In this document: in pieces, positions 1-64,000 of the stretch
Numbering within the stretch: the stretch's first letter is position 1
Layout of the letters: every line of letters begins with the position of its first letter
Assembly: GCF_014648575.1 (NCBI RefSeq)
Contig: NZ_BMRJ01000001.1
Coordinates: forward strand, 1,713,608-1,777,607
Length of the DNA: 64,000 bases
Direction: 5' to 3'
Source of the DNA: Agromyces mediolanus
Lineage (GTDB): Bacteria > Actinomycetota > Actinomycetes > Actinomycetales > Microbacteriaceae
Position numbers and translations under genes: made by a program
Notes under the pieces: model-generated
Databases searched by the model: none
What the model was told of the DNA's origin: nothing
Seen by the model: only the letters and a program-made list of their open reading frames with translations

Positions 1-812
1 GCCGGGCCGAGGCCCGCGAGCACGGCGACGTGGCCGTCGCCTTCGCGGGCGTGCAGCTCGGGGTGGGGGAGCGCGGCGGCGATCCGCTCGGCGTGCGCGA
101 AGGGGATGACCCGGTCGCCCGTTCCGTGCACGAGCAGCACGGGCGGCGTCACCTCGGCGAGGGCGACGCCCCAATCGTTCACGAAGGCGACGTCGTCGTC
201 GACCCCGCCATCCGGTCCGAACGCGTCGGCGGCCTGGGCGTCTTCGCCGACCGCGCCCCACTCGCCCTCGAGCGCGGCCCAGTCCACCGGCAGGAACTGC
301 TCGGGGTCGAACACCTCGTGCTCGGCGTAGGCGAGGCGGGCGGCCCGGCCGTCGCGCGCCGCGAGCAGTCCGCCGGGCGCACGCATACCGGCGAACCATC
401 CCGCGCCGTCCACGCCCGTGTCGCCCTCGAACGGCGCCGGGCTCGCGACCGCGACGACGGCACCCACGAGGTCCGGGGCGAGTGCGCCGAGGGCGAGGGC
501 GTGCGGCCCACCGCCCGAGTAGCCGGCCGCGATCGCCCGGGTGGCGCCGGCGGCGTCGAGCACGGCGAGGGCGTCGCGCGCGGCGCTCGCCACAGTGCGG
601 CCGGGGTGCGGCGTCGAGCCGCCGAAGCCCGGCCGGGCGATCGACACGAGCCGCAGCCCCAGACGCTCCGCGTGCGCGACGAGCGGTGCCGGTGGGCGGC
701 CGGTGTGCGGCGTGCCCGGATGCCACACGATCGCGGCCGAGGCATCCACTGGTCCCGTCTCGAAGCTGCGGATCGTGCGCCCATCGGGCAGCACGGTGTC
801 ACTGGCTCGCAT
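1..812 (-). CDS. alpha/beta hydrolase, C-terminus cut by window edge
   Basis: A serine hydrolase of the alpha/beta-hydrolase fold, about 270 residues visible; the C-terminus runs off the left edge. The nucleophile elbow is G-Y-S-G-G with Ser99, and an HG-TGD segment near the visible end resembles the loop carrying the acid residue; the catalytic His probably lies in the D-G-H near the edge. The start is the ATG at 812, which overlaps the upstream gene by 14 bases, so the two are probably co-translated. It has no signal peptide and should be cytosolic. The substrate cannot be told from the sequence; small esters or lactones are typical for the fold. Confidence 0.8.
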   Translation of the reverse strand, partial: MRASDTVLPDGRTIRSFETGPVDASAAIVWHPGTPHTGRPPAPLVAHAERLGLRLVSIARPGFGGSTPHPGRTVASAARDALAVLDAAGATRAIAAGYSGGGPHALALGALAPDLVGAVVAVASPAPFEGDTGVDGAGWFAGMRAPGGLLAARDGRAARLAYAEHEVFDPEQFLPVDWAALEGEWGAVGEDAQAADAFGPDGGVDDDVAFVNDWGVALAEVTPPVLLVHGTGDRVIPFAHAERIAAALPHPELHAREGDGHVAVLAGLGP

Positions 813-1314
813 CGTCGTCCTCCGCGTTCGCGCACTCGCTCGTCGCCCGCATCGTGAGCCGGGCGCGCTCGTCGTCGCCGGTTGCGACGACATCGACCGT
901 GATGAGCTCTCGCCCGACGATCCGAATGTCGAGGTTCTCCCGGCGGTCGAGCGCCGTCACTCGCCGCTGCCACCCCTCCGCCTCGGGGAACGCGTCGCCG
1001 AGCGTCGCGGCCCACTCCACCCGGTCGAAGCCCGGATCGAGCTCGACGTGACGCCGGTGCACGGTCTGCTCGCCTCTGCCGGCAACCGGGCAGGGCTGCG
1101 TCATGACCTCGGCGGTGCGATCGAGCGCGCTCGCCGCGGGGACCGTCGCCTCGATCGCGTCGAGCTGTGCCGCGACAGCCGAGGCGGCCTGAGCAACGGT
1201 GCGCGTCTGCTGCGCCTCGGTGACCGCCACCGCGACCCAGACGGTCCCGCAGAGTGCGACGACGCCCGCCACCGGCAGGGCGACGCGCCAGAACTCCCGC
1301 CGCGCTTCCCCCAT
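799..1314 (-). CDS. small single-pass membrane protein, unknown function
   Basis: A 171-residue protein with one hydrophobic segment at about residues 12-32 and a soluble, probably extracellular remainder. It is not recognised as a named family. Its 3' end overlaps the start of the alpha/beta hydrolase by 14 bases, so both form a two-gene operon. The start is ATG at 1314; a TAGCGT hexamer lies six bases before it on the minus strand, so the transcript probably begins at the start codon. The single-pass layout with a soluble C-terminal part recalls septum or wall-associated small proteins, but nothing specific supports this. Confidence 0.7.
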   Translation of the reverse strand: MGEARREFWRVALPVAGVVALCGTVWVAVAVTEAQQTRTVAQAASAVAAQLDAIEATVPAASALDRTAEVMTQPCPVAGRGEQTVHRRHVELDPGFDRVEWAATLGDAFPEAEGWQRRVTALDRRENLDIRIVGRELITVDVVATGDDERARLTMRATSECANAEDDDASQ

Positions 1315-1326
1315 GCCAGCACGCTA
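1315..1326 (-). promoter_or_regulatory. leaderless promoter for the 171-residue membrane protein
   Basis: On the minus strand a TAGCGT -10-like hexamer (1321-1326) is followed by six bases and the ATG at 1314. This spacing puts the transcription start at or next to the start codon. Confidence 0.6.
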
Positions 1327-1460
1327 CCCGAGCGGGGTCACCGGTCGTTCACGATCCGTTCGATTCGGAGTCCGCCGGTCTCGTAATTGCCGGACACCTT
1401 CGGGAGTTGGAATACCGGTGGTCTCGGAATGCCGAGGCATCCCCCTTCCGAAAGGTCATC

Positions 1461-2363
1461 ATGCGCCGCTTCACCCTGCCCGCCGTCGGCGTCCTCGGCG
1501 TCGCCGCCCTCGCCCTCACCGGCTGCCAGAGCACCGCCGGAGAGGCGGCCGCCGCCGACCCGAACGCGCCGATCACGATCGCGACGATCCCCGTCGGCGA
1601 GGACCCCACCGCCGAGAACCCCGTCGAGGTGTTCGCCGAGCTCCTCGAAGCGGCGACGGGCCGCGACGTCGAGATCACCGACGTGCCCGACTACCTGAGC
1701 GTCGTCGAGGCGATCCGGGCCGACCACGTCGACATCGGCATCATGAGCGGCTTCCCCTCGGCCCTCGCCGTGAACACGGGGGAGGTCGACGCGCTCGTCG
1801 CGTTCCAGGGCGACGATGCGCCGGTGTCGACCTGCGTCGTGCTCGACGACTCGCCCATCCAGGAGGTCGAGGACCTCGCGGGCAAGACCGTCGCCTTCGC
1901 CGACCAGGCGTCGAGCTCGGGCTACTTCATGCCCGTGTACATGCTGCACGAGGCGGGCCTTGAGCGCGACGCGGACTACGAGGCGATCTTCGCCGGCGGC
2001 CACGAGGGCAGCTTCGCCGCGCTCGCGCAGGGCCAGGTCGACGCCGCCTGCACCGCGGTCATGCTGACCCAGCTCGGCAAGCCGATGTTCCCCTTCGAGG
2101 ACGGCGAGTGGCGCGCGGTCGGCGAGAGCCCGGCCATGCCGATCGCGGGCGCCGTGCTCGGCCGCCAGTCGCTCGACGCCGAGACCCGCAAGGTCATCCA
2201 GGACGGCATCGCCGAGGTCTTCTCGCCCGAGAACGCCGAGCGGCTCGGCGCGTACGGCTCCTTCGCCGCCGCCCCGCAGACTGTCGACCCGAAGGCCGAG
2301 GAGTTCGCCGGCTTCGCCGAGATCGCGGCCGTCGCCGGGGTCGAGCTCAAGGATCTGAAGTGA
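1461..2363 (+). CDS. phnD: phosphate/phosphite/phosphonate ABC transporter substrate-binding lipoprotein
   Basis: A 300-residue PhnD-type binding protein that captures phosphonate, phosphite or a related oxyanion outside the cell. The start is ATG at 1461 after AAAGG. The signal peptide ends in a lipobox (LTG-Cys22), so it is lipid anchored. The segments DHVDIGIMSG, an AFADQASSSGYF-like loop and GGHEGSFAAL are typical of PhnD proteins, which bind the anion with Ser/Tyr/His side chains. It is the first gene of a PhnD-PhnC-PhnE set with 4-base overlaps. The exact ligand is not determinable; there are no C-P lyase genes nearby. Confidence 0.88.
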   Translation: MRRFTLPAVGVLGVAALALTGCQSTAGEAAAADPNAPITIATIPVGEDPTAENPVEVFAELLEAATGRDVEITDVPDYLSVVEAIRADHVDIGIMSGFPSALAVNTGEVDALVAFQGDDAPVSTCVVLDDSPIQEVEDLAGKTVAFADQASSSGYFMPVYMLHEAGLERDADYEAIFAGGHEGSFAALAQGQVDAACTAVMLTQLGKPMFPFEDGEWRAVGESPAMPIAGAVLGRQSLDAETRKVIQDGIAEVFSPENAERLGAYGSFAAAPQTVDPKAEEFAGFAEIAAVAGVELKDLK

Positions 2364-3184
2364 CGCTCGTGGCGGGCGCGCACGAGGTCGAGCCGCGGGT
2401 GACGACGGCCGAACTGCGCCAGGCCCTGCCGCTCGTCACCGTGCGCGGCCTCGAGGTCGCCTACGACGCGCAGCGGGTGCTCGCGGGCGTCGACCTGGAG
2501 CTGTTCCCGGGCGAGATGGTGGCGCTGCTCGGCGCCTCCGGCTCGGGCAAGTCGACCCTCATGCGGAGCCTCACCGGCTTCGCGCCGATCACGGGCGGCG
2601 CGGTGCGGGTCGCCGGGCACGACGTCACGAATCTCCGCCGCGGGCAGTTGCGGACGCTCCGCAGCGAGGTCGGGCAGGTGTTCCAGCAGTTCAACCTCAT
2701 CCCGCGGCTCAGCGTGCTGACGAACGTGCTCACGGGCGCGCTGCACGACGGGGGGCCCATCAACCTCGTCGGCGGCTTCTCGAGCGCGCACCGCCGGCGT
2801 GCGCTCGAACTGCTCGACCGGGTCGGCATCGCGCACAAGGCCCTCGAGCCCGCCCGATCGCTCTCGGGCGGGCAGCAGCAGCGCGTCGCGATCGCCAGGG
2901 CGCTCATGCAGCGGCCCAAGGTGATCCTCGCCGACGAGCCGGTCGCCTCGCTCGACCCGAAGCTCGCCGACTCGGTGCTGGAGCTGCTCCGCGAGATCGC
3001 GAGCGAGGACGGTATCCCCGTGCTCGTGAGCCTGCACGTGCTGCCGCTCGCGCTCGCGCACAGCGACCGCATCGTGGGCCTGCGCCGGGGCGAGATCCTC
3101 GTCTCCGGTCGCACATCGCAGCTGGATGCCTCGGCGCTCGCGCCGCTCTACGAGGATGAGGAGCCCGGCGATGACGAGCACTGA
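2360..3184 (+). CDS. phnC: phosphonate-type ABC transporter ATP-binding protein
   Basis: A 274-residue ABC ATPase that powers the PhnE permease. Walker A is GASGSGKST (58-66), the signature LSGGQ (168-172) and Walker B VILADEP (188-194), followed by a switch His in SLHVLPL. The GTG start at 2360 overlaps the phnD stop (GTGA), giving translational coupling; an upstream ATG-less extension exists but would run into phnD. Family members are about 250-280 residues, so length is normal. The assignment to PhnC rests on similarity of the Q-loop/LIPRLSVLTNVL segment and on its position between phnD and phnE. Confidence 0.88.
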   Translation: MTLVAGAHEVEPRVTTAELRQALPLVTVRGLEVAYDAQRVLAGVDLELFPGEMVALLGASGSGKSTLMRSLTGFAPITGGAVRVAGHDVTNLRRGQLRTLRSEVGQVFQQFNLIPRLSVLTNVLTGALHDGGPINLVGGFSSAHRRRALELLDRVGIAHKALEPARSLSGGQQQRVAIARALMQRPKVILADEPVASLDPKLADSVLELLREIASEDGIPVLVSLHVLPLALAHSDRIVGLRRGEILVSGRTSQLDASALAPLYEDEEPGDDEH

Positions 3185-4040
3185 GCCGCGCAGCAGGGTC
3201 GCGACCGGCACCTCGGCGGGCGGCCCGAGCGCCGTGGACCCGGTGCTCGCCGCCGCCGAGCGGCAGCGCCTGGAGCGCGCGTTCCGGATGCCTCGCACCC
3301 GCTTCCTGATCGGACTGCCGGTCGCGGCGCTACTCCTGATCTGGTCGTTCAACGGCGCCCAGTTCAACTTCGTGAAGCTCGGCGAGGGCGCGGTGAACAT
3401 GGGGGAGTTCCTCTCCCGGCTGTTCCCGCCGGACTTCTCGAAGCTCGGCACGATCCTCGCGCTGCTGCTGGAGACGTTCCAGATGGCCGTCGTCGGCACC
3501 GTGCTCGGCGCCGTGCTCTCGCTCTTCGTCGCGGTTTGCGCCGCCTCGAACATCGCCCCGAAGTGGCTGTACTACCCGACGCGCTGGTTGATGAACATCA
3601 TCCGCTCGGTGCCGGACCTCGTCTTCGCGCTCATGTTCGTCTCGGCCGTCGGGCTCGGGCCCTTCGCCGGCATCCTCGCGATGACGCTCGGCTCCATCGG
3701 CTCGATCGGCAAGATCTTCGCCGAGGCGATGGAGCAGGTCGATCGCGGCCCCGTCGTCGCCATGCAGGCCGTCGGCGCCTCCAAGCGCCAGGTCGTGCAG
3801 TACGGCGTGCTGCCGCAGGCGGCGCCGCTGCTCACCTCCTACAGCCTGCTGCTGTTCGAGGGGAACGTGCGCGGCGCGACCATCCTCGGCCTCGTCGGGG
3901 CGGGCGGCATCGGCCTCGAGCTCACGACGGCGATGCGCATGTACGACTACGGCCACCTCAGCGCCATCATCATCTGCATCATCGTGCTGGTGACGGCCAT
4001 CGACCAGGGCAGCGCCCTCATCAGAAGGAGAATCACATGA
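3171..4040 (+). CDS. phnE: phosphonate-type ABC transporter permease
   Basis: A 289-residue inner-membrane permease with a hydrophilic N-terminus of about 40 residues, then about six membrane spans. The cytoplasmic coupling loop reads EAMEQVDRGPVVAMQAVGASK, cut here to its core E-x-x-x-Q-V-D and A-x-G-A-S, which is characteristic of PhnE. The ATG at 3171 lies inside the end of phnC (14-base overlap). It ends with ATGA shared with the downstream phosphatase. A homodimer with PhnC is expected from the family. Only one permease gene is present. Confidence 0.88.
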   Translation: MTSTEPRSRVATGTSAGGPSAVDPVLAAAERQRLERAFRMPRTRFLIGLPVAALLLIWSFNGAQFNFVKLGEGAVNMGEFLSRLFPPDFSKLGTILALLLETFQMAVVGTVLGAVLSLFVAVCAASNIAPKWLYYPTRWLMNIIRSVPDLVFALMFVSAVGLGPFAGILAMTLGSIGSIGKIFAEAMEQVDRGPVVAMQAVGASKRQVVQYGVLPQAAPLLTSYSLLLFEGNVRGATILGLVGAGGIGLELTTAMRMYDYGHLSAIIICIIVLVTAIDQGSALIRRRIT

Positions 4041-4798
4041 CGATCATCGACGGCCCCGCGCTCGCCCTCAGCGCCCCGGTCAACCTCCGCGACCTCGGCG
4101 GCATCCCGATCGACGGGGGAGTGCTGCGCACCGGGCTCGCGATCCGCACCGACGATCTCGCCCTCGTGACGGAGGAGGCGGCCGACGAGCTCGTCGCCGC
4201 CGGTCTCACCGCGATCATCGACCTGCGCTCGGCCGACGAGGTCGCCATCAGCGGGCGCGGCCCGTTCGGCTCCCGTCCGGTCGCGTACCACCACCTCGCG
4301 CTCATGGCGAACGTGGGCGACTCGATGCGGACGCAGCTGCCGTTCACGCACGAGTCGATGGGGGAGTCCTACGTCGCGATGGTCGAGACCGCCGCGCCGC
4401 AGCTCGTGACGGCGCTGAACGTCGTCGCGCACGCCCCCGGGGCGACCGCGTTCCACTGCGCGGCCGGCCGGGACCGCACGGGTGTGCTCGCCGCGATGCT
4501 GCTGCTCGCCCTCGGCGCCGACGACGAGGACATCGTCATCGACTACGCCCGCACCGACGAGAACATGCCCGCGATCATGCGCCGCACGCAGGGCGTCATG
4601 GGGCCGCTGCTCGCCCGGCTCGGCTTCGACGAGGAGCGCCTGCGCGCCTCGCTGCCCGACGGGCCGATGGAGGTCTCGATGCGGATCCTGCTCGGCACGC
4701 TCCGCGCTCGCTACGGCGACCCGCTGACCCCGCTGCGCGACGCCGGGCTCTCGGCGGACACCGTGGCTCGCCTCCGCGCGCGGGCGCTCGCCGCGTGA
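4037..4798 (+). CDS. tyrosine-type protein phosphatase of the phn-like operon
   Basis: A 253-residue cysteine-dependent phosphatase. The P-loop HCAAGRDRTG supplies Cys141 and Arg147 (CX5R), and the N-terminal NLRDLGG and IDLRS motifs are typical of the bacterial tyrosine-phosphatase family. A strong ribosome-binding site (GAAGGAG) precedes the ATG at 4037, which overlaps the phnE stop. Being the last enzyme of a transporter operon, it may dephosphorylate an imported organophosphorus compound or its product rather than a protein; that is inference. No signal peptide is present. Confidence 0.85.
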   Translation: MTIIDGPALALSAPVNLRDLGGIPIDGGVLRTGLAIRTDDLALVTEEAADELVAAGLTAIIDLRSADEVAISGRGPFGSRPVAYHHLALMANVGDSMRTQLPFTHESMGESYVAMVETAAPQLVTALNVVAHAPGATAFHCAAGRDRTGVLAAMLLLALGADDEDIVIDYARTDENMPAIMRRTQGVMGPLLARLGFDEERLRASLPDGPMEVSMRILLGTLRARYGDPLTPLRDAGLSADTVARLRARALAA

Positions 4799-5445
4799 CG
4801 AGCCCCGCTCCGCTGGTCGCGCCGCCAGCAGCCGCCTCGACCGGGGCCGCGCACCGCCGCGGTCCCGGTCGGCCGCGCGACGAGGAGCTCGACGGGCAGC
4901 TCGTCGCGGCCACGCTCGCACTCATCGATGCCGGTGAGGAGGTGACGGTGGGCCGGGTCGTCGCCCGCAGCGGGGTGAGCCGAGCCGCGCTGTACCGCCG
5001 CTGGCCCTCGCTCACGACCCTCATCGCCGCGGCCCTCGACGTCGGCCGCGAGGTGCCGCCCGAGGTGGGCGACGCGGTCGGCCTCCACGAGCTGCTGCTC
5101 ACCGGGCTCGGCCTCGGCGCCGACGGCGTGGCCCCCTCGGCCCCCGGCTACCCGGAAGCACGGTTCCGCCAGCGCATCCGCCTCGTCATGGCCGACCGCG
5201 CGCTGCAGCGGGCGTACTGGACCTCCCACGTCGCCCGCCGTCGCGTGCCGCTCGAACGCGCGCTCGCCGCGGGCGTCGCGCGCGGCGAGCTGCGCGCGGA
5301 TCTCGACGTCGAGGCCGCGTTCGACGCCATCGCGGGCGTCGCCTACTACCAGCTCGTCGTGCGCGGCGAGCGGATCGACGAGCCCGCGGTCGTCGCGCGG
5401 ATGCGCGCCGCGATCGAGCTGATCTGGCGGGGGATGCGGGCCTGA
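4795..5445 (+). CDS. TetR/AcrR family regulator
   Basis: A 216-residue regulator. After a Pro/Ala-rich, basic N-terminus (RRGPGRPRD) comes the TetR helix-turn-helix at about residues 45-65, containing TVGRVVARSGVSRAALYRRW-like residues with the conserved Y-R-R-W ending. The C-terminal half is helical and ligand binding in the family. GTG at 4795 overlaps the phosphatase stop (GTGA), so it belongs to the phnDCE operon and may autoregulate it. The ligand is unknown. Confidence 0.85.
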   Translation: MTSPAPLVAPPAAASTGAAHRRGPGRPRDEELDGQLVAATLALIDAGEEVTVGRVVARSGVSRAALYRRWPSLTTLIAAALDVGREVPPEVGDAVGLHELLLTGLGLGADGVAPSAPGYPEARFRQRIRLVMADRALQRAYWTSHVARRRVPLERALAAGVARGELRADLDVEAAFDAIAGVAYYQLVVRGERIDEPAVVARMRAAIELIWRGMRA

Positions 5446-5531
5446 GCGGCGCCGCTCGAGCGGCGGTGACGGGCCGCTCGGGGAGTGGCGCGCCCCGGCG
5501 GAGATCGCGCTCCGGACCGGGGGCGTGGCCC

Positions 5532-5543
5532 TACACTGAGGGG
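5532..5543 (+). promoter_or_regulatory. leaderless promoter of the first GntR gene
   Basis: A TACACT -10-like hexamer (5532-5537) sits six bases before the ATG at 5544, so the mRNA probably starts at the start codon. No ribosome-binding site is visible. The -35 region is weak. Confidence 0.6.
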
Positions 5544-6209
5544 ATGATCGAGCGGACACCCACGAAGAGGCCGATTGCCGATCAGATGTACGACGTCCTG
5601 CTGCAGCAGTTCATGTCGGGGGAGCGCGGCGCCGGCCAGAGCCTGAACATCGGCGCGCTCTCGCGCGAGCTCGATGTCAGCCAGACGCCGCTGCGCGAGG
5701 CGCTGGCCCGGCTCGAGCACACCGGCCTCGTCGAGCGCGAGGCGCTCCGCGGCTACCGGGTCGCGCCGATGATGACGCGCACCGAGGTGCAGCAGCTCAT
5801 GGAGGCGCGACTGCTGCTCGAGCCGAAGCTCGCCGAGCAGGCCGCGCTCCGCAAGACGGATGCCTTCATCGCCGAGTTGCGCGAGGCGGTCGACGAGTTC
5901 CACCAGTCCGCCGAGCTCGCCGACATCGAGACCGAGGGCTTCGACCTGTACTGGCGCTCGGACGACCGCTTCCACATGTGCATCGCGGCGCAGGCCGGCA
6001 ATCGCTTCCTGGAGATGGCGTACGGCGCGCTCGGGGGACAGATCCAGCGCTTCCGGCTGTTCTCGAAGTTCGGCCGCACGGGGGCGCGGCGAGCGGCGCC
6101 CGAGCACACGGCGATCTTCGAGGCGATCGAGGCCGGCGACGGTGCGGCGGCCGCGGAGGCGATGCGGGCCCACGTGATCGGGGCGACGGAGCGACTACTC
6201 GGCGACTGA
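5544..6209 (+). CDS. GntR family regulator with FCD domain
   Basis: A 221-residue transcription factor. The N-terminal winged helix (about residues 10-75) contains LNIGALSRELDVSQTPLREA-type residues with the hallmark T-P-L-R-E-A; the C-terminal FCD domain (about 85-215) carries the metal/ligand-binding Arg, Asp and His residues, including D-R-F-H and a late EH. It is clearly similar to the GntR at 15498-16220, which suggests duplication. It lies just upstream of the sugar-acid operon and probably controls it through the palindromic site at 6284-6302. Confidence 0.9.
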   Translation: MIERTPTKRPIADQMYDVLLQQFMSGERGAGQSLNIGALSRELDVSQTPLREALARLEHTGLVEREALRGYRVAPMMTRTEVQQLMEARLLLEPKLAEQAALRKTDAFIAELREAVDEFHQSAELADIETEGFDLYWRSDDRFHMCIAAQAGNRFLEMAYGALGGQIQRFRLFSKFGRTGARRAAPEHTAIFEAIEAGDGAAAAEAMRAHVIGATERLLGD

Positions 6210-6283
6210 TCGAGCGCTCGGCGACCGAGCGGGTCGGGCGGTGCCGGTGGGGCAGCCGTCGGGTCAGTTCCCGAGATTGTGCA

Positions 6284-6302
6284 ATACTATAGTCCATACT
6301 AT
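6284..6302 (+). promoter_or_regulatory. AT-rich promoter/operator of the sugar-acid operon
   Basis: The word ATACTAT occurs twice (6284-6290 and 6296-6302), and ATAGT-N4-ACTAT (6289-6302) forms a perfect inverted repeat, in an otherwise very GC-rich sequence. TATAGT (6288-6293) can serve as a -10 element. The site resembles the one before the MHS transporter at 13978-14000, sharing ATACTATTTT. A binding site for one of the two flanking FCD-GntR proteins is likely. Confidence 0.55.
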
Positions 6303-6317
6303 TTTGAGGAGGCGGCG

Positions 6318-7091
6318 ATGGAGCGCGAAGGAACCGAGGCGGTGACCGGCGGCGGCGGCTACACGGCCACGCCGCTCGTCGAGGGCTTCCCGGGCAAGTC
6401 CGCCTCGCACGGCGCCTTCGGCTGGAGCAGCCTCTGGCTGCTCGACGACGGGGAACGCCGCGTGCTGATCGACGCGGGCCAGCCCGCGTACATCCCGCTC
6501 ATCCACGAGGGGCTCGCTCGGCTCGGCCTCACCGCCGCCGACGTCACCGACGTGCTCATCACCCACCTGCACTGGGACCACGTGGCGAACTTCACGATGT
6601 TCGCCAACGCGACCACCTGGGTCGGGGAGGACGAGCTCGCCTGGGCCGCCGAGCAGCCGGCGGGGACGAAGTTCATCCCCGATCTGCACGTGCAGGAGCT
6701 GCTGCGCCGCCGCCAGGGCGTCGAGCGGATGCGCGCCGGGCAGGAGGTGCTCCCCGGCATCCACGCCCTCGCGAGCCCCGGGCACACCCCGCACCACCTC
6801 GCCTTCTTCGCCGAGCGCACCGACGACCGCTTGGTCTTCGCGGGCGACGCGGTGAAGAACCTCCACGAGCTCACCACCCTCCGCGCCGACTCGAGCCTGG
6901 ACGACGAGGCGAGCACCGCCACGATCGACCGGCTGCGCTCGCTCCTCGGCGACACCGCGGGCCTGCTCGTGCCCGGCCACGACGTCGGGCTCGCGCTCGC
7001 CGACGGGGCCGTGCGCCGCGTGCGCCCGCAACGCGCCGAGATCGGCTACTTCGCGGATGCCGAGGGCGAACAGGACCGGAGCATCGGCTGA
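6318..7091 (+). CDS. metallo-beta-lactamase fold hydrolase, possible lactonase
   Basis: A 257-residue binuclear-metal hydrolase. The metal motif HLHWDH begins at His83 (His83, His85, Asp87, His88), followed by SPGHTPHH with a third ligand His, AGDA with the bridging Asp and PGHD near the end. The ATG at 6318 follows GAGGAGG. It opens an operon of sugar-oxidising enzymes, so hydrolysis of a sugar lactone made by the next gene product is the simplest reading. Quorum-sensing lactonase or another ester hydrolase remains possible. Confidence 0.82.
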   Translation: MEREGTEAVTGGGGYTATPLVEGFPGKSASHGAFGWSSLWLLDDGERRVLIDAGQPAYIPLIHEGLARLGLTAADVTDVLITHLHWDHVANFTMFANATTWVGEDELAWAAEQPAGTKFIPDLHVQELLRRRQGVERMRAGQEVLPGIHALASPGHTPHHLAFFAERTDDRLVFAGDAVKNLHELTTLRADSSLDDEASTATIDRLRSLLGDTAGLLVPGHDVGLALADGAVRRVRPQRAEIGYFADAEGEQDRSIG

Positions 7092-7116
7092 CGCCGCTGC
7101 GAACGAAAGGACGACG

Positions 7117-7902
7117 ATGACGACCGTGCTCTACACCGGCGGCACCGGCCGCATGGGCCAGGTGATCCGCGAGGGCCTCGCCGGCCGCTACGACCGGGTG
7201 GTGCTCTTCGCCCGCCGCGCCCCGGAGGGCGAGCTGTTCCCCGGCGAGGAGCTCGTGCTCGGCGACCTCGCGGAACTCGACCGGCTCACCGAGGCCGCCG
7301 CGGGCGTCGACGTGATCGTGCACCTCGGCGGCGTCGCCGATGAAGCGCCCTACGAGGCCATCCGCACCGCGAACATCGACGGTACATACCACGTGTACGA
7401 GGCCGCCCGCCGGGCCGGCGTCCGCCGCGTCGTGTACGCGAGCTCGAACCACATCGTCGGCTTCCACCCCTCCTCGGAGCTGCTCGACGAGTCGGCGGCC
7501 CTCCGCCCCGACAGCTACTACGGCGTCTCGAAGGCCTTCGGTGAGGCGCTCGCGAGCCTGTACCACGACAAGTGGGGCGTCGAGTCGGTGCTGCTGCGCA
7601 TCGGCACCTTCCGCCCCGCACCCGAGGACACCCGTCAGCTCGCGCTCTGGCTCAGCTGGCCCGACGGCGTCGAGCTCGTCCGCTGCGCGATCGAGGGCGG
7701 CCCGGTCGGCTGCCAGGTCGTCTACGGCACGTCGGCGAACTCGGAGCGCTGGTGGAACGCCGACGCCGGCTGGAACGCCATCGGCTACCGGCCGAAGGAC
7801 GACGCCGCCGACCACGCCGACGCGGTCGACCGCAGCAAGACCGTGCCCGCCTTCCACGGCGGCGCCTTCACCGCCGCCGACTACGAGGGAGGGATCTGGT
7901 GA
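7117..7902 (+). CDS. extended SDR dehydrogenase, uronate/erythronate dehydrogenase-like
   Basis: A 261-residue NAD-dependent short-chain dehydrogenase of the epimerase/dehydratase type. The nucleotide motif is GGTGRMG (8-14); the catalytic pair is Tyr135-x3-Lys139, with the active-site S-S-N-H segment upstream. The S-S-N-H-x-V-G-F pattern is typical of uronate dehydrogenases, which oxidise a cyclic aldose acid to its lactone. D-erythronate dehydrogenase (DenD) also belongs to this family, which would fit the OtnI/K/C neighbours. Start: ATG 7117 after GAAAGG. It overlaps the next gene by 4 bases. Confidence 0.8.
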   Translation: MTTVLYTGGTGRMGQVIREGLAGRYDRVVLFARRAPEGELFPGEELVLGDLAELDRLTEAAAGVDVIVHLGGVADEAPYEAIRTANIDGTYHVYEAARRAGVRRVVYASSNHIVGFHPSSELLDESAALRPDSYYGVSKAFGEALASLYHDKWGVESVLLRIGTFRPAPEDTRQLALWLSWPDGVELVRCAIEGGPVGCQVVYGTSANSERWWNADAGWNAIGYRPKDDAADHADAVDRSKTVPAFHGGAFTAADYEGGIW

Positions 7903-8885
7903 CCGGAACCGCCGACGTCCTCATCACGACCGCCTTCCTCCGCCCAGGCGACGAGGTCGACCTGATGCTCGGCGCCGCCGGGCTCTCCACCCGGCACGTG
8001 CCGGACCTCGCCGCCCTCGGCGAGGCGGAGCGCGCCGAACTGCTCGCCGGCGTCCGCGCCATCATCGCGGGCACCCTGCCGCTCACCGCCGAGCACCTCG
8101 CCGCGGCCGAGCGCCTCCAGCTCATCGTGCGAACCGGCGTCGGCTACGACAGCGTGGACCTCGACGCGGCCACCGCCCGCGGCATCCCCGTCTGCATCAC
8201 GGCCGGAGCGAACCGCCAGGCCGTCGCCGAGCACGTCTTCGCGCTCATGCTCGCCGTCGCCCGCCGCGTGCCCGAGAACATCCAGAACCTGGCGGCGGGC
8301 AGCTGGCAGCAGCTCACCGGGCGCGAGCTCGCCGGCGCCACGCTCGGCATCCTCGGCCTCGGCTCGATCGGCAAGGCCGTCGCCACCATCGCCGCGGGCT
8401 TCGGCATGTCGGTCGTCGCCTACGACCCCTATTTCGACGAGGCGTTCGCGGCCGCCAACGGCATCCGCCGCGCCGAGCTCGACGAGGTGCTCGCCGAGTC
8501 CGACTTCGTCACCCTGCACCTCTTCCTCGACGACTCCACCCGAAACCTCATCGACGCCGCACGCCTCCGCACCATGAAGCGCGACGCGGTGCTCGTGAAC
8601 ACGGCCCGCGGAGGCATCGTCGACGAGGACGCCCTCGTCGCCGCCGTCCGCGACGGGGTCATCGGGGGAGCGGCGCTCGACGTCTTCGCCACCGAGCCGC
8701 TGCCCGCCGACAGCCCGCTGCTGCACACCCCCGGCATCCTCGCGACCACCCACGTCGCGGGCGCGACGCGGGAAGCCCGCGGCGAGTCCGGGCGGATGGC
8801 CGCGGCCAACGTCATCGACGTGCTGAGCGCCGCCGGCGCCCCCCGCTTCGTCGTGAACCCTGGCTACGAGGGGGTGCCCGCGTGA
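7899..8885 (+). CDS. D-2-hydroxyacid dehydrogenase (phosphoglycerate dehydrogenase-like)
   Basis: A 328-residue NAD-dependent enzyme of the SerA/formate dehydrogenase family. The Rossmann motif GLGSIG is at 153-158. The catalytic Arg lies in N-T-A-R-G-G, the Glu in A-T-E-P-L, and the His in T-H-V-A-G-A-T. There is no C-terminal ACT regulatory domain. The start GTG 7899 overlaps the SDR stop. In this operon it could oxidise a sugar acid at C2 to the 2-oxo acid used by the OtnI-like isomerase, replacing the beta-hydroxyacid dehydrogenase LtnD of the known L-threonate route; this is inference. Confidence 0.85.
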   Translation: MTGTADVLITTAFLRPGDEVDLMLGAAGLSTRHVPDLAALGEAERAELLAGVRAIIAGTLPLTAEHLAAAERLQLIVRTGVGYDSVDLDAATARGIPVCITAGANRQAVAEHVFALMLAVARRVPENIQNLAAGSWQQLTGRELAGATLGILGLGSIGKAVATIAAGFGMSVVAYDPYFDEAFAAANGIRRAELDEVLAESDFVTLHLFLDDSTRNLIDAARLRTMKRDAVLVNTARGGIVDEDALVAAVRDGVIGGAALDVFATEPLPADSPLLHTPGILATTHVAGATREARGESGRMAAANVIDVLSAAGAPRFVVNPGYEGVPA

Positions 8886-9688
8886 TCGTCGAGACGGCCT
8901 CGGGGCCCGTGCGCCTCGCGGCGAACCTCAAGTGGATGTTCACCGAGCTGCCGTTCGAGCAGCGCTTCGACGCGGCCGCCGCGGCGGGATTCACCGCCGT
9001 CGAGTACGCCTCGCCGTACGAGTTGCCGGCCGAGCGGATCCGCGAGCTGCTCGCCGGTGCCGGGCTCGCCCAGGCGCTCATCAACACCCCGGCTGGGCCC
9101 GCGGGCTCGGCGACCGTCATGGGCGCCGGCTTCGTGCCGGGTGCGGGGGAGGAGTTCCGGGCCGGCGTGCTGCAGGCGCTCGACTACGCGACCGCCATCG
9201 GTGCGCCCGTCGTGCACGTCATGGCCGGGCTCCGGCCCGAGGGCGTCGACCCGCAGCTCGCCTTCGCCGGCTACGTCGCGCACATCGGCTGGGCGGCCGA
9301 GCAGGCCCGCGGCACCGGCATCCGCCTCGTGCTCGAGGCGATCAACAAGCGCGACCAACCCCGCTACGGCCTCGCCACGATGGAGACCGCCGCGGCCGTC
9401 GCCGAGGCCGTCGACCCGGAGACGGTCGGCGTGCTCTTCGACGTCTACCACGCGCAGATCGACGGCGGGAACGTCATCGAGCGCTTCGAACGGCTCGTGC
9501 CGCGCATCGGGCACGTGCAGATCGCCGACAACCCCGGCCGCGGCGAGCCCGGCACGGGGGAGATCGCCTACGAGCGCGTGCTCGCACGCATCGCCGCGAG
9601 CGAGTACGACGGCTGGATCGGGCTCGAGTACGGGCCGGTCGCCGGCACCGTCGACGGGCTCGGCTGGACGGAGAGGATCCGAGGATGA
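8882..9688 (+). CDS. otnI: hydroxypyruvate isomerase family protein (OtnI-like 2-oxo-tetronate isomerase)
   Basis: A 268-residue TIM-barrel isomerase of the xylose-isomerase-like superfamily. Metal-site signatures are LVLEAINKRDQ (Glu and the following N-x-R-D), VLFDVYHAQ (Asp, His), HVQIADNPGR (His/Gln, Asp) and a late GLEYGP Glu. The early segment AANLKWMFTELPF is typical of the Hyi/OtnI family. The GTG start overlaps the previous stop. Known OtnI enzymes interconvert 2-oxo- and 3-oxo-tetronate, which matches the OtnK and OtnC genes that follow. The closely related hydroxypyruvate isomerase activity is the alternative. Confidence 0.82.
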   Translation: MIVETASGPVRLAANLKWMFTELPFEQRFDAAAAAGFTAVEYASPYELPAERIRELLAGAGLAQALINTPAGPAGSATVMGAGFVPGAGEEFRAGVLQALDYATAIGAPVVHVMAGLRPEGVDPQLAFAGYVAHIGWAAEQARGTGIRLVLEAINKRDQPRYGLATMETAAAVAEAVDPETVGVLFDVYHAQIDGGNVIERFERLVPRIGHVQIADNPGRGEPGTGEIAYERVLARIAASEYDGWIGLEYGPVAGTVDGLGWTERIRG

Positions 9689-10353
9689 CCGACCCGAGGA
9701 TCGCGCTGATCAGCGCGACGCCGCTCGCCATCGCACCCGCCGCCGCGGCCATCGCCGCGCAGTTCCCCGAGGGCACGGTCTGGAACCTGCTCGACGACCG
9801 CCTGCTCGCGGACGCGCAGGGCGAGGGCGGGATCACCGCGCCGCTCGCCGCCCGGATGGACCGGCTCATCGAGCTCGCCATCGAGGGCGGCGCAGACGGC
9901 GTGCTGCTCACCTGCTCGCAGTACGGCGCGCGCGCCGAGCTGCGCGACCCCGCGGCCGACGGGGTGGCCGTGCTCGCCGCGGACGGCCCACTGTTCGACG
10001 CCGCCGTGGCGCTGGGCGCCGCCCGGGTGCTCCTCGTCGCCTCGCTCGACTCGGCCGCCGCCGACAGCTCGACCCGGCTCGCCGCCGCCCTCGACGCGGC
10101 CGGCGTCGCGACCGAGCTCGACACGCTCGTCGTACCGGCCGCCGCGAAGCCGCAGCCCGAAGCCGAGCTCACGGCCGTGCTCGCCGCGGCGATCGAGGCG
10201 GCCGCGCCGGGCTACGACGCCGTCGTGCTCGCCCAGTTCTCGCTCGCCCCGGCCGCCGCCGCCCTCGCCGAGCGCTTCGGCGTGCCGGTGCTCGACGCGC
10301 CCACGGCGGCGGCGAGCCGACTCGCCGCGGAGATCGCGAGGCGCGGCCGATGA
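9685..10353 (+). CDS. aspartate/glutamate racemase-fold protein lacking the second catalytic Cys
   Basis: A 222-residue protein of the Asp/Glu/hydantoin racemase superfamily. The first active-site cysteine is in LLTCSQYG. In the second half, where family members usually have a second Cys, this protein reads VLAQFSLAP, so Gln-Phe-Ser replace it. A normal two-base racemisation is therefore unlikely; a one-Cys isomerase, lyase or binding role is possible. ATG 9685 overlaps the isomerase stop and its own end overlaps the kinase gene, placing it firmly in the sugar-acid operon. Confidence 0.72.
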   Translation: MTDPRIALISATPLAIAPAAAAIAAQFPEGTVWNLLDDRLLADAQGEGGITAPLAARMDRLIELAIEGGADGVLLTCSQYGARAELRDPAADGVAVLAADGPLFDAAVALGAARVLLVASLDSAAADSSTRLAAALDAAGVATELDTLVVPAAAKPQPEAELTAVLAAAIEAAAPGYDAVVLAQFSLAPAAAALAERFGVPVLDAPTAAASRLAAEIARRGR

Positions 10354-11576
10354 TCGGCGTCATCGCCGACGACGTGACGGGTGCGACCGACGTCGCGGCG
10401 GCGCTCAGTCGAGCGGGACTGCGCACCCTGCTCTCGCTCACGACAGAGCTCGAGCCGGGCGAGGTGGAGGCCGACGCGATCGTGATCGGGCTGAAGACCC
10501 GCTCGATCCCGGTCGCCGACGCGGTGGCGCAGAGCCTCGCGGCCCTCGCGGCACTGCGCGCGGCCGGTGCCGAGTGCGCCTACTTCAAGTACTGCTCCAC
10601 CTTCGACTCGACGCCCGAGGGCAACATCGGGCCGGTCAGCGAGGCGCTCGCCGCCGAGCTCGGCGCGGCCCTCGTCGTGACGACCCCGGCGGCTCCGCTG
10701 CACGGACGCACCGTCACCGGCGGGCGGCTCTTCGTCGGCGGCGTGCCGCTCGACGAGACGCACATGCGCGAGCACCCGGTCACCCCGATGCGGGACTCCT
10801 CGGTGCCGCGGCTGCTCGCGCCGCAGCTCGCCGGCGAGGTCGGCCTGCTGCCGCTCGAGGTCGTCCGGGCGGGCGCCGCAGCGGTGCGCGACGCGGTCGC
10901 GGCCGCCGAGGCATCCGGCGTCGTCCAGCTCGTCGCCGACGCGGCCGAAGACGCCGACCTCGAAGTGATTGCGGAGGCGATCGACGGCGCACCGCTCGTC
11001 GCGGGCTCGGCGGGCCTCGTCGGCGCGCTCGCCCGGCGTCGCCCCGCGAGCGGGCGCTCGGCGAGCGCCCCGCCCGCCGGCCGCACCGCGATCATCGCGG
11101 GCAGCTGCTCGCGCCGCACGCTGGAGCAGATCGATCGCTTCCAGCGTTCCGGGGCGCCCAGCTACCGCCTGCGTGCCGAGCGCGGCGACACCGCCGAGGG
11201 CCTGGCCGCCGGCGCGCTCGCCTGGTGGGATGCGCACTCGGGCGACCGTTCCGCCCTGATCTACTCGTCGAGCCCCGCGGCCGAGCGCGACGCCGAATTC
11301 CCCGAGGCGGGCGAGCTCTACGAGCGCACCGCCGGACTCATCGCCGAGGGCCTCGCGGCGCGCGGCGTGCAGCGGCTCCTCGTCGCCGGCGGCGAGACCT
11401 CGGGCGAGGTCGTGCGCGCGCTCCGCATGGGCACCGCGGTCGTCGGCGAGGAGGCCGCGCTCGGCGCGCCCTGGATCCATGACCCGCACCGATCGCTGCA
11501 CCTCGTGCTGAAGTCCGGGAACTTCGGCGAGCCCGGGTTCTTCGTCGACGTCGCCGAAGCGGGGGCCGGCGAGTGA
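10350..11576 (+). CDS. otnK: four-carbon acid sugar kinase family protein (3-oxo-tetronate kinase-like)
   Basis: A 408-residue kinase of the former DUF1537 family. The N-terminal domain starts with IADDVTGATD, which carries the sugar-binding acidic pair; the C-terminal nucleotide-binding domain has IAGSCS, the G-G-E-T-S motif and the terminal L-K-S-G-N-F-G loop. Known members phosphorylate 3-oxo-tetronate or D-threonate/erythronate at O4. The length is normal. The start ATG 10350 overlaps the previous gene. Together with the OtnC-like aldolase it should lead to dihydroxyacetone phosphate. Confidence 0.88.
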   Translation: MIGVIADDVTGATDVAAALSRAGLRTLLSLTTELEPGEVEADAIVIGLKTRSIPVADAVAQSLAALAALRAAGAECAYFKYCSTFDSTPEGNIGPVSEALAAELGAALVVTTPAAPLHGRTVTGGRLFVGGVPLDETHMREHPVTPMRDSSVPRLLAPQLAGEVGLLPLEVVRAGAAAVRDAVAAAEASGVVQLVADAAEDADLEVIAEAIDGAPLVAGSAGLVGALARRRPASGRSASAPPAGRTAIIAGSCSRRTLEQIDRFQRSGAPSYRLRAERGDTAEGLAAGALAWWDAHSGDRSALIYSSSPAAERDAEFPEAGELYERTAGLIAEGLAARGVQRLLVAGGETSGEVVRALRMGTAVVGEEAALGAPWIHDPHRSLHLVLKSGNFGEPGFFVDVAEAGAGE

Positions 11577-12238
11577 GCGGCGCCGGGCCCGCGGCGCTCG
11601 CGGTCGAGCGCATCGCGCACGCCATCCACCGGCGCGGCCTCAGCCACGGACGCACCGGCAACCTGGCGGTGCGCGACGGCGAGCACATCCTGCTCACCCC
11701 GACCGGGGTCAGTCTCGGCGAGGTCGAGGCGGGGGCGCTCTCGGTGCTCGATGCCGAGGGGCGCCGGCTCGACGGGCCCCGCCCGACCAAGGAGGCGTTC
11801 CTGCATCTCGCGGTGCTCCGCACCCGGCCCGAGCTGAACGCCGTCGTGCACACCCACTCGCCGTACGCCGCCGCGCTGTCGTGCCTCGACGGGCTCGACC
11901 CCGAGGCGCCGCTGCCGCCGCTCACCGCCTACTTCGCGATGCGGGTCGGCGCGCTGCGCCTGCTGCCGTACCTCGCGCCGGGGGATGCCTCGGGCACCGC
12001 CCTCGTCGAGGAGGCCGCCGCCGCGAGCCACGCCCTGCTGCTGCGCAACCACGGGCCCGTCGTCGCCGGTAGCGATCTCGATGGTGCGCTCGACGCGCTC
12101 GAGGAGCTGGAGCACACCGCGCAGCTCTTCTTCCTCACCGCCGGGCACCGCACCGCTCCGCTCAGCGCGGAGCGGGTCGCGGCGCTCGCCCAACCGCCCA
12201 TCCAGCCGCCTCTCGAGGGAAGGACCCCCGCCGCATGA
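11573..12238 (+). CDS. otnC: class II aldolase/decarboxylase (OtnC-like)
   Basis: A 221-residue zinc enzyme of the class II aldolase/adducin family. Zinc ligands are His93 and His95 (H-T-H-S) and His160 (R-N-H-G-P); the acid residue near G-R-P-T-K-E corresponds to the catalytic Glu region. Known OtnC proteins decarboxylate 3-oxo-tetronate 4-phosphate to DHAP and CO2. The start GTG 11573 overlaps the kinase stop, and the end overlaps the next ATG. L-fuculose-phosphate-type aldolase activity would be the alternative if the substrate is a longer sugar acid. Confidence 0.86.
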   Translation: MSGAGPAALAVERIAHAIHRRGLSHGRTGNLAVRDGEHILLTPTGVSLGEVEAGALSVLDAEGRRLDGPRPTKEAFLHLAVLRTRPELNAVVHTHSPYAAALSCLDGLDPEAPLPPLTAYFAMRVGALRLLPYLAPGDASGTALVEEAAAASHALLLRNHGPVVAGSDLDGALDALEELEHTAQLFFLTAGHRTAPLSAERVAALAQPPIQPPLEGRTPAA

Positions 12239-12912
12239 TCACCCTCTACAGCGGCCTCGTCGTGCGCCAGCCGCTCGTCGACTCGCTCATCCCCGCCTTC
12301 GAGGCGGAGACGGGCGAGCGCATCGAGGCGACCTTCGAGCCGACGACGGTGCTGCTCGATCGGATCGCCGCGGGCGAGCGCCCCGATCTCGTGCTCGGTG
12401 TCGCCGCTTCGGTCGGCGAGCTCGCGGCGCAGGGCGTGCTCGACCCCGAGACCGTCACCGAACTCGCCGTCTCGGCGATCGGCGTGGCGCGCCTGCCGGA
12501 GACACCGTCGCTGGCGGATGCCTCGGCCGAGGCGTTCCTCGACCGGCTGCTCGAGGCCCGGGCCGTCGCCTACTCGCTCTCCGGCGCGAGCGGGCTGCAC
12601 TTCGCCGGGCTCCTGCGGGAGCGGGGCCTGCTCGAACGCCTCGACGAGCGCGCGGTGCGCTTCCCGGCCGGGCTCACGGCGGAGGCCGTCGTGGACGGCC
12701 GCGCCGAGCTCGCCATCCAGCAGCTGAGCGAACTGCGCTCGGTGGACGGGCCCCACCTCGTAGAGCCGATCCCGCACGAGCTGCAGTCCTACGCGCGCTT
12801 CGCGATCGGCGCGCGCATCGGTGCGCCGGCCGCCGCGCGAGACTTCGCGGCGTCGCTCGCGGGGGAGCGGGCGCTGGCGGCGTTCGAAGCCGTGGGGCTC
12901 AGCGCCCCCTGA
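12235..12912 (+). CDS. ModA-type solute-binding fold protein without signal peptide
   Basis: A 225-residue protein resembling molybdate/iron-type periplasmic binding proteins: ITLYSGLVV at the start, P-D-L-V-L-G in the first lobe, a hinge crossing, and P-x-P-x-E-L-Q-S-Y-A in the second lobe. Unlike real transporter components it has no signal peptide: the mature fold begins at residue 2. ATG 12235 overlaps the aldolase stop, which fixes the start, and no permease or ATPase gene is near. A cytosolic ligand-binding or enzymatic role in the pathway is therefore likely. Similar signal-less proteins exist, but no function can be named. Confidence 0.7.
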   Translation: MITLYSGLVVRQPLVDSLIPAFEAETGERIEATFEPTTVLLDRIAAGERPDLVLGVAASVGELAAQGVLDPETVTELAVSAIGVARLPETPSLADASAEAFLDRLLEARAVAYSLSGASGLHFAGLLRERGLLERLDERAVRFPAGLTAEAVVDGRAELAIQQLSELRSVDGPHLVEPIPHELQSYARFAIGARIGAPAAARDFAASLAGERALAAFEAVGLSAP

Positions 12913-12916
12913 ACCG

Positions 12917-12956
12917 TGCCGGCCAGAGCCGGCATCCGACCACGGCCCGCAGGCCG
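12917..12956 (+). other. two adjacent hairpins between the SBP-like gene and the nucleoside hydrolase
   Basis: TGCCGGC-CAGA-GCCGGCA (12917-12934) and CGGCC-CGCA-GGCCG (12943-12956) both form perfect stems with four-base loops. There is no U-run. They lie in the 75-base gap before the nucleoside hydrolase and may moderate read-through or protect the upstream mRNA. Confidence 0.45.
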
Positions 12957-12987
12957 GACGAGAACGAGAGAACAGAAGGAACAGACA

Positions 12988-13974
12988 ATGAGGAAAGTAG
13001 TGGTGGACACCGACACCGGTGTGGACGACGCCCTCGCGCTGATGCTGCTCGCCGCCGATCCCGAGGTCGAGATCCTCGCGGTGCTGAGCGTCTTCGGCAA
13101 CTGCCACGGCGACCGCGCCGCCGACAACGCGCGCTACGTGCTCGACACCTGCGGGCGCCATGATGTTCCCGTGTACCGGGGCTCCGACGTGCCGCTGAAG
13201 CAGGAGCTGAAGCTCTCGTCCGGCGTGCACGGCGACGACGGCTTCGGCAACACCGGGCTGCGCCCGGAGACGAGCGTGCCCGCCGAGCCGAACGGCATCC
13301 CGATCCTGCTCGACCTCGTCGCCGAGCACGAGGGCGAGATCGACTACCTCGCCCTCGGTCCGCAGACGAACCTCGCGAAGGCGCTCCAGCAGGAGCCGAG
13401 GTTGCTCGAGCGCTTGCGCAGCACGACGATCGTCGGCACGCTGGGCCCGGCGCTGTACCACGACACCGAGCCGTGGGCCGACCGTCGCTTCCGCGTCTCG
13501 CGCGACCCGAACGTGTCCTTCGACATCGACGCGGCCGAGATCGTCGCGAGCCACGAGGGGAACGTGACCTGGTGCGGTCCGTACGTGACCCGGCAGGCGC
13601 TCGTGCCCGAGGACTTCTTCCTCGAGCTCGCCGCCGAGACGAAGTCGCCGCCGGCGGAGCTCATCACCGCGATCAGCCACGACTACGCGGGCTTCTACTC
13701 GCGTTCGTACGGCCGGCCCGACACTGCGCGCGTGATGGGCATCAACGACAGCCTCGCGGTGGCGACGCTGCTGCGGCCGGAGCTCGTCGCGGGGGCCGTG
13801 CAGCGCCCGCTGCAGACCTTCGAGGACGAGGCGACGGGGGAGCGGTTCCTCGCCGGCGTGCACCCGGTGAAGGGCGAGACCCGCCCGATCCATCGGGTGA
13901 TCTTCGACATGGACTTCGACGGCGTGCTGGAGCTCATCGGGGAGACGCTCCGCCGCCCGCTGCCCTGGCGTTAA
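12988..13974 (+). CDS. nucleoside hydrolase (inosine-uridine preferring type)
   Basis: A 328-residue calcium-dependent N-ribohydrolase. The N-terminal DTDTGVDD motif (Asp7, Asp9, Asp13, Asp14) chelates calcium and activates water; G-P-Q-T-N-L-A and the late metal Asp region fit the family. The family cleaves nucleosides to base plus pentose. Within this operon it could release the sugar that is then oxidised, or act on a modified or carbocyclic-type substrate. The ATG 12988 follows GAAGGA. It is separated by 75 bases from the upstream gene but runs in the same direction. Confidence 0.87.
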   Translation: MRKVVVDTDTGVDDALALMLLAADPEVEILAVLSVFGNCHGDRAADNARYVLDTCGRHDVPVYRGSDVPLKQELKLSSGVHGDDGFGNTGLRPETSVPAEPNGIPILLDLVAEHEGEIDYLALGPQTNLAKALQQEPRLLERLRSTTIVGTLGPALYHDTEPWADRRFRVSRDPNVSFDIDAAEIVASHEGNVTWCGPYVTRQALVPEDFFLELAAETKSPPAELITAISHDYAGFYSRSYGRPDTARVMGINDSLAVATLLRPELVAGAVQRPLQTFEDEATGERFLAGVHPVKGETRPIHRVIFDMDFDGVLELIGETLRRPLPWR

Positions 13975-13977
13975 TCC

Positions 13978-13995
13978 TATAGCGCCCGCTATACT
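13978..13995 (+). promoter_or_regulatory. palindromic promoter/operator of the MHS transporter gene
   Basis: TATAGCG-CC-CGCTATA (13978-13993) is a perfect inverted repeat; its right arm overlaps the -10 element TATACT (13990-13995). It begins four bases after the nucleoside hydrolase stop. The trailing ATACTATTTT is shared with the operon promoter at 6296-6305. The predicted transcript starts near 14002, giving a 60-base leader with AAGGAG. Confidence 0.6.
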
Positions 13996-14060
13996 ATTTT
14001 ATTACCGACAACCTCACCCCGCTTCTGCGAAGGTGGCATCGAGCGAAGGAGCTCCCCCCG

Positions 14061-15398
14061 ATGTCGAAACTCCAAGACCCCGCGCCCGCGTCGCGCGCCG
14101 AGGCCTCGCCCGTCCGGAAGCCCGGGCACGCCAAGCAGCTGTTCGCCCTCAGCGCGGGCCACGCGCTCGAGTGGTACGACTGGGCGATGTTCGGGCTCCT
14201 GTCCGTGTACATCGGACAGGCCTTCTTCCCGGGGGAGAACGCGGTCGCCGCGACCCTGAACTCGCTCGCGGTCTTCGCGGTCGGCTTCGTGGTGCGCCCG
14301 ATCGGCGGCGTCGTCTTCGGCCTCGTCGCCGACCGGCTCGGCCGCAAGCCCGTCATGGTGGGGGCCGTGGCGGTCACCGCGGCGGCGAGCCTCGTCATCG
14401 GCATCCTGCCGACGCACGAGACGCTCGGCATCTGGGCCGGCGTCATCGTGCTGTTCTGCCGCATCATGCAGGGCTTCTCGACGGGCATCGAGGGCTCGCT
14501 CGGCGCGGCCTACGGCGTCGAGCTCGTGCCGGACCGCCCGGGCTACGTCGCCGGCTTCATGGCGACGTTCAACAACCTCGGCAACATGCTCGCCCCGCTC
14601 ACCGCGTTCGTCACGAGCTCGCTGATCGGCCCCGAGGGCATGGCCGACTACGGCTGGCGCGTGCCGTTCATCCTCGGCGGCCTGCTCGGCTTCATCGTGC
14701 TGTGGCTCCGCCGCACCCTGCCGGAGACCCTGCCCGCCGCGTCGAGCGTCGCCGAGGGCAGCCGCGTCACCACCCGTCAGCAGACCGGCGAGGTCTGGAA
14801 GGGCGTCCGGAAGTACTGGCTCAGCATCCTCGCCGTCGTCTTCATCGTCGGCGCCATCCAGGCGTACAACTACACCTGGCTCTCGGGGCTGCCGTCCATC
14901 GCGACCGGTACCTACGGCGAGGACCCCACGGGCGTCTTCGCGGTGTCCACCTCGCTCGGCGTCATCCTCACCGTCGGCGCCTTCGTGCTCAGCCGCGTGC
15001 TCGACAAGTGGGACCTCTCGCGCTGGTTCGTGCTCGGCCGCCTGCTCGCGATCCCGACGATCTTCCTGGTGCTGCTCTACACGGGCAACGGTGTGGGCCC
15101 GCTCGCGGCCGTGCTCCTCGGCGGCTCCCTCGTGCTGCTGCTGAACCTCACGATCTTCAGCACCGTCGCGAACCTGATGATCCCGCAGCAGTTCCGCGGC
15201 ACCGCCGTCGGTCTCGGCTACGGCATCGGCGTCGCGCTCTTCGGCGGCACCGCCTCGTACCTGTTCGTCTACCTGCAGAGCGTCGGCCTCGGGAACGTCT
15301 TCCCGTTCTACGTCGCCACGCTCTGCGCCATCAGCGTCGTGCTCTACCTCGTCGCGAAGCGCAAGAACGGCGTCTTCAAGGGCAAGCAGGCCGACTAG
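14061..15398 (+). CDS. MFS transporter, metabolite:H+ symporter type
   Basis: A 445-residue, 12-span transporter of the major facilitator superfamily. After a 25-residue hydrophilic N-terminus comes the HALEWYDWAMFG segment and F-F-P of the metabolite:H+ symporter (ShiA/KgtP/ProP) group, then a D-R-L-G-R-K-P loop between spans 2 and 3. Such carriers import organic or sugar acids with protons. The position between the sugar-acid enzymes and the second GntR, and the shared operator-like sequence, indicate that it imports the pathway substrate. Start: ATG 14061; GAAGGAG lies upstream. Confidence 0.88.
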   Translation: MSKLQDPAPASRAEASPVRKPGHAKQLFALSAGHALEWYDWAMFGLLSVYIGQAFFPGENAVAATLNSLAVFAVGFVVRPIGGVVFGLVADRLGRKPVMVGAVAVTAAASLVIGILPTHETLGIWAGVIVLFCRIMQGFSTGIEGSLGAAYGVELVPDRPGYVAGFMATFNNLGNMLAPLTAFVTSSLIGPEGMADYGWRVPFILGGLLGFIVLWLRRTLPETLPAASSVAEGSRVTTRQQTGEVWKGVRKYWLSILAVVFIVGAIQAYNYTWLSGLPSIATGTYGEDPTGVFAVSTSLGVILTVGAFVLSRVLDKWDLSRWFVLGRLLAIPTIFLVLLYTGNGVGPLAAVLLGGSLVLLLNLTIFSTVANLMIPQQFRGTAVGLGYGIGVALFGGTASYLFVYLQSVGLGNVFPFYVATLCAISVVLYLVAKRKNGVFKGKQAD

Positions 15399-15413
15399 GC
15401 ATCCAGATCGGCC

Positions 15414-15454
15414 GCGCCGTCGGTCCTCCGCGAACCGTGGGGGACCGGCGGCGC
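15414..15454. terminator. hairpin between convergent MHS transporter and GntR genes
   Basis: A 13-base-pair stem (15414-15426 with 15442-15454, one G-U pair) closes a 15-base loop between the convergent stops. It has no clear U-run but could end transcription from both sides. Confidence 0.6.
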
Positions 15455-15497
15455 GTTCGTGCGCCCGGGGGCCGGCGCCCCATGACGCCGGGCATGC

Positions 15498-16220
15498 TCA
15501 GCGCGCGGGCGGCTCGGCCGTGCCGGCGCTCGCCGCGCGCTCGTCGGTGAGCGTGCGGCGCCTGGCTTCTTCGATGTGCGCGCGCATGAGCCGCACCGCG
15601 GCCTCCTCGTCGCCGCCCGCGATCGCGTCGTAGATGCCGCGATGCTCCGCCGCCGCTTCGAGCGCGTGCGTGCGGCCGGCCCGGCCGCTCAGCCGGAAGC
15701 GCTGCAACTGGCTGCCGAGCGCGGCGAAGGCGCGGTGCGTGAATGGGTTGCCGGTCTGCGCGCTGATGAGCGTGTGGAAGGACTCGTCGGCGACCCAGCT
15801 CGCCTTCAGCGTCTCGGGGTCGGCGAGCTCTCCCGCCCGCTCCATCGTCTCGATGGTCGCGAGCAGCCGGCCCAGGAACTCGGGATCCGCCTTCGTCGTC
15901 GCCTCGCCCGCGAAGCTCGGCTCGAACAGCAGCCTGGCGTCCATGAGCTGCACGATCTCGGAGGGGGAGAGGAGGGGCGCGACCTCGTAGCCCCGGAGCG
16001 GATGCCGCAGCACGAAGCCGGTCGGCTCGAGTCGGGCGAGCGCCTCGCGGATCGGCGTCGCCGACAGGCCCATCTCGCGGGAGAGGGCGCCGATGTTGAG
16101 CCGGTCGCCCGGTTCGCGCCGCCCGCCGATCATCTGCAGCAGCAGCTCGTCGTAGGCGCGGTCGGCGTACGGCACGCGGGTGGACCGCCGTCGCGACGGC
16201 GGGACGCGCTCTTCGCTCAC
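15498..16220 (-). CDS. GntR family regulator with FCD domain (second copy)
   Basis: A 240-residue regulator with the winged helix at about residues 18-85 (L-N-I-G-A-L-S-R-E-M, then T-P-I-R-E-A) and an FCD effector domain. It is strikingly similar to the protein at 5544-6209 along its whole length, with a longer basic N-terminus and an Ala/Pro tail. The GTG start at 16220 has GAGGAG eight bases upstream. It is convergent to the MHS transporter and likely regulates it and/or the BtpA gene. The two regulators may respond to different intermediates of one pathway. Confidence 0.9.
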   Translation of the reverse strand: MSEERVPPSRRRSTRVPYADRAYDELLLQMIGGRREPGDRLNIGALSREMGLSATPIREALARLEPTGFVLRHPLRGYEVAPLLSPSEIVQLMDARLLFEPSFAGEATTKADPEFLGRLLATIETMERAGELADPETLKASWVADESFHTLISAQTGNPFTHRAFAALGSQLQRFRLSGRAGRTHALEAAAEHRGIYDAIAGGDEEAAVRLMRAHIEEARRRTLTDERAASAGTAEPPAR

Positions 16221-16281
16221 TCGGGCTCCTCGGGGGTGGTCGGTCGTGCCTGCTCGAACCTATCGCGTCGCCGGCGCACGG

Positions 16282-16316
16282 CTCGGGGCCCGCGCCGTAG
16301 CGGCGCGGGCCCCGAG
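16282..16316 (-). terminator. strong hairpin terminator after the BtpA gene
   Basis: A perfect 15-base-pair GC-rich stem (16282-16296 with 16302-16316) with a five-base loop follows the BtpA stop on the minus strand. A U-run is absent, as is common in this GC-rich group. Confidence 0.7.
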
Positions 16317-16341
16317 GTGCTGCGGGCGGGAGCTGGACGGC

Positions 16342-17178
16342 TCAGGCCGCCTTCTTGACCTGACCCGAACGCCAGAGCTGCACGAACTCGCGGGTCATCT
16401 CGCCGCTCGCGGGCAGGTCCATGTCGGCGTTCGGCTTCGAGCCGTAGCCGAACACGGCGCCGTCGGCGACCTCCGCGTAGGTGGCGGCGTGCTTCGCCGT
16501 CATGCCCGAGCCGAGGATGATCGGGGCGTCCGCGATGGCGTCCTTGACCTGGCGCAGACGGTCGAGGCTCGGCGGCATGCTCGTGTCGTCGCCGGCGAGG
16601 ATGATCGCGTCGGCGCCGCCGCGGTGCAGCATGTCGGCCGCGATGACCGGCACGGGGCGCTCGACGAGCGGGCGCGCGTGCTTCGTCAGCAGATCCGCCA
16701 GCGTGAGGATGTGCTCGCCGCCGATGTGCTTCTTGTAGCGGGCCACGAGATGCGCCTCGCTGTTGATGATGCCCTGGTCGGTGACCGAGGCGTCGGTGAG
16801 GATGTTCAGCCGGATGAACTGCGCGTCGACCGCCGCGGCGATGCCGAGCGAGGCCTTCCACGAGTTGCGGAGGATGTTGATGCCGATCGGCAGCTCGGTC
16901 TGGCGACGCACCTCGCGGGCGACGACGGCGGCCGCGGCGACGGTCTCCGGCTCGATGGTGACGGGGTAGAAGGGGTAGTCGTGGAAGTTCTCGACGAGGA
17001 GGGCGTCCACGCCGCCCTCGGCGAGGGTGTTCGCGTCCTGCACCGCGCGGTCGATGACGTCGTTCAGATCGCCGGAGAAGGCGGGGGCGCCGGGCAGGGC
17101 GTACATGTGCACCATGCCGATGACGGGGGCCTTGCCGCCGAAGACGCCGTTGAAGCGGTCGAGGTAGGGGTAGCTCAT
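16342..17178 (-). CDS. BtpA/SgcQ family TIM-barrel protein
   Basis: A 278-residue protein of the BtpA family (BtpA of cyanobacterial photosystem I biogenesis; SgcQ of the enterobacterial sgc sugar cluster). Recognisable parts are V-I-G-M-V-H near the start, GVDALLVENFHDYPF, LPIGINILRN, FIRLNILTDA and the final LGSGMTA/ADGAVFGY loops, all typical of a TIM-barrel phosphate-binding enzyme. The biochemical role is unknown; association with sugar operons suggests an aldolase, epimerase or glycosidic-bond reaction. The ATG 17178 follows AGGAG. It is transcribed from its own AT-rich promoter. Confidence 0.82.
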   Translation of the reverse strand: MSYPYLDRFNGVFGGKAPVIGMVHMYALPGAPAFSGDLNDVIDRAVQDANTLAEGGVDALLVENFHDYPFYPVTIEPETVAAAAVVAREVRRQTELPIGINILRNSWKASLGIAAAVDAQFIRLNILTDASVTDQGIINSEAHLVARYKKHIGGEHILTLADLLTKHARPLVERPVPVIAADMLHRGGADAIILAGDDTSMPPSLDRLRQVKDAIADAPIILGSGMTAKHAATYAEVADGAVFGYGSKPNADMDLPASGEMTREFVQLWRSGQVKKAA

Positions 17179-17345
17179 GGGAGGGCTCCTAGGGGATGGG
17201 ACGCGGGCGCGCGGCCGCCATCGGCCGGGCGACGCTGCGTCGACGGGGTTCGTCCGCTCGGCGCACACGCGCCGAACGGCGGCCGCGAGTGCGGCCCGGG
17301 GCGGAAAATGCCTGTCGACCGGCCGTTCTGCTCCCGTTGCTTCAA

Positions 17346-17373
17346 ATAATATTGGATTCTTGTTGGAAGTCAA
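17346..17373 (-). promoter_or_regulatory. sigma-70-like promoter of the BtpA gene
   Basis: On the minus strand TTGACT (17373-17368) and TATTAT (17351-17346) are spaced by 16 bases, the best -35/-10 pair in the window, in an AT-rich patch. The leader to the BtpA ATG is about 160 bases. The rest of the 17179-17470 gap shows nothing else except the promoter of the next gene. Confidence 0.7.
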
Positions 17374-17457
17374 GGCGCGGGGTTCGACGTCAGCCACGGG
17401 GCGGCGGCGCGGTGGGCCGGAGCCCGCGACGGGCGTCGCCTGGTCGGGGATCGCGGC

Positions 17458-17470
17458 TAGGGTGGGGCGC
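17458..17470 (+). promoter_or_regulatory. leaderless promoter of the GH114-like gene
   Basis: TAGGGT (17458-17463) lies seven bases before the ATG at 17471, the usual leaderless arrangement in this window. Confidence 0.55.
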
Positions 17471-18355
17471 ATGCGGGGAGGGGCGGCGGGGCGCGGACGA
17501 TGGCGTCGACTGGGCAGTGGGCTCGCCGCCGCCGGGATCCTCATTCTGCTCGCCGCCTGCGCGCCGAGCGGGGGAGCCGACGGGCCAGGGGGTGCCGAGG
17601 CGTCCGCGTCGGGCGTCGCGCCGACCGCACCGGGCATCGCCCTGCCGCCGGCGGGCGGCCTGCCGGACTATCAGCTCGGCGGGGCATACGAGCCGGCGGA
17701 CGAGGTCAGCATCGTCGCGCGGGACCGTAGTGCTTCTCCGGCGGAGGGTCGCTACTCGATCTGCTACGTCAACGGCTTTCAGACGCAGCCCGGCGAGCTG
17801 CAGGACTGGCCCGCTGAGCTTCTCCTGCAGCGGGACGGCGCCCCCGTCTTCGACCCCGACTGGCCGGACGAGGCGCTGCTCGACCACTCCACGCCCGAGC
17901 GTCGCGAGGCCATCGCGGCGATCGTCTCGCCCTGGATCGCGGGCTGCGCGGCGGCGGGCTACGACGCCGTTGAGTTCGACAATCTCGACAGCTACACCCG
18001 CTCGCGCGGTGCGCTCGCACTCGACGGGGCGGTCGAACTCGCGCGGCTGCTGGTCTCCGCCGCGCACGAAGCCGGGCTCGCCGCCGGGCAGAAGAACGCC
18101 GCCGAGGATGCCGCGGTGCTCCGCGACCGCGGCGGCTTCGATTTCGCCGTGACCGAGGAGTGCGCCGCCTACGCGGAGTGCGGGGCGTACGCCGCGGTCT
18201 ACGGCGACGAGGTCATCGACATCGAGTACAGCGACGAGCTGCCCGTGCCCTTCGGCGAGCTCTGCCGCGCGCCCGGCGCACCGGGCTCGATGGTGCTGCG
18301 CGACCGGCAGCTCACCGTGCCGGGCGATGCTGCGTACGTCTTCGAGACGTGTTGA
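17471..18355 (+). CDS. endo alpha-1,4-polygalactosaminidase-like lipoprotein (GH114 type)
   Basis: A 294-residue secreted lipoprotein: basic N-terminus, hydrophobic core and lipobox LAA-Cys30, then a low-complexity linker to about residue 60. The folded part is a TIM-barrel of the GH114/DUF297 type, shown by YSICYVNGF (strand 1), A-G-Y-D-A-V-E-F-D-N-L-D with the acidic pair at strand end, A-G-Q-K-N-A and F-A-V-T-E-E-C. The family cleaves galactosaminogalactan-type polymers. The last 32 coding bases and stop recur downstream at 19805-19838, marking an insertion exactly at the 3' end of this gene. Confidence 0.82.
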   Translation: MRGGAAGRGRWRRLGSGLAAAGILILLAACAPSGGADGPGGAEASASGVAPTAPGIALPPAGGLPDYQLGGAYEPADEVSIVARDRSASPAEGRYSICYVNGFQTQPGELQDWPAELLLQRDGAPVFDPDWPDEALLDHSTPERREAIAAIVSPWIAGCAAAGYDAVEFDNLDSYTRSRGALALDGAVELARLLVSAAHEAGLAAGQKNAAEDAAVLRDRGGFDFAVTEECAAYAECGAYAAVYGDEVIDIEYSDELPVPFGELCRAPGAPGSMVLRDRQLTVPGDAAYVFETC

Positions 18356-18357
18356 GG
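18324..18357 (+). repeat. left copy of 34-base direct repeat (3' end of GH114-like gene)
   Basis: These 34 bases match 19805-19838 at 31 positions. They encode the last residues of the GH114-like protein (D-A-A-Y-V-F-E-T-C and stop). The three differences are transitions, two of them silent. Confidence 0.85.
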
Positions 18358-18432
18358 AGCCGCCGAGAAAGGGATACCTATGCGTACCTTGATTTGAGCT
18401 TTCATGGCCGGAATGTCGGCGGCATACGGAAT

Positions 18433-18446
18433 CATGGGATCCCATG
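18433..18446. promoter_or_regulatory. 14-base palindrome upstream of the XseA-like gene
   Basis: CATGGGATCCCATG is a perfect palindrome in the AT-richer leader of the XseA-like gene. It could be an operator. It also overlaps a possible but poorly supported ATG start at 18444. Confidence 0.45.
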
Positions 18447-18506
18447 GAGCAGTGTTCCCGCATTTCACGGACTGCGATCGATGGCGCGGGCGCCCGCAGT
18501 TCACCA

Positions 18507-19805
18507 GTGAGCGATGAACGTCGTAGCTCCGCGCCTTGCGACGTGCCGGGCGTGCACGCGATCGTGGGTGACGCGCTTGCCGCTGCCGGAGAGTTGCACC
18601 TCCCCGAAGCCGAGGTCCTGCGCGTCGAGCACGGTGCGAGCGGCGTGCGCCTGCTGCTCGGGGCGCGCGACGAGCGCGGCGAGCTCCGCACTGTCGACGC
18701 GGCGGTCGCTTCGCACTGTCGGCCGTACCTGCCGAAGGGACTCGCCCCTGGGGCTGTCCTCGATGTGCGCGGGCGGCTCTCCGTCGACGCTTCGGCGGGC
18801 CTGCGCCTGAAGATCGGCTTCGTCGCGCGTCGCCCTCCGCGCGACGGCCCGATTCATCGTGCCCGACGCGCGGCGCGTGAGCGCCTGCTCGCCGAGGGCG
18901 TTCTGCGGGCGGCAGCCATCGAACCGCCGCGGGCCCTGCTGGACGCGGCTCGCCGCGTGCTGTTGATTTCGCCGCCGGGCAGCGCTGGCCGCGCGGACTT
19001 CCTGGGCGAGGTTCGTCCTGCCCGCGACCTCGAGGTGCGCGAGATCGCGGTGCGGATGAACGGGGAGGCCGCGGCGCCCGAGCTCGCGAGGCGCCTCGCC
19101 GACCCCGGTGACGTCGACCTCGTCGTCCTCGTGCGCGGCGGTGGAGACTGGCGCGGCCTCGCGCTCTTCGACGACGAGCGTCTCATTCGAGCGATCCACG
19201 CGTGCCCGGTGCCCGTGGTGCTCGGCGTCGGGCACCGGAGCGACGATGAGCTGCTCGCGAATCGAGCGGGTGCAGGTCGGTTCAGCACGCCGACAGCCGT
19301 CGGACGCGAGCTGCGCGCGGCAGCCGGTCGACGACGGCGTCAGCGCGCGGCGAGCGCCTCGCCGGGTGCGCCCTACGAAGCTTCCCGTCGCAACTGGACC
19401 GCGGCTGGCCGCGACGAGCTCGGGCGGCTCCGACAGGAGCTCCAGCGCGCGCAGATCCAGCTCGAGCGTCAGCGCGCCCTGTACGCACTGGCGTCCGGAG
19501 CGCTCGCGGAGCGGGTGCTCCGACGGGTGCGGCGTCGCGCGCGCTGGCAGTTCGTCGCGGCGCTCGGCGGTGCGGCTGCGGCGATGGGCGTGCTCGCCGC
19601 GCTCGCTGCGCCGATCTGGCTGCTCGCCGGAGCGGCGGTGGTCGGCCTCGCCCTCGGAATCTGGCTCGGCCGCGGCGGCGCTCGCGCGCGTCGACCGCTC
19701 GCGGCGACCATTCGGCATCGGCCGCGCACCGACGAGGACTGGATTCGGCTCGCGACCATCGCCTCCCGGCCCCGAGAGCATCGTCGGCTGCTGCCGCCGC
19801 GCTAG
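18507..19805 (+). CDS. exodeoxyribonuclease VII large-subunit-like protein with C-terminal membrane hairpin
   Basis: A 432-residue protein from GTG 18507; an ATG at 18444 would add 21 residues but has no ribosome-binding site. Residues 20-120 resemble the XseA OB-fold. Residues 125-270 match the XseA catalytic core: Asp164, Arg210 in V-R-G-G-G, His243 and Asp246 in G-H-x-x-D, with F-S-T-P-T-A following. Their spacing (46, 33, 3) fits the essential residues of E. coli ExoVII (155, 205, 238, 241). The long coiled-coil tail of XseA is replaced by a short coil and two membrane spans (about 347-392). No small subunit XseB is nearby. A membrane-tethered nuclease is inferred. Confidence 0.75.
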   Translation: MSDERRSSAPCDVPGVHAIVGDALAAAGELHLPEAEVLRVEHGASGVRLLLGARDERGELRTVDAAVASHCRPYLPKGLAPGAVLDVRGRLSVDASAGLRLKIGFVARRPPRDGPIHRARRAARERLLAEGVLRAAAIEPPRALLDAARRVLLISPPGSAGRADFLGEVRPARDLEVREIAVRMNGEAAAPELARRLADPGDVDLVVLVRGGGDWRGLALFDDERLIRAIHACPVPVVLGVGHRSDDELLANRAGAGRFSTPTAVGRELRAAAGRRRRQRAASASPGAPYEASRRNWTAAGRDELGRLRQELQRAQIQLERQRALYALASGALAERVLRRVRRRARWQFVAALGGAAAAMGVLAALAAPIWLLAGAAVVGLALGIWLGRGGARARRPLAATIRHRPRTDEDWIRLATIASRPREHRRLLPPR

Positions 19806-20737
19806 CGATGCCGCGTACGTCTTCGAGGCGTGCTGAGGCGCGGGGCGAAGCCGATCACGAGACCGAGGGCGATGGCCGCCATCCCGAGCCAGGCGCCGGG
19901 CGAGGGGAGCGGTGCGCCGAGCGCCGCGGCGATGAGGGCCGCGGCCGGGGCGGCGGTGCCCGCGCACAGGCCGGCCGCGGCGGCGCCCATCCGGCCGACC
20001 CCCGTGAACCAGAGCACGAAGGCGAGCGCGGTGGCGATCGCGCCGAGATAGGCGATCGCGCCGAGCGCGGTCGGTGAGGCGAGCAGGGCGGGCTCCGGAT
20101 GCTCGGTGAACGCCGAGAGCACGCCGAACGCGATCGCGGCGACGGCGCACGTCGCGGCCGAGTAGCTCCACGCGCCCATCCGCGGCAGCGCCCGGGCGCC
20201 GAAGAGCGTGAGGCCCGCCTCGCCCGCCACGAGGGCGAGGCCCATCAGCACCCCGAGCGGGTCCGCGCGGCCCCAGCCGGTCACGGCGATCGCCCCGACG
20301 CTGACGACGACGGCGCCGACGACGAGGCGGGGCGACGGGCGCCGGCCCGCCGCGAGCGGAGCCGCGAGTGCGAGCACGAGCGGGATGCAGCCGACCGCCG
20401 CGCCGAGGAACGCCGGTTCGGCGTGGGCGGTGCCGACGATCGTCGCGAGATTGAAGCCGACGAGGCCGGTCGCCGCCCCGCCGAGCACCCAGCCCAGATC
20501 GCGGAGTCGCGGCAGCACGAGGCGCACCCGGAAGATCCGCGCGAACACCACGATGGCCGCGACGGCCACGGCGTAGCGGGCGGACTGCAGGGCGAACACC
20601 GGCAGGGTGCGCGTCGCGTCGATGACCGCGACGCTGCTGCCGAGCAGCGCCATCGCGGCGAGTCCCGGCCAGAGCGCCCACCAGCCGAGCCCGGCGGTGC
20701 GGGATGGGGCGGTCGCCGTGAGAGAGGTAGTGGGCAT
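19802..20737 (-). CDS. EamA/DMT family transporter
   Basis: A 311-residue, ten-span exporter of the drug/metabolite transporter superfamily with two EamA halves (the second begins near L-G-V-L-M-G-L-A-L). Small hydrophobic residues dominate and a short basic tail ends the protein. The ATG at 20737 was chosen because an upstream ATG (20767) would sit inside the operator. It is divergent from a MocR regulator, a common pairing for amino-acid or amine exporters. Its last codons are encoded by the right direct repeat, so the insertion next door redefined its C-terminus. Confidence 0.85.
   Translation of the reverse strand: MPTTSLTATAPSRTAGLGWWALWPGLAAMALLGSSVAVIDATRTLPVFALQSARYAVAVAAIVVFARIFRVRLVLPRLRDLGWVLGGAATGLVGFNLATIVGTAHAEPAFLGAAVGCIPLVLALAAPLAAGRRPSPRLVVGAVVVSVGAIAVTGWGRADPLGVLMGLALVAGEAGLTLFGARALPRMGAWSYSAATCAVAAIAFGVLSAFTEHPEPALLASPTALGAIAYLGAIATALAFVLWFTGVGRMGAAAAGLCAGTAAPAAALIAAALGAPLPSPGAWLGMAAIALGLVIGFAPRLSTPRRRTRHR
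19805..19838 (+). repeat. right copy of 34-base direct repeat
   Basis: Matches 18324-18357 at 31 of 34 positions. It begins at the last base of the XseA-like stop codon and overlaps the 3' end of the convergent DMT transporter gene, whose own stop uses the same CTAG tetranucleotide. Confidence 0.85.
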
Positions 20738-20763
20738 GCCGCGAGCCTGCCCGCTCGAATGGA

Positions 20764-20802
20764 CCATCGACAGGTGCCATCGATGATGGATAGATTGGGC
20801 CA
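20764..20802. promoter_or_regulatory. divergent promoter/operator between DMT exporter and MocR regulator
   Basis: CCATCGA occurs twice (20764-20770 and 20777-20783, 13-base step), and the second copy extends into the inverted repeat CCATC-GAT-GATGG (20777-20789). Direct repeats plus an inverted repeat are typical of MocR operators. TAGATT (20791-20796) six bases before the ATG at 20803 gives a leaderless start for the regulator. Confidence 0.6.
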
Positions 20803-22254
20803 ATGCCGGGCGACGGATTCCTCCTGCTGGATTCGACCGCGGTGCCGCGCGGACGTCGCGCGGACTGGCTCGCCGGCGAACTGCGTGCGGCCATCGCGGG
20901 TGGCGCCCTGCGCGCGGGGTCCAGGCTGCCGGCGACCCGGGTGCTCGCGGGCGAACTCGGCTTCGCCAGGAACACCGTCGCCGAGGCGTATCGCCGGCTC
21001 GCGGAGGAGGCCCTCGTGGAGCCCCGCGTCGGCGTCGGCACGGTCGTCGCCGCATCGAGCGCGCGCAGCACGCGGGCGGCGGCGCCGCGAACGGCGAGGC
21101 CACGCTCGGCCTCATCGCGCGGCGACGGGCGCGTCGCACCGGCGCACTCCCCGCAGGGCCCGGCGCACGAGCCGATCGATCTCGCCGCCGGCCTGCCCGA
21201 GCTCACGGCGTTCCCCCGCGCGGCCTGGCTGCGCGCGGAGCGCGAGGTGCTCGCCGAGGCATCCCGGCGCACGCTCGGCTATCAGGACCCGGCCGGCGCC
21301 CCGGCGCTCCGCGAGGCGCTCTCGGCCTGGCTCGCCCGCTCGCGCGGCGTGGTCACCGAACCGGGCGGCGTCATCGTCACCGCCGGCGTCACCGGGGCGC
21401 TCGCGCTGCTCGCCGGGGCGCTCCTCGGCGAGGGACACGACTCGGTGGCGCTCGAGGATCCGGGCGCGACCGGCAATCGCCGCATCCTGGAGTACTGGAT
21501 GCCGCGGGTCGAGCCCGTGCCCGTCGACGCGGACGGCCTCGTGGTCGAGGAGCTCCGACGGCGCGACGCCGACGCCGTCCTCGTGACGCCCGCGCACCAG
21601 TACCCGAGCGGCGTCGTGCTCGCCCCCGGGCGGCGGCGGGAGCTGGTGGCGTGGGCGGACGAACGGGCCCGCCGGCTCATCGTCGAGGACGACTACGACG
21701 CCGAGTACCGATACGACCGGCGGCCCGTGCGCGCGCTGCAGCCGCTCGCGCCCGAGCGCGTCGCCTACACCTCGAGTCTGTCGAAGACGCTCGCGCCCGC
21801 CCTCCGGCTCGGCTGGCTCGTGCCGCCGACGCGGCTCGTCGAGCAGCTCGTCGAACGGCAGTGGGCGAGCGGGCTGGGGTCGCCGGCGCTGCCGCAGCTC
21901 GCGCTGGCACGGCTGCTCGACTCCGGCGCGCTCGAACGGCACCTCCGGGCGATGCGGGCTCGACACCGGCTGCGCCGGGATGCCGCCGTCGCGGCGGTGC
22001 GCGCCCAGCTGCCCGAGGCACGCGTGCACGGCGTGGCCGCGGGCCTCCACCTGCTGCTGGAGCTCCCCGGCGGCGTCGACGATGCCCGGGTCGCCGCCGC
22101 GGCACGCGAACTGGGCGTGCTCGTGCAGCCGCTCAGCGTGCAGCGGCACCGCCCCGGCCCGCCCGGCCTCATCGTGCACTACGCGGCGACGCATCCCGCG
22201 CGCTTCGAACGGGCGATCGCCACGATCGCCCGGGCCGTCCGCGGCGCACGGTGA
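20803..22254 (+). CDS. MocR/PdxR-like regulator (GntR winged helix fused to aminotransferase fold)
   Basis: A 483-residue fusion. Residues about 15-75 form a GntR winged helix (LPATRVLAGELGFARNT-type residues, then A-Y-R-R-L). A linker rich in Ala/Arg leads to a class I aminotransferase-like domain (about 125-480) with the PLP lysine Lys328 in S-L-S-K-T-L and the binding residues V-E-D-D-Y-D and Y-D-R-R-P. Family members sense PLP, sometimes with an amino compound, and activate or repress neighbouring genes. The divergent DMT exporter is the likely target. Confidence 0.88.
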   Translation: MPGDGFLLLDSTAVPRGRRADWLAGELRAAIAGGALRAGSRLPATRVLAGELGFARNTVAEAYRRLAEEALVEPRVGVGTVVAASSARSTRAAAPRTARPRSASSRGDGRVAPAHSPQGPAHEPIDLAAGLPELTAFPRAAWLRAEREVLAEASRRTLGYQDPAGAPALREALSAWLARSRGVVTEPGGVIVTAGVTGALALLAGALLGEGHDSVALEDPGATGNRRILEYWMPRVEPVPVDADGLVVEELRRRDADAVLVTPAHQYPSGVVLAPGRRRELVAWADERARRLIVEDDYDAEYRYDRRPVRALQPLAPERVAYTSSLSKTLAPALRLGWLVPPTRLVEQLVERQWASGLGSPALPQLALARLLDSGALERHLRAMRARHRLRRDAAVAAVRAQLPEARVHGVAAGLHLLLELPGGVDDARVAAAARELGVLVQPLSVQRHRPGPPGLIVHYAATHPARFERAIATIARAVRGAR

Positions 22255-22282
22255 AGCACGCCTCCGTGTCGCCGGTCGTCGC

Positions 22283-22294
22283 TATCGTGGGCAC
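22283..22294 (+). promoter_or_regulatory. leaderless promoter of the YdeI-like gene
   Basis: TATCGT (22283-22288) is followed by six bases and the GTG start at 22295. Confidence 0.55.
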
Positions 22295-22879
22295 GTGCCC
22301 GCAGAGTCCCCTGAGCCCTTCGTCGTCCCCGACGCCGCAGCCTGGCGCGCCTGGCTCGACGCCAACGAGCACGAGTCCGACGGGGTCTGGCTGCTGCTCG
22401 CGAAGAAGGGCACGCGCACGCCCACCTCGCTGAGCTACGCCGAGGCGCTCGACGAGGCCCTCTGCAGCGGGTGGATCGACGGGCAGAAGCGCAGCTACGA
22501 CGAGGCGACCTTCCTGCAGCGCTTCACTCCGCGGCGCCGCGCCTCGCTCTGGTCGCAGCGCAACATCGGGCTCGTCGCCGCGCTCATCGAGGCGGGCCGC
22601 ATGCGGCCGCGCGGCGAGGCCGAGATCGCGCGGGCGAAGGCCGACGGCCGCTGGGACCGCGCCTACGCGGGCTCGAAGACCGCCGAGGTGTCGCCCGAGC
22701 TGCAGGCGGCGCTCGACGCGGAGCCCGCGGCCGCCGAGCTCTTCGCGAGGCTCAACGCCACGAACCGCTTCGCGGTGCTGCACCGCATCGCGACCGCCCC
22801 GAGCGAGACGAGTCGCCGCAACCGCCTCGAGAAGCTCGTCGGCATGCTCGCCAGGGGCGAGACCCCATACCCGCAATGA
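22295..22879 (+). CDS. YdeI/OmpD-associated family protein
   Basis: A 194-residue cytosolic protein of the YdeI/OmdA family. Recognisable parts are the W-L-x-x-N-H/E-x-E-S-D-G-V-W-L start, S-L-S-Y-x-E-A-L-D-E-A-L-x-x-G-W-I-D-G, the R-R-R-A-S-L-W-S-x-R-N region and the C-terminal helical bundle. The family is linked to stress and peptide resistance in some bacteria, but its biochemistry is unknown. The GTG start was picked from the leaderless promoter; the family N-terminus fits this start. It stands alone after the MocR gene. Confidence 0.82.
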   Translation: MPAESPEPFVVPDAAAWRAWLDANEHESDGVWLLLAKKGTRTPTSLSYAEALDEALCSGWIDGQKRSYDEATFLQRFTPRRRASLWSQRNIGLVAALIEAGRMRPRGEAEIARAKADGRWDRAYAGSKTAEVSPELQAALDAEPAAAELFARLNATNRFAVLHRIATAPSETSRRNRLEKLVGMLARGETPYPQ

Positions 22880-22976
22880 GCCGCCCCGGCGCCCACCCTG
22901 GCGGGTGCGCGACATCGGGGCGGCGTGTGACGCGACCGAGTTGCACCCGTCGGGCAGTTTCGGCACGCTGAGTACC

Positions 22977-23945
22977 GTGCCGTCCTCCCCGCGCTCCGCG
23001 CTCGATCTCCGTTCGCCGAAGCGCCTCGCGATCCTCGCCGCCGGCGCGGTCGTGCTGCTCGGGCTCGCGGTGCTGCTCGCGCGCTGGCTGCGCACCCTGC
23101 CCGAGGTCGAGGCCTTCGTCGCGAGCTACCCCGGACACAGCCCGCTGCCGCAGGGGGCGCCCGTCGGCATCCCCGCCTGGCTCGGCTGGCAGCACTTCTT
23201 CAACGCGTTCTTCCTCGTGCTGCTCGTGCGCACGGGGCTCATCATCCGGTCCAAGGCGCGTCCGCCCGCGTTCTGGACGCGGGACAACACGCGCTGGCCG
23301 CGCACGAAGGGCGCCCCGCGCCGGCTCGGCATCTCCGTGTGGCTGCACCTCGTGGTCGACGCGCTCTGGGTGCTGAACGGGCTCCTCTACGTCGTGCTGC
23401 TCTTCGCGACCGGGCAGTGGCTGCGCATCGTGCCGACGAGCTGGGACGTGGTGCCGAACTCGATCTCCGTCGTGCTGCAGTACCTCTCGCTCGACTGGCC
23501 CGTCGAGAACTCCTGGGTCGCGTACAACGACGCGCAGGTGCTCTCGTACTTCGCCGTCGTCTTCCTCGCCGCGCCCCTCGCCGTGCTGACGGGGTTGCGG
23601 CTCTCGCCCGTCTGGCCGATGCAGGGCCGGCTCGCCCGGGTGTTCCCCGAGCGGCTCGCGCGAGCCGTGCACTTCCCGGTGATGCTGTTCTTCCTGCTCT
23701 TCACCTTCGTGCACGTCGTGCTTGTGCTCGCGACCGGGGCGCTGCGCAACCTGAACCACATGTACGCCTCGCGCGACGCGAGCGACTGGGTCGGCTTCGC
23801 GATCTTCGCCGTCTCCGTGCTCGCCCTCGTCGGGGCGTGGGTGCTCGCGCGCCCGCTGCTGCTGGCGGGCCTCGCCGGCCGGTTCGGCCAGCTGCGGCGG
23901 ATGCCTCCTCCGCCGCCCGCGAAGCCGGCGACGCCGCGCGACTGA
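22977..23945 (+). CDS. cytochrome b/b6-like multi-spanning membrane protein
   Basis: A 322-residue membrane protein with about five spans and several conserved His residues suited to heme b: W-Q-H-F-F-N-A-F-F in the second span, V-W-L-H-L-V-V-D in the third, A-R-A-V-H-F-P and F-V-H-V-V-L in later spans. This pattern is that of the cytochrome b561/hydrogenase-type b subunit that accompanies molybdopterin oxidoreductases. No such oxidoreductase gene is beside it here. The GTG start at 22977 gives a plausible N-terminus; the C-terminus is Pro-rich. It could pass electrons between quinone and an unlinked partner. Confidence 0.72.
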   Translation: MPSSPRSALDLRSPKRLAILAAGAVVLLGLAVLLARWLRTLPEVEAFVASYPGHSPLPQGAPVGIPAWLGWQHFFNAFFLVLLVRTGLIIRSKARPPAFWTRDNTRWPRTKGAPRRLGISVWLHLVVDALWVLNGLLYVVLLFATGQWLRIVPTSWDVVPNSISVVLQYLSLDWPVENSWVAYNDAQVLSYFAVVFLAAPLAVLTGLRLSPVWPMQGRLARVFPERLARAVHFPVMLFFLLFTFVHVVLVLATGALRNLNHMYASRDASDWVGFAIFAVSVLALVGAWVLARPLLLAGLAGRFGQLRRMPPPPPAKPATPRD

Positions 23946-23953
23946 CGTGCGGC

Positions 23954-23973
23954 GGGCCCGGCTTCGCGGGCCC
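23954..23973. terminator. hairpin between convergent genes
   Basis: GGGCCCG-GCTTCG-CGGGCCC forms a perfect seven-base-pair stem with a stable UUCG-like loop between the convergent cytochrome-b-like and ankyrin genes. It can act in both directions. Confidence 0.6.
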
Positions 23974-23984
23974 GGACCGTCCGC

Positions 23985-24743
23985 TCAGCCGGCCGCGTCG
24001 ATCTCGGCGACGATCGCGCTGAAGCCGCGCTGCTCGGCGAGCCGGCGCGGCAGCACCCCGTCGCCGTCCGGGATCGAGGGGTCCGCGCCCGCGGCGAGCA
24101 GCAGTCGCACGGTCTCGACGTGCTCGGGGCTGCCGTCGCCGAGCACGATCGCCTCGTGCAGGGCGGTCCAGCCGAGCCGGTTCACGTGATTCACGGGGAC
24201 GCCGGCCGCGAGCAGGATGCGCACCGTCTCGACGTGCGCGTGCTCGCTCGCCGGGATGAGCGCGGTGCCGCCGTACCGGTTCGTGCTCGCGACGTCGGCG
24301 CCGTGCTCGAGGGTGAGGCGGAGGACCTCGTTGAGGCCTTCGGCGCCGGCGTAGAGGAAGGCGGAGTCCTCGATCGCGTCCTTCGCGTTCGGGTCGGCCC
24401 CGGCCTCCAGCAGCGCCTCGGCGAGATCGGCGCGGTCGGCGCGGGTGGCGGTGACGAGGACCGGTCGGTTCTCGGCATCTCGGGCGTTCGGGTCGGCGCC
24501 CTGGTCGAGCGCGCGCCGTGTCTCGGCGAGGTCGCCGGCGGCGGTCGCGGTGACGAGCAGTGCGGTCGCCTCGGCGGACGGCAGGGTCGGGGTCGCGGGC
24601 ATAGGGGTGGCCTCCTCGGCGGGTGCGGTGGTGGGCGGGGGAGTCGTGGGGCTCGGACCGGCGGCGACGCAGCCGGCGAGGGTGAGTGCGGCCGCGGTGG
24701 CGAGGGCTACGGCCGCGGCCGTCCGAGCGCGTGTGGACCTCAT
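23985..24743 (-). CDS. ankyrin-repeat lipoprotein
   Basis: A 252-residue exported lipoprotein: signal peptide with lipobox L-A-G-Cys, a Thr/Pro-rich linker, then about five ankyrin repeats (about residues 60-250) recognisable by A-L-L-E-A-G-A-D-P-N, L-G-W-T-A-L-H-E-A and V-R-L-L-L-A-A-G-A-D-P. Ankyrin repeats bind proteins. The ATG 24743 has GGAGG upstream and shares ATGA with the MFS exporter stop, so the two are translationally coupled and may interact at the membrane. Confidence 0.85.
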   Translation of the reverse strand: MRSTRARTAAAVALATAAALTLAGCVAAGPSPTTPPPTTAPAEEATPMPATPTLPSAEATALLVTATAAGDLAETRRALDQGADPNARDAENRPVLVTATRADRADLAEALLEAGADPNAKDAIEDSAFLYAGAEGLNEVLRLTLEHGADVASTNRYGGTALIPASEHAHVETVRILLAAGVPVNHVNRLGWTALHEAIVLGDGSPEHVETVRLLLAAGADPSIPDGDGVLPRRLAEQRGFSAIVAEIDAAG

Positions 24744-26008
24744 GGGGACCTCCTGGTGGTGGCGGGGTCGGCGGTGGACCGTCGATTCGCGCGACGCGGC
24801 ACGCGGGGGGACGCGAGCGGACCCCGGGGCGCGGGGCGCCCGGCGGCGAGGCCGAAGGCGAGCTGTGCGCCGGCGACGAGCGAGAGCCCTGCGATGAGCG
24901 GCGTCCACGGCACGCCGGCCGAGGAGAGCAGACCGAGTGCGAGCGGCCCGAGCGCGGCGACGGCGTAGCCGGCGCCCTGGGCGACCGCGGAGAACGCCGA
25001 GGTGCGCGCGGCGTCGGGCGCGCGGGCCACGATGAGCCCGACCGCGAGGCCGAACGCGGCGCTCTGGGCGATGCCCAGTACCGCGACGAAGGCGGGCGCG
25101 AGCGCGATCGGGGCGAAGGCGAGGCCGAGGATGCCGAGGACGGAACAGGCGGAGACGACGGCGATGACGCCCGACTGGGTGCGGAAGCCCGCGGCGATGG
25201 TCGGGGCGAGCAGGGCGGCCGGGATGCCGGCGACGCTCATCCAGGCGAGCAGCAGGCCCGCCTGGGAGGGGGCGAGCCCGCGATCGACGGCGATGGTCGG
25301 CAACCAGGCGGTCAAGGCGAAGTAGATGAGCGCCTGAGCGGCGAAGAACCCGGTGACCGACCACATGCGCGGCGCGCGCAGGATCGAGCCCGGAGCGCGC
25401 GGGGTCGAGCGCTCCGGCAGGCGGGCGGCCGCGCCCGACAGCCGCGGCAGGACCGCCCAGGCCAGCACGGCGGCCGCGACGACGGGCAGGCCCCAGAGCC
25501 CGACCGCGATGGCCGCGCTGTCGCCGGTGCGGCTGAGCATCGGCACGGCGAGGGAGGCGCCGAGTGCGGCGCTCGCGCCGAAGGCGGCCGTGTACACCCC
25601 GGACCAGAGTCCGTGGCGTCGGTCGAGGTGGGTGCGGACGAGCTGCGGCGTGAGGATGCCGAGGAGGGAGATGCTCGCGCCGACGACGACGGTGCCGAGC
25701 AGCAGCGGCACCGTGCCGAGCGGGCGCAGCAGCATGGCGAGCGCGAGGGCGCTCAGCAGGACCGCCGCCGCTCGGTCGGCGCCGAGCCGACGGGCGAGCG
25801 GGGGAGCGATCGGCGCCGCGAGCCCGAACAGCAGGACCGGGATGGTGCTGAGCCACGCGGCGCCGCTCGCACCCAGCTCGAAGTCGTGCTCCAGCTCCGG
25901 CAGGAGCGCGGCGACGCTCGTGATCGGCGAGCGCACGGAGAGGCCGATGCCGACGACGAGGGCGCCGGCCGCGAACGGCGCGCCGAGAGCGGCGCGCCGG
26001 TCAGCCAT
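24740..26008 (-). CDS. MFS transporter, CynX/NimT type
   Basis: A 422-residue, 12-span transporter of the major facilitator superfamily. The beginning G-I-G-L-S-V-R-S-P-I-T-S-V and P-E-L-x-x-D-F/L fit the CynX/NimT group (cyanate, nitroimidazole and related exporters or importers). The ATG 26008 lies eight bases inside the end of the FadR-type gene. It ends in a basic tail that overlaps the ankyrin lipoprotein start. It is co-transcribed with the regulator that also faces the amidohydrolase/ABC operon, so it may export a product of that pathway. Confidence 0.85.
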   Translation of the reverse strand: MADRRAALGAPFAAGALVVGIGLSVRSPITSVAALLPELEHDFELGASGAAWLSTIPVLLFGLAAPIAPPLARRLGADRAAAVLLSALALAMLLRPLGTVPLLLGTVVVGASISLLGILTPQLVRTHLDRRHGLWSGVYTAAFGASAALGASLAVPMLSRTGDSAAIAVGLWGLPVVAAAVLAWAVLPRLSGAAARLPERSTPRAPGSILRAPRMWSVTGFFAAQALIYFALTAWLPTIAVDRGLAPSQAGLLLAWMSVAGIPAALLAPTIAAGFRTQSGVIAVVSACSVLGILGLAFAPIALAPAFVAVLGIAQSAAFGLAVGLIVARAPDAARTSAFSAVAQGAGYAVAALGPLALGLLSSAGVPWTPLIAGLSLVAGAQLAFGLAAGRPAPRGPLASPRVPRRANRRSTADPATTRRSP

Positions 26009-26678
26009 CGAGCGACTGCTCGCTCTGGTCGAGGACGCCGACCGCTGCGGCGGAGGCCGCGTCGACGTCGCGCCGCTCGATGGCGCGGAAGAGGGCCTCG
26101 TGCAGATCGGCGGTGTTCGGGTCCGCGTTGTTCGAGAGGCACGAGTTCTGCGCGACGGAGTGCCGGAGCGAGGCGTCGAAGCTCGCGTAGAGCCCGACGA
26201 GGAGCCGGTTGTGCGAGGCGCCCGCCACGCCGAGGTGGAACGCGACGTCGTGGTCGGCGAAGGCGTCGACGTCCTGCGCCTCGATGGCCGCACGGCGCCC
26301 GGCGAGGGCGTCGGCGAGCGCGGCCAGGTCGTCGTCGTCGCGGTTCCCGGCCGCTTCGCGGGCCGCGAGGATGTCCAGGGCGCGACGGACGGCGAGCACC
26401 TCCCGGGCGTCGGCGACGTCGATGGTGCGCCGGAGCGCGACCTCGGTGGGGTCGTCGGCGACGACGTAGGTGCCGTCGCCCTGCCGGGTCTCGAGCAGGC
26501 CGAGCTGCACGATCGAGCGCACCGCCTCGCGCACGGAGGGGCGGCTGACGCCGAGCTGCTCGGTGAGTTCCGCCTCGGTCGGGATGCGGGTGCCGACGGG
26601 CCAGGACCCGGAGGTGATCTCGGAGTGCAGGCGGTCGACCACGGTGTCGACGAGGGAGCGGCGCTGGATGGGTTTCAC
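26001..26678 (-). CDS. GntR family regulator, FadR subgroup
   Basis: A 225-residue regulator. The winged helix (about residues 8-75) has I-P-T-E-A-E-L-T-E-Q-L-G-V-S-R-P-S-V-R-E-A, the classic FadR recognition region split here by hyphens; the C-terminal FCD domain includes D-x-A-F-H and a late L-H-x-A-L. The start GTG 26678 follows a GAGAAGAG site; a longer reading from 26747 would cross the operator and is rejected. It is divergent from the amidohydrolase/ABC operon and heads the MFS/ankyrin operon, so it likely controls both. Confidence 0.88.
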   Translation of the reverse strand: MKPIQRRSLVDTVVDRLHSEITSGSWPVGTRIPTEAELTEQLGVSRPSVREAVRSIVQLGLLETRQGDGTYVVADDPTEVALRRTIDVADAREVLAVRRALDILAAREAAGNRDDDDLAALADALAGRRAAIEAQDVDAFADHDVAFHLGVAGASHNRLLVGLYASFDASLRHSVAQNSCLSNNADPNTADLHEALFRAIERRDVDAASAAAVGVLDQSEQSLDG

Positions 26679-26701
26679 GATTCCATTCTCTTCTCTCGTG
26701 A

Positions 26702-26720
26702 ATGTATGGTTATCATACAT
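26702..26720. promoter_or_regulatory. operator in the divergent GntR/amidohydrolase promoter
   Basis: ATGTATG-GTTAT-CATACAT is a perfect 7-5-7 inverted repeat centred in the only AT-rich patch of the 105-base gap. TATCAT on plus and TATGAT on minus can serve as -10 elements, so one bound regulator would cover both promoters. Confidence 0.7.
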
Positions 26721-26783
26721 CTGACAAATCGCCTGGGAGATCGCCACGCGGTCGAGCCGCGCGAACGAAGGAGTTCAGCAGGG

Positions 26784-27878
26784 ATGCCCGAAGCCACCAC
26801 CGGCACCGCCGCACACCACGACGGCGCGCCCGCTCCCGGCCGCGTGGTCGCGGGCGGCCTCGTCGACGCCCACATCCACCCCGACAAGTCCAACTGGGGC
26901 GGACCATGGATGTCGCGCACCGCCGCCGCGGGACTCTCCGAGTTCATCGCCAACGATCTCGCGACGCAGCGCGGATACACGCGGAGCGTCGAGGAGCGCG
27001 CGTACGGGCTGCTCAGCACCGCGCTCGCGAACGGCACACTCGCCATGCGCGCTCACGTCGACGTGTCGAGCGAGCTCGGCCTGCGCAACGTGGAGGGCGT
27101 GCGCACGGCCGCGTCGCGGCTCGCGCCGTGGCTCACCGTGCAGATCGTCGCCTTCCCGCAGTTCGGCCTCCTGACGAATCCCGGCACGCTCGAGGTGATG
27201 GCCGCGTCGCTCGACGCCGGCGCGGACCTCGTCGGCGGGATCGACCCGCTCGGGCTCGAGGGCGACGTCGACGCCCACCTCGACGCGGTGTTCGGTCTCG
27301 CCGAGCGCAGCGGACGCGATCTCGACATCCACCTCCACGACGGCGGCGAGCCCGGCCTCGCGCAGATCCGCGAGATCGCCGCCTGCACCGTCGCGCGGGG
27401 CATGCAGGGCCGCGTCACCGTGAGCCACGCCTTCGCGCTCGCCGAGCAGAGCGCGCCGTCGCTCCGCGAGACGCTCGACCGGGTCGCGGAGGCCGGACTC
27501 TGGGTCACCACCTGCGCGCTCGGCGACGACCCCGTGCTCGACCCCGAGCTGCTCGAAGCGCACGGCGTCGAGCTCGCGCTCGGTTCGGACGGCGTGCGCG
27601 ACTCCTGGACCCCGTTCGGCACGGGCAGCATGGTCGACCGCGCCCACCTCTTCGCCTATCGGACGGGCGCCATGACCGACGCCCAGCTCGAACGCGCCTA
27701 CCGCATCGCCTCCGAGCAGGGCGGCCGCCTCCTCGGCATCCCCGAACTGTCCGCCCCGGCCGCCGCCGACGCCCCCACCCGGCTGGAGTTCGCGGGCGAG
27801 TCGCTCGCCCAGCTCGTCGTCGACCGCCCGGCCCCCGAGCGCGTCGTCCGCGACGGACGGACCCTTGCCGCGCGCTGA
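26784..27878 (+). CDS. amidohydrolase family protein, cytosine deaminase-like
   Basis: A 364-residue TIM-barrel metal hydrolase similar to CodA-type deaminases. Metal ligands: His30 and His32 (D-A-H-I-H-P-D-K), a His in I-H-L-H-D-G-G, a His in V-S-H-A-F and the Asp of L-G-S-D-G-V-R-D-S-W; R-A-H-V-D-V is a further conserved segment. Such enzymes hydrolyse C-N bonds in pyrimidines, triazines or isoguanine-like compounds. Start: ATG 26784 after GAAGGAG. It is the first gene of an operon with an ABC importer and a second amidohydrolase. Confidence 0.85.
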   Translation: MPEATTGTAAHHDGAPAPGRVVAGGLVDAHIHPDKSNWGGPWMSRTAAAGLSEFIANDLATQRGYTRSVEERAYGLLSTALANGTLAMRAHVDVSSELGLRNVEGVRTAASRLAPWLTVQIVAFPQFGLLTNPGTLEVMAASLDAGADLVGGIDPLGLEGDVDAHLDAVFGLAERSGRDLDIHLHDGGEPGLAQIREIAACTVARGMQGRVTVSHAFALAEQSAPSLRETLDRVAEAGLWVTTCALGDDPVLDPELLEAHGVELALGSDGVRDSWTPFGTGSMVDRAHLFAYRTGAMTDAQLERAYRIASEQGGRLLGIPELSAPAAADAPTRLEFAGESLAQLVVDRPAPERVVRDGRTLAAR

Positions 27879-27941
27879 AGCCGCGCGACCCAGTTTCGCT
27901 CCATCCCCCCATCGAACCGACACACCGACGAAGGAGTTCCC

Positions 27942-29570
27942 GTGTCCCGACGCCGCATCACCCTCGCGACGGCCGCTTTGGCCGCCGCGGGGCTGGCCCT
28001 CACCGGCTGCACCGCGCAGACCGCGACCGGGGAGGGCGGCCTCGAGGTCGACCTCTCGAACCTCGCCACGACCACCGAGCCGGGCGCCGCGCCCGTCGAG
28101 CTCGTGAAGTGGAACCTCCCGTACGAGCCGATGTCGCTCGATCCCATGTACACGTTCAACTACGCCGAGAACACCGTCGTGGCCAATCTCTGCGACAGCC
28201 TCGTGCGCATGAAGCCCGACCTCAGCACCGAGCCGGGACTCGCGGCAGCGGTCACGCAGCCCGACGACACCACCGTCGTCTACACCCTCCGCGACGGCGT
28301 GACCTTCTGGGACGGCACCCCGCTCACCGCCGAGGACGTCGTCTACTCGCTGCAGCGCCAGACCGGCGAGACCACGACGAGCTACTTCGCGAGCTACTTC
28401 CAGAACGTCGCCTCGATCGCCGCGACGGCGCCGAACGAGGTCACGGTGACGCTCAGCCAGCCCGACGTGCTGTTCACCCAGGCGATGGCGACGGCCGCGG
28501 GCGCGATCGTGTCGAAGCAGGCCGCGGAGTCGGCGGGCGAGGCCTTCGGCACGCCGAACGGCGGCCTGCAGTGCACCGGCCCGTTCTCGCTCGAATCCTG
28601 GAGCTCGGGCAAGAACCTCCGGCTCGCGGCCAATCCCGGCTACTGGGACCAGGCGCTCGCGCCGAAGGCCGCCGCCCTCGAGTTCAGCTTCATCGCCGAC
28701 GAGTCGACCGCGGTGAACGCCCTGCGCTCCGGCGACGTCGACGGGCAGTTCTTCTACCTCCCGCCGGCCGGCCTCACCCAGCTCGAGCAGAGTGACGAGG
28801 TCACCACCACCTACGGCAAGTCGCTCGTTTTCTGGACCATGACGACCACCGACTTCGACGGCGCGCTCGGCGACGAGCGCATCCGGCAGGCGCTCTCGCT
28901 CGCCATCGACCGGGAGGCGCTCACGAAGGTCGTCTTCCAGGGCGCAGGCATCCCGGCGACGAGCCTCGCGGGCCCGGACTACTGGGGGTACGAGCGCGAC
29001 GCCTTCGAGGAGGCGTACGGCGAGTTCTCCGCCGAGCCGGATCTCGCCGCGGCGAAGGCGCTCGTCGCCGAAGCGGGCACCGTCCCGCCGATCGTGCTCG
29101 CCGTGCAGGGCAGCTCGGCCGTGCACGAGCAGACGGCGAACGTCATCCAGGCCGCGGGCCAGGCGATCGGCCTCGACATCCAGACGAAGGTGATCCCCGT
29201 CGAGCAGTTCGGCAACCTCTACTTCGACCCCGCCGCCCGGGACGGCATCGACGGCTTCTTCACCACCAACTACGGCAGCTTCGCGGACGCGCTCGACGTC
29301 TACCAGTTCTTCGCGAGCACCGACAGCCACAACTACACCGGGTGGGACCTCGCCGACGAGCCGCTCTTCGCCGCCCGCGCCGAGACCGACGACGCCGCGC
29401 GCGCCGCGCACGTCATCGAGGCGCAGCGCATCATCACCGAGCAGCTGCCCTGGATCCCGCTCGCCTACGAGCCCGTGACGCTCGTGCAGAACGACCGCAT
29501 CTCGGGCGCGACGGCGTCCTTCGCCTACCTGTACGCGCCGTGGGCGGCCACGATCGGCGGGGTGGAGTAG
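27942..29570 (+). CDS. ABC transporter substrate-binding lipoprotein, family 5 (peptide/nickel type)
   Basis: A 542-residue extracellular binding protein of the DppA/OppA/NikA family. The signal peptide ends in LTG-Cys; D-P-M-Y-T-F-N-Y and Y-T-L-R-D-G-V-T-F-W-D-G-T-P-L-T-A are the familiar N-lobe signatures, and A-L-S-L-A-I-D-R-E lies in the second lobe. GTG 27942 follows AAGGAG. It feeds the two permeases and two ATPases that follow directly. The ligand is unknown; given the flanking amidohydrolases an N-containing heterocycle or amide is more likely than peptides. Confidence 0.88.
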   Translation: MSRRRITLATAALAAAGLALTGCTAQTATGEGGLEVDLSNLATTTEPGAAPVELVKWNLPYEPMSLDPMYTFNYAENTVVANLCDSLVRMKPDLSTEPGLAAAVTQPDDTTVVYTLRDGVTFWDGTPLTAEDVVYSLQRQTGETTTSYFASYFQNVASIAATAPNEVTVTLSQPDVLFTQAMATAAGAIVSKQAAESAGEAFGTPNGGLQCTGPFSLESWSSGKNLRLAANPGYWDQALAPKAAALEFSFIADESTAVNALRSGDVDGQFFYLPPAGLTQLEQSDEVTTTYGKSLVFWTMTTTDFDGALGDERIRQALSLAIDREALTKVVFQGAGIPATSLAGPDYWGYERDAFEEAYGEFSAEPDLAAAKALVAEAGTVPPIVLAVQGSSAVHEQTANVIQAAGQAIGLDIQTKVIPVEQFGNLYFDPAARDGIDGFFTTNYGSFADALDVYQFFASTDSHNYTGWDLADEPLFAARAETDDAARAAHVIEAQRIITEQLPWIPLAYEPVTLVQNDRISGATASFAYLYAPWAATIGGVE

Positions 29571-29574
29571 CCGG

Positions 29575-30525
29575 ATGTCCCTCGGCGCGTATCTGGCGCG
29601 GCGCACGGGCGGCCTGCTGCTCGTGCTCCTCGTCACCTCCTTCCTCGTCTTCGGGCTGCTCTACCTCGCCCCCGGAAGCCCGCTGGCGTTCATCCTCGGG
29701 CCCCGCGGCGGCACCCCGGAGCAGATCGCGGCGGTCACCGCGCAGTACCACCTGAACGACCCGTTCTTCGTGCGCTACGTGGCCTGGCTCGGCGACCTCC
29801 TTCGGGGCGACCTCGGCTACTCGATCGTGTACCGCCAGGACGTCTCCGACCTCATCGCCGGGCGCGTCGGCACCACGCTCGCCCTCGTGTCGATGGCGGC
29901 GCTGATCATCGCCGTCGTCGGCATCTCGGCCGGCACCCTCGCCGCGCTCCGCGGCGGCTGGACCGACCAGCTCACCTCCTCGATCGCGGCGATCGGCCTG
30001 TCCACCCCGTCGTTCGTGATCGGTGTGGCGCTCATCAGCGTCTTCGCCGTCGGACTCGGCTGGTTCCCCACGTTCGGCTCGGGGAGCGGCGGGCTGGACA
30101 CCCTCGTGCACCTGGCGCTCCCGGCGCTCGCGCTCTCGGTCGCGAGCGCCGCGTACCTCGCCAGGATCACCCGGGCCTCGGTGCTCGAGGAGCGCGGGCG
30201 CGAGCACGTGCAGACCGCGACGGTCCGCGGCCTCGCGCCCGGCTACATCGTCCGCCACCACGTGCTGCGCAACTCGCTCGTCCCCATCGTCACGGTGCTG
30301 GGGCTGACGATCGCGACGCTCATCGCCGGGGCGGTGGTCGTCGAGAACGTCTTCGCGCTCGACGGCCTCGGCTCGCTGCTCGTGCGCGCCATCCTGCAGC
30401 GCGACTTCGCCGTGGTGCAGGCGGTCATCCTCGTGCTCGTCGTCGCCTTCGTCCTCGTGAACGCCGTCGTCGACGTGCTCTACACCTTCATCGACCCGCG
30501 CATCGCCCTCGGGAGCCGGAAATGA
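29575..30525 (+). CDS. ABC transporter permease, DppB type
   Basis: A 316-residue permease with six membrane spans. The N-terminal span is followed by a long external loop with P-G-S-P-L and the G-D-L-G-Y-S motif; the coupling loop is in Y-x-x-x-x-R-A-S-V-L-E...A-T-V-R-G-L. These are typical for the B subunit of peptide/nickel importers. It starts four bases after the binding-protein gene and overlaps the next permease by 4 bases. Confidence 0.9.
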   Translation: MSLGAYLARRTGGLLLVLLVTSFLVFGLLYLAPGSPLAFILGPRGGTPEQIAAVTAQYHLNDPFFVRYVAWLGDLLRGDLGYSIVYRQDVSDLIAGRVGTTLALVSMAALIIAVVGISAGTLAALRGGWTDQLTSSIAAIGLSTPSFVIGVALISVFAVGLGWFPTFGSGSGGLDTLVHLALPALALSVASAAYLARITRASVLEERGREHVQTATVRGLAPGYIVRHHVLRNSLVPIVTVLGLTIATLIAGAVVVENVFALDGLGSLLVRAILQRDFAVVQAVILVLVVAFVLVNAVVDVLYTFIDPRIALGSRK

Positions 30526-31408
30526 CCACCCCATCGACCACCAGCCTGGCCGTCGCCAGAGTCGCCCGGGAACGACGCGGGGCCGGGCTCGCGAGAGCCG
30601 CCGGCGACCGGCTCGGCGTCGTCGGCTGCATCGCCGCGTCCGTGCTGCTCGTCATCGCCCTCGCCGCGGCGTTCGCCCCGGTCGTGGCGCCGTACGACCC
30701 GGACTACCCCGACCTGCTCGCCTCGCTCTCCGGGCCGAGCCCCGCGCACCTCCTCGGCGCGGACGCGCTCGGCCGGGACATCCTGTCCCGCCTCATCTGG
30801 GGCGCCCGCATCACGCTCGCGGGGCCCGGGCTCGTCATCCTCATCGCCACGGTGGTGGGCACGCTGCTCGCGCTGCTCGCCGCCTGGCGGGGCGGGCGCA
30901 TCGACACCGCGATCAGCTGGCTGCTCGACGTGCTGTTCGCGGTCCCCGGCATCGTCTTCGGGCTCATCGCGGTCGCGATCTGGGGCCCGAGCCTCATCAC
31001 CGTGGTCTGCGGGCTCGCGATCGCCTACGTGCCGTACGTCGCCCGCGTGGTGCGCGGCGCGGCGCTCCGCGAGCGGAACATGCCGTACGTGTCGGCCGCC
31101 TGGCTGCAGGGCCAGTCCGCCACCGGCATCACCTTCACCCAGATCCTGCCGAACGTGCAGCCGATCGTCGTGGCGCAGGCGGTGTCGTCACTGGGCTTCG
31201 CGGTCATCGACCTCGCCGCCGTGTCGTTCCTCGGGCTCGGGGTGCAGCCGCCGACGGCCGACCTCGGGCTCATGGTGAAGAGCGGCTTCGACTCCGTGCT
31301 GCGCGGCCAGCCCACCGAGGCGATCGCCGCCGGCACCCTCATCGTCCTGATCGTCTGGTGCGTCACCGTCATCGGCGACCGCCTGACCTCGAGTGCAAGG
31401 AGCATGCG

Positions 31409-31412
<4 letters not shown>
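30522..31412 (+). CDS. ABC transporter permease, DppC type
   Basis: A 296-residue permease that pairs with the DppB-type protein. The N-terminus has a basic cytosolic stretch, a first span, then A-H-L-L-G-A-D-A-L-G-R-D-I-L-S-R, the signature of C subunits. The coupling loop R-G-A-A-L-R-E-R-x-M-P-Y-V lies in the second half. ATG 30522 overlaps the previous stop; the end overlaps the ATPase start (ATGA). Confidence 0.9.
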
Positions 31413-32259
<847 letters not shown>

Positions 32260-32263
<4 letters not shown>

Positions 32264-33126
32264 CCCCCAACGAGACCCGCGCGACCGGCCCGGCGACGGC
32301 CGGCCGGGCCGAGCCCATCGTCGTCGCCCGCGGGCTGCGCAAGATCTTCCCGGGCCGGGCGGGGGACGAGCCCGTCATCGCCGTCGACGACGTCTCCTTC
32401 GAGCTCTTCCCGAACGAGTGCCTCGCGATCGTCGGGGAGTCGGGCTCCGGCAAGACCACCGTCGCCCGCATGCTCGTCGGGCTCGAGACGGTCACCGCGG
32501 GCGAGCTCGCCGTGCGCGGCGAATCGCGGGCCGCCGGCGTGAAGCGGCTCGCCGACCGCCGCCGCTGGGCCAAGGAGGTGCAGTACGTCTTCCAGGACCC
32601 GTACTCCTCCTTGAACGGCCGCCAGCGCATCGGCGACATCGTCGCGACGAGCGTCGCGCTCCACGCCGGGGACACCGCGACGCGGCGCGCCGTGCAGCGC
32701 CGCGCGCTCGAGATCCTCGACAGCGTCGGTCTCGACGAGCGCTTCGCCGCGAAGCACCCGCACCAGCTCTCCGGCGGCCAGCGCCAGCGCGTCGCGATCG
32801 CCAGGGCGCTCGCCGCCGACCCCGCGGTCATCGTGCTCGACGAGGCCGTCGCCGCCCTCGACGTCTCCATCCAGGCTCAGATCCTCAACCTGCTCGCCGA
32901 CATCCGGGCCGCCCGTGAGGTCAGCTATCTCTTCATCTCCCACGACCTCGCCGTCGTGAACCAGATCTCCGACCGCATGATCGTGATGGAACAGGGCAGG
33001 GTCGTCGACGGCGGCCGCACCGCGGAACTCCTCGCCGAGCCAGTGCACCCCTACACCCGCTCGCTCCGCGCCGCCGTGCCGCGGCCGGGATGGCGCCCGG
33101 TGCGGCGCGAACGGCTCGCCTCGTGA
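32260..33126 (+). CDS. ABC transporter ATP-binding protein, DppF type
   Basis: A 288-residue ATPase, the partner of the DppD-type protein. Walker A G-E-S-G-S-G-K-T, V-F-Q-D-P-Y-S-S-L-N (Q-loop with the family-specific Y-S-S-L-N), signature L-S-G-G-Q-R-Q-R, Walker B V-I-V-L-D-E-A-V-A-A-L-D and S-H-D-L. The Walker B continuation E-A-V rather than E-P-V/T is seen in other F-type members. Both ends overlap neighbours by 4 bases. Confidence 0.9.
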
Positions 33127-34604
33127 CCGCGCGACGGACGCTCGTCACCGCGGACTGGGTCGTCGCCCGGGCCGGGGAGCGGACCGCACTGCTCAGGCAG
33201 GGCGCCGTGCTCGTCGAGGGGGAACGGATCGCCGCCGTCGGCCGACCCGGCGATCCCGCGCTCGCCGGAGCGGTCGACGAGCGCATCGAGCTCGGCCGGA
33301 GCGTCCTCATGCCCGGCCTCATCGACCTCGACGCGCTCGCCGACCTCGACCACCTCCAGCTCGACGCCTGGGGCGACGCCGCCCACGAGCAACGCCTCGG
33401 CTGGTCGGCCGACTACGCCGCGCACGGCCGGCGCGAGGTGCTCTCGGCCGAGGACCGCTCCACGATGCGGCGGTACGCGCTCGCGCAGCTCGCGCTGCAC
33501 GGCATCACGAGCTTCGCGCCCATCGCCTCGGAGGTGCACTCGGCCTGGGCCGAGCGGCACGACGATCTCCTTGACGTCGCGCGCACTGCCTCGGCGTTCG
33601 GACTGCGCGCCTTCCTCGGCCCGAGCTACCGCTCAGGGGTGCACGTCACCGACGAACGGGGCGTCGCCGCGATCCACTGGGAGGACGAGCTCGGCCGAGC
33701 CGGCTTCGCCGACGCGGTGCGCTTCCTCGACACGGTCGAACGCCTCGACGACCCGCTCGTCACCGGGATCCTCGCCCCGTGCCGGATCGAGACGCTGCGT
33801 GAGGAGCTGCTGCACGAGACCGGCCGGGTCTCGGCCGAGCGGGGCGTCCGGGTCCGGGTGCACGCCTTCCAGGACCACGCCGAACGCGAGCTCATCGCGG
33901 CGGCCAGCGGCACGACGCCGCTCGGCCTCATCGAACGGGCCGGCCTGCTGAACGAGCGCCTCGTCCTCGCGCACGGGGTCTACCTCGACGTGCATCCCGA
34001 CGTCGCGGGCGAAGACCTCGGCGACCTCGCGGCGCTCGCCGGAGCGGGGGCCAGCATCATCCACTGCCCGCTCACGAACGCCAGATACGCCTTCCTCCTC
34101 GAACGGCTGTCCGACTACCTCGACGCGGGGGTGAACATCGCCCTCGGCACCGACTCGTTCCCGCCGGACCTGATCCGCGGCATCGACGCCGGGGTGCACC
34201 TCGCGAAGGCGCAGCACGGCGAGCTGTCGCGGGGATCGCTCGCCGAGTACTTCGAGGCGGCGACCCTCGGCGGTGCGCACGCACTCGGCCGTCCCGATCT
34301 CGGCCGGATCGCGCCCGGTGCGAGCGCCGACCTCGTCGCGTTCGGCCTCGACGAGTTCCGCACCGGACCGGTCGACGATCCGCTGCGCGCGCTCGTGCTC
34401 GCGGGATCCGCGCGGGACACCAGGTTCAGCATGGTCGCTGGCCGGCCTGTCGTGGTGGACGGGGCGCTGCCGGGCGTCGACCTCGCCGCGCTCGCGGTCG
34501 AGGCGCAGCGGATCTTCGAGCAGCTTCGCGCGGCCTACGCCGAGCGCGACGTGCGACCGGGGGACGGTCCGCTGTTCCCGGGCACGTTCCCGCTGCTCGG
34601 CTGA
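33123..34604 (+). CDS. amidohydrolase family protein (TRZ/ATZ-like) lacking the N-terminal HxH
   Basis: A 493-residue amidohydrolase. The family's first metal motif after P-G-x-I-D normally reads H-x-H; here residues about 66-75 read L-I-D-L-D-A-L-A-D-L-D-H, so the paired His are absent. Other metal-site elements remain: V-R-V-H-A-F-Q, L-A-H-G-V-Y, I-H-C-P-L-T-N and L-G-T-D-S-F-P-P-D. It may bind one metal with Asp and a displaced His, or belong to a distinct subfamily. GTG 33123 overlaps the ATPase stop, so it closes the ABC operon. Confidence 0.8.
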   Translation: MTARRTLVTADWVVARAGERTALLRQGAVLVEGERIAAVGRPGDPALAGAVDERIELGRSVLMPGLIDLDALADLDHLQLDAWGDAAHEQRLGWSADYAAHGRREVLSAEDRSTMRRYALAQLALHGITSFAPIASEVHSAWAERHDDLLDVARTASAFGLRAFLGPSYRSGVHVTDERGVAAIHWEDELGRAGFADAVRFLDTVERLDDPLVTGILAPCRIETLREELLHETGRVSAERGVRVRVHAFQDHAERELIAAASGTTPLGLIERAGLLNERLVLAHGVYLDVHPDVAGEDLGDLAALAGAGASIIHCPLTNARYAFLLERLSDYLDAGVNIALGTDSFPPDLIRGIDAGVHLAKAQHGELSRGSLAEYFEAATLGGAHALGRPDLGRIAPGASADLVAFGLDEFRTGPVDDPLRALVLAGSARDTRFSMVAGRPVVVDGALPGVDLAALAVEAQRIFEQLRAAYAERDVRPGDGPLFPGTFPLLG

Positions 34605-34620
34605 CGAGCCGCCGGCCGGG

Positions 34621-34671
34621 GTCCAGCCGAGCGAAGCTCAGGGACACGCCGCGTTCCCGCCGAGGCTGGAC
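34621..34671 (+). other. intergenic inverted repeat before the PBP gene
   Basis: GTCCAGCC (34621-34628) and GGCTGGAC (34664-34671) are perfect inverted repeats enclosing a smaller GAGC/GCTC hairpin. The 90-base gap must contain the operon end and the PBP promoter; a clear -10 is not seen. Confidence 0.4.
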
Positions 34672-34694
34672 ATGGGGGAGGTGCTGGGGTTCCA

Positions 34695-37109
34695 TTGAAC
34701 GAGGGGCCCTCGTCCGGGGGGACGGCGGGCGACCGCGACGCAGCATCGGGGAGACAGACGCGGATGGATCGGAATCTCCGGAATCGGGACTTCATCGACC
34801 GGCGCACACCGCTCGGGGTGCTCGGCGGGCTGCTCGGGCTCGTCGTCGCCTCCGCGGCCGCGGGCGCGCTCATCGTCGCCGGCATGACCCCGGTGATCGG
34901 GCTCGTCGGCGCCTCCGCCACGCAGTCGATCGGCATGTTCGAGAGCCTTCCCGGGTATCTCGACATCGAGGAGCCCTCGGAGAAGAGCAACATCTACGCG
35001 ACCGCGTCCGACGGCAGCCAGGTACTGCTCGCCTCGTTCTACGAGCAGAACCGCGTCGAGGTGGGCTGGGACCAGGTCGGGCAGTTCGTGAAGGACGCCG
35101 TCGTCGCGGGGGAGGACCCGCGGTTCTACGATCACGGCGGCGTCGACGTGCAGGGCACGCTTCGCGCGGCGGTGAAGACCGTCACCGGCGGCAATACCCA
35201 GGGCGGATCGTCGATCGCTCAGCAGTACGTCAAGAACGTCCGGGTGCAGGAGTGCGAGACCGAGTCCGGCGACGCGGCGATCGCGGAGGCGGAGGAGCAG
35301 GCGACGGCGGAGGGTCGGGAGCTCACGAGCGAGGAGCGCGACCAGCTCGTCGCGGACGCGAAGGAGAGCTGCTACGACAAGGTCACCGAGACCAGCCTCG
35401 ACCGCAAGCTGAAGGAGGCGCGCTACGCGATCGGCGTCGAGAAGCGCTACTCGAAGGATCAGATCCTGCTCGCGTACCTGAACATCGCCGGCTTCGGCGG
35501 CACCGTGTACGGCATCGAGGCGGCCGCGAACTACTACTACGGCACGACGGCCGCGAACCTCAGCCTCGCGCAGGCCGCCTCGCTGGTCGCGATCGTGAAC
35601 AACCCCGAGAAGTTCCGGATCGACCAGCCCGACAACGAGCGCAACGGCGCGGCCGACGGCTACCGGAACAACACCGACCGGCGCAACTACATCCTGCGCG
35701 AGATGCTGAAGCTCAAGAAGATCACCCAGGAGCAGTACGACGAGGCCATCGCCACGCCCGTGACCCCGACGATCGTCGAGCCGAGCACGGGCTGCCAGAC
35801 GGCGGGCGGCAGCGCCTACTTCTGCGACTACGTCAAGACGATCCTGGAGACGGACCCCGCCTTCGGCGAGGACAGCGCGGAGCGCCTCGCGAACTTCCGA
35901 CGGGGCGGCTACAACGTGTACACCACCCTCGACCTCGACCTCCAGGCCGCCGCCGAGGCCGCCATCGCCGAGAACGTGCCGCAGACCTACCCCGGCTGGG
36001 ACCTCGGCGCGGTGATCTCGAGCGTGCAGGTCGGCACCGGCCGGGTCCTCGCGATGGCGCAGAACAAGATCTACAGCCAGGACCCGTCCGTGCTGGCCCA
36101 GGGGCCGCAGTACTCGAGCGTCAACTACAACACCGACTTCGACCACGGCGGATCGAGCGGCTTCCAGCCCGGCTCGTCCTACAAGGTCTTCACCCTCGCC
36201 GAGTGGCTGAAGGAGGGCCACGCGCTCACCGAGCGGGTCGACTCGAAGCCGAAGGCGAACTGGGGCTCGTTCCGGGACAGCTGCGACGGCACCCAGGTGG
36301 CGACCGGGTGGAACCCCAAGAACGACGCGAACGAGTCGGGCGGGAACTACACGGCGCTCGAGTCGACGACCGGTTCCATCAATACGGGCTACGTCGGGAT
36401 GGCGAAGCAGCTCGACCTCTGCGGCATCCGCAAGACCGCCGAGGCCTTCGGCGTGCACCGGGCGAACGGCGGGCCGCTCGAGCAGTACCCCTCGACCATC
36501 CTCGGGACGAACGAAGTGGCGCCGCTCACGATGGCGATCGCCTACGCGGGCATCGCCAACGACGGTGTGACCTGCACGCCCGTCGTCATCGACCGCATCG
36601 TGGACCGCAACGGCGAGGAGCTCCCGGTGCCGCAGACCTCGTGCACGGCCGCGGTCTCACCTGAGGTCGCGGGCGCCATGCACTACGCGATGAGCCGGGT
36701 GATGTCCGGCGGCACGGCCACCGCGTCGAACCGCGCCGTCGAACCGTACGTGCCGCTGATCGGCAAGACCGGCACGACGGACGGCAACAAGGACACCTGG
36801 ATGGTCGGCGCGTCCACCGCGGTCGCGACCGCCGCCGCCTTGGTGAGCGTGAACGGCGAGGCGAACCAGCGCGGCATCTACTTCGACAGCGGGCAGGCCG
36901 CGACCGCCCGGCACCGGATGTGGCCGCGCGTGATGTCCGTGGCCGCGGCGAAGTACGGCGGCGGCGAGTTCTCGATGGCCGGTCCCGGGCCGGTCGCGCC
37001 GCGCGCGGGCACCACGCCGACGGCGGACCCCACCGGTGCCGGTCAGGACTCCGCGGATCGCGGCGACGAGCCCGGACGCGGCGACGAGGGCGACGACTCC
37101 GACGACTGA
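34695..37109 (+). CDS. class A penicillin-binding protein (transglycosylase/transpeptidase)
   Basis: An 804-residue bifunctional peptidoglycan synthase from TTG 34695; ATG 34764 (781 residues, GGGGAG upstream) is an equally good start. One membrane span at about residues 45-65. The GT51 domain shows E-D-P-R-F-Y-D-H-G-G-V-D and G-G-S-S-I-A-Q-Q-Y-V-K-N. The transpeptidase domain has the S-x-x-K motif in Q-P-G-S-S-Y-K, S-I-N in T-G-S-I-N-T and K-T-G-T-T. A disordered acidic tail with Asp/Gly follows. It polymerises and cross-links wall glycan outside the membrane. Confidence 0.92.
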   Translation: MNEGPSSGGTAGDRDAASGRQTRMDRNLRNRDFIDRRTPLGVLGGLLGLVVASAAAGALIVAGMTPVIGLVGASATQSIGMFESLPGYLDIEEPSEKSNIYATASDGSQVLLASFYEQNRVEVGWDQVGQFVKDAVVAGEDPRFYDHGGVDVQGTLRAAVKTVTGGNTQGGSSIAQQYVKNVRVQECETESGDAAIAEAEEQATAEGRELTSEERDQLVADAKESCYDKVTETSLDRKLKEARYAIGVEKRYSKDQILLAYLNIAGFGGTVYGIEAAANYYYGTTAANLSLAQAASLVAIVNNPEKFRIDQPDNERNGAADGYRNNTDRRNYILREMLKLKKITQEQYDEAIATPVTPTIVEPSTGCQTAGGSAYFCDYVKTILETDPAFGEDSAERLANFRRGGYNVYTTLDLDLQAAAEAAIAENVPQTYPGWDLGAVISSVQVGTGRVLAMAQNKIYSQDPSVLAQGPQYSSVNYNTDFDHGGSSGFQPGSSYKVFTLAEWLKEGHALTERVDSKPKANWGSFRDSCDGTQVATGWNPKNDANESGGNYTALESTTGSINTGYVGMAKQLDLCGIRKTAEAFGVHRANGGPLEQYPSTILGTNEVAPLTMAIAYAGIANDGVTCTPVVIDRIVDRNGEELPVPQTSCTAAVSPEVAGAMHYAMSRVMSGGTATASNRAVEPYVPLIGKTGTTDGNKDTWMVGASTAVATAAALVSVNGEANQRGIYFDSGQAATARHRMWPRVMSVAAAKYGGGEFSMAGPGPVAPRAGTTPTADPTGAGQDSADRGDEPGRGDEGDDSDD

Positions 37110-37125
37110 GCCCCGCTCGCGGAGC

Positions 37126-37171
37126 ACGGCGCCGTACGGCGCCGTTCGCCGGTCTGAGTTCGCCGCTCAGA
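37126..37171. terminator. palindrome and hairpin between PBP and MBL genes
   Basis: A perfect 20-base palindrome made of two ACGGCGCCGT units lies at 37126-37145, followed by TCTGAG-N7-CTCAGA (37153-37171). They lie between convergent stops and probably end transcription from both sides. Confidence 0.5.
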
Positions 37172-37180
37172 GGTCGCCGC

Positions 37181-37819
37181 TCAGAAGTCGATCGTGTCGC
37201 CGGGCTCGAGCGCCAGGTACGCCGAGCCCGCCCGCTCGGCGGCCCACGCGAGTCGCGCGTTCGCGAGGTCCTTGCCGGCGCGCGAGAGCAGCATCTCGTG
37301 GGTCGGGAACGCCCGGCGCGGTGCGACCGCCTCGACGTAGTCCATCGCCTCGCTGAGCCGCATCCAGGGCGCGCCCGCGGGGGCGGCGAGCACGTCGACG
37401 TCGACGCCCTCGGGGGCGGTGAACGCGTCGCCGCCGTAGTACAGCGCGTCGTTCACGAGCACGCCGAGGTTGTCGATGACGGGGATGGCCGGGTGGATCA
37501 CTGCGTGCCGGCCGCCGAAGAAGCGGAGCCGGAACGGGCCGAGCTCGCGCTCCTCACCGGCCCGCACGGTCTCCACCGCGTACCCGCTCGCGGCGGCGGC
37601 GACCCCGGCCGGCCCGAAGATGCGGGCGTCCGGGCTCTGCTCCAGGATGCGGTCGAGTTGGGCGGGCGTCCAGTGGTCGTCGTGCTCGTGCGTGATGACG
37701 ACGGCGAGCGTGCCCTGCGCCTCCGTGATCGGCGTCGTGAACTTGCCCGGATCGATGAAGAGCCGGTCCCCGGAGTCCTCCAGGACGAGGGCGGCGTGCT
37801 CGAGCTTGGTGAGGCGCAT
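37181..37819 (-). CDS. MBL-fold metal-dependent hydrolase (UlaG-like)
   Basis: A 212-residue metallo-beta-lactamase-fold protein of the L-ascorbate-6-phosphate lactonase-like type. It begins M-R-L-T-K-L-E-H-A-A-L, typical of this subfamily, and has T-H-E-H-D-D-H (metal motif H-x-H-x-D-H), G-G-R-H-A-V and G-G-D-A. The ATG 37819 is preferred over an ATG five codons upstream by the family N-terminus. It is a single gene convergent to the PBP. The substrate is unknown. Confidence 0.82.
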   Translation of the reverse strand: MRLTKLEHAALVLEDSGDRLFIDPGKFTTPITEAQGTLAVVITHEHDDHWTPAQLDRILEQSPDARIFGPAGVAAAASGYAVETVRAGEERELGPFRLRFFGGRHAVIHPAIPVIDNLGVLVNDALYYGGDAFTAPEGVDVDVLAAPAGAPWMRLSEAMDYVEAVAPRRAFPTHEMLLSRAGKDLANARLAWAAERAGSAYLALEPGDTIDF

Positions 37820-37928
37820 GCCTCGAGCCAACACCCGCGCGGCGCCGTGCGCAAGCAGCGCTGGAGCGCGTGGTTCCGGCCTCCGTTCCGGTCCGCGGGC
37901 GGGGTCTCGGCGGCGGGCCGGGCTCGAT

Positions 37929-37958
37929 TTGGAATGTGCTCCGAACGTGTGTCATACT
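37929..37958 (+). promoter_or_regulatory. promoter of the tRNA-Glu gene
   Basis: TTGGAA (37929-37934) and CATACT (37953-37958) are spaced by 18 bases, about 40 bases before the mature tRNA. Confidence 0.6.
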
Positions 37959-37997
37959 CTTCGAGTTGCCGGAAACGGAACGAGATTCCGAAGACAC

Positions 37998-38070
37998 GGC
38001 CCCATCGTTTAGCGGCCTAGGACGCCGCCCTCTCACGGCGGTAGCGCGGGTTCAAATCCCGCTGGGGTCA
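37998..38070 (+). tRNA. tRNA-Glu, anticodon CTC
   Basis: A 73-base cloverleaf without encoded CCA. The acceptor arms GGCCCCA and TGGGGTC pair with one G-U. The anticodon stem CCGCC/GGCGG encloses the seven-base loop with CTC at 38032-38034. The T arm GCGGG/CCCGC carries TTCAAAT. CTC decodes GAG, the dominant Glu codon in this GC-rich genome. A terminator follows within 20 bases, so it is a single-gene transcript. Confidence 0.97.
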
Positions 38071-38088
38071 CGATCGGCAACACGGCGC

Positions 38089-38114
38089 AAAGCCCTCGCG
38101 AAAGCGAGGGCTTT
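38089..38114 (+). terminator. terminator of tRNA-Glu
   Basis: AAAGCCCTCGC-GAAA-GCGAGGGCTTT is a perfect 11-base-pair stem with a GAAA tetraloop, ending in a short T-run. Confidence 0.92.
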
Positions 38115-38117
38115 CGT

Positions 38118-38170
38118 CGTTTCCGGGCGGCGTTATCGGGCAGCGTTTCCGGGCAGCGTTTCCGGGCGCG
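38118..38170 (+). repeat. four 13-base tandem repeats
   Basis: Units of the form CGTTTCCGGGCRG start at 38118, 38131, 38144 and 38157; the second has TAT for TTT and C changes, and the last ends GCG. The array lies between the tRNA terminator and the YqhA-gene terminator and codes for nothing. Confidence 0.75.
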
Positions 38171-38197
38171 GTTCCAGACCGTCGCCGCGTCGGCGCC

Positions 38198-38248
38198 GGA
38201 ACGGCGGATGCCCCGGGGCAGGTGCTGCTCCGGGGCATCCGCCGTTCC
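38198..38248 (-). terminator. 19-base-pair hairpin terminator after the YqhA-like gene
   Basis: A perfect 19-base-pair stem (38198-38216 with 38230-38248) with a 13-base loop lies ten bases beyond the stop of the minus-strand gene. Confidence 0.75.
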
Positions 38249-38257
38249 TCGGCCGGG

Positions 38258-38956
38258 TCAGTGCCGCGGCGGCGCGGCCGCGTGCTCCTGCGGCGCGGGC
38301 GACGCGGCGACGGCCGCACCGTGCTCCGCTCCGGCGACCGGTACCGGGACGCCGTCGTGGGTCTCGCCGGGGTGGGCGCGGTGGTAGGACATCCGGTCGA
38401 TCCAGGCGAGGGCGAGCGCCGACAGGATGAACACGCAGTGGATGATGACCTGCCACATCACGCCGGTGGAGGTGTACTTCTCGCCGTTCTCGACCGCGCC
38501 CTGCTCGGTGATCGCCCCGACCCCGATGAAGGTCTTGAGCAGGTGGATGGACGAGATGCCGATGATGGCCATCGCGAGCTTCACCTTCAGCACGTTCGCG
38601 TTGACGTGCGAGAGCCACTCGGGCTGGTCGGGGTGCCCGTCGACCTTGATGCGGGAGACGAAGGTCTCGTAGCCGCCGATGATGACCATGATCAGCAGGT
38701 TCGCGATCATGACCACGTCGATGAGGCCGAGGACGACGAGCATGATCTGCGCCTCGGTGAGGGCGTGCTCGAGGTTGAAGACGCCCTCGAGGAGGTGCCA
38801 GAGCTCCTTCAGGAACACCCACACGTAGATGCCCTGGGCGACGATCAGCCCGAGGTACAGCGGGGCTTGCAGCCAGCGGCTGGTGAAGATCAAGAGCCCG
38901 ATGGCTTTCGACCACGGGGCGGTTCGGTAGGTGGGCGGCGTCGTCTGGGCGCTCAT
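38258..38956 (-). CDS. YqhA/UPF0114 family membrane protein (TIGR00645 type)
   Basis: A 232-residue inner-membrane protein with four spans. The segment L-G-L-I-D-V-V-M-I-A-N-L-L-I-M-V (broken here) with G-G-Y-E-T-F-V-S-R-I and the later L-A-M-A-I-I-G-I-S-S-I-H-L-L-K are hallmarks of the UPF0114 family. The C-terminus carries a His/Ala/Pro-rich tail. The ATG 38956 has GAGGAG upstream. Function is unknown. It is divergent from the TerC gene. Confidence 0.85.
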   Translation of the reverse strand: MSAQTTPPTYRTAPWSKAIGLLIFTSRWLQAPLYLGLIVAQGIYVWVFLKELWHLLEGVFNLEHALTEAQIMLVVLGLIDVVMIANLLIMVIIGGYETFVSRIKVDGHPDQPEWLSHVNANVLKVKLAMAIIGISSIHLLKTFIGVGAITEQGAVENGEKYTSTGVMWQVIIHCVFILSALALAWIDRMSYHRAHPGETHDGVPVPVAGAEHGAAVAASPAPQEHAAAPPRH

Positions 38957-39003
38957 CGGTCTCCTCGATTTCCGGGGGTACGAGTCTATGTCCGCGATTC
39001 CGC

Positions 39004-39009
39004 TAGACT
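39004..39009 (+). promoter_or_regulatory. promoter of the TerC transcript
   Basis: A TAGACT -10 element would start transcription near 39016, at the 5' edge of the riboswitch. Confidence 0.55.
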
Positions 39010-39015
39010 TCCCGG

Positions 39016-39160
39016 AGCGAAGGGGAGTATCCCGCGGTGCGCGAGCGCCGTGAGCCACGATCGTCAGTACGAACGCCGATGAAGACGTTCCGGGCGTGGC
39101 AGCGCGAGAGCGCGGAGGAGAGACTTTCGGGTTCCGTCAACCCCACAACTCCCCGAAAGG
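39016..39160 (+). promoter_or_regulatory. yybP-ykoY type (Mn2+) riboswitch controlling terC
   Basis: The leader shows features of the yybP-ykoY aptamer: GCGAAGGGGAGTA at the 5' side, GATGAAGACG in the middle and GAGGAGAGACTTTCGG at the 3' side. P1 can form between 39018-39023 and 39124-39129. The 3' strand of P1 also belongs to CTTTCGGG (39124-39131), which is perfectly complementary to CCCGAAAG (39152-39159), the ribosome-binding site of terC. The two pairings exclude each other, as expected of a translational switch that opens when Mn2+ binds. Most known members sit before Mn exporters or TerC/Alx genes. Confidence 0.72.
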
Positions 39161-39166
39161 CCGCCT

Positions 39167-40189
39167 GTGCTCGAGCTCCCCATCTGGTTCGAAGTCGGAT
39201 CCCTCGTGGTCCTGACCCTGATCCTCATCGCCGACCTGCTACTGGTCGTGAAGCGTCCCCACGTGCCCTCGTTCAAGGAGTCCACCCTCTGGGTCGTCTT
39301 CTACGTCGTGCTCGCGCTGATCTTCGCCGGCCTGATGTTCCTCCTCGGCGACGCCGAGCACGGCGGGCAGTTCCTCGCCGGCTGGTTGACGGAATACAGC
39401 CTCTCGATCGACAACCTGTTCGTCTTCGTCATCATCATGGCCAGGTTCCAGGTGCCGCGGAAACTCCAGCAGGAGGTGCTCATGGTGGGCATCATCCTCG
39501 CCCTGGTGCTGCGCGGCATCTTCATCCTGCTGGGCGCCTCGCTCATCGAGAACTTCAGCTGGATCTTCTACCTCTTCGGCGCCTGGCTGGTGTGGACCGC
39601 GATCGGGCAGATCCGCGGCGGGCACGACGACGAGCAGCAGAAGGACTCGTTCCTCATCCGGGGCCTTCGTCGCCGGGTGCGCCTCAGCGACGACTTCGAC
39701 GGCGTGAAGCTGCGCACCACGATCGACGGTCAGCGCTTCTTCACCCCGATGCTCATCGTCTTCGTGGCGATCGGCACCACCGACCTGCTGTTCGCGCTCG
39801 ACTCCATCCCGGCGATCTTCGGCATCACGCAGAGCCCGTTCATCGTCTTCACGGCGAACGTCTTCGCGCTGATGGGCCTGCGCCAGCTGTACTTCCTGCT
39901 GGGCGGTCTCCTGGAGCGCCTCGAGTACCTCAAGTACGGCATCGCCTTCATCCTCGCCTTCATCGGTGTGAAGCTCGTGCTGCACGCGATGCACGTGAAC
40001 GAACTCCCGTTCATCAACGGCGGCCAGCACATCGAGTGGGCCCCCGAGATCTCCACCTGGATGTCTCTCGGCGTCATCCTCTCGGCCATGCTCGTCGCGA
40101 CCGTCGCGAGCCTCGTCAAGGCGCGGATCGACGCGCGCCGTCGCGGGCACACCCTGATGGAAGAGGTGCCGCACTTCACCGAGGACTGA
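39167..40189 (+). CDS. TerC family integral membrane protein (Alx-like)
   Basis: A 340-residue protein with about eight to nine spans. The acidic metal motif in S-L-S-I-D-N-L-F-V-F (first half) and its counterpart in L-F-A-L-D-S-I-P-A-I-F (second half) are the TerC/Alx signatures; the central cytosolic loop is charged. Members export or handle manganese or protect against metal and tellurite stress. The GTG start at 39167 with GAAAGG is fixed by the riboswitch platform. The leader suggests that expression rises with Mn2+. Confidence 0.9.
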   Translation: MLELPIWFEVGSLVVLTLILIADLLLVVKRPHVPSFKESTLWVVFYVVLALIFAGLMFLLGDAEHGGQFLAGWLTEYSLSIDNLFVFVIIMARFQVPRKLQQEVLMVGIILALVLRGIFILLGASLIENFSWIFYLFGAWLVWTAIGQIRGGHDDEQQKDSFLIRGLRRRVRLSDDFDGVKLRTTIDGQRFFTPMLIVFVAIGTTDLLFALDSIPAIFGITQSPFIVFTANVFALMGLRQLYFLLGGLLERLEYLKYGIAFILAFIGVKLVLHAMHVNELPFINGGQHIEWAPEISTWMSLGVILSAMLVATVASLVKARIDARRRGHTLMEEVPHFTED

Positions 40190-40215
40190 CGCCGCGGCGT
40201 CACCTCGACCGAGCC

Positions 40216-40247
40216 GAACGGGCCGGGCCGCGCGGCCCGGCCCGTTC
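40216..40247 (+). terminator. terminator of terC
   Basis: A perfect 14-base-pair stem (40216-40229 with 40234-40247) with a GCGC loop, followed by CTCTTGG. Confidence 0.8.
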
Positions 40248-40254
40248 CTCTTGG

Positions 40255-40260
40255 TAGCGT
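40255..40260 (+). promoter_or_regulatory. promoter of the PP2C-kinase operon
   Basis: A TAGCGT -10-like hexamer directly follows the terC terminator; transcription would start near 40267, leaving a leader of about 47 bases with AGGGGAGG before GTG 40314. Confidence 0.5.
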
Positions 40261-40313
40261 GGTCTCCGGCTCGCCCGCGACCGGCGTGATCGAGCCGGCC
40301 AGGGGAGGCGAGC

Positions 40314-41170
40314 GTGGCGATCGACGACGAGGGGCGCACAGCACTGCCGCACGGCGGGGCGGTGATCGCCCACAGCGCGTCGAGCGACGTCGGTCGGGTG
40401 CGGCAGGTGAACGAGGACTCCTACCTCGCCGAGGCCCCCGTCTACCTGGTCGCCGACGGCATGGGCGGGCACGCGAAGGGCGATGCCGCGAGCCGGGCCG
40501 TGCTCGAGACCTTCCGGCGGCACCTCGAGTTCGGCCGCGTGTCGACACCGGAGCAGATCCTCGACGCCATCCACTCCTCGAACGAGGCCGTCCGCGCGCT
40601 CAGCGACGACGGCGAGCTCGGCACGGCGGTGGCAGGCACGACGCTCGCGGGGGTGGCCCTCGTGGACGCGGGAGCGGACGACGGGCTCCGCTGGATGGCC
40701 TTCAACGTCGGCGACTCGCGGGTCTACGCCTGGGACGGCCGTCGGCTCCGCCAGGTGAGCGTCGACCACTCCGCCGTGCAGGAGCTCGTGGACGCCGGGG
40801 TCATCCGCCAATCGGAGGCGGAGCGGCATCCGGAGCGGAACGTGATCACCCGAGCGCTCGGCGCCGAGGAGTCCGTGGAGCCGGACGTCTGGCTGCTGCC
40901 CACGGAGGGACGCCAGGTGTTCCTCATCTGCTCCGACGGCCTCACCAAGGAACTCGACGACCACGCCATCGCCGAGGTGCTCGCGACCGGCCGCGGCCAC
41001 GCGCACGGCCTCGCCGGCGAGCTCGTCGACCAGGCGCTCGCCCGCGGCGGCCGCGACAACGTCACGGTCGTCGTCGTCGAGGCGGAGAGCGGCCACCACG
41101 GGGTCGACGAGGAGACGACCAGGGACCGTGCACCGGCCCCGGAGGACACGCTGCCCAGGAGGGGCGAGGC

Positions 41171-41174
<4 letters not shown>
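40314..41174 (+). CDS. PP2C family Ser/Thr protein phosphatase
   Basis: A 286-residue metal-dependent phosphatase. All catalytic motifs are present: N-E-D-S (41-44), V-A-D-G-M-G-G-H, G-D-S-R, C-S-D-G-L-T and G-G-R-D-N-V-T. It has no membrane span. It should remove phosphates added by the kinase encoded two genes later, including from the FHA partners. The GTG start at 40314 has AGGGGAGG upstream. The 3' end overlaps the FHA gene by 4 bases. Confidence 0.92.
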
Positions 41175-42288
<1,114 letters not shown>

Positions 42289-42289
<1 letters not shown>

Positions 42290-43926
42290 TGCGCCGTCCG
42301 CCCAGCGCCCCGCCGGAGCTCCCCGGCTACCAGTACGTCGACCTGCTCGGCTCGGGCGGGTTCGCCGACGTGTTCCTCTACGAGCAGCGCCTGCCCCGCC
42401 GCCGGGTCGCCGTGAAGGTGCTCGTCGCGGAGGAGCTCTCCCGCGATACCCGGGCGCAGTTCGTCGCCGAGGCGAACCTCATGGCGCAGCTCTCCGCCCA
42501 CCCCTACATCGTCACGATCTTCCACGCCGACGTGGCCGCGGACGGACGCCCGTACTTCGTGATGGAGTACTGCTCCGGCCCGAGCCTGGCCGCCCAGCTC
42601 AAGCGCGAGCCCTTCCAGGTCGACGCGGCGCTGCGCACCGGCATACGGCTCGCGAGCGCCGTCGCGACCGCGCACGCCGCCGGCATCCTGCACCGCGACA
42701 TCAAGCCCGCCAACGTGCTGACGAACGACTACGGCTGGCCGGCGCTGACCGACTTCGGCATCTCCTCCACCCTGGAGGGCGAACTGCCGGTGCACACGAT
42801 GACCTTCCTCGGCGGTGGCGGCGACGGCGGATCGACCGGCGGCGGGCAGTCCGCCATCGGGCTCAGCGTGCCCTGGTCGCCGCCCGAGATGTTCGACGAC
42901 GACCCGCGCCCCGATACGCGGAGCGACGTCTACGCGCTGGCCGCGACCGTGCATACGCTGCTGGCCGGGCGCTCGCCGTTCGAGCTGCCGGGGCGGTCGA
43001 ACGGTTCGCTCGACCTGATCGGTCGCATCGAGCGCGGGGCCATCACGCCGATGGACCGGGACGACGTGCCGCCGAGCCTGCAGAGCGTCCTCCGTCGGGG
43101 TATGGCGGTCCGCCGCGACGATCGGTACGCGAGCGCCGTCGAGTTCGCGCGGGCGCTGCAGCGGGTCGAGCTCGAGCTCGGGTACGCGGCGACGGCGATC
43201 GAGGTGCCGACGCAACTGCTCGCCGCGCCGGCCGAAGCGGAGCCCGAGCCGGACGACGCCGCCGACGCGACCCGCGCCAGGGTCGCCTCCATTCAGGCCC
43301 AGCCTCCAGCACCGGACGCGGACGCGACGCGGGCGCGGGGGCCCGTGACGGTGACGGCCCAGGCCCCGCCGCCCGCTGCTCCGGTGGCGGCCGTCCCGCG
43401 ACCGGCGGAGGAGCAGACGCTCGTGCGGCCCCGTCAGGTGCCCGCCCAGCCGAGCCCGCAGCCGGTCGAGGCCTCGACGCCGGCGGCGAAGGCGACGCCG
43501 CCCGCCGAGCGACGACGCTCGCGCCTCGGACTGATCATCGGCATCGCGGCCACGCTCGTCGTGGTGGCGGCGGTCGGCATCGCGGTGGCCCTGTCGGGGC
43601 AGCTCGCGGGGCCGCCCGAGGCCAGCCGGCCGCCGGTGGCCGACACCGAGGACGCGATCGCCGGTGCGCAGGTGCCGTCGCCCGTGATCGAGCCGGGCGT
43701 GGCCTCGGCCGACGGCACCTCGGTCACGTTCCGCGTCTCGCATAAGGATGCCGCGGACGGGGACCGGTACCGCTGGGCGCCGGCGGACGGCTCGGGGACG
43801 ACGGCGGTGGCCGACGGCCCAGAGATCGTCGTGGCGCCGGTGGCGCCGGGGCAGAACGTCTGCATCGACGTGCAGGTGCAGCGGGGGAGCAAGACGAGCG
43901 AGCGCGTGCGGGGGTGCACACCATGA
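42289..43926 (+). CDS. membrane Ser/Thr protein kinase (PknA/B-like)
   Basis: A 545-residue eukaryotic-like kinase. Gly loop G-S-G-G-F-A-D-V (21-28), Lys43, H-R-D-I-K-P-A-N with Asp137, and D-F-G from Asp155. The activation loop is long and Gly-rich, and the A-P-E motif reads P-P-E. A Pro/Ala-rich linker (about 305-410) leads to one membrane span (about 414-436) and a 100-residue outer domain that ends in a Cys pair rather than PASTA repeats. The start overlaps the FHA stop (TGATG). Confidence 0.92.
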
Positions 43927-44642
43927 GGCCGTTGCGGATCGAGTTCTGCGGGGAGTGGTACACGGTCGAGGAGGGCGTGCCCTTCGGCATCGGCCGGGAG
44001 GCGGACCTCGTGATCGACGAGAACCCGTACCTGCACCGGGTGTTCCTGACGCTCCGGGCGGAGTACGGGCTGTGGTGGCTCGACAACGTCGGTCAGCTGC
44101 TGTCCGCGACCGTGTCGGACGCGACGGGGAGCGTGCAGGCGTGGCTCGCGCCGGGGGCCCGCCTGCCGATCGTCTTCCAGACGATGCACGTCATGTTCAG
44201 CGCCGGATCGACCGCCTACGACTTCACGGTGCACGCGGAGGACGACTTCTACAACACTTCGCTGACCGCCGAGATCTCCACCGCGGGCACGACCATCATG
44301 CCGGTGACGCTGACGCCGAGCCAGCGGCTCCTGGTGCTCGCGCTGTCCGAGCAGGTGCTCGTGCAGCCCGCGGGCCGGGCGACCGTGCCGAGCTCGGCCG
44401 AGGCGGCCGAACGGATCGGCTGGAGCATGACGACCTTCAACCGCAAGCTCGACAACGTGTGCGAGAAGCTCGACAAGATCGGCGTGGAGGGGCTCCGCGG
44501 CGGCCGGGGCAAGCTCGCGACGAACCGTCGCGCGCGCCTGGTCGAGTACGCGGTGGCCACCCGGCTCGTGAGCGCCGACGAACTCCCCTTGCTCGATCGG
44601 GCGCGCGAGGAGTCGGACGGCGCGCGGGCCGCGGAGGCCTGA
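43923..44642 (+). CDS. FHA-like domain protein with C-terminal helix-turn-helix
   Basis: A 239-residue protein. Residues 1-115 resemble a degenerate FHA domain (F-G-I-G-R-E-A-D-L-V-I, then L-H-R-V-F). Residues about 130-210 form a helical DNA-binding-like region (L-T-P-S-Q-R-L-L-V-L-A-L, S-A-E-A-A-E-R-I-G-W-S, M-T-T-F-N-R-K-L-D-N-V). It may be a phosphorylation-responsive regulator of the giant surface protein gene that follows. The ATG 43923 overlaps the kinase stop. The HTH assignment is by pattern only. Confidence 0.72.
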   Translation: MRPLRIEFCGEWYTVEEGVPFGIGREADLVIDENPYLHRVFLTLRAEYGLWWLDNVGQLLSATVSDATGSVQAWLAPGARLPIVFQTMHVMFSAGSTAYDFTVHAEDDFYNTSLTAEISTAGTTIMPVTLTPSQRLLVLALSEQVLVQPAGRATVPSSAEAAERIGWSMTTFNRKLDNVCEKLDKIGVEGLRGGRGKLATNRRARLVEYAVATRLVSADELPLLDRAREESDGARAAEA

Positions 44643-44667
44643 GCCGAGCCTCAGGTCGACGGGGCAT

Positions 44668-44712
44668 GGGGAGTCCTCCCCGTTTGGGGGGCCCCTCCCT
44701 GCGTGTTAGGTT
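44668..44712 (+). promoter_or_regulatory. promoter and palindromic site before the giant surface-protein gene
   Basis: TTGGGG (44684-44689) and TAGGTT (44707-44712) are spaced by 17 bases. Immediately upstream GGGGAG-TC-CTCCCC (44668-44681) is a perfect palindrome. A CCTGAG/CTCAGG hairpin (44638-44655) ends the preceding gene. The leader to ATG 44793 is about 75 bases and contains GAGGGGGGAG. Confidence 0.55.
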
Positions 44713-44792
44713 GATGCGCGGCCCGGCACGCTCCGTCTGAGGAGACCGGGCCTTCGACGACGACCCGACGACGGCACCGAGGGGGGAGCGCT

Positions 44793-47700
44793 ATGGGGTT
44801 CTTCGGCGCCCGCCGCCGCACGATCGCCACGGCGACCGCGCTCGCGGTCCTCGCAGGCGTGCCGGTCGGATTCGCGGTCCTCCATCAGGGCTTTCCCGTG
44901 ACCGATCCCGACCTCCGAGTGCGCGAGGTCTGGGTGACGAACGCCGAGGAGCTCCAGATCGGCCGGCTCAATCGGCAGATCGACGAGCTCGATGCCGCCG
45001 TCGCCACGGCCGCGAGCGAGACCGACGTGCTCCAGCACGGTCTCGACGCCTTCGCCTACGACCCCTCCGTCGGATCGCTCGAGCGGATCGACCCCGCGTT
45101 CACGACGCTCGTGGAGCGGATCGATGTTCCGCCCGCGTCGACCGTGGCCTACGGCGGCGACGTTCTCGCGGTGCTGTCGCCGAAGGGCGAGCTCTGGGCC
45201 GTCCCGGCCGGCGGGACGCTGTCCTTCGACTGGCGGGGCACCGAACCGCTCGCCGAGCTCGGCGCCGGCGCCGACGTCGCGGTGAGCGAGCGGGGCACGA
45301 TCTTCGCCAGCGACCCGAAGGCCGGCGAGCTGCTCTCGATCGAGCGCGGTTCCGAGACGCCCGCCGTGCGGGAGATCGGCGAGCTCGGCGACCACGAACT
45401 CGCCGCCGTCGGCGAACGGGCCGTCGTCCTCGAGCGCGAGCGCGGCGAACTCATCGTCGACGGTCGTCGGATCGAGCTGCCCGAGGGAGCGTTGCGCTTG
45501 CAGCAGTCGGGCCCCGAGGCATCCGAGGCGGTCATCGCGACGGACGATGCCCTGCTGTTCGCGCCGCTCGGCGGCGGTGAGGTGCGCGAGGTGGCGCGCG
45601 AGGGCGCGCCCGCCACCGAGAAGCTCTCGAGCGTCGCGGCGCCGGTCCGCGTCGGCAGCTGCGTGCACGGCGCCTGGGCGGAGTCCGGTCGGTACCTCGC
45701 CGTCTGCGACGGCGAGAAGCCGCGCGGCGTCGACCTCGAGCAGTCCACGGCGGGCGGCCGGCTCGAGTTCCGGGTGAACCGCGACGTCGTGGTGCTGAAC
45801 AACCTCGCGAACGGCGACGCCTGGCTGCTCGACTCCGAGCTCCGGCTCGTCGACAACTGGGAAGAGGTGACGCCGCCCGAAGAGACCGACGAGCTCGAGG
45901 GCGACGAGAAGAGCGCCCAGCAGACCTTCGAGGACACGCTCGCCGAGCGGACCGAGCAGAACCGCCCGCCCGTCGCGCGCGACGACGACTTCGGCGTCCG
46001 ACCGGGTCGCACCACCATCGTCGACGTGCTCGCGAACGACACCGACCCCGACGGCGACGTCCTCACGGTCGCGCGCACGAGCGAGATCGCCGAGGCCGCG
46101 GGCCGGCTCGACCTCATCGACGGCGGTCGCGCGCTCCAGTTCACGCCCGTGGAGGGCGCCGCGGGCACGGTCAGCTTCCGGTACACCGCCGACGACGGGC
46201 GCGGCGGCGTCGCCGAGGCGAACGTGAACCTGCGCATCGTCCCCGACAGTGAGAACCAGCCGCCCGCTCCGCTCCGGAACGGCGCCACGAGCGTCGAGCA
46301 GGGCCAGCAGATCTCCTACAACCTGCTCGCGGACTGGACCGATCCCGACGGCGACGACCTCTTCCTCGTCGACGCATCACCGACGAGCGGCGACGTCGTC
46401 CGCGCCAGCCCGGACGGCTTCGTGACCTTCGAGCACAAGTCCGCCGAGCTCGGGCTCAAGGAGGTCGCCTACACGGTCTCCGACGGGCGCACCGCCTCGA
46501 CGGGGAAGTTCACCGTGGACGTGAAACCGGCGGGCGAGCTGAACCCCATCGGCACACCCGATTTCGCGCAGGCCTTCGTGGGCGAGAACGTGCTGATCGA
46601 ACCCCTGCTCAACGACCTCTCGCCCTCCGGCGCACCGGTCGAGCTGCTCGGCGTCCCCGAGCCGCCGGAGCGGGCGACGGTCACCCCGAACCCCGAGCGC
46701 GGCACGATCGCGTTCTCGAGCAACACGCCGGGGGAGTACGTCTTCCTGTACGACCTCGGCGCCGGCGCGAACGTGAGCGTCGGGCTCATCCGGGTGCAGG
46801 TCGTCGAGCCGCCGGCCGACGCGCCGCCGCCGATCGCCGTCAAGGACACGGCCTATCTGCGCCCCGGGGAGCCGACCTCGGTGTCGGTGCTCGCGAACGA
46901 CGTCTCGCCGTCGGGCCGGGTGCTCGCGGTGCAGTCGATCGACGACTCCGGCACCGACGACCTCGTCTCGGTCGAGCTCCTCACGAACACCGTCGCCCGG
47001 GTGAGCGCCTCCGAGGCGCTGGACCGCCAGCTGCAGTTCTCCTACACCGTCTCCGACGGGGTCAACACGGCGACGTCGACGGTGACCGTCGTGCCGGTGC
47101 CGCCCCTCGTGAAGCACCAGCCGCCGGTCGCGCTCGACGACTCCGCGATCGTCCGGGCCGGCGACATCGTCACCGTGCCCGTGCTGGCCAACGACTACCA
47201 CCCGGATGCCGCGCCGCTGCACCTCGATCCCGAGCTCGACCTCAGCGGTGCGCCGGGAGTCCTCGCGTTCACCGACGGCGAGCAGCTGCGTTTCCAGGCG
47301 CCGCGCGAGGCCGGCGTGCACACCGTCGTGTACACGATCACCGACGACTACGAGCAGATCGCCCGTGCGACGGTCACGTTCACCGTGGTCGGCACGGACG
47401 CCGAGAACCGCGCCCCGCTGCCGACGCCGCTCACCTCCCGCACCTTCGCGGGCTCGGCGGTGACGATCGACGTTCCGCTCGACGGCATCGACCCCGACGG
47501 CGACTCCGTCGTCCTGACCGGGATCGACCAGGCGCCCGCGCTCGGGCGGATCCTCGAGCGCACCAGCACCTCCTTCACGTACCAGGCCTTCGCGGGCGGC
47601 AGCGGCACCGACGAGTTCCGCTACGTGCTGCAGGACACGAAGGGCGAACAGGCCGTCGGCACGATCCGGATCGGGGTCATCCCGCGTCCCGAGGTGCAGG

Positions 47701-50114
47701 CGCCGCCGAACGCCGTCGACGATGCGATCGAGATGAAGCCGGGCCGGACGGTCGGCGTCGACGTGCTGCTGAACGACTCCGATCCGAGCGGGTACAGCCT
47801 GCACGTCGCCGAGCTGCCCGAGATCGACGAGGGCATCGAGGCCGAGATCCGCGACCGGCGCCGGATCGTGGTCACCGCCCCGGAGGGCGAGGGCGCCTAC
47901 ACGATCCGCTACGCGATCTCGAACGGCCACGGCGGCACCGACACCGCGTTCCTGCAGCTCGCGGTCAGCGAGGACGCCGTCATCGACCCGCCGACCGCGG
48001 AAGACCAGGTGCTCGAGCCCGAGCGGCTCGTCGCGGGCGAGGACGCCGTCGTCGATCCGCTGAAGGACGCGACCAACCCGGGCGGCCTGGTCGAGGACCT
48101 CGTCGTCTCAGTCGAGGGCCCGAACGCGAACCGCGCCGAGGTCGCCGCCGACGGCACGATCTCCGTCCGGCCCGGCCGCGAGCGCTACGCGGTCGCGTTC
48201 CGGCTCACGAACGAGCTCGACGAGCTGTCGGCGATGGCCTTCGTCATCGTGCCGCCCGTGCCGGACGGCGACGCGGTGCCCGAGGAGACGCAGCGGCCGA
48301 AGACGCCGGAGGAGATCGCCGCGGAGGAGCGCGCGAAGTTCCCCGCGCCGTACCTGAAGAACCTCGGCGAGATCGTCGTGCCGATGAACGGCAGCATCGA
48401 GTGGAGCGTCTCCCAGCTCGTCGAGGTGCCGTCGGGCCAGCCCGCGACCGTGCTCTCCGCCTCCGCGACGAACTCGCGCTCCGACGTCATGCAGAGCGGC
48501 ACCGAGCTGCGGTTCCAGCCGGCCACCGATTATCGCGGTCCCGCGACCGTCACCTTCGAGGTCACCGACGGCAAGGGGGCCGACGACCCGGTGGGCCGCC
48601 GCGCCATCCTGAGCTTCCCGGTGACCGTCGGCGATCCCGGCTTCAACGACGTCGCGCCGACCTTCACGCCGCGGAACGAGACGATCGAGGCCGGCGAGGC
48701 GCCGCTCGAGATCGACCTGCGCCAGATGACCGATCAGCCGAACCCCGACAACATCGCGAAGGTGAGCTACACGGGGCTCAGCGGGCAGACCCAGGAGATC
48801 CAGGCCGAGATCGTCGACGGTGCGACCCTCCGGATGCAGGCGCCGCTGGGCGTGCAGCCGGGCGCATCGACGAGGCTCTCCTTCCAGCTCGGCTTCAACG
48901 AGTTCACGGTGCCCGGCTACGTCGACGTGAAGGTGGTCTCCTCGACGCGGGCGAAGCCGCGCGCGGTGGCCGACCCCAACACCGGCGAGCTCGAGGTGCA
49001 GCGCGGCGGCTCGGTCACCGTCCCGGTGCTCGAGAACGACTTCAACCCCTTCGCGCAGGACGGCGTGCCGCTCCGCGTCGTCGCCGCCGAAGTCGTGAGC
49101 GTGGGCGCGAACGCGACGGCGAGCTTCACCCCGGAGGACGTCACGATCCGCACCGGCTCCGCGTTCACCGGCACGGTCACGGTGAACTACCGCATCGAGG
49201 ACGGCACGAAGGACCCGAGCCGGCAGGCGCAGGGCCAGGTGACCGTCGTCGTCCGCGACGTGCCGGATGCCCCGGGCGCCCCGGCGATCGTCAGCGGCGG
49301 TGACGGCCGGGCGACCATCAAGTGGAGCGCGCCGGCGAACAACAACGCCGCCATCACCGGCTACGAGGTGCTCGGAGCGGGCGGGACCCGTGCGTTCGGC
49401 GCGGACGCCGCGGGCAAGAACCAGGTGATCGACGGGCTCACGAACGGCCGGGCGTACACCTTCCAGGTGCGGGCGATCAACAAGATGGGCGACGGCGACT
49501 ACTCCAACGCCTCCGCCTCGGTGACCCCGTGGGGCACGCCGAGCGCACCGACGAGCGTGCGGGTGACCGCCGACGGCAACGCCCCGACGACGGTCCGCGC
49601 GAGCTGGAACGCCCCGACGGAGGACGGCGGTGGCCAGCTCAGGTACCAGGTGCGCTTCGACGGCGGCGGCTGGCAGGACGTGCCGGCCCGGGCGGCGAGC
49701 TTCCCGAACCAGGGCGCGGGCACGCACACCGTCGAGGTGCGCGCGGTGAACGGCGGCAACAACGCCGGACCGGGCGCTTCCGACCGGGTGACCGTGAACA
49801 ACCCGCCCCCGCCGTCGCCGAGCGCCTCGGTCTACAAGGGCGGCGACAGCGGCTGCTGCCGCTACGTCGCGGGCCGGTACTCCGACTTCACCCCGGGCTC
49901 GTACACGGTCACCGTGGAGTACAAGCACTGGAGCACGAGCGCCGGCTGGACCTCGATGTCGCCGATGAACGTGAACCTCGGCACCGGCGGCACCTTCCAG
50001 ACGCTGAGCTACCTGGGCGAGGTGAACCCGGCGGAGTTCCCGGCCGTGCGCATCCGCTTCCAGGGGCCGGGCGGCACCTTCTACAGCAGCGTCGCGAACT
50101 GGGGCGCACTCTGA
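44793..50114 (+). CDS. giant Ig-like/fibronectin III surface protein
   Basis: A 1773-residue protein. Residues about 8-30 form an N-terminal signal anchor. About 60-350 is a beta-rich, propeller-like region. About 390-1480 holds roughly ten cadherin/Ig-like repeats of 90-110 residues, marked by V-L-A-N-D-x-D-P-D-G-D type motifs that would bind calcium. Two fibronectin III domains follow (about 1490-1580 and 1580-1675) and then a 95-residue C-terminal module with G-C-C-R-Y. No LPxTG or second anchor is seen. It is the likely effector of the locus: a long adhesin or wall-spanning scaffold. Confidence 0.85.
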   Translation: MGFFGARRRTIATATALAVLAGVPVGFAVLHQGFPVTDPDLRVREVWVTNAEELQIGRLNRQIDELDAAVATAASETDVLQHGLDAFAYDPSVGSLERIDPAFTTLVERIDVPPASTVAYGGDVLAVLSPKGELWAVPAGGTLSFDWRGTEPLAELGAGADVAVSERGTIFASDPKAGELLSIERGSETPAVREIGELGDHELAAVGERAVVLERERGELIVDGRRIELPEGALRLQQSGPEASEAVIATDDALLFAPLGGGEVREVAREGAPATEKLSSVAAPVRVGSCVHGAWAESGRYLAVCDGEKPRGVDLEQSTAGGRLEFRVNRDVVVLNNLANGDAWLLDSELRLVDNWEEVTPPEETDELEGDEKSAQQTFEDTLAERTEQNRPPVARDDDFGVRPGRTTIVDVLANDTDPDGDVLTVARTSEIAEAAGRLDLIDGGRALQFTPVEGAAGTVSFRYTADDGRGGVAEANVNLRIVPDSENQPPAPLRNGATSVEQGQQISYNLLADWTDPDGDDLFLVDASPTSGDVVRASPDGFVTFEHKSAELGLKEVAYTVSDGRTASTGKFTVDVKPAGELNPIGTPDFAQAFVGENVLIEPLLNDLSPSGAPVELLGVPEPPERATVTPNPERGTIAFSSNTPGEYVFLYDLGAGANVSVGLIRVQVVEPPADAPPPIAVKDTAYLRPGEPTSVSVLANDVSPSGRVLAVQSIDDSGTDDLVSVELLTNTVARVSASEALDRQLQFSYTVSDGVNTATSTVTVVPVPPLVKHQPPVALDDSAIVRAGDIVTVPVLANDYHPDAAPLHLDPELDLSGAPGVLAFTDGEQLRFQAPREAGVHTVVYTITDDYEQIARATVTFTVVGTDAENRAPLPTPLTSRTFAGSAVTIDVPLDGIDPDGDSVVLTGIDQAPALGRILERTSTSFTYQAFAGGSGTDEFRYVLQDTKGEQAVGTIRIGVIPRPEVQAPPNAVDDAIEMKPGRTVGVDVLLNDSDPSGYSLHVAELPEIDEGIEAEIRDRRRIVVTAPEGEGAYTIRYAISNGHGGTDTAFLQLAVSEDAVIDPPTAEDQVLEPERLVAGEDAVVDPLKDATNPGGLVEDLVVSVEGPNANRAEVAADGTISVRPGRERYAVAFRLTNELDELSAMAFVIVPPVPDGDAVPEETQRPKTPEEIAAEERAKFPAPYLKNLGEIVVPMNGSIEWSVSQLVEVPSGQPATVLSASATNSRSDVMQSGTELRFQPATDYRGPATVTFEVTDGKGADDPVGRRAILSFPVTVGDPGFNDVAPTFTPRNETIEAGEAPLEIDLRQMTDQPNPDNIAKVSYTGLSGQTQEIQAEIVDGATLRMQAPLGVQPGASTRLSFQLGFNEFTVPGYVDVKVVSSTRAKPRAVADPNTGELEVQRGGSVTVPVLENDFNPFAQDGVPLRVVAAEVVSVGANATASFTPEDVTIRTGSAFTGTVTVNYRIEDGTKDPSRQAQGQVTVVVRDVPDAPGAPAIVSGGDGRATIKWSAPANNNAAITGYEVLGAGGTRAFGADAAGKNQVIDGLTNGRAYTFQVRAINKMGDGDYSNASASVTPWGTPSAPTSVRVTADGNAPTTVRASWNAPTEDGGGQLRYQVRFDGGGWQDVPARAASFPNQGAGTHTVEVRAVNGGNNAGPGASDRVTVNNPPPPSPSASVYKGGDSGCCRYVAGRYSDFTPGSYTVTVEYKHWSTSAGWTSMSPMNVNLGTGGTFQTLSYLGEVNPAEFPAVRIRFQGPGGTFYSSVANWGAL

Positions 50115-50142
50115 TGATTTCGACCGTGGAGGAACGAACGAC

Positions 50143-51111
50143 ATGGCAGTGACGCAGGAGCAGGCGGAGTGGTTCCGCGACGCCTTCGGGCGCCTGGTCG
50201 AGAACATCGACCGGGCTATCCTGGGCAAGCGCGACATCATCGCGCTCGTGCTGACCGCGATGCTCTCCGAGGGGCACGTGCTGCTCGAGGACGTGCCGGG
50301 CACCGGCAAGACCGTGCTCGCGAAGGCGCTCGCGAACACGCTCGACGGCACGAACTCGCGCATCCAGTTCACGCCCGATCTGCTGCCCTCCGACGTCACG
50401 GGCGTCACGATCTTCGACCAGACGAAGGGGCGCTTCGAGTTCCACCGCGGTCCGATCTTCGCCTCGGTCGTGCTCGCGGACGAGATCAACCGGGCCAGCC
50501 CGAAGACGCAGTCCGCGCTGCTCGAGGTGATGGAGGAGGGCCGCGTCACCGTCGACGGCGTCGGGTACGAGGTCGAGCGGCCCTTCATGGTCATCGCCAC
50601 GCAGAACCCGGTCGAGCAGGCGGGCACCTACGCCCTCCCCGAGGCGCAGCTCGACCGCTTCCTCATCAAGACCTCGCTCGGCTATCCCGATCACGCCGCG
50701 GCCGTCGCCGTGCTGCTCGACTCGGCGAACCGGGCCCGCGCCGACGGCATCACGCCGATCATCGCCGCGAGCTCGATCTCCGCGATGGCGGCGCTGGCCG
50801 CCGAGGTGTACGTCGACGAGTCGGTCGTGTCCTACCTGAACGAGGTCGTCACGGCGACGCGGGAGCACCCGGATGCCGCGCTCGGCGTCAGCATGCGCGG
50901 CGCCCTCGCGCTCGCCCGCGCGGCGAAGACCTGGGCGATCGCGCAGGGGCGCGGCTACGTCACCCCGGACGACATCCGCGAGCTCGCGGTGCCCGTGCTC
51001 GCGCACCGCATCATCGTCGACCCCGAGGCGGAGTTCACCGGCGTGACCGCGAACGACATCGTCGCCCGCGCGCTGGCGGACGTGGCCCCGCCCGCCTACC
51101 GGGCGGCATGA
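50143..51111 (+). CDS. MoxR family AAA+ ATPase
   Basis: A 322-residue ATPase with Walker A in D-V-P-G-T-G-K-T, Walker B V-L-A-D-E-I-N-R-A and sensor N in A-T-Q-N-P-V-E, all typical of MoxR. MoxR proteins act as chaperone-like factors for partner proteins encoded next door, usually DUF58/VWA proteins. ATG 50143 follows GGAGGAACG. The end overlaps the DUF58 gene by 4 bases. Confidence 0.92.
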   Translation: MAVTQEQAEWFRDAFGRLVENIDRAILGKRDIIALVLTAMLSEGHVLLEDVPGTGKTVLAKALANTLDGTNSRIQFTPDLLPSDVTGVTIFDQTKGRFEFHRGPIFASVVLADEINRASPKTQSALLEVMEEGRVTVDGVGYEVERPFMVIATQNPVEQAGTYALPEAQLDRFLIKTSLGYPDHAAAVAVLLDSANRARADGITPIIAASSISAMAALAAEVYVDESVVSYLNEVVTATREHPDAALGVSMRGALALARAAKTWAIAQGRGYVTPDDIRELAVPVLAHRIIVDPEAEFTGVTANDIVARALADVAPPAYRAA

Positions 51112-52418
51112 CGGGCGACGCCGGCACCGCGCCGCAGCCCTCGCAGTCCCGACTGGCCTTCCAGGCCGTCGGGCGCTCGCTCGCGCGCACGGGCGGGGAG
51201 CTCGGCACGCGGATCGCGGGGGCCTGGCGCGCGGTCGCGGCGTTCGCGCGGCCGGCGACGAGCCTCGTCTCGACGACCGGATGGCTCGTGCTCGTCGCGG
51301 CGCTCGTGTCCGCCCTCGTCGCCGTCGTCTTCGACTGGGTGGAGTTCGCGTTCCTCGCGGCCACCCTCGCCGGCGCGCTCCTGCTCGCCGTGCCCTTCGT
51401 GTTCGGTCGACTGCGCTATCGCGTCGGCGTCGAGCTCGAGCCGCGACGCGTCGTCGCCGGGGAACGCGCGCTGGGCCGGCTCGGCGTCGTGAACGACGGC
51501 ACCGCGAAGTCGGTCTCCTCCCGGATCGAGCTGCCGGTGGGTGCGGGCTCGGCGGTGTTCCGCATCCCCTCGCTGGAGCCGCGCGCCGGGCACGAGGAGC
51601 TCTTCGCGGTGCCGACCAATCGCCGCGCCGTGATCGTCGCCGGCCCGGCGATCTCCGTCCGGGGCGACGAGCTCGGCCTGCTCCGCCGCACCGTGCGCTG
51701 GAACGACCCGGTCGAGCTCTTCGTGCACCCGGTCACCGCCAGGCTCCGGCCCTCGGCGGCGGGCCTCGTCCGCGACCTCGAGGGCGAAGTCACGAAGGTC
51801 ATCACCGACCACGACCTCTCGTTCCACGCCCTCCGCGCGTATGAGCCCGGGGATCCGCTGCGGAACGTGCACTGGCGCAGCTCGGCCCGCACGGGCCGGC
51901 TGATGGTGCGCCAGTACGAGGAGACCCGACGCTCCGAACTCGTCCTGCTGCAGTCGACCGAGGAATCGCACTACGACGACGAGGCGGAGTTCGAGCTCGG
52001 GGTCTCGGTGTTCGCGTCGATCGCCGTGCAGCTGATCAAGGACGCCACGAAGACGGTCTGCGCCACCGAGCGGATGCGGCTGCGTACGACGAGCACGACG
52101 AGCCTGCTCGACGACAGCTGCCGCATCCAGCCCTACGCCCGCCGCGGCGGTCCGGCGCTCGGCGGACTGCGCGAACTGGTCCGGGACCGCATCCGCCTGG
52201 CGCCCGCCGCGAGCGTCGTGGTGCTCGTCACGGGCGGCGCCCAGCCGCTCAGCGAGGTGCGCGCCGTGCAGACGGTGCTGCCGCCGGAGATGCCGCTCGT
52301 CGCGATCCGGGTGCAGCGCGGCGCCGAGTCGCGCATCGCGAAGGTCGGCCGGAGCACGGTCGCCACGATCGGCGATCTCGGCGAGCTCGCCGCGGTGATG
52401 CGGAGGGTCCGGCCATGA
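51108..52418 (+). CDS. DUF58 domain protein
   Basis: A 436-residue membrane-associated protein: two spans at about residues 60-105, a beta-rich domain, then the DUF58 core with Y-E-P-G-D-P-L-R-N-V-H-W-R-S-S-A-R, L-M-V-R-Q-Y-E and a following VWA-like half. DUF58 proteins are the standard partners of MoxR ATPases. Both ends overlap neighbours by 4 bases, linking it to the transglutaminase-like gene. Confidence 0.9.
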   Translation: MTGDAGTAPQPSQSRLAFQAVGRSLARTGGELGTRIAGAWRAVAAFARPATSLVSTTGWLVLVAALVSALVAVVFDWVEFAFLAATLAGALLLAVPFVFGRLRYRVGVELEPRRVVAGERALGRLGVVNDGTAKSVSSRIELPVGAGSAVFRIPSLEPRAGHEELFAVPTNRRAVIVAGPAISVRGDELGLLRRTVRWNDPVELFVHPVTARLRPSAAGLVRDLEGEVTKVITDHDLSFHALRAYEPGDPLRNVHWRSSARTGRLMVRQYEETRRSELVLLQSTEESHYDDEAEFELGVSVFASIAVQLIKDATKTVCATERMRLRTTSTTSLLDDSCRIQPYARRGGPALGGLRELVRDRIRLAPAASVVVLVTGGAQPLSEVRAVQTVLPPEMPLVAIRVQRGAESRIAKVGRSTVATIGDLGELAAVMRRVRP

Positions 52419-54757
52419 CCGCATCGCAGCCGATCCTCGCGCCCGCCTCGCCCGAGCGGCGGCCGTCGGCCGGCGGGGTCACGAGCACCCAGCTCGTCGA
52501 CCTCGGCGTCCTCGCCGCGCTGTGCCTGCTCGCGGTGGCGGGGTACGAGACGAGCTTCGGCGGAATGGACTTCCTGCTCGCGGCCGTCGGCGGCCTCGTG
52601 GTCGGCACCGGCGCCGCCCTGCTCGGCTCGGTGCTGCGCCTCGGGGTGCTGAACACCGTGCTGCTCGCGCTGGCCGCCTACTTCCTGCTCGGTACGCCGT
52701 TCGCGATGCCCGGTCAGGGGATCGCCGTGGTGCTGCCGAGCCTCGACTCGCTCGCCGGCCTCGCGATCGGCGCGGTCTACGGCTGGGCCGACCTCGTGAC
52801 GATCGCGGCTCCCGTCGAGGCGCCCTACTACGTCGCCGCGGTGCCGTACGTCGCGACCTGGCTCGTCTCGCTCGTCGGCGGGCTGCTCGTCCTGCGCTGG
52901 CTGCCTGCGCGCCGGACGGTGCTCCGCGCGGCCGTTCTGCTCATCGGGCCCGTGCTGCTCTATCTCTCGGGCATCCTCCTCGGCACGGACGAGGCCTTCC
53001 TCGCCGCGGTGCGCGGGGTCGCCTTCGGTGCGATCGCGCTCCTCTGGCTGGCGTGGCGCCGCCGCTCCGGCATCGAACAGGGCGGCGCCGACGGCGGCAC
53101 GCTGCTCCGCCGCATCGGGGGAGCCGGTGCGGTCGTCGGCGGGGCGGTCGTGGTCGGCACCGTCGCCGGACTCGCGTTCGCGCCGACCGCGGCGGAGCGG
53201 TTCGTGCTGCGCGACGAGATCGTGCCGCCGTTCGACGCCCGGGAGTTCTCGAGCCCGCTCGCCGGCTTCCGCAGCTACACGAAGGACCTCGCCGAGGAGC
53301 CCGTGCTGCGGGTCAGGGGGCTCGAGCCCGGCGATGTGCTCCGGCTCGCGTCGATGGACGCCTACACCGGCCGGCTCTTCACGGTGGCCGGACCCGAGTC
53401 GGCGATCGACGGCGGCTATGCGATCGTCGGCGCGACGCTCCCCGAGCCCGCGCTCGCAGACCTCGGCGGCGAACGCCGCATCGAGGTCGAGTCGCTCGGC
53501 TACCACGACGTCTGGCTGCCGACCGTGGGGTACGGCGAGCGGCTGCAGCTCCTCGACGGCGCCACCGCCGCCCGCGCGGGCGACCTCCGGTACAACGCCG
53601 ACGCGGGCACCGCGGTGCTGACGAGCGGGTTCCCGGTCGGCGGCCGCTACGAACTCGACGCGCGCACCCAGCTCCAGCCCGACCCCGAGTCGCTCGTCGA
53701 TGTGCCGGTGGCGCGCCTCGAGCTGCCGCCCGTCGATCAGCTCCCCGACGTCGTCGCCGCGAAGGCGGAGGAGTACGCGGGCGAGGAGGAGAGTGCGATC
53801 GGCCGGATCCGCGCCATCGAGACCGGCCTGAAGACGAACGGCTTCCTGAGCCACGGGCTCGCCTCGGACTCGGTCGCCTCGCGCGCCGGGCACGGCGCCG
53901 ACCGGCTCATCGAGCTGTTCACCCGCTCCCAGATGGTGGGCGACGAGGAGCAGTACGCCGCCGCGATGGCGCTCATGGTGCGGCACCTGGGCTACCCGGC
54001 CCGGGTCGTGATGGGCTTCGCGCCCGAGGTCCAGGAGGGTGCCGACGAGGTCGAGGTCCGCGGTGAGGACGTCACCGCCTGGGTCGAGGTCCCGTTCGAG
54101 GGCGTCGGCTGGGTGAGCTTCCGGCCGACCCCCGACCAGGTGGACGTGCCGCAGGAGCAGACGCCGCGGCCGAAGAGCGAGCCGCAGCCGCAGGTGCGCC
54201 AGCCGCCGCGCAACGAGGCCACCGACGACGAGCTGCTGACGACGGTGGAGATCGACGACACCGAGGACGAGAAGCGGGACCACCCCTTCGAGGTGCCGGG
54301 CTGGGTGTGGGTGCTCGCCGGTTCGCTCGGCATCCCGCTCGCGATCGTCTTCCTCCCGCTCCTGTTCGTCGCGCTCGCGAAGCGCCGGCGGCGGGCGCGT
54401 CGGCTCCGGGAACGGCCCGATCGCAGCTCGGCCGGTGCGTGGGACGAGCTCGTCGACCGCTACGCGGAACTGGGGCTCGAGCCCCCGGAGCGGGCCACCC
54501 GCCTGCAGACGGCGGCCGCACTCGCCGGGCAGTCGAGCGAGCAGGGGCTCGCGGGCGCCGAGTCGCTCGCGACCCTCGCGGCATCGGTCGACCGCGACGT
54601 CTTCGAGGGCCGGGAGCTCGACGAGGCGGTGGCGACCCAGCGCTGGACGGAAGCGGATGCCGTGGCCGCCGCCGCGACGGCCGCGGCCGGTCGGGTCCGG
54701 AGGATCGTGAGCCGGTACCGCTACGCGAGACGCCGGAAGCGGCGCGGCCGCCGCTAG
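52415..54757 (+). CDS. transglutaminase-like membrane protein with all catalytic residues replaced
   Basis: A 780-residue protein: about six to seven N-terminal spans (25-265), an extracellular transglutaminase-like domain (about 440-575), one span near 630-655 and a cytosolic tail. The catalytic Cys of G-x-C-E-x-F-A is Glu511 (V-G-D-E-E-Q-Y-A); the His of H-A-W is Thr554 (V-T-A-W-V-E-V); the Asp of F-D-P is Arg570 (F-R-P-T). The fold is clear from M-V-R-H-L-G-Y-P-A-R-V-V-M-G-F. It is thus probably a non-catalytic scaffold or binding protein. Confidence 0.85.
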   Translation: MTASQPILAPASPERRPSAGGVTSTQLVDLGVLAALCLLAVAGYETSFGGMDFLLAAVGGLVVGTGAALLGSVLRLGVLNTVLLALAAYFLLGTPFAMPGQGIAVVLPSLDSLAGLAIGAVYGWADLVTIAAPVEAPYYVAAVPYVATWLVSLVGGLLVLRWLPARRTVLRAAVLLIGPVLLYLSGILLGTDEAFLAAVRGVAFGAIALLWLAWRRRSGIEQGGADGGTLLRRIGGAGAVVGGAVVVGTVAGLAFAPTAAERFVLRDEIVPPFDAREFSSPLAGFRSYTKDLAEEPVLRVRGLEPGDVLRLASMDAYTGRLFTVAGPESAIDGGYAIVGATLPEPALADLGGERRIEVESLGYHDVWLPTVGYGERLQLLDGATAARAGDLRYNADAGTAVLTSGFPVGGRYELDARTQLQPDPESLVDVPVARLELPPVDQLPDVVAAKAEEYAGEEESAIGRIRAIETGLKTNGFLSHGLASDSVASRAGHGADRLIELFTRSQMVGDEEQYAAAMALMVRHLGYPARVVMGFAPEVQEGADEVEVRGEDVTAWVEVPFEGVGWVSFRPTPDQVDVPQEQTPRPKSEPQPQVRQPPRNEATDDELLTTVEIDDTEDEKRDHPFEVPGWVWVLAGSLGIPLAIVFLPLLFVALAKRRRRARRLRERPDRSSAGAWDELVDRYAELGLEPPERATRLQTAAALAGQSSEQGLAGAESLATLAASVDRDVFEGRELDEAVATQRWTEADAVAAAATAAAGRVRRIVSRYRYARRRKRRGRR

Positions 54758-54766
54758 GCTTGCGGC
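54755..54766 (+). promoter_or_regulatory. leaderless promoter of the last FHA gene
   Basis: TAGGCT (54755-54760) overlaps the stop codon of the transglutaminase-like gene and lies six bases before GTG 54767. Confidence 0.55.
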
Positions 54767-55324
54767 GTGGACGGGTCCGACTTCATCGTGCCGCCGCCGG
54801 GCCTCGTGCCCGGCGAGCCGCCGGCCGCCCCCGAGCGCGCCGCCAAGCCGGTCGAGCGCACGCTGCCCTCGTTCGCGCCGGGGCGGAGCGGGCCGCCCCC
54901 GCTCGTGCCGACGCCCGCCGGGCCGGTCGTGCAGGTCCCGCCGCCGCTCGACCCGGCGTACGAGGTCACCGGCGAGCGGGTGCGCTGGCGCCTCGTCGCC
55001 TCCGGCGGCGTCGACGCGGTCATCACGGGCCCCTCGGTCCTCGGCCGGGCGCCCCGCGTCGAGGATGCCGAGGGCGCTCGGGCGGCGGTGCCGATCGACG
55101 ATGCGAGCCGGACCGTGTCGAAGACGCACGCGCTCGCCGTCCCGGCGGGGGAGGCGCTCGCGGTCACCGACCTGCACTCCACGAACGGCGTCCGCATCGA
55201 ACGCGCGGGCGCCGAGCCGGAGGAGCTCGCACCGGGCGCGACGGGACTCGTGGGCGACGGCGAGGTGCTCGTGCTCGGCCGCCTGCGGCTGCTCGTGGCG
55301 AGACTGCCCTCGCCGAACGTGTAA
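54767..55324 (+). CDS. FHA-domain protein
   Basis: A 185-residue soluble protein with a Pro-rich N-terminus (1-60) and a C-terminal FHA domain (about 75-180): L-G-R-A-P, V-S-K-T-H for the S-x-x-H element, and L-H-S-T-N-G-V. The Lys/Thr-containing V-S-K-T-H loop is in the phosphothreonine site. The GTG start is set by the overlapping leaderless promoter. It ends the signalling/surface locus. Confidence 0.85.
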   Translation: MDGSDFIVPPPGLVPGEPPAAPERAAKPVERTLPSFAPGRSGPPPLVPTPAGPVVQVPPPLDPAYEVTGERVRWRLVASGGVDAVITGPSVLGRAPRVEDAEGARAAVPIDDASRTVSKTHALAVPAGEALAVTDLHSTNGVRIERAGAEPEELAPGATGLVGDGEVLVLGRLRLLVARLPSPNV

Positions 55325-55327
55325 TCT
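55322..55327 (+). promoter_or_regulatory. promoter of the leuCD leader
   Basis: TAATCT overlaps the stop codon of the FHA gene and is six bases before the GTG of the leader peptide, so the transcript should start at that GTG. Confidence 0.6.
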
Positions 55328-55333
55328 GTCAGG

Positions 55334-55384
55334 GTGCGTGCACGGCGACTTCTGCTTCGGTGCCGCGGCGGGGCCTCGTTCTAG
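55334..55384 (+). CDS. leucine leader peptide of leuCD
   Basis: A 16-codon reading frame (V-R-A-R-R-L-L-L-R-C-R-G-G-A-S-F, stop TAG at 55382-55384). Codons 6-8 are three consecutive Leu codons, CTT-CTG-CTT; CTT is rare in this GC-rich sequence. The peptide lies directly before the leucine-biosynthesis genes and begins at the predicted transcription start. This is the classic layout for attenuation by leucyl-tRNA supply. Confidence 0.7.
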   Translation: MRARRLLLRCRGGASF

Positions 55385-55401
55385 GCCCTTCCCCGCCGCG
55401 G
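55363..55401 (+). promoter_or_regulatory. attenuator hairpin of leuCD
   Basis: CCGCGGCGGGG (55363-55373) pairs perfectly with CCCCGCCGCGG (55391-55401). The hairpin starts just after the Leu codons and covers the leader stop. In addition CTTCGG within the Leu-codon region (55355-55360) is complementary to CCGAAG (55431-55436) at the leuC ribosome-binding site. No U-run follows, so control may act on translation or on Rho. Confidence 0.6.
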
Positions 55402-55448
55402 AGTCCGTCGACGGCTGATTCAGAGCAGAACCGAAGGATGACCACCGC

Positions 55449-56897
55449 ATGACCGCGTCAAGCGAACGCCCCCGCACCCTCGCCGAGAAGGTGTGGGACG
55501 ACCACCTCGTCAAGCAGGGCGAGGACGGCACCCCCGATCTCATCTACATCGACCTGCACCTGGTGCACGAGGTGACGAGCCCGCAGGCCTTCGACGGGCT
55601 GCGGATGGCCGGGCGGCCCGTGCGCCGCCCCGACCTCACGATCGCGACCGAGGACCACAACACCCCGACGCTCGACATCGACAAGCCCATCGCCGATCTG
55701 ACGAGCCGCACCCAGATCGAGACGCTGCGTCGCAACGCGGCCGAGTTCGGCATCCGCCTGCACTCGCTCGGCGACAAGGAGCAGGGCATCGTCCACGTCG
55801 TGGGCCCGCAGCTCGGCCTCACGATGCCGGGCATCACCGTCGTCTGCGGCGACTCGCACACCTCGACGCACGGCGCGTTCGGCGCGATGGCGTTCGGCAT
55901 CGGCACGAGCGAGGTCGAGCACGTGCTCGCGACGCAGACGCTGCCGCTGAAGCCGTTCAAGACGATGGCGATCAACGTCGAGGGCACGCTGCGCCCCGGG
56001 GTCACGGCGAAGGACATCATCCTCGCGGTGATCGCGAAGATCGGCACCGGCGGCGGCCAGGGCTACGTGCTCGAGTACCGGGGCAGCGCCATCCGCGCGC
56101 TGTCGATGGACGGCCGGATGACGATCTGCAACATGTCGATCGAGGCCGGGGCCCGCGCCGGCATGGTCGCACCCGACGAGACCACCTTCGCCTACCTGAA
56201 GGGTCGCGCGCACGCGCCCGAGGGCGAGGACTGGGACGCCGCGGTCGAGTACTGGAAGACGCTGCCGAGCGACGAGGGCGCCGAGTTCGACGCCGAGGTC
56301 TTCATCGACGCCGACGCGCTCGAGCCCTTCGTCACCTGGGGCACCAACCCCGGCCAGGGCGTCTCGCTCTCCGACACCGTGCCCGACCCCGCCACGATCG
56401 ACGACCAGCACGAGCGCGCCGCCGCCGAGCGGGCGCTCGAGTACATGGACCTCCGCCCCGGCGTGCCGCTCAAGGAGATCAAGGTCGACGCGGTCTTCAT
56501 GGGCTCCTGCACCAACAGCCGCATCGAGGACCTGCGGGCCTTCGCGTCGATCGTCGCCGGCAAGCGGAAGGCCGACGGCGTGCGCGTCATGGTCGTCCCC
56601 GGCTCCGCGCGGGTGCGCCTCGAGGCCGAGGCCGAGGGGCTCGACAAGGTCTTCGAGGCCTTCGGCGCCGAGTGGCGCTTCGCCGGCTGCTCGATGTGCC
56701 TCGGCATGAACCCCGACCAGCTCGCCCCGGGGGAGCGCTGCGCGTCGACCTCGAACCGCAACTTCGAGGGCCGGCAGGGCAAGGGCGGCCGCACCCATCT
56801 GGTCTCCCCGCTCGTGGCGGCGGCGACCGCGATCCGCGGCACGCTCTCGAGCCCGTGGGATCTCGAACAGGCCGTGACCGAGGCGGAGGCGAAGTAA
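55449..56897 (+). CDS. leuC: 3-isopropylmalate dehydratase large subunit
   Basis: A 482-residue aconitase-family enzyme that, with LeuD, isomerises 2-isopropylmalate to 3-isopropylmalate in leucine biosynthesis. The [4Fe-4S] cluster Cys are in [17 protein letters not shown] and G-C-S-M-C-L-G. The length matches the bacterial LeuC norm (about 470). The ATG 55449 follows GAAGGA. It is followed after two bases by leuD. Confidence 0.96.
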
Positions 56898-56899
56898 TC

Positions 56900-57517
56900 G
56901 TGGAGAAGATCAGCACCGTCACCGGCGTCGCCGTCCCGCTGCGCCGCTCGAACGTCGACACCGACCAGATCATCCCCGCGGTGTTCCTGAAGCGCGTCAC
57001 GAAGACCGGCTTCGACGACGCCCTGTTCCACGGCTGGCGCCAGGACCCGGAGTTCATCCTCAACCAGCCCGCCTACCAGGGCGCCAGCGTGCTCGTCGCG
57101 GGCCCCGACTTCGGCACCGGTTCGAGCCGCGAGCACGCCGTCTGGGCGCTCCGCGACTACGGTTTCCAGGTCGTCATCTCGAGCCGCTTCGGCGACATCT
57201 TCCGCGGCAACGCCGGCAAGCAGGGCCTGCTCGCCGCGCTCGTCGCCTACGAGGACATCGAGCGCATCTGGGAGGTCGTCGAGGCCGAGCCGGGAATGCC
57301 GGTCACGGTGGATCTCGTTGAGCGTACGGTGAGCGCAGGTGAGCTCACGGTGCCGTTCGAGATCGACGACTACACTCGGTGGAGGCTGTTGGAGGGACTC
57401 GACGACATCGGGCTCACTCTGCGCGAAGAAGAGGCCATCGCCGAGTTCGAACAGCATCGAGCGGCGTGGCGGCCAACAACGCTCCCGATCCGGGAGCCGG
57501 CGGAAGCAGGGAACTGA
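56900..57517 (+). CDS. leuD: 3-isopropylmalate dehydratase small subunit
   Basis: A 205-residue swivel-domain subunit. [17 protein letters not shown] and the G-N-A-G-K-Q-G-L region (N-x-x-K-x-G-L) are hallmarks. The GTG start at 56900 lies two bases after the leuC stop. It is immediately followed by murA without a gap. Confidence 0.95.
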
Positions 57518-58888
57518 GTGAACACACTCGTTGATGACGCGAAGCAGCACGGGAGCGCAGTGGGACTCGAGGTCGACAAGATCACGATCAACGGCGGCAA
57601 GCCGCTGCGCGGCCGCATCGAGCTGAAGGGCGCCAAGAACCTCGTCACCAAGGCGATGGTCGCGGCGATCCTCGGCGATACGCCCAGCGTGCTGAAGGAC
57701 GTGCCGAACATCAGCGACGTGCGCATCGTCCGCGGCCTGCTCGAGGTGCACGGCGTGACCGTCACCGAGGGCGAGGAGCCCGGCGAGCTCGTGCTCGACC
57801 CGTCCGGCGTGGCCCAGGCGCACATGGCCGACATCGACGCCCACGCCGGGTCGAGCCGCATCCCGATCCTGTTCTGCGGGCCGCTCCTGCACCGGCTCGG
57901 CGAGGCGTTCATCCCCGACCTCGGCGGATGCCGCATCGGCGACCGCCCGATCGACTACCACCTCGAGGTGCTCCGCAACTTCGGCGCCATCGTCGAGAAG
58001 CTGCCGAGCGGGATCCGCATGTCGGCCCCGAACGGCCTGAAGGGCGCGAAGGTCGAGCTGCCGTACCCGAGCGTCGGCGCGACCGAGCAGGTGCTGCTGA
58101 CGGCGACCCTCGCCGACGGCATCACCGAGCTCACCGGCGCCGCGATCGAGCCCGAGATCATGGATCTCATCAACATCCTGCAGAAGATGGGCGCGATCAT
58201 CACGGTCGACACCGACCGGGTCATCCGCATCGAGGGGGTCGACCGGCTCTCCGGCTACCGCCACCGCGCGCTCTTCGACCGCAACGAGGCCGCGAGCTGG
58301 GCCGCGGCGGCCCTCGCGACCGAGGGCGACATCTTCGTCGGCGGCGCCCGCCAGGCCGAGATGCTCACGTTCCTGAACGTCTTCCGCAAGGTCGGCGGCG
58401 CGTTCGACATCGCCGAGGACGGCATCCGGTTCTTCCACCCGGGCGGCGAGCTGAGCTCGACGATCATCGAGACCGACGTGCACCCGGGCTTCATGACCGA
58501 CTGGCAGCAGCCGCTCGTCATCGCCCTGACGAAGGCGAAGGGCGTCTCGATCGTGCACGAGACCGTGTACGAGCAGCGCTTCGGCTTCGTCGACGCGCTC
58601 GTCGAGATGGGCGCGAAGATCGACGTGCACAAGGAATGCCTGACCGGCAAGCCGTGCCGCTTCGGCCAGCGCAACTTCAAGCACTCGGCCGTCATCTCCG
58701 GCCCGGCGAAGCTGACCGGTGCCGACATCGAGGTGCCCGACCTGCGCGGCGGGTTCAGCCACCTCATCGCGGCGCTGACGGCCGAGGGCCGATCGACCGT
58801 GTCGAACGTCGGCATCATCGCCCGCGGCTACGAGAACTTCATCGGGAAGCTCGAGCTGCTCGGGGCGGACTTCGAACTCGAAGGGTGA
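57518..58888 (+). CDS. murA: UDP-N-acetylglucosamine 1-carboxyvinyltransferase
   Basis: A 456-residue MurA, which adds enolpyruvate to UDP-GlcNAc in the first committed step of peptidoglycan synthesis. L-K-G-A-K-N is the N-terminal substrate motif (Lys, Asn). Cys138 in G-G-C-R-I-G-D-R-P corresponds to the fosfomycin-target Cys, not the Asp found in mycobacteria, so fosfomycin sensitivity of the enzyme is expected. An additional 20 residues precede the usual start. GTG 57518 follows the leuD stop directly. Confidence 0.95.
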   Translation: MNTLVDDAKQHGSAVGLEVDKITINGGKPLRGRIELKGAKNLVTKAMVAAILGDTPSVLKDVPNISDVRIVRGLLEVHGVTVTEGEEPGELVLDPSGVAQAHMADIDAHAGSSRIPILFCGPLLHRLGEAFIPDLGGCRIGDRPIDYHLEVLRNFGAIVEKLPSGIRMSAPNGLKGAKVELPYPSVGATEQVLLTATLADGITELTGAAIEPEIMDLINILQKMGAIITVDTDRVIRIEGVDRLSGYRHRALFDRNEAASWAAAALATEGDIFVGGARQAEMLTFLNVFRKVGGAFDIAEDGIRFFHPGGELSSTIIETDVHPGFMTDWQQPLVIALTKAKGVSIVHETVYEQRFGFVDALVEMGAKIDVHKECLTGKPCRFGQRNFKHSAVISGPAKLTGADIEVPDLRGGFSHLIAALTAEGRSTVSNVGIIARGYENFIGKLELLGADFELEG

Positions 58889-59700
58889 ACGGCCAGGTGG
58901 CGAACGACGACGGCGCGGGTGAATCGAAGCCGGTGAGCGACCCGCCCACGGCGGGGGCGAAGCCGCGGTCCGAGACCCGGCGGCCCTCCTTCTTCTGGTT
59001 CCTCGCGGCGGTCATCCTGCCGATCATCAACCTCGGCGTGAAGTTCCGCTTCCACCACCGGGAGCGGATGCCGCAGTCGGGCGCCTTCGTGCTCGCGCCG
59101 AACCACTACAGCGAGATCGACCCGGTCGTGATGGGCGCCGCGAGCTGGAAGCTCGGGCGCGCCCCGCGCTTCCTGGCGAAGGCCTCGCTCTTCAAGGTCC
59201 CCGTCGTCGGCTGGGCGCTCCGCGCCTCGGGCCAGATCCCGGTCGAGCGCAGCGGCAGCCGTGGGCACGACGCCCTCCGCGCCGCCGAGGAGCTCGTCGA
59301 GAAGGGGCGGATGGTCATCGTCTACCCCGAGGGCTCGCTCACCCGCGACCCCGAGCTCTGGCCCATGCGGGGCAAGACGGGCGCGGTCCGCATCGCGCTC
59401 GAGCGCGGCATCCCGCTCGTCCCCGCGGCCCACTGGGGCACGCAGGCCCTCATGCCCCGCTACGGCAAGAAGCTGAGCCTGTTCCCGCGCAAGACGATCG
59501 ACGTCGCCATCGGCGAGCCCGTCGATCTCACCCCCTACCGCGGCCGGCCGCTCGACCAGGCGACGATGGTCGCGGCCACCGCCGATCTGATGGATGCGAT
59601 CGCGGAGCTGCTCGCCGAGCTGCGCGGCGAGCCGGCGCCCGCCGAGCGCTGGGACCCCGTCGTGCACGGTCAGAAGGAGACGGGCCGAATTGAAGACTAG
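58885..59700 (+). CDS. 1-acylglycerol-3-phosphate acyltransferase family protein (PlsC-like)
   Basis: A 271-residue acyltransferase: a charged N-terminus of about 40 residues, one hydrophobic segment (about 42-60), then the HX4D motif in N-H-Y-S-E-I-D, the F-x-x-K-A-S-L region and the Y-P-E-G-S-L-T motif. It acylates lysophosphatidate or a related lipid at the inner membrane. The GTG start overlaps the murA stop; its 3' end overlaps gpsA by 11 bases, linking phospholipid steps. Confidence 0.9.
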   Translation: MNGQVANDDGAGESKPVSDPPTAGAKPRSETRRPSFFWFLAAVILPIINLGVKFRFHHRERMPQSGAFVLAPNHYSEIDPVVMGAASWKLGRAPRFLAKASLFKVPVVGWALRASGQIPVERSGSRGHDALRAAEELVEKGRMVIVYPEGSLTRDPELWPMRGKTGAVRIALERGIPLVPAAHWGTQALMPRYGKKLSLFPRKTIDVAIGEPVDLTPYRGRPLDQATMVAATADLMDAIAELLAELRGEPAPAERWDPVVHGQKETGRIED

Positions 59701-60829
59701 GAGCGGCCCCCGCAAGCCCCACGGCACGCGCGTCGCGGTGCTCGGGGCGGGCAGCTGGGGCACGACCTTCGCGAAGATCCTCGCCGACGGCGGCGCCGAC
59801 GTCATGCTCTGGGCCCGGCGGCCCGAGCTCGCGCGCGAGATCCAGGAGGCGCAGCGCAACAGCGACTACCTCCCCGGCATCAACCTGCCGCGGGGGCTCC
59901 GCTCGACCAGCCGGCTCGACCTGGCCCTGGCCGGGGCCGAGCAGGTGTACATCTCGGTGCCGAGCCAGTCGCTCCGCGACAACCTCGAGGCCATCACGCC
60001 CCACCTCCACGCCGAGGCCATCGTCGTCTCGCTGATGAAGGGCGTCGAGAAGGCGAGCGGCCTGCGCATGAGCCAGGTCATCGCCGAGGTGCTGCCGATC
60101 GACGAATCGCGCATCGCGGTCATCTCGGGCCCGAACCTCGCGCTCGAGATCGCGAAGGAGCAGCCGACGGCGGCCGTCGTCTCCTCCTCGAGCCTGGAGA
60201 CGGCGCAGGCCGTCGCCTCGGTGTCGCGCAACCGCTACTTCCACTCCTTCGTGAACACCGACGTGCCGGGCACCGAGTTCGGCGGCGTGCTGAAGAACCT
60301 CATCGCGGTGGCGATCGGCATCGTCGACGGCGCCGGCTACGGCGAGAACACGAAGGCCTCCATCCTCACGCGCGGCCTCGTCGAGATGACGGACTTCTCG
60401 GTCGCGTACGGCGCGCAGCCGGAGACGCTCTCCGGCCTCGCGGGACTCGGCGACCTCATCGCCACGTGCCAGTCGCCGCTGTCGCGCAACAACACCGCGG
60501 GTCGGCTGCTCGGGCAGGGCTACCACCTGAAGGACGTCGTCGAGCGCATGCAGCAGACGACGGAGGGCTTGGCCTCGGTCGGCCCGATCCTCGAGCTGGC
60601 GAAGGCGAAGGGCGTCGCGATGCCCATCGTCGAGCAGGTGCGCCAGGTGCTCGCCGGCACGCTGGCTCCGCGCGACATCGCCCCGCACCTCACGACCGAC
60701 GACGAGCCCCAGGGCGAAAGGACGAACGATGGACAAGCTCAGGGTGGTTCTGCTCTTCGGCGGGCGTTCAAGCGAGCACTCGATCAGCTGCGCTACGGCG
60801 GGGGGAGTGCTGGGGGCGATCGATCGTGA
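59690..60829 (+). CDS. gpsA: glycerol-3-phosphate dehydrogenase [NAD(P)+]
   Basis: A 379-residue enzyme making sn-glycerol 3-phosphate from DHAP. G-A-G-S-W-G-T-T-F-A is the nucleotide motif; L-M-K-G-V-E, V-L-K-N-L-I-A-V-A (catalytic Lys) and G-L-A-G-L-G-D-L follow. The TTG start at 59690 has AGAAGGAG at a good distance. The C-terminus is 33 residues longer than the ddl start would suggest: it overlaps the ddl gene by 101 bases in another frame, giving an Arg/Gly-rich tail. Confidence 0.93.
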   Translation: MKTRSGPRKPHGTRVAVLGAGSWGTTFAKILADGGADVMLWARRPELAREIQEAQRNSDYLPGINLPRGLRSTSRLDLALAGAEQVYISVPSQSLRDNLEAITPHLHAEAIVVSLMKGVEKASGLRMSQVIAEVLPIDESRIAVISGPNLALEIAKEQPTAAVVSSSSLETAQAVASVSRNRYFHSFVNTDVPGTEFGGVLKNLIAVAIGIVDGAGYGENTKASILTRGLVEMTDFSVAYGAQPETLSGLAGLGDLIATCQSPLSRNNTAGRLLGQGYHLKDVVERMQQTTEGLASVGPILELAKAKGVAMPIVEQVRQVLAGTLAPRDIAPHLTTDDEPQGERTNDGQAQGGSALRRAFKRALDQLRYGGGSAGGDRS

Positions 60830-61835
60830 CCGCTTCGAGGTGATCCCGGTCGGGATCACCCGCGACGGAGCGTTCGTGCTCGAGTCGGATGATCCGGCGC
60901 GCTTCGCTCTCGACCCGGCGCAGCTGCCCGAGGTCGTCGACAACGGCACCCGGGTGAGCTGGCCCGAGAGCGCCGTCTCGCGCGAACTGCGAGTCACGAC
61001 CGCGTCCGCGGACGGCGGCTCGGACACGCGCTCGCTCGGCGACGTCGACGTGGTGTTCCCGATCCTGCACGGCCGCTTCGGTGAGGACGGCACGATCCAG
61101 GGCCTGCTCGAGCTGCTCGGCCTGCCCTACGTCGGCAACGGCGTCCTCGCCTCCGCGGCCGGCATGGACAAGCACGCGACGAAGACCCTGCTCGAGGGCG
61201 CCGGCATCCAGGTCGCCCCCTGGGTGACGCTCACCCGTGCGGCGCTCGACGCCGATCCGGTGCTGTGGCAGCGACGGGTGCAGGCGCTCGGTCTGCCCGT
61301 GTTCGTGAAGCCGGCCCGCGCCGGCAGCTCCGTGGGCGTCACGAAGGTGAGCGACTGGTCCGGGCTCGACGCCGCGCTCGATGTCGCGTTCGCCGAGGAC
61401 CGCAGCGTGCTCGTCGAGTCCGCCGTGTCCGGGCGGGAGATCGAGATCGCGGTGCTCGAGGGACCTGAGCCCGGCGAGGTCGGCGTCAGCGTCGCCGGCG
61501 AGGTCATCGTCTCCGGCCGCGACTTCTACGACTTCGAGGCGAAGTACCTCGACGCCCCCGGCGTCGAGCTCGTCTGTCCGGCCGATCTGGGCGACGGCGA
61601 GCTGTTCGAGCTGCAGCGCGTCGCACGGCGCGCCTTCGAGGCGCTCGGCGCCGAGGGGCTCGCTCGGGTCGACGTCTTCCTGACCGACGAGGGCTACGTC
61701 GTGAACGAGGTGAACACGATGCCCGGCTTCACCCCGATCTCGATGTTCCCGACGTGCTGGCTGAACTCGGGGCTCAGCTATCCCGAGCTCATCACCCGCC
61801 TCATCGAGGTCGGGCACGCGCGCGGCGCGCGCTGA
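60729..61835 (+). CDS. ddl: D-alanine--D-alanine ligase
   Basis: A 368-residue ATP-grasp ligase that makes D-Ala-D-Ala for peptidoglycan. L-F-G-G-R-S-S-E-H-S-I-S begins the N-domain; H-G-R-F-G-E-D-G-T-I-Q-G, the F-V-K-P-A-R-A-G-S-S-V-G ATP site, and E-V-N-T-M-P-G-F-T are present. The ATG 60729 follows GAAAGGA and lies inside the 3' end of gpsA. With murA upstream, this is a lipid/wall precursor cluster. Confidence 0.95.
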   Translation: MDKLRVVLLFGGRSSEHSISCATAGGVLGAIDRDRFEVIPVGITRDGAFVLESDDPARFALDPAQLPEVVDNGTRVSWPESAVSRELRVTTASADGGSDTRSLGDVDVVFPILHGRFGEDGTIQGLLELLGLPYVGNGVLASAAGMDKHATKTLLEGAGIQVAPWVTLTRAALDADPVLWQRRVQALGLPVFVKPARAGSSVGVTKVSDWSGLDAALDVAFAEDRSVLVESAVSGREIEIAVLEGPEPGEVGVSVAGEVIVSGRDFYDFEAKYLDAPGVELVCPADLGDGELFELQRVARRAFEALGAEGLARVDVFLTDEGYVVNEVNTMPGFTPISMFPTCWLNSGLSYPELITRLIEVGHARGAR

Positions 61836-61849
61836 GCGGACGGCTCAGC
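61831..61849. terminator. hairpin over both stops of ddl and the DUF3515 gene
   Basis: GCTGAGC-GGACG-GCTCAGC is a perfect seven-base-pair stem that contains the TGA of ddl and the TCA (minus TGA) of the convergent gene. Confidence 0.5.
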
Positions 61850-62348
61850 CCTCGCTGGGCACCTCGCTGAGGTCGTCGACCGAGGTGCAGCCGCCGTCGG
61901 CGGGGATGACGCCGACGGCGTTCGAGAGGTCGGCGATCGCCGTGGTGCCGCCGACGACGTCGTTGTCCACGAGCACCTCGACGGCCGGCGTGCGGCCGTA
62001 CGTGGTGAACAGGTAGCGCGGGGCGTCGGACTCGTCGATGATCCAATCGATGCCGTCGACGCTCACGCAGCGGTCGGTCGTCGGCCCGGGCACGGGCACG
62101 CCGCAGCGGAGCAGGACCGAGGCCGGCTCGCCCCAGGCTCCGGTGCCCTGTGCGTTCGTCTCCCGCTTCGGCAGCTCGGCGACGGTGTCCGGCAGGCGGA
62201 CCACGAGCGAGGCGCAGTCGGCGTCCGAGGCCTCGGGGGCGGGGTCGAAGGGCACGATCGGGGCGCAGGCGGCGAGCAGCAGGGCGGCGGGGGCGGTCAC
62301 GGCTGCGGCGCGCAGGGCGCGGCGGAGCCGGGCGGAGCGGAGAGACAT
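61845..62348 (-). CDS. DUF3515 family lipoprotein
   Basis: A 167-residue exported protein: basic N-terminus, hydrophobic core and lipobox L-A-A-Cys (about residue 28), then a compact domain with four to five further Cys (A-D-C-A, L-R-C-G-V, D-R-C, G-C-T). It has the usual place of DUF3515 genes between ddl and thiL in actinobacteria. The function is unknown. The ATG 62348 faces the thiL promoter. Confidence 0.85.
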   Translation of the reverse strand: MSLRSARLRRALRAAAVTAPAALLLAACAPIVPFDPAPEASDADCASLVVRLPDTVAELPKRETNAQGTGAWGEPASVLLRCGVPVPGPTTDRCVSVDGIDWIIDESDAPRYLFTTYGRTPAVEVLVDNDVVGGTTAIADLSNAVGVIPADGGCTSVDDLSEVPSEG

Positions 62349-62359
62349 CCAGGCCAGGC

Positions 62360-62372
62360 TAGCGTGGGAGCC
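62360..62372 (+). promoter_or_regulatory. leaderless promoter of thiL
   Basis: TAGCGT (62360-62365) is followed by seven bases and ATG 62373, which decides this start over the GTG at 62364. Confidence 0.6.
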
Positions 62373-63368
62373 ATGGAAGACGCTCTGAGCGCCGCGACCT
62401 CGATCGGACGGCTCGGCGAGGACGCGGTGCTGGCCAGGGTGCTGCCGAGGCTCGCGCCCGGGGAGTCCGCGCTGCTCGGCGCGGGCGACGACGCCGCGGT
62501 GGTCGCCGCCGCCGACGGCCGCTTCGTCGTCACGACCGACCTCATGGTGCACGGGCCCGATTTCCGGCTCGCCTGGTCGACGCCGTACGAGCTCGGCTGG
62601 AAGGCGGCGGCGACGAACCTCACCGATGTCGCCGCGATGGGGGCGCGCCCGACGGCGCTGACGGTCGCGATCGCGGCCCCGCCGGAGCTCGACGTCGCCG
62701 TGCTGGAGGGCATCGCCGACGGCCTCCGCGAGGCGCTCGCGTGCCTCGCCCCCGGGGCCGGCGTCGTCGGCGGGGACCTCTCCGTCTCGACCGTGCTGAC
62801 GCTCGCGGTGACCGCCTTCGGCGACCTCGAGGGGCGCACGCCGGTCCTGCGCTCGGGGGCCCGCGTCGGCGACGTGCTGGCGCACGCGGGCACCAGGGGC
62901 GATGCGGCGCGCGGGCTGGCGCTGCTGTTCGGCGAGGCGCGGGACGGCTCGGGGGAGCCGGATGCCTCGCTCGCCGCCGAGCTGCGCCGGCGCGAGCCGG
63001 AGCTCCTCGCCGCGCAGCTCGCCCCGCGGCCGCCCGTCTTCGCGGGCGTCGCCGCGGCGGCGGCCGGCGCCACCGCCATGCTCGACGTGTCCGACGGCCT
63101 CGCCCGCGACGCGCGGCGCGTCGCAGTGGCGAGCGGCGTCGGCCTCGACTTCGACGCCGCCGCACTGGGAGCCGACCCCAGGCTCGCCCTCGCGGGGGCT
63201 GAGGACCACGGGCTGCTCGCGACCTTCCCGCCGGGCACCGCGCTGCCGGCCCCCTTCGAGCGGATCGGACGCGTGGTCGACGGCCACGGCCGGCTGACGC
63301 TCGACGGCGAGCCCGTGGCGGCGCTGGGCTGGGACCCCTACTCGGGCTGGGACGGGCGCGCGGGCTGA
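62373..63368 (+). CDS. thiL: thiamine-monophosphate kinase
   Basis: A 331-residue kinase that makes thiamine diphosphate from thiamine monophosphate. G-A-G-D-D-A-A-V-V, T-T-D-L-M-V-H-G, N-L-T-D-V-A-A-M-G-A, the G-G-D-L-S segment and D-V-S-D-G-L-A-R-D are the expected ATP/Mg motifs. The length is normal. Its 3' end overlaps the convergent rsmD gene by 31 bases. Confidence 0.94.
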   Translation: MEDALSAATSIGRLGEDAVLARVLPRLAPGESALLGAGDDAAVVAAADGRFVVTTDLMVHGPDFRLAWSTPYELGWKAAATNLTDVAAMGARPTALTVAIAAPPELDVAVLEGIADGLREALACLAPGAGVVGGDLSVSTVLTLAVTAFGDLEGRTPVLRSGARVGDVLAHAGTRGDAARGLALLFGEARDGSGEPDASLAAELRRREPELLAAQLAPRPPVFAGVAAAAAGATAMLDVSDGLARDARRVAVASGVGLDFDAAALGADPRLALAGAEDHGLLATFPPGTALPAPFERIGRVVDGHGRLTLDGEPVAALGWDPYSGWDGRAG

Positions 63369-63940
63369 TCCTCGGCCACGGCCCACCACAGCGTCGTCTC
63401 GCCGTAGTCGCGGCGACGTTCGGGCTCGATCCCCGTGGGCCAGGCAGGTTCGGGGGAGCGCGAACTGCGCTCGACGACCACGAGCGCGCCCTCGGCGAGC
63501 ACCGGGGCGAGCGCGGCGAGCTCGCGGGCGAGCTCCGGCTCGCCCAGCTCGTACGGCGGGTCGATGAAGACGAGGTCCCAGGGACCGGGCGCCGCGCCGG
63601 GCTCGAGGAAGGCCGCGACGCTGCGCTGAGCGACCCGGACGTTCGGAGCGGCGCCGCGGGGCGCCGCACGGCGCACGGCGTCGGCGTTCCTGCGGCAGAT
63701 GTCCGCGGCGGGCTTCGCGCGCTCCACGAGCACGACCTCGGCGGCACCGCGGCTCGCGGCCTCCAGGCCCAGGGCCCCGGACCCGGCGTAGAGGTCGAGC
63801 ACGCGGGCTCCGTCGATGGCGTCCCGCGCCTCCAGCGCGGAGAAGATCGCCTCGCGCACGCGGTCGCTCGTCGGCCGGGTGCCCGAGCGGGGGACGGCGA
63901 GGGTCTGGGAGCCGGCGAAGCCGGCGATGATGCGCGTCAT
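63338..63940 (-). CDS. rsmD: 16S rRNA (guanine(966)-N(2))-methyltransferase
   Basis: A 200-residue SAM-dependent methyltransferase. M-T-R-I-I-A-G at the start, the T-S-D-R-V-R-E-A-I-F-S segment, the SAM motif V-L-D-L-Y-A-G-S-G-A-L-G-L-E-A and the catalytic F-I-D-P-P-Y are diagnostic. It methylates G966 of 16S rRNA in the 30S subunit. The ATG is at 63940; the 60 bases to the window edge contain no readable gene. Confidence 0.94.
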   Translation of the reverse strand: MTRIIAGFAGSQTLAVPRSGTRPTSDRVREAIFSALEARDAIDGARVLDLYAGSGALGLEAASRGAAEVVLVERAKPAADICRRNADAVRRAAPRGAAPNVRVAQRSVAAFLEPGAAPGPWDLVFIDPPYELGEPELARELAALAPVLAEGALVVVERSSRSPEPAWPTGIEPERRRDYGETTLWWAVAEDQPARPSQPE

Positions 63941-64000
63941 GCTCCAGGCAGCTTAGCGGCGGCGGCCCCGGGACGGGCTCGTCATCCGTCGTCAAGGGGT

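Follow-up and report, generated by a model that had tools for sequence, protein, structure and literature searches.

How does a single gene come to lie between two near-identical copies of the end of a host gene? Genomic islands with an att repeat sit at the 3′ ends of genes, such as tRNA genes, and an initial annotation of the locus described here proposed a related arrangement, namely a precise one-gene insertion at a gene end that carries no recombinase and supplies its host with a substitute 3′ end. Integrase-less chromosomal hotspots turn over by homologous recombination, as stated by Oliveira et al. (2017, PMC5635113). Here, we analyze the locus in a 64,000-nt stretch of the Agromyces mediolanus genome (henceforth termed the window), together with its counterparts in related genomes. 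The features of the locus are as follows, in window coordinates.

17474–18355, + strand: GH114 glycoside hydrolase gene, upstream neighbour, intact (Pfam PF03537, 9.2e-47; start codon uncertain)
18324–18360, + strand: left repeat copy in its 37-nt form, end of the GH114 gene (34-nt core 18324–18357)
18361–18443, + strand: leader of the inserted gene, missing from the relative G030
18444–19805, + strand: gene for a membrane ExoVII-like nuclease, 453 aa (PF02601, 1.2e-27; fold match 8txr)
18591–18833, + strand: predicted OB domain, residues 50–130 (AlphaFold model; fold matches to SSB chains)
18936–19343, + strand: catalytic domain, residues 165–300, with D185, R231, H264 and D267
19551–19688, + strand: predicted transmembrane region, residues about 370–415 (hydropathy and model)
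19731–19787, + strand: C-terminal motif with W433 and R447 (invariant columns in a 10-member alignment)
19805–19841, + strand: right repeat copy in its 37-nt form (34-nt core 19805–19838), antisense encoding the DMT C-terminus
19802–20737, − strand: EamA/DMT transporter gene, convergent (PF00892, 1.7e-13; start uncertain)

A direct repeat encloses a single gene

The 34 bases at the end of the GH114 gene do recur 1481 nt downstream (start to start), with three mismatches at repeat positions 8, 24 and 29; a 37-nt form of the repeat has four. When the end of the GH114 gene (18256–18365) was compared with the following 3 kb by gapless scoring (+1/−2), the top match scored 25, against a chance maximum of 17 in 200 first-order Markov resamplings. 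In a scan of the window with 11-mer seeds, the repeat was also the top-scoring one at spacings of 50–5000, the next six scoring 20. Allowing up to three mismatches, the repeat sequence occurs twice in its own genome and in none of 59 others, comprising 36 genomes from the genus and 23 from the order.

The insert comprises 1444 nt, nearly all of which is taken up by the 1362-nt gene, and the remaining listed open reading frames of at least 100 aa between the repeats all overlap it. As initially annotated, one gene and its leader thus make up the interval; no recombinase was recognised there on a scan of the gene that fills the insert, which matches ExoVII only. A search for sigma70-type promoters returned no match in 18200–20000, and Rfam returned nothing at the gathering threshold across five loci; two sub-threshold Rfam matches close to the gene were regarded as chance.

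The repeat corresponds to a duplicated overlap of two host genes

G030, the closest relative compared, carries an empty site. Its GH114 protein is 81% identical to that of the window, the DMT gene follows directly, and a single repeat copy is present. In this genome the two convergent genes overlap by 44 nt (stops at 2383–2385 and 2342–2344), and in the window each of the two repeat copies ends one host gene. On the sequences compared, the repeat is therefore most of the GH114/DMT overlap, present in duplicate, and the empty site, which had been proposed as a check, shows an insertion at the GH114/DMT junction. The stop codon of the inserted gene adjoins the right repeat, as noted initially, but does more than touch it: the TAG (19803–19805) uses the first base of the repeat and shares the tetranucleotide CTAG with the DMT stop (19802–19804), which makes the right repeat DMT coding sequence. 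Translation of the window's rejoined flanks gives a DMT end of ...RTRHRPAR*, compared with ...RTRHR* at present. The DMT protein thus appears to be shortened by three residues, and the GH114 end is unchanged.

We consider recombinase-free insertion of an acquired lone gene, perhaps encoding a membrane defence effector, into this host overlap to be the probable origin of the locus. A horizontally acquired single gene would have entered the 44-nt overlap without a recombinase of its own, with about 34–37 nt of overlap being duplicated, such that each host gene would have retained an end. Since insertion into the overlap leaves both genes largely intact only if the overlap is duplicated, the duplication would explain why the insert was retained. 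As to the exact path, we infer that incoming DNA may have recombined by an illegitimate or homology-assisted route. The locus, for which the empty site is available, would then represent a clean natural case in which one gene entered a densely packed genome and no mobile element can be recognised. It suggests the rule that insertions into overlapping convergent genes are retained only when the overlap is copied, which could account for other att-like repeats without an integrase and can be checked across genomes. The literature on insertions at convergent genes offered nothing relevant among the best 10 of 28 matches.

Alternatively, the locus might be a tiny non-autonomous, site-specific island, in which the repeats are attL and attR, the GH114 gene received a substitute 3′ end, and the recombinase acted in trans or was lost. 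The position of the repeat at a gene 3′ end and its single copy in the empty site fit such an island, as do an inverted repeat in the left copy (ACGTCT-TCG-AGACGT) and two of that copy's codons, GCT and TGT, whose final T corresponds to C in the right copy; the GH114 gene has a GC3 of 88.1%. Like att-repeat islands, the insert has a direct repeat that completes a host gene end and a precise empty site; unlike them, it consists of one gene with no recognised integrase, its second repeat copy serves the convergent gene, and other members of its family share no common repeat (see below). The repeat is, moreover, found nowhere else in its own genome or in the 59 others. Because the DMT gene includes the second copy, the overlap by itself explains both copies, and neither an attachment site nor an element-supplied 3′ end is needed. 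We therefore regard this alternative as unlikely: the repeat that led to it is real, but a substitute end is superfluous. The initial annotation would have seen no support for insertion had all close relatives shared the gene at this position, with a second repeat kept as DMT sequence; the second repeat does belong to the DMT gene, but G030 lacks the inserted gene.

Recombination between 34-nt repeats flanking an ancestral gene would likewise yield the G030 arrangement. We consider such a deletion in the G030 lineage very unlikely, as a search of 59 other genomes of the genus returned no member of the family, and as the insert differs in composition from its surroundings. The region ahead of the gene (18358–18443) has a G+C content of 54.7%, compared to 73.0% in the window, and the GC3 of the gene is 80.8, below the 88.1 and 93.6 of its neighbours. 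Deletion would also leave the origin of the repeat to be explained. It is on grounds of parsimony that we prefer insertion in the window lineage to a precise loss from G030.

The inserted gene encodes a predicted membrane ExoVII-like protein

The product of the inserted gene, henceforth the window protein, matches PF02601 (Exonuc_VII_L) with 97.7 bits against a cut-off of 35.9, and it falls below the NCBIfam equivalog cut-off for xseA (98.9 vs 180 bits). Its best fold match is E. coli ExoVII (8txr, 8.5e-18), also the sole chain matched in a PDB sequence search, and the SSB chains 1ue7 and 4dam are matched with E-values of about 1e-3. For structure comparison a second model (17 rows) was used, the first having been weak (mean pLDDT 60.9). 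The catalytic D, R, H and D are all found. A single hydropathy segment exceeds the threshold (residues 382–400), and the model places helices at residues 312–387 and 394–415. The initial annotation as an XseA-like membrane nuclease is thus upheld as ExoVII-related cargo with a predicted transmembrane part. The gene might alternatively start at a GTG at residue 22.

The window protein shares with XseA (PF02601, TIGR00237, 8txr) the OB domain, the catalytic domain with its D/R/H/D positions, and the long helix that follows. It differs by its score below the NCBIfam cut-off, its transmembrane-like segment, its C-terminal W/R motif, and its separate position in the tree: a 100/100 branch parts 11 membrane proteins from seven canonical XseA proteins, in a tree for which the tool flags a long branch (P0001) and the unusual composition of the window protein. 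A transmembrane-like segment occurs in all ten members tested and in none of the seven canonical proteins. We assign the window protein to a group of lone, membrane-anchored ExoVII-like proteins that has apparently not been described before, its members being composed of an OB domain, a catalytic domain, a coil, one or more transmembrane segments and the C-terminal motif. Catalytic positions deviate in four of ten members: P0008 lacks the H and the last D, P0005 lacks the last D, and the first D is replaced by E in P0003 and P0007. Of two probable members outside the tree, G1179 has T instead of the R of RGGG, and G1051 has RGGGS, like canonical XseA.

The family is rare and patchy, occurring in at least one of 60 genus genomes (25 candidates scored per genome) and in at least 4 of 398 family-level genomes (4 candidates scored per genome). 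The search that yielded G1179 and G1051 scored 3 candidates per genome and hence gives lower bounds. In a further set, 58 of 396 genomes had a match (4 candidates scored per genome); 57 of the 58 (80.5–104.0 bits) were assigned to canonical XseA from score and range, two of these (L081, L084) being inspected by motif and in the tree. G423 (81.9 bits) was assigned in the same way and excluded from the member count. Also dropped were L190, a canonical XseA, and L192 (Antrihabitans), which is broken by a stop after the OB domain when three frames are read.

One might instead view the protein as a repair-type XseA paralogue without a defence role, whose gene reached its site through ordinary homologous recombination between the genes on either side. 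Its ExoVII fold and conserved motif would fit. Against a repair paralogue stand the patchy distribution, the separation from XseA in the tree, the transmembrane segments, and a normal XseA encoded by the same genome. We regard it as doubtful. Integrase-less hotspots (PMC5635113) resemble the locus in having variable accessory genes between conserved flanks; they differ from it in that the unit here is a single gene placed at the end of another and, in the window, the overlap is duplicated.

Other family loci have empty relatives but lack the repeat

At two sites unrelated to that of the window, a lone family gene is again present where relatives are empty. G255 has a lone family gene where all six genus mates are empty, with flanks 6–102 nt apart. 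G455, G864 and G868 carry a family gene at one site that is empty in 14 of 15 other genus mates, the 15th being uncalled. The junctions at both sites look unlike the window's. The initial annotation had suggested a shared mobile unit, recognisable at other gene ends by flanking duplications, but a uniform test covering 600 nt on each side of 12 other member loci gave best repeat scores of 9–11, compared to 25 in the window, and further repeat scans contained no long direct repeats at other members among the matches listed. The repeat is thus not a signature of the family, and the data do not support a common mobile unit built on such repeats.

Indications of a possible defence function

In the interval homologous to the G455 site, G871 carries a SIR2 defence-type gene (PADLOC, 1.5e-170) and G870 a gene whose C-terminus resembles NsnC (2.8e-10); these genes in matching intervals of sister genomes make defence cargo plausible. 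Models for type IV restriction, SoFic and C3a212 have matches within the 12 kb around the probable member of G1179. The neighbours scanned for defence genes were picked by hand. As in single-gene defence-type insertions of SIR2, the family gene stands alone; in contrast to these, ExoVII-like proteins match no known defence model, PADLOC assigning no family to the window protein and matching none of ten members. Among the matches listed in the literature searched, none described a defence gene of ExoVII-like type, with subscription papers and preprints mostly outside its coverage.

We infer that the window protein is most likely a stand-alone defence effector, which at the cell membrane would degrade invading single-stranded DNA of phages or plasmids, or kill the infected cell. 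According to one study, canonical XseA requires XseB for DNA binding (PMC11077951), so the lone protein might be inactive or use the host's XseB; the insert is too small for an xseB of usual size beside the gene. The apparently undescribed nuclease family may comprise anti-phage effectors. More tentatively, and with a probability below even, it may constitute a new class of stand-alone, membrane-tethered ExoVII-type immune effectors of actinobacteria, in which one naked gene settles at gene ends and enters convergent overlaps through overlap duplication, leaving both neighbours working.

Searches for relatives on mobile DNA and in other collections returned 117 pattern hits but no relative in genome contigs and no match in phage records (both with the window protein), and 42 pattern hits, none a relative, in viral contigs (with a 3-member alignment). 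A plasmid search with the window protein gave five records, all from Rhodococcus, which led to a full-length member.

A single-gene insertion at a convergent overlap

The initial annotation had described a single-gene element lying between 34-base direct repeats at the end of a GH114 gene, without a recombinase. The repeat around one gene holds up: its match scores 25, whereas the highest value among 200 Markov resamplings is 17.

Features at the insertion site (window positions)
17474-18355, GH114 gene (Pfam match 9.2e-47)
18324-18357 and 19805-19838, direct-repeat copies of 34 nt with 3 mismatches
18444-19805, inserted gene of 453 residues (Exonuc_VII_L, 1.2e-27)
End at 19802, EamA/DMT transporter gene, convergent to the inserted gene

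Extended to 37 nt, the repeat has 4 mismatches. It is the top repeat found in the window at a spacing of 50-5000, where the next six score 20. With up to 3 mismatches, its sequence occurs at these two places only in the genome holding the window (G000, C1:1713608-1777607) and is absent from all 59 other genomes searched. Read in the GH114 frame, the two 34-nt copies differ by two synonymous changes and one Thr/Ala difference.

A GH114 match at E ≤ 1e-20 is present in 7 of 60 genus genomes, G000 included, and the closest holder, G030 (81% protein identity), shares its flanks with the window. Window positions 15946-18365 match positions 1-2396 of the G030 stretch (L032) and 19813-21350 match 2362-3882, so that the two flank matches share 35 nt, i.e., one repeat copy. 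The empty site anticipated among related Microbacteriaceae exists, with flanks joined across a single repeat copy and no inserted gene. At the remaining five GH114 loci, similarity to window 13001-26000 is confined to the GH114 gene itself, and among the 60 genus genomes the membrane family to which the inserted gene belongs is found in G000 alone (E ≤ 1e-28).

The empty site also reveals where the repeat comes from. In G030, the GH114 stop (2383-2385) and the opposite-strand DMT stop (2342-2344) create a 44-nt convergent overlap; in the window, the left copy is the end of GH114 and the right copy codes for the DMT C-terminus on the antisense strand. The stop of the inserted gene (TAG, 19803-19805) abuts the DMT stop, with CTAG common to both. 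When the window's own flanks were joined by script, DMT ended in ...RTRHRPAR*, as against ...RTRHR* at present; the insertion would thus have shortened DMT by three residues and left GH114 at full length. The site in the window, one of three discussed here, carries a precise insertion with the overlap duplicated. At the two informative repeat positions, G030 matches the left copy once and the right copy once.

Identity to G030 is 93.4% over window 1-18365 and 86.3% well to the right (23816-62342), with 89% and 87% in the stretches nearest the insertion on the left and right, respectively; this gap possibly reflects unequal recombination histories.

Presence and absence at other sites

Presence or absence of the single gene is seen at three unrelated sites. 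The member of the family in G255 has on one side the hairpin that follows a DEAD-box helicase gene and on the other a convergent gene, and these flanks are separated by 6-102 nt in 6 of 6 other genomes of that genus. Among 18 genomes of the G455 genus, three are carriers (G455, G864 and G868), 12 have adjoining flanks, and one (G867, right flank not found) was left unclassed. In the other two, G870 and G871, the member is absent from this place and a different gene occupies the interval: SIR2 in G871 (PADLOC, 1.5e-170) and, in G870 (L175:1306-3180), a 624-residue gene that matches nothing in Pfam and whose only match is NsnC-like and C-terminal (2.8e-10). The SIR2 and NsnC-like genes lie across a conserved segment of ca. 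180 nt from the member position, not at the same base. The G870 gene looks foreign (GC3 0.56).

The ca. 180-nt segment is non-coding (L111:7603-7781 in G455, and the same place across the genus) and ends in a strong hairpin. It is conserved at 94-96% in two genomes in which the left flank shows 84-86%. No Rfam match was found at the gathering threshold; the segment may be an RNA gene, so far undescribed, that lies next to insertion sites.

Flanking duplications, which the initial annotation had proposed to look for with the same gene at other gene ends, did not recur: in a uniform test reaching 600 nt to each side, the top repeat score was 25 in the window and 9-11 at all 12 other member loci. 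As in the window, the member's stop abuts the stop of a convergent gene in G455, G864 and G868, where three nucleotides separate the two ORF ends, and in Paeniglutamicibacter, where the two ORFs overlap by 4 nt; a convergent gene comes after 35 nt in G255 and after 48 nt on a Rhodococcus plasmid. A preference for convergent gene ends is only suggested, because the next gene is co-directional in G407, Paenarthrobacter AR 02, Arthrobacter terricola and G1051, and no gene lies close downstream in G1179.

A membrane family related to XseA

At another locus, G000 encodes a normal, 422-residue XseA. The inserted protein falls below the NCBIfam xseA cut-off (98.9 vs 180 bits), and a 100/100 branch separates 11 membrane proteins from 7 canonical XseA in a tree that contains one long branch (P0001) and a window protein of unusual composition. 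In a 19-residue hydropathy scan, all 10 aligned members show one or more transmembrane-like segments, whereas none of the 7 canonical XseA does; the proteins from Rhodococcus, G1179 and G1051 also show them.

In the 10-member alignment, the columns that do not vary include E50, R231-G234, W236, G263, T282-P283, W433 and R447. A structure model of the inserted protein computed from 17 rows (mean pLDDT 75.2) had chains of E. coli ExoVII H238A (8txr, E = 8.5e-18) as its top fold matches; since TM-scores were low (0.32-0.33 by query length), the match concerns domains rather than overall shape. GHRSDD of the window protein aligned to G-A-E-T-D of the mutant chain, and therefore H264 corresponds to H238. 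The D/R/H/D set is complete in 6 of 10 members; E replaces the first D in P0003 and P0007, the last D is missing from P0005 and P0008, and P0008 is also without H.

Relatives of the same build occur within the family of G000 (G407, G255, G455, G864 and G868), in Paenarthrobacter (two), Arthrobacter terricola and Paeniglutamicibacter, and on Rhodococcus plasmids; of the 56 records that match there, 5 do so over 80% or more of the query. As lower bounds, members were counted in at least 4 of 398 family genomes (G000, G407, G455 and G255) and, among 396 order genomes, matches in at least three: G000 plus the newly found, probable members G1179 (130 bits) and G1051 (113 bits). Among 396 phylum genomes, a count that is likewise a lower bound, G000 alone stands out (541 bits, next 104). 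The G1179 protein has T for R of RGGG and keeps GH..D and the C-terminal W.

In Antrihabitans stalagmiti (L192), a member-like gene is broken by a stop 3' of the OB domain, apparently without the transmembrane part. Matches on Rhodococcus plasmids NZ_CP088909.1 and NZ_CP092103.1 are limited to member residues 1-197 or 1-46, and an IS110 transposase lies beneath the joined match on NZ_CP088909.1.

Mechanism and possible function

Incoming DNA may have brought the gene in through illegitimate or homology-assisted recombination, and the insertion would have been retained because both neighbor genes survived. According to a hotspot survey, half of the hotspots lack evidence of mobile elements, and core genes flanking hotspots recombine more often (PMC5635113).

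The inserted gene is read here as an ExoVII-like nuclease that has become a stand-alone membrane protein and was gained by itself. The literature matches listed, from a search whose scope excluded preprints and most subscription journals, contain no report of an ExoVII-like defence gene. An XseA-like protein that stands alone and is bound to the membrane by its C-terminal part could act as an effector that degrades DNA conditionally. Overexpression of XseA is reported to be toxic in PMC11077951 (citing Jung et al. 2015); the same paper states that DNA binding by XseA requires XseB, which argues against an enzyme working alone, unless members of this family behave differently or make use of the host XseB.

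PADLOC models did not match the window protein or any of the 10 members scanned. Among 13 hand-picked neighbors, six had a PADLOC match and seven had none. Within the 12 kb around the G1179 member, a type IV restriction enzyme (C-terminal half), SoFic and C3a212 are each matched, and a Vsr match lies 5 kb from the Arthrobacter terricola member. Directly 3' of the Paenarthrobacter AR 02 member is a DUF222-HNH endonuclease gene (L188:8050-9375).
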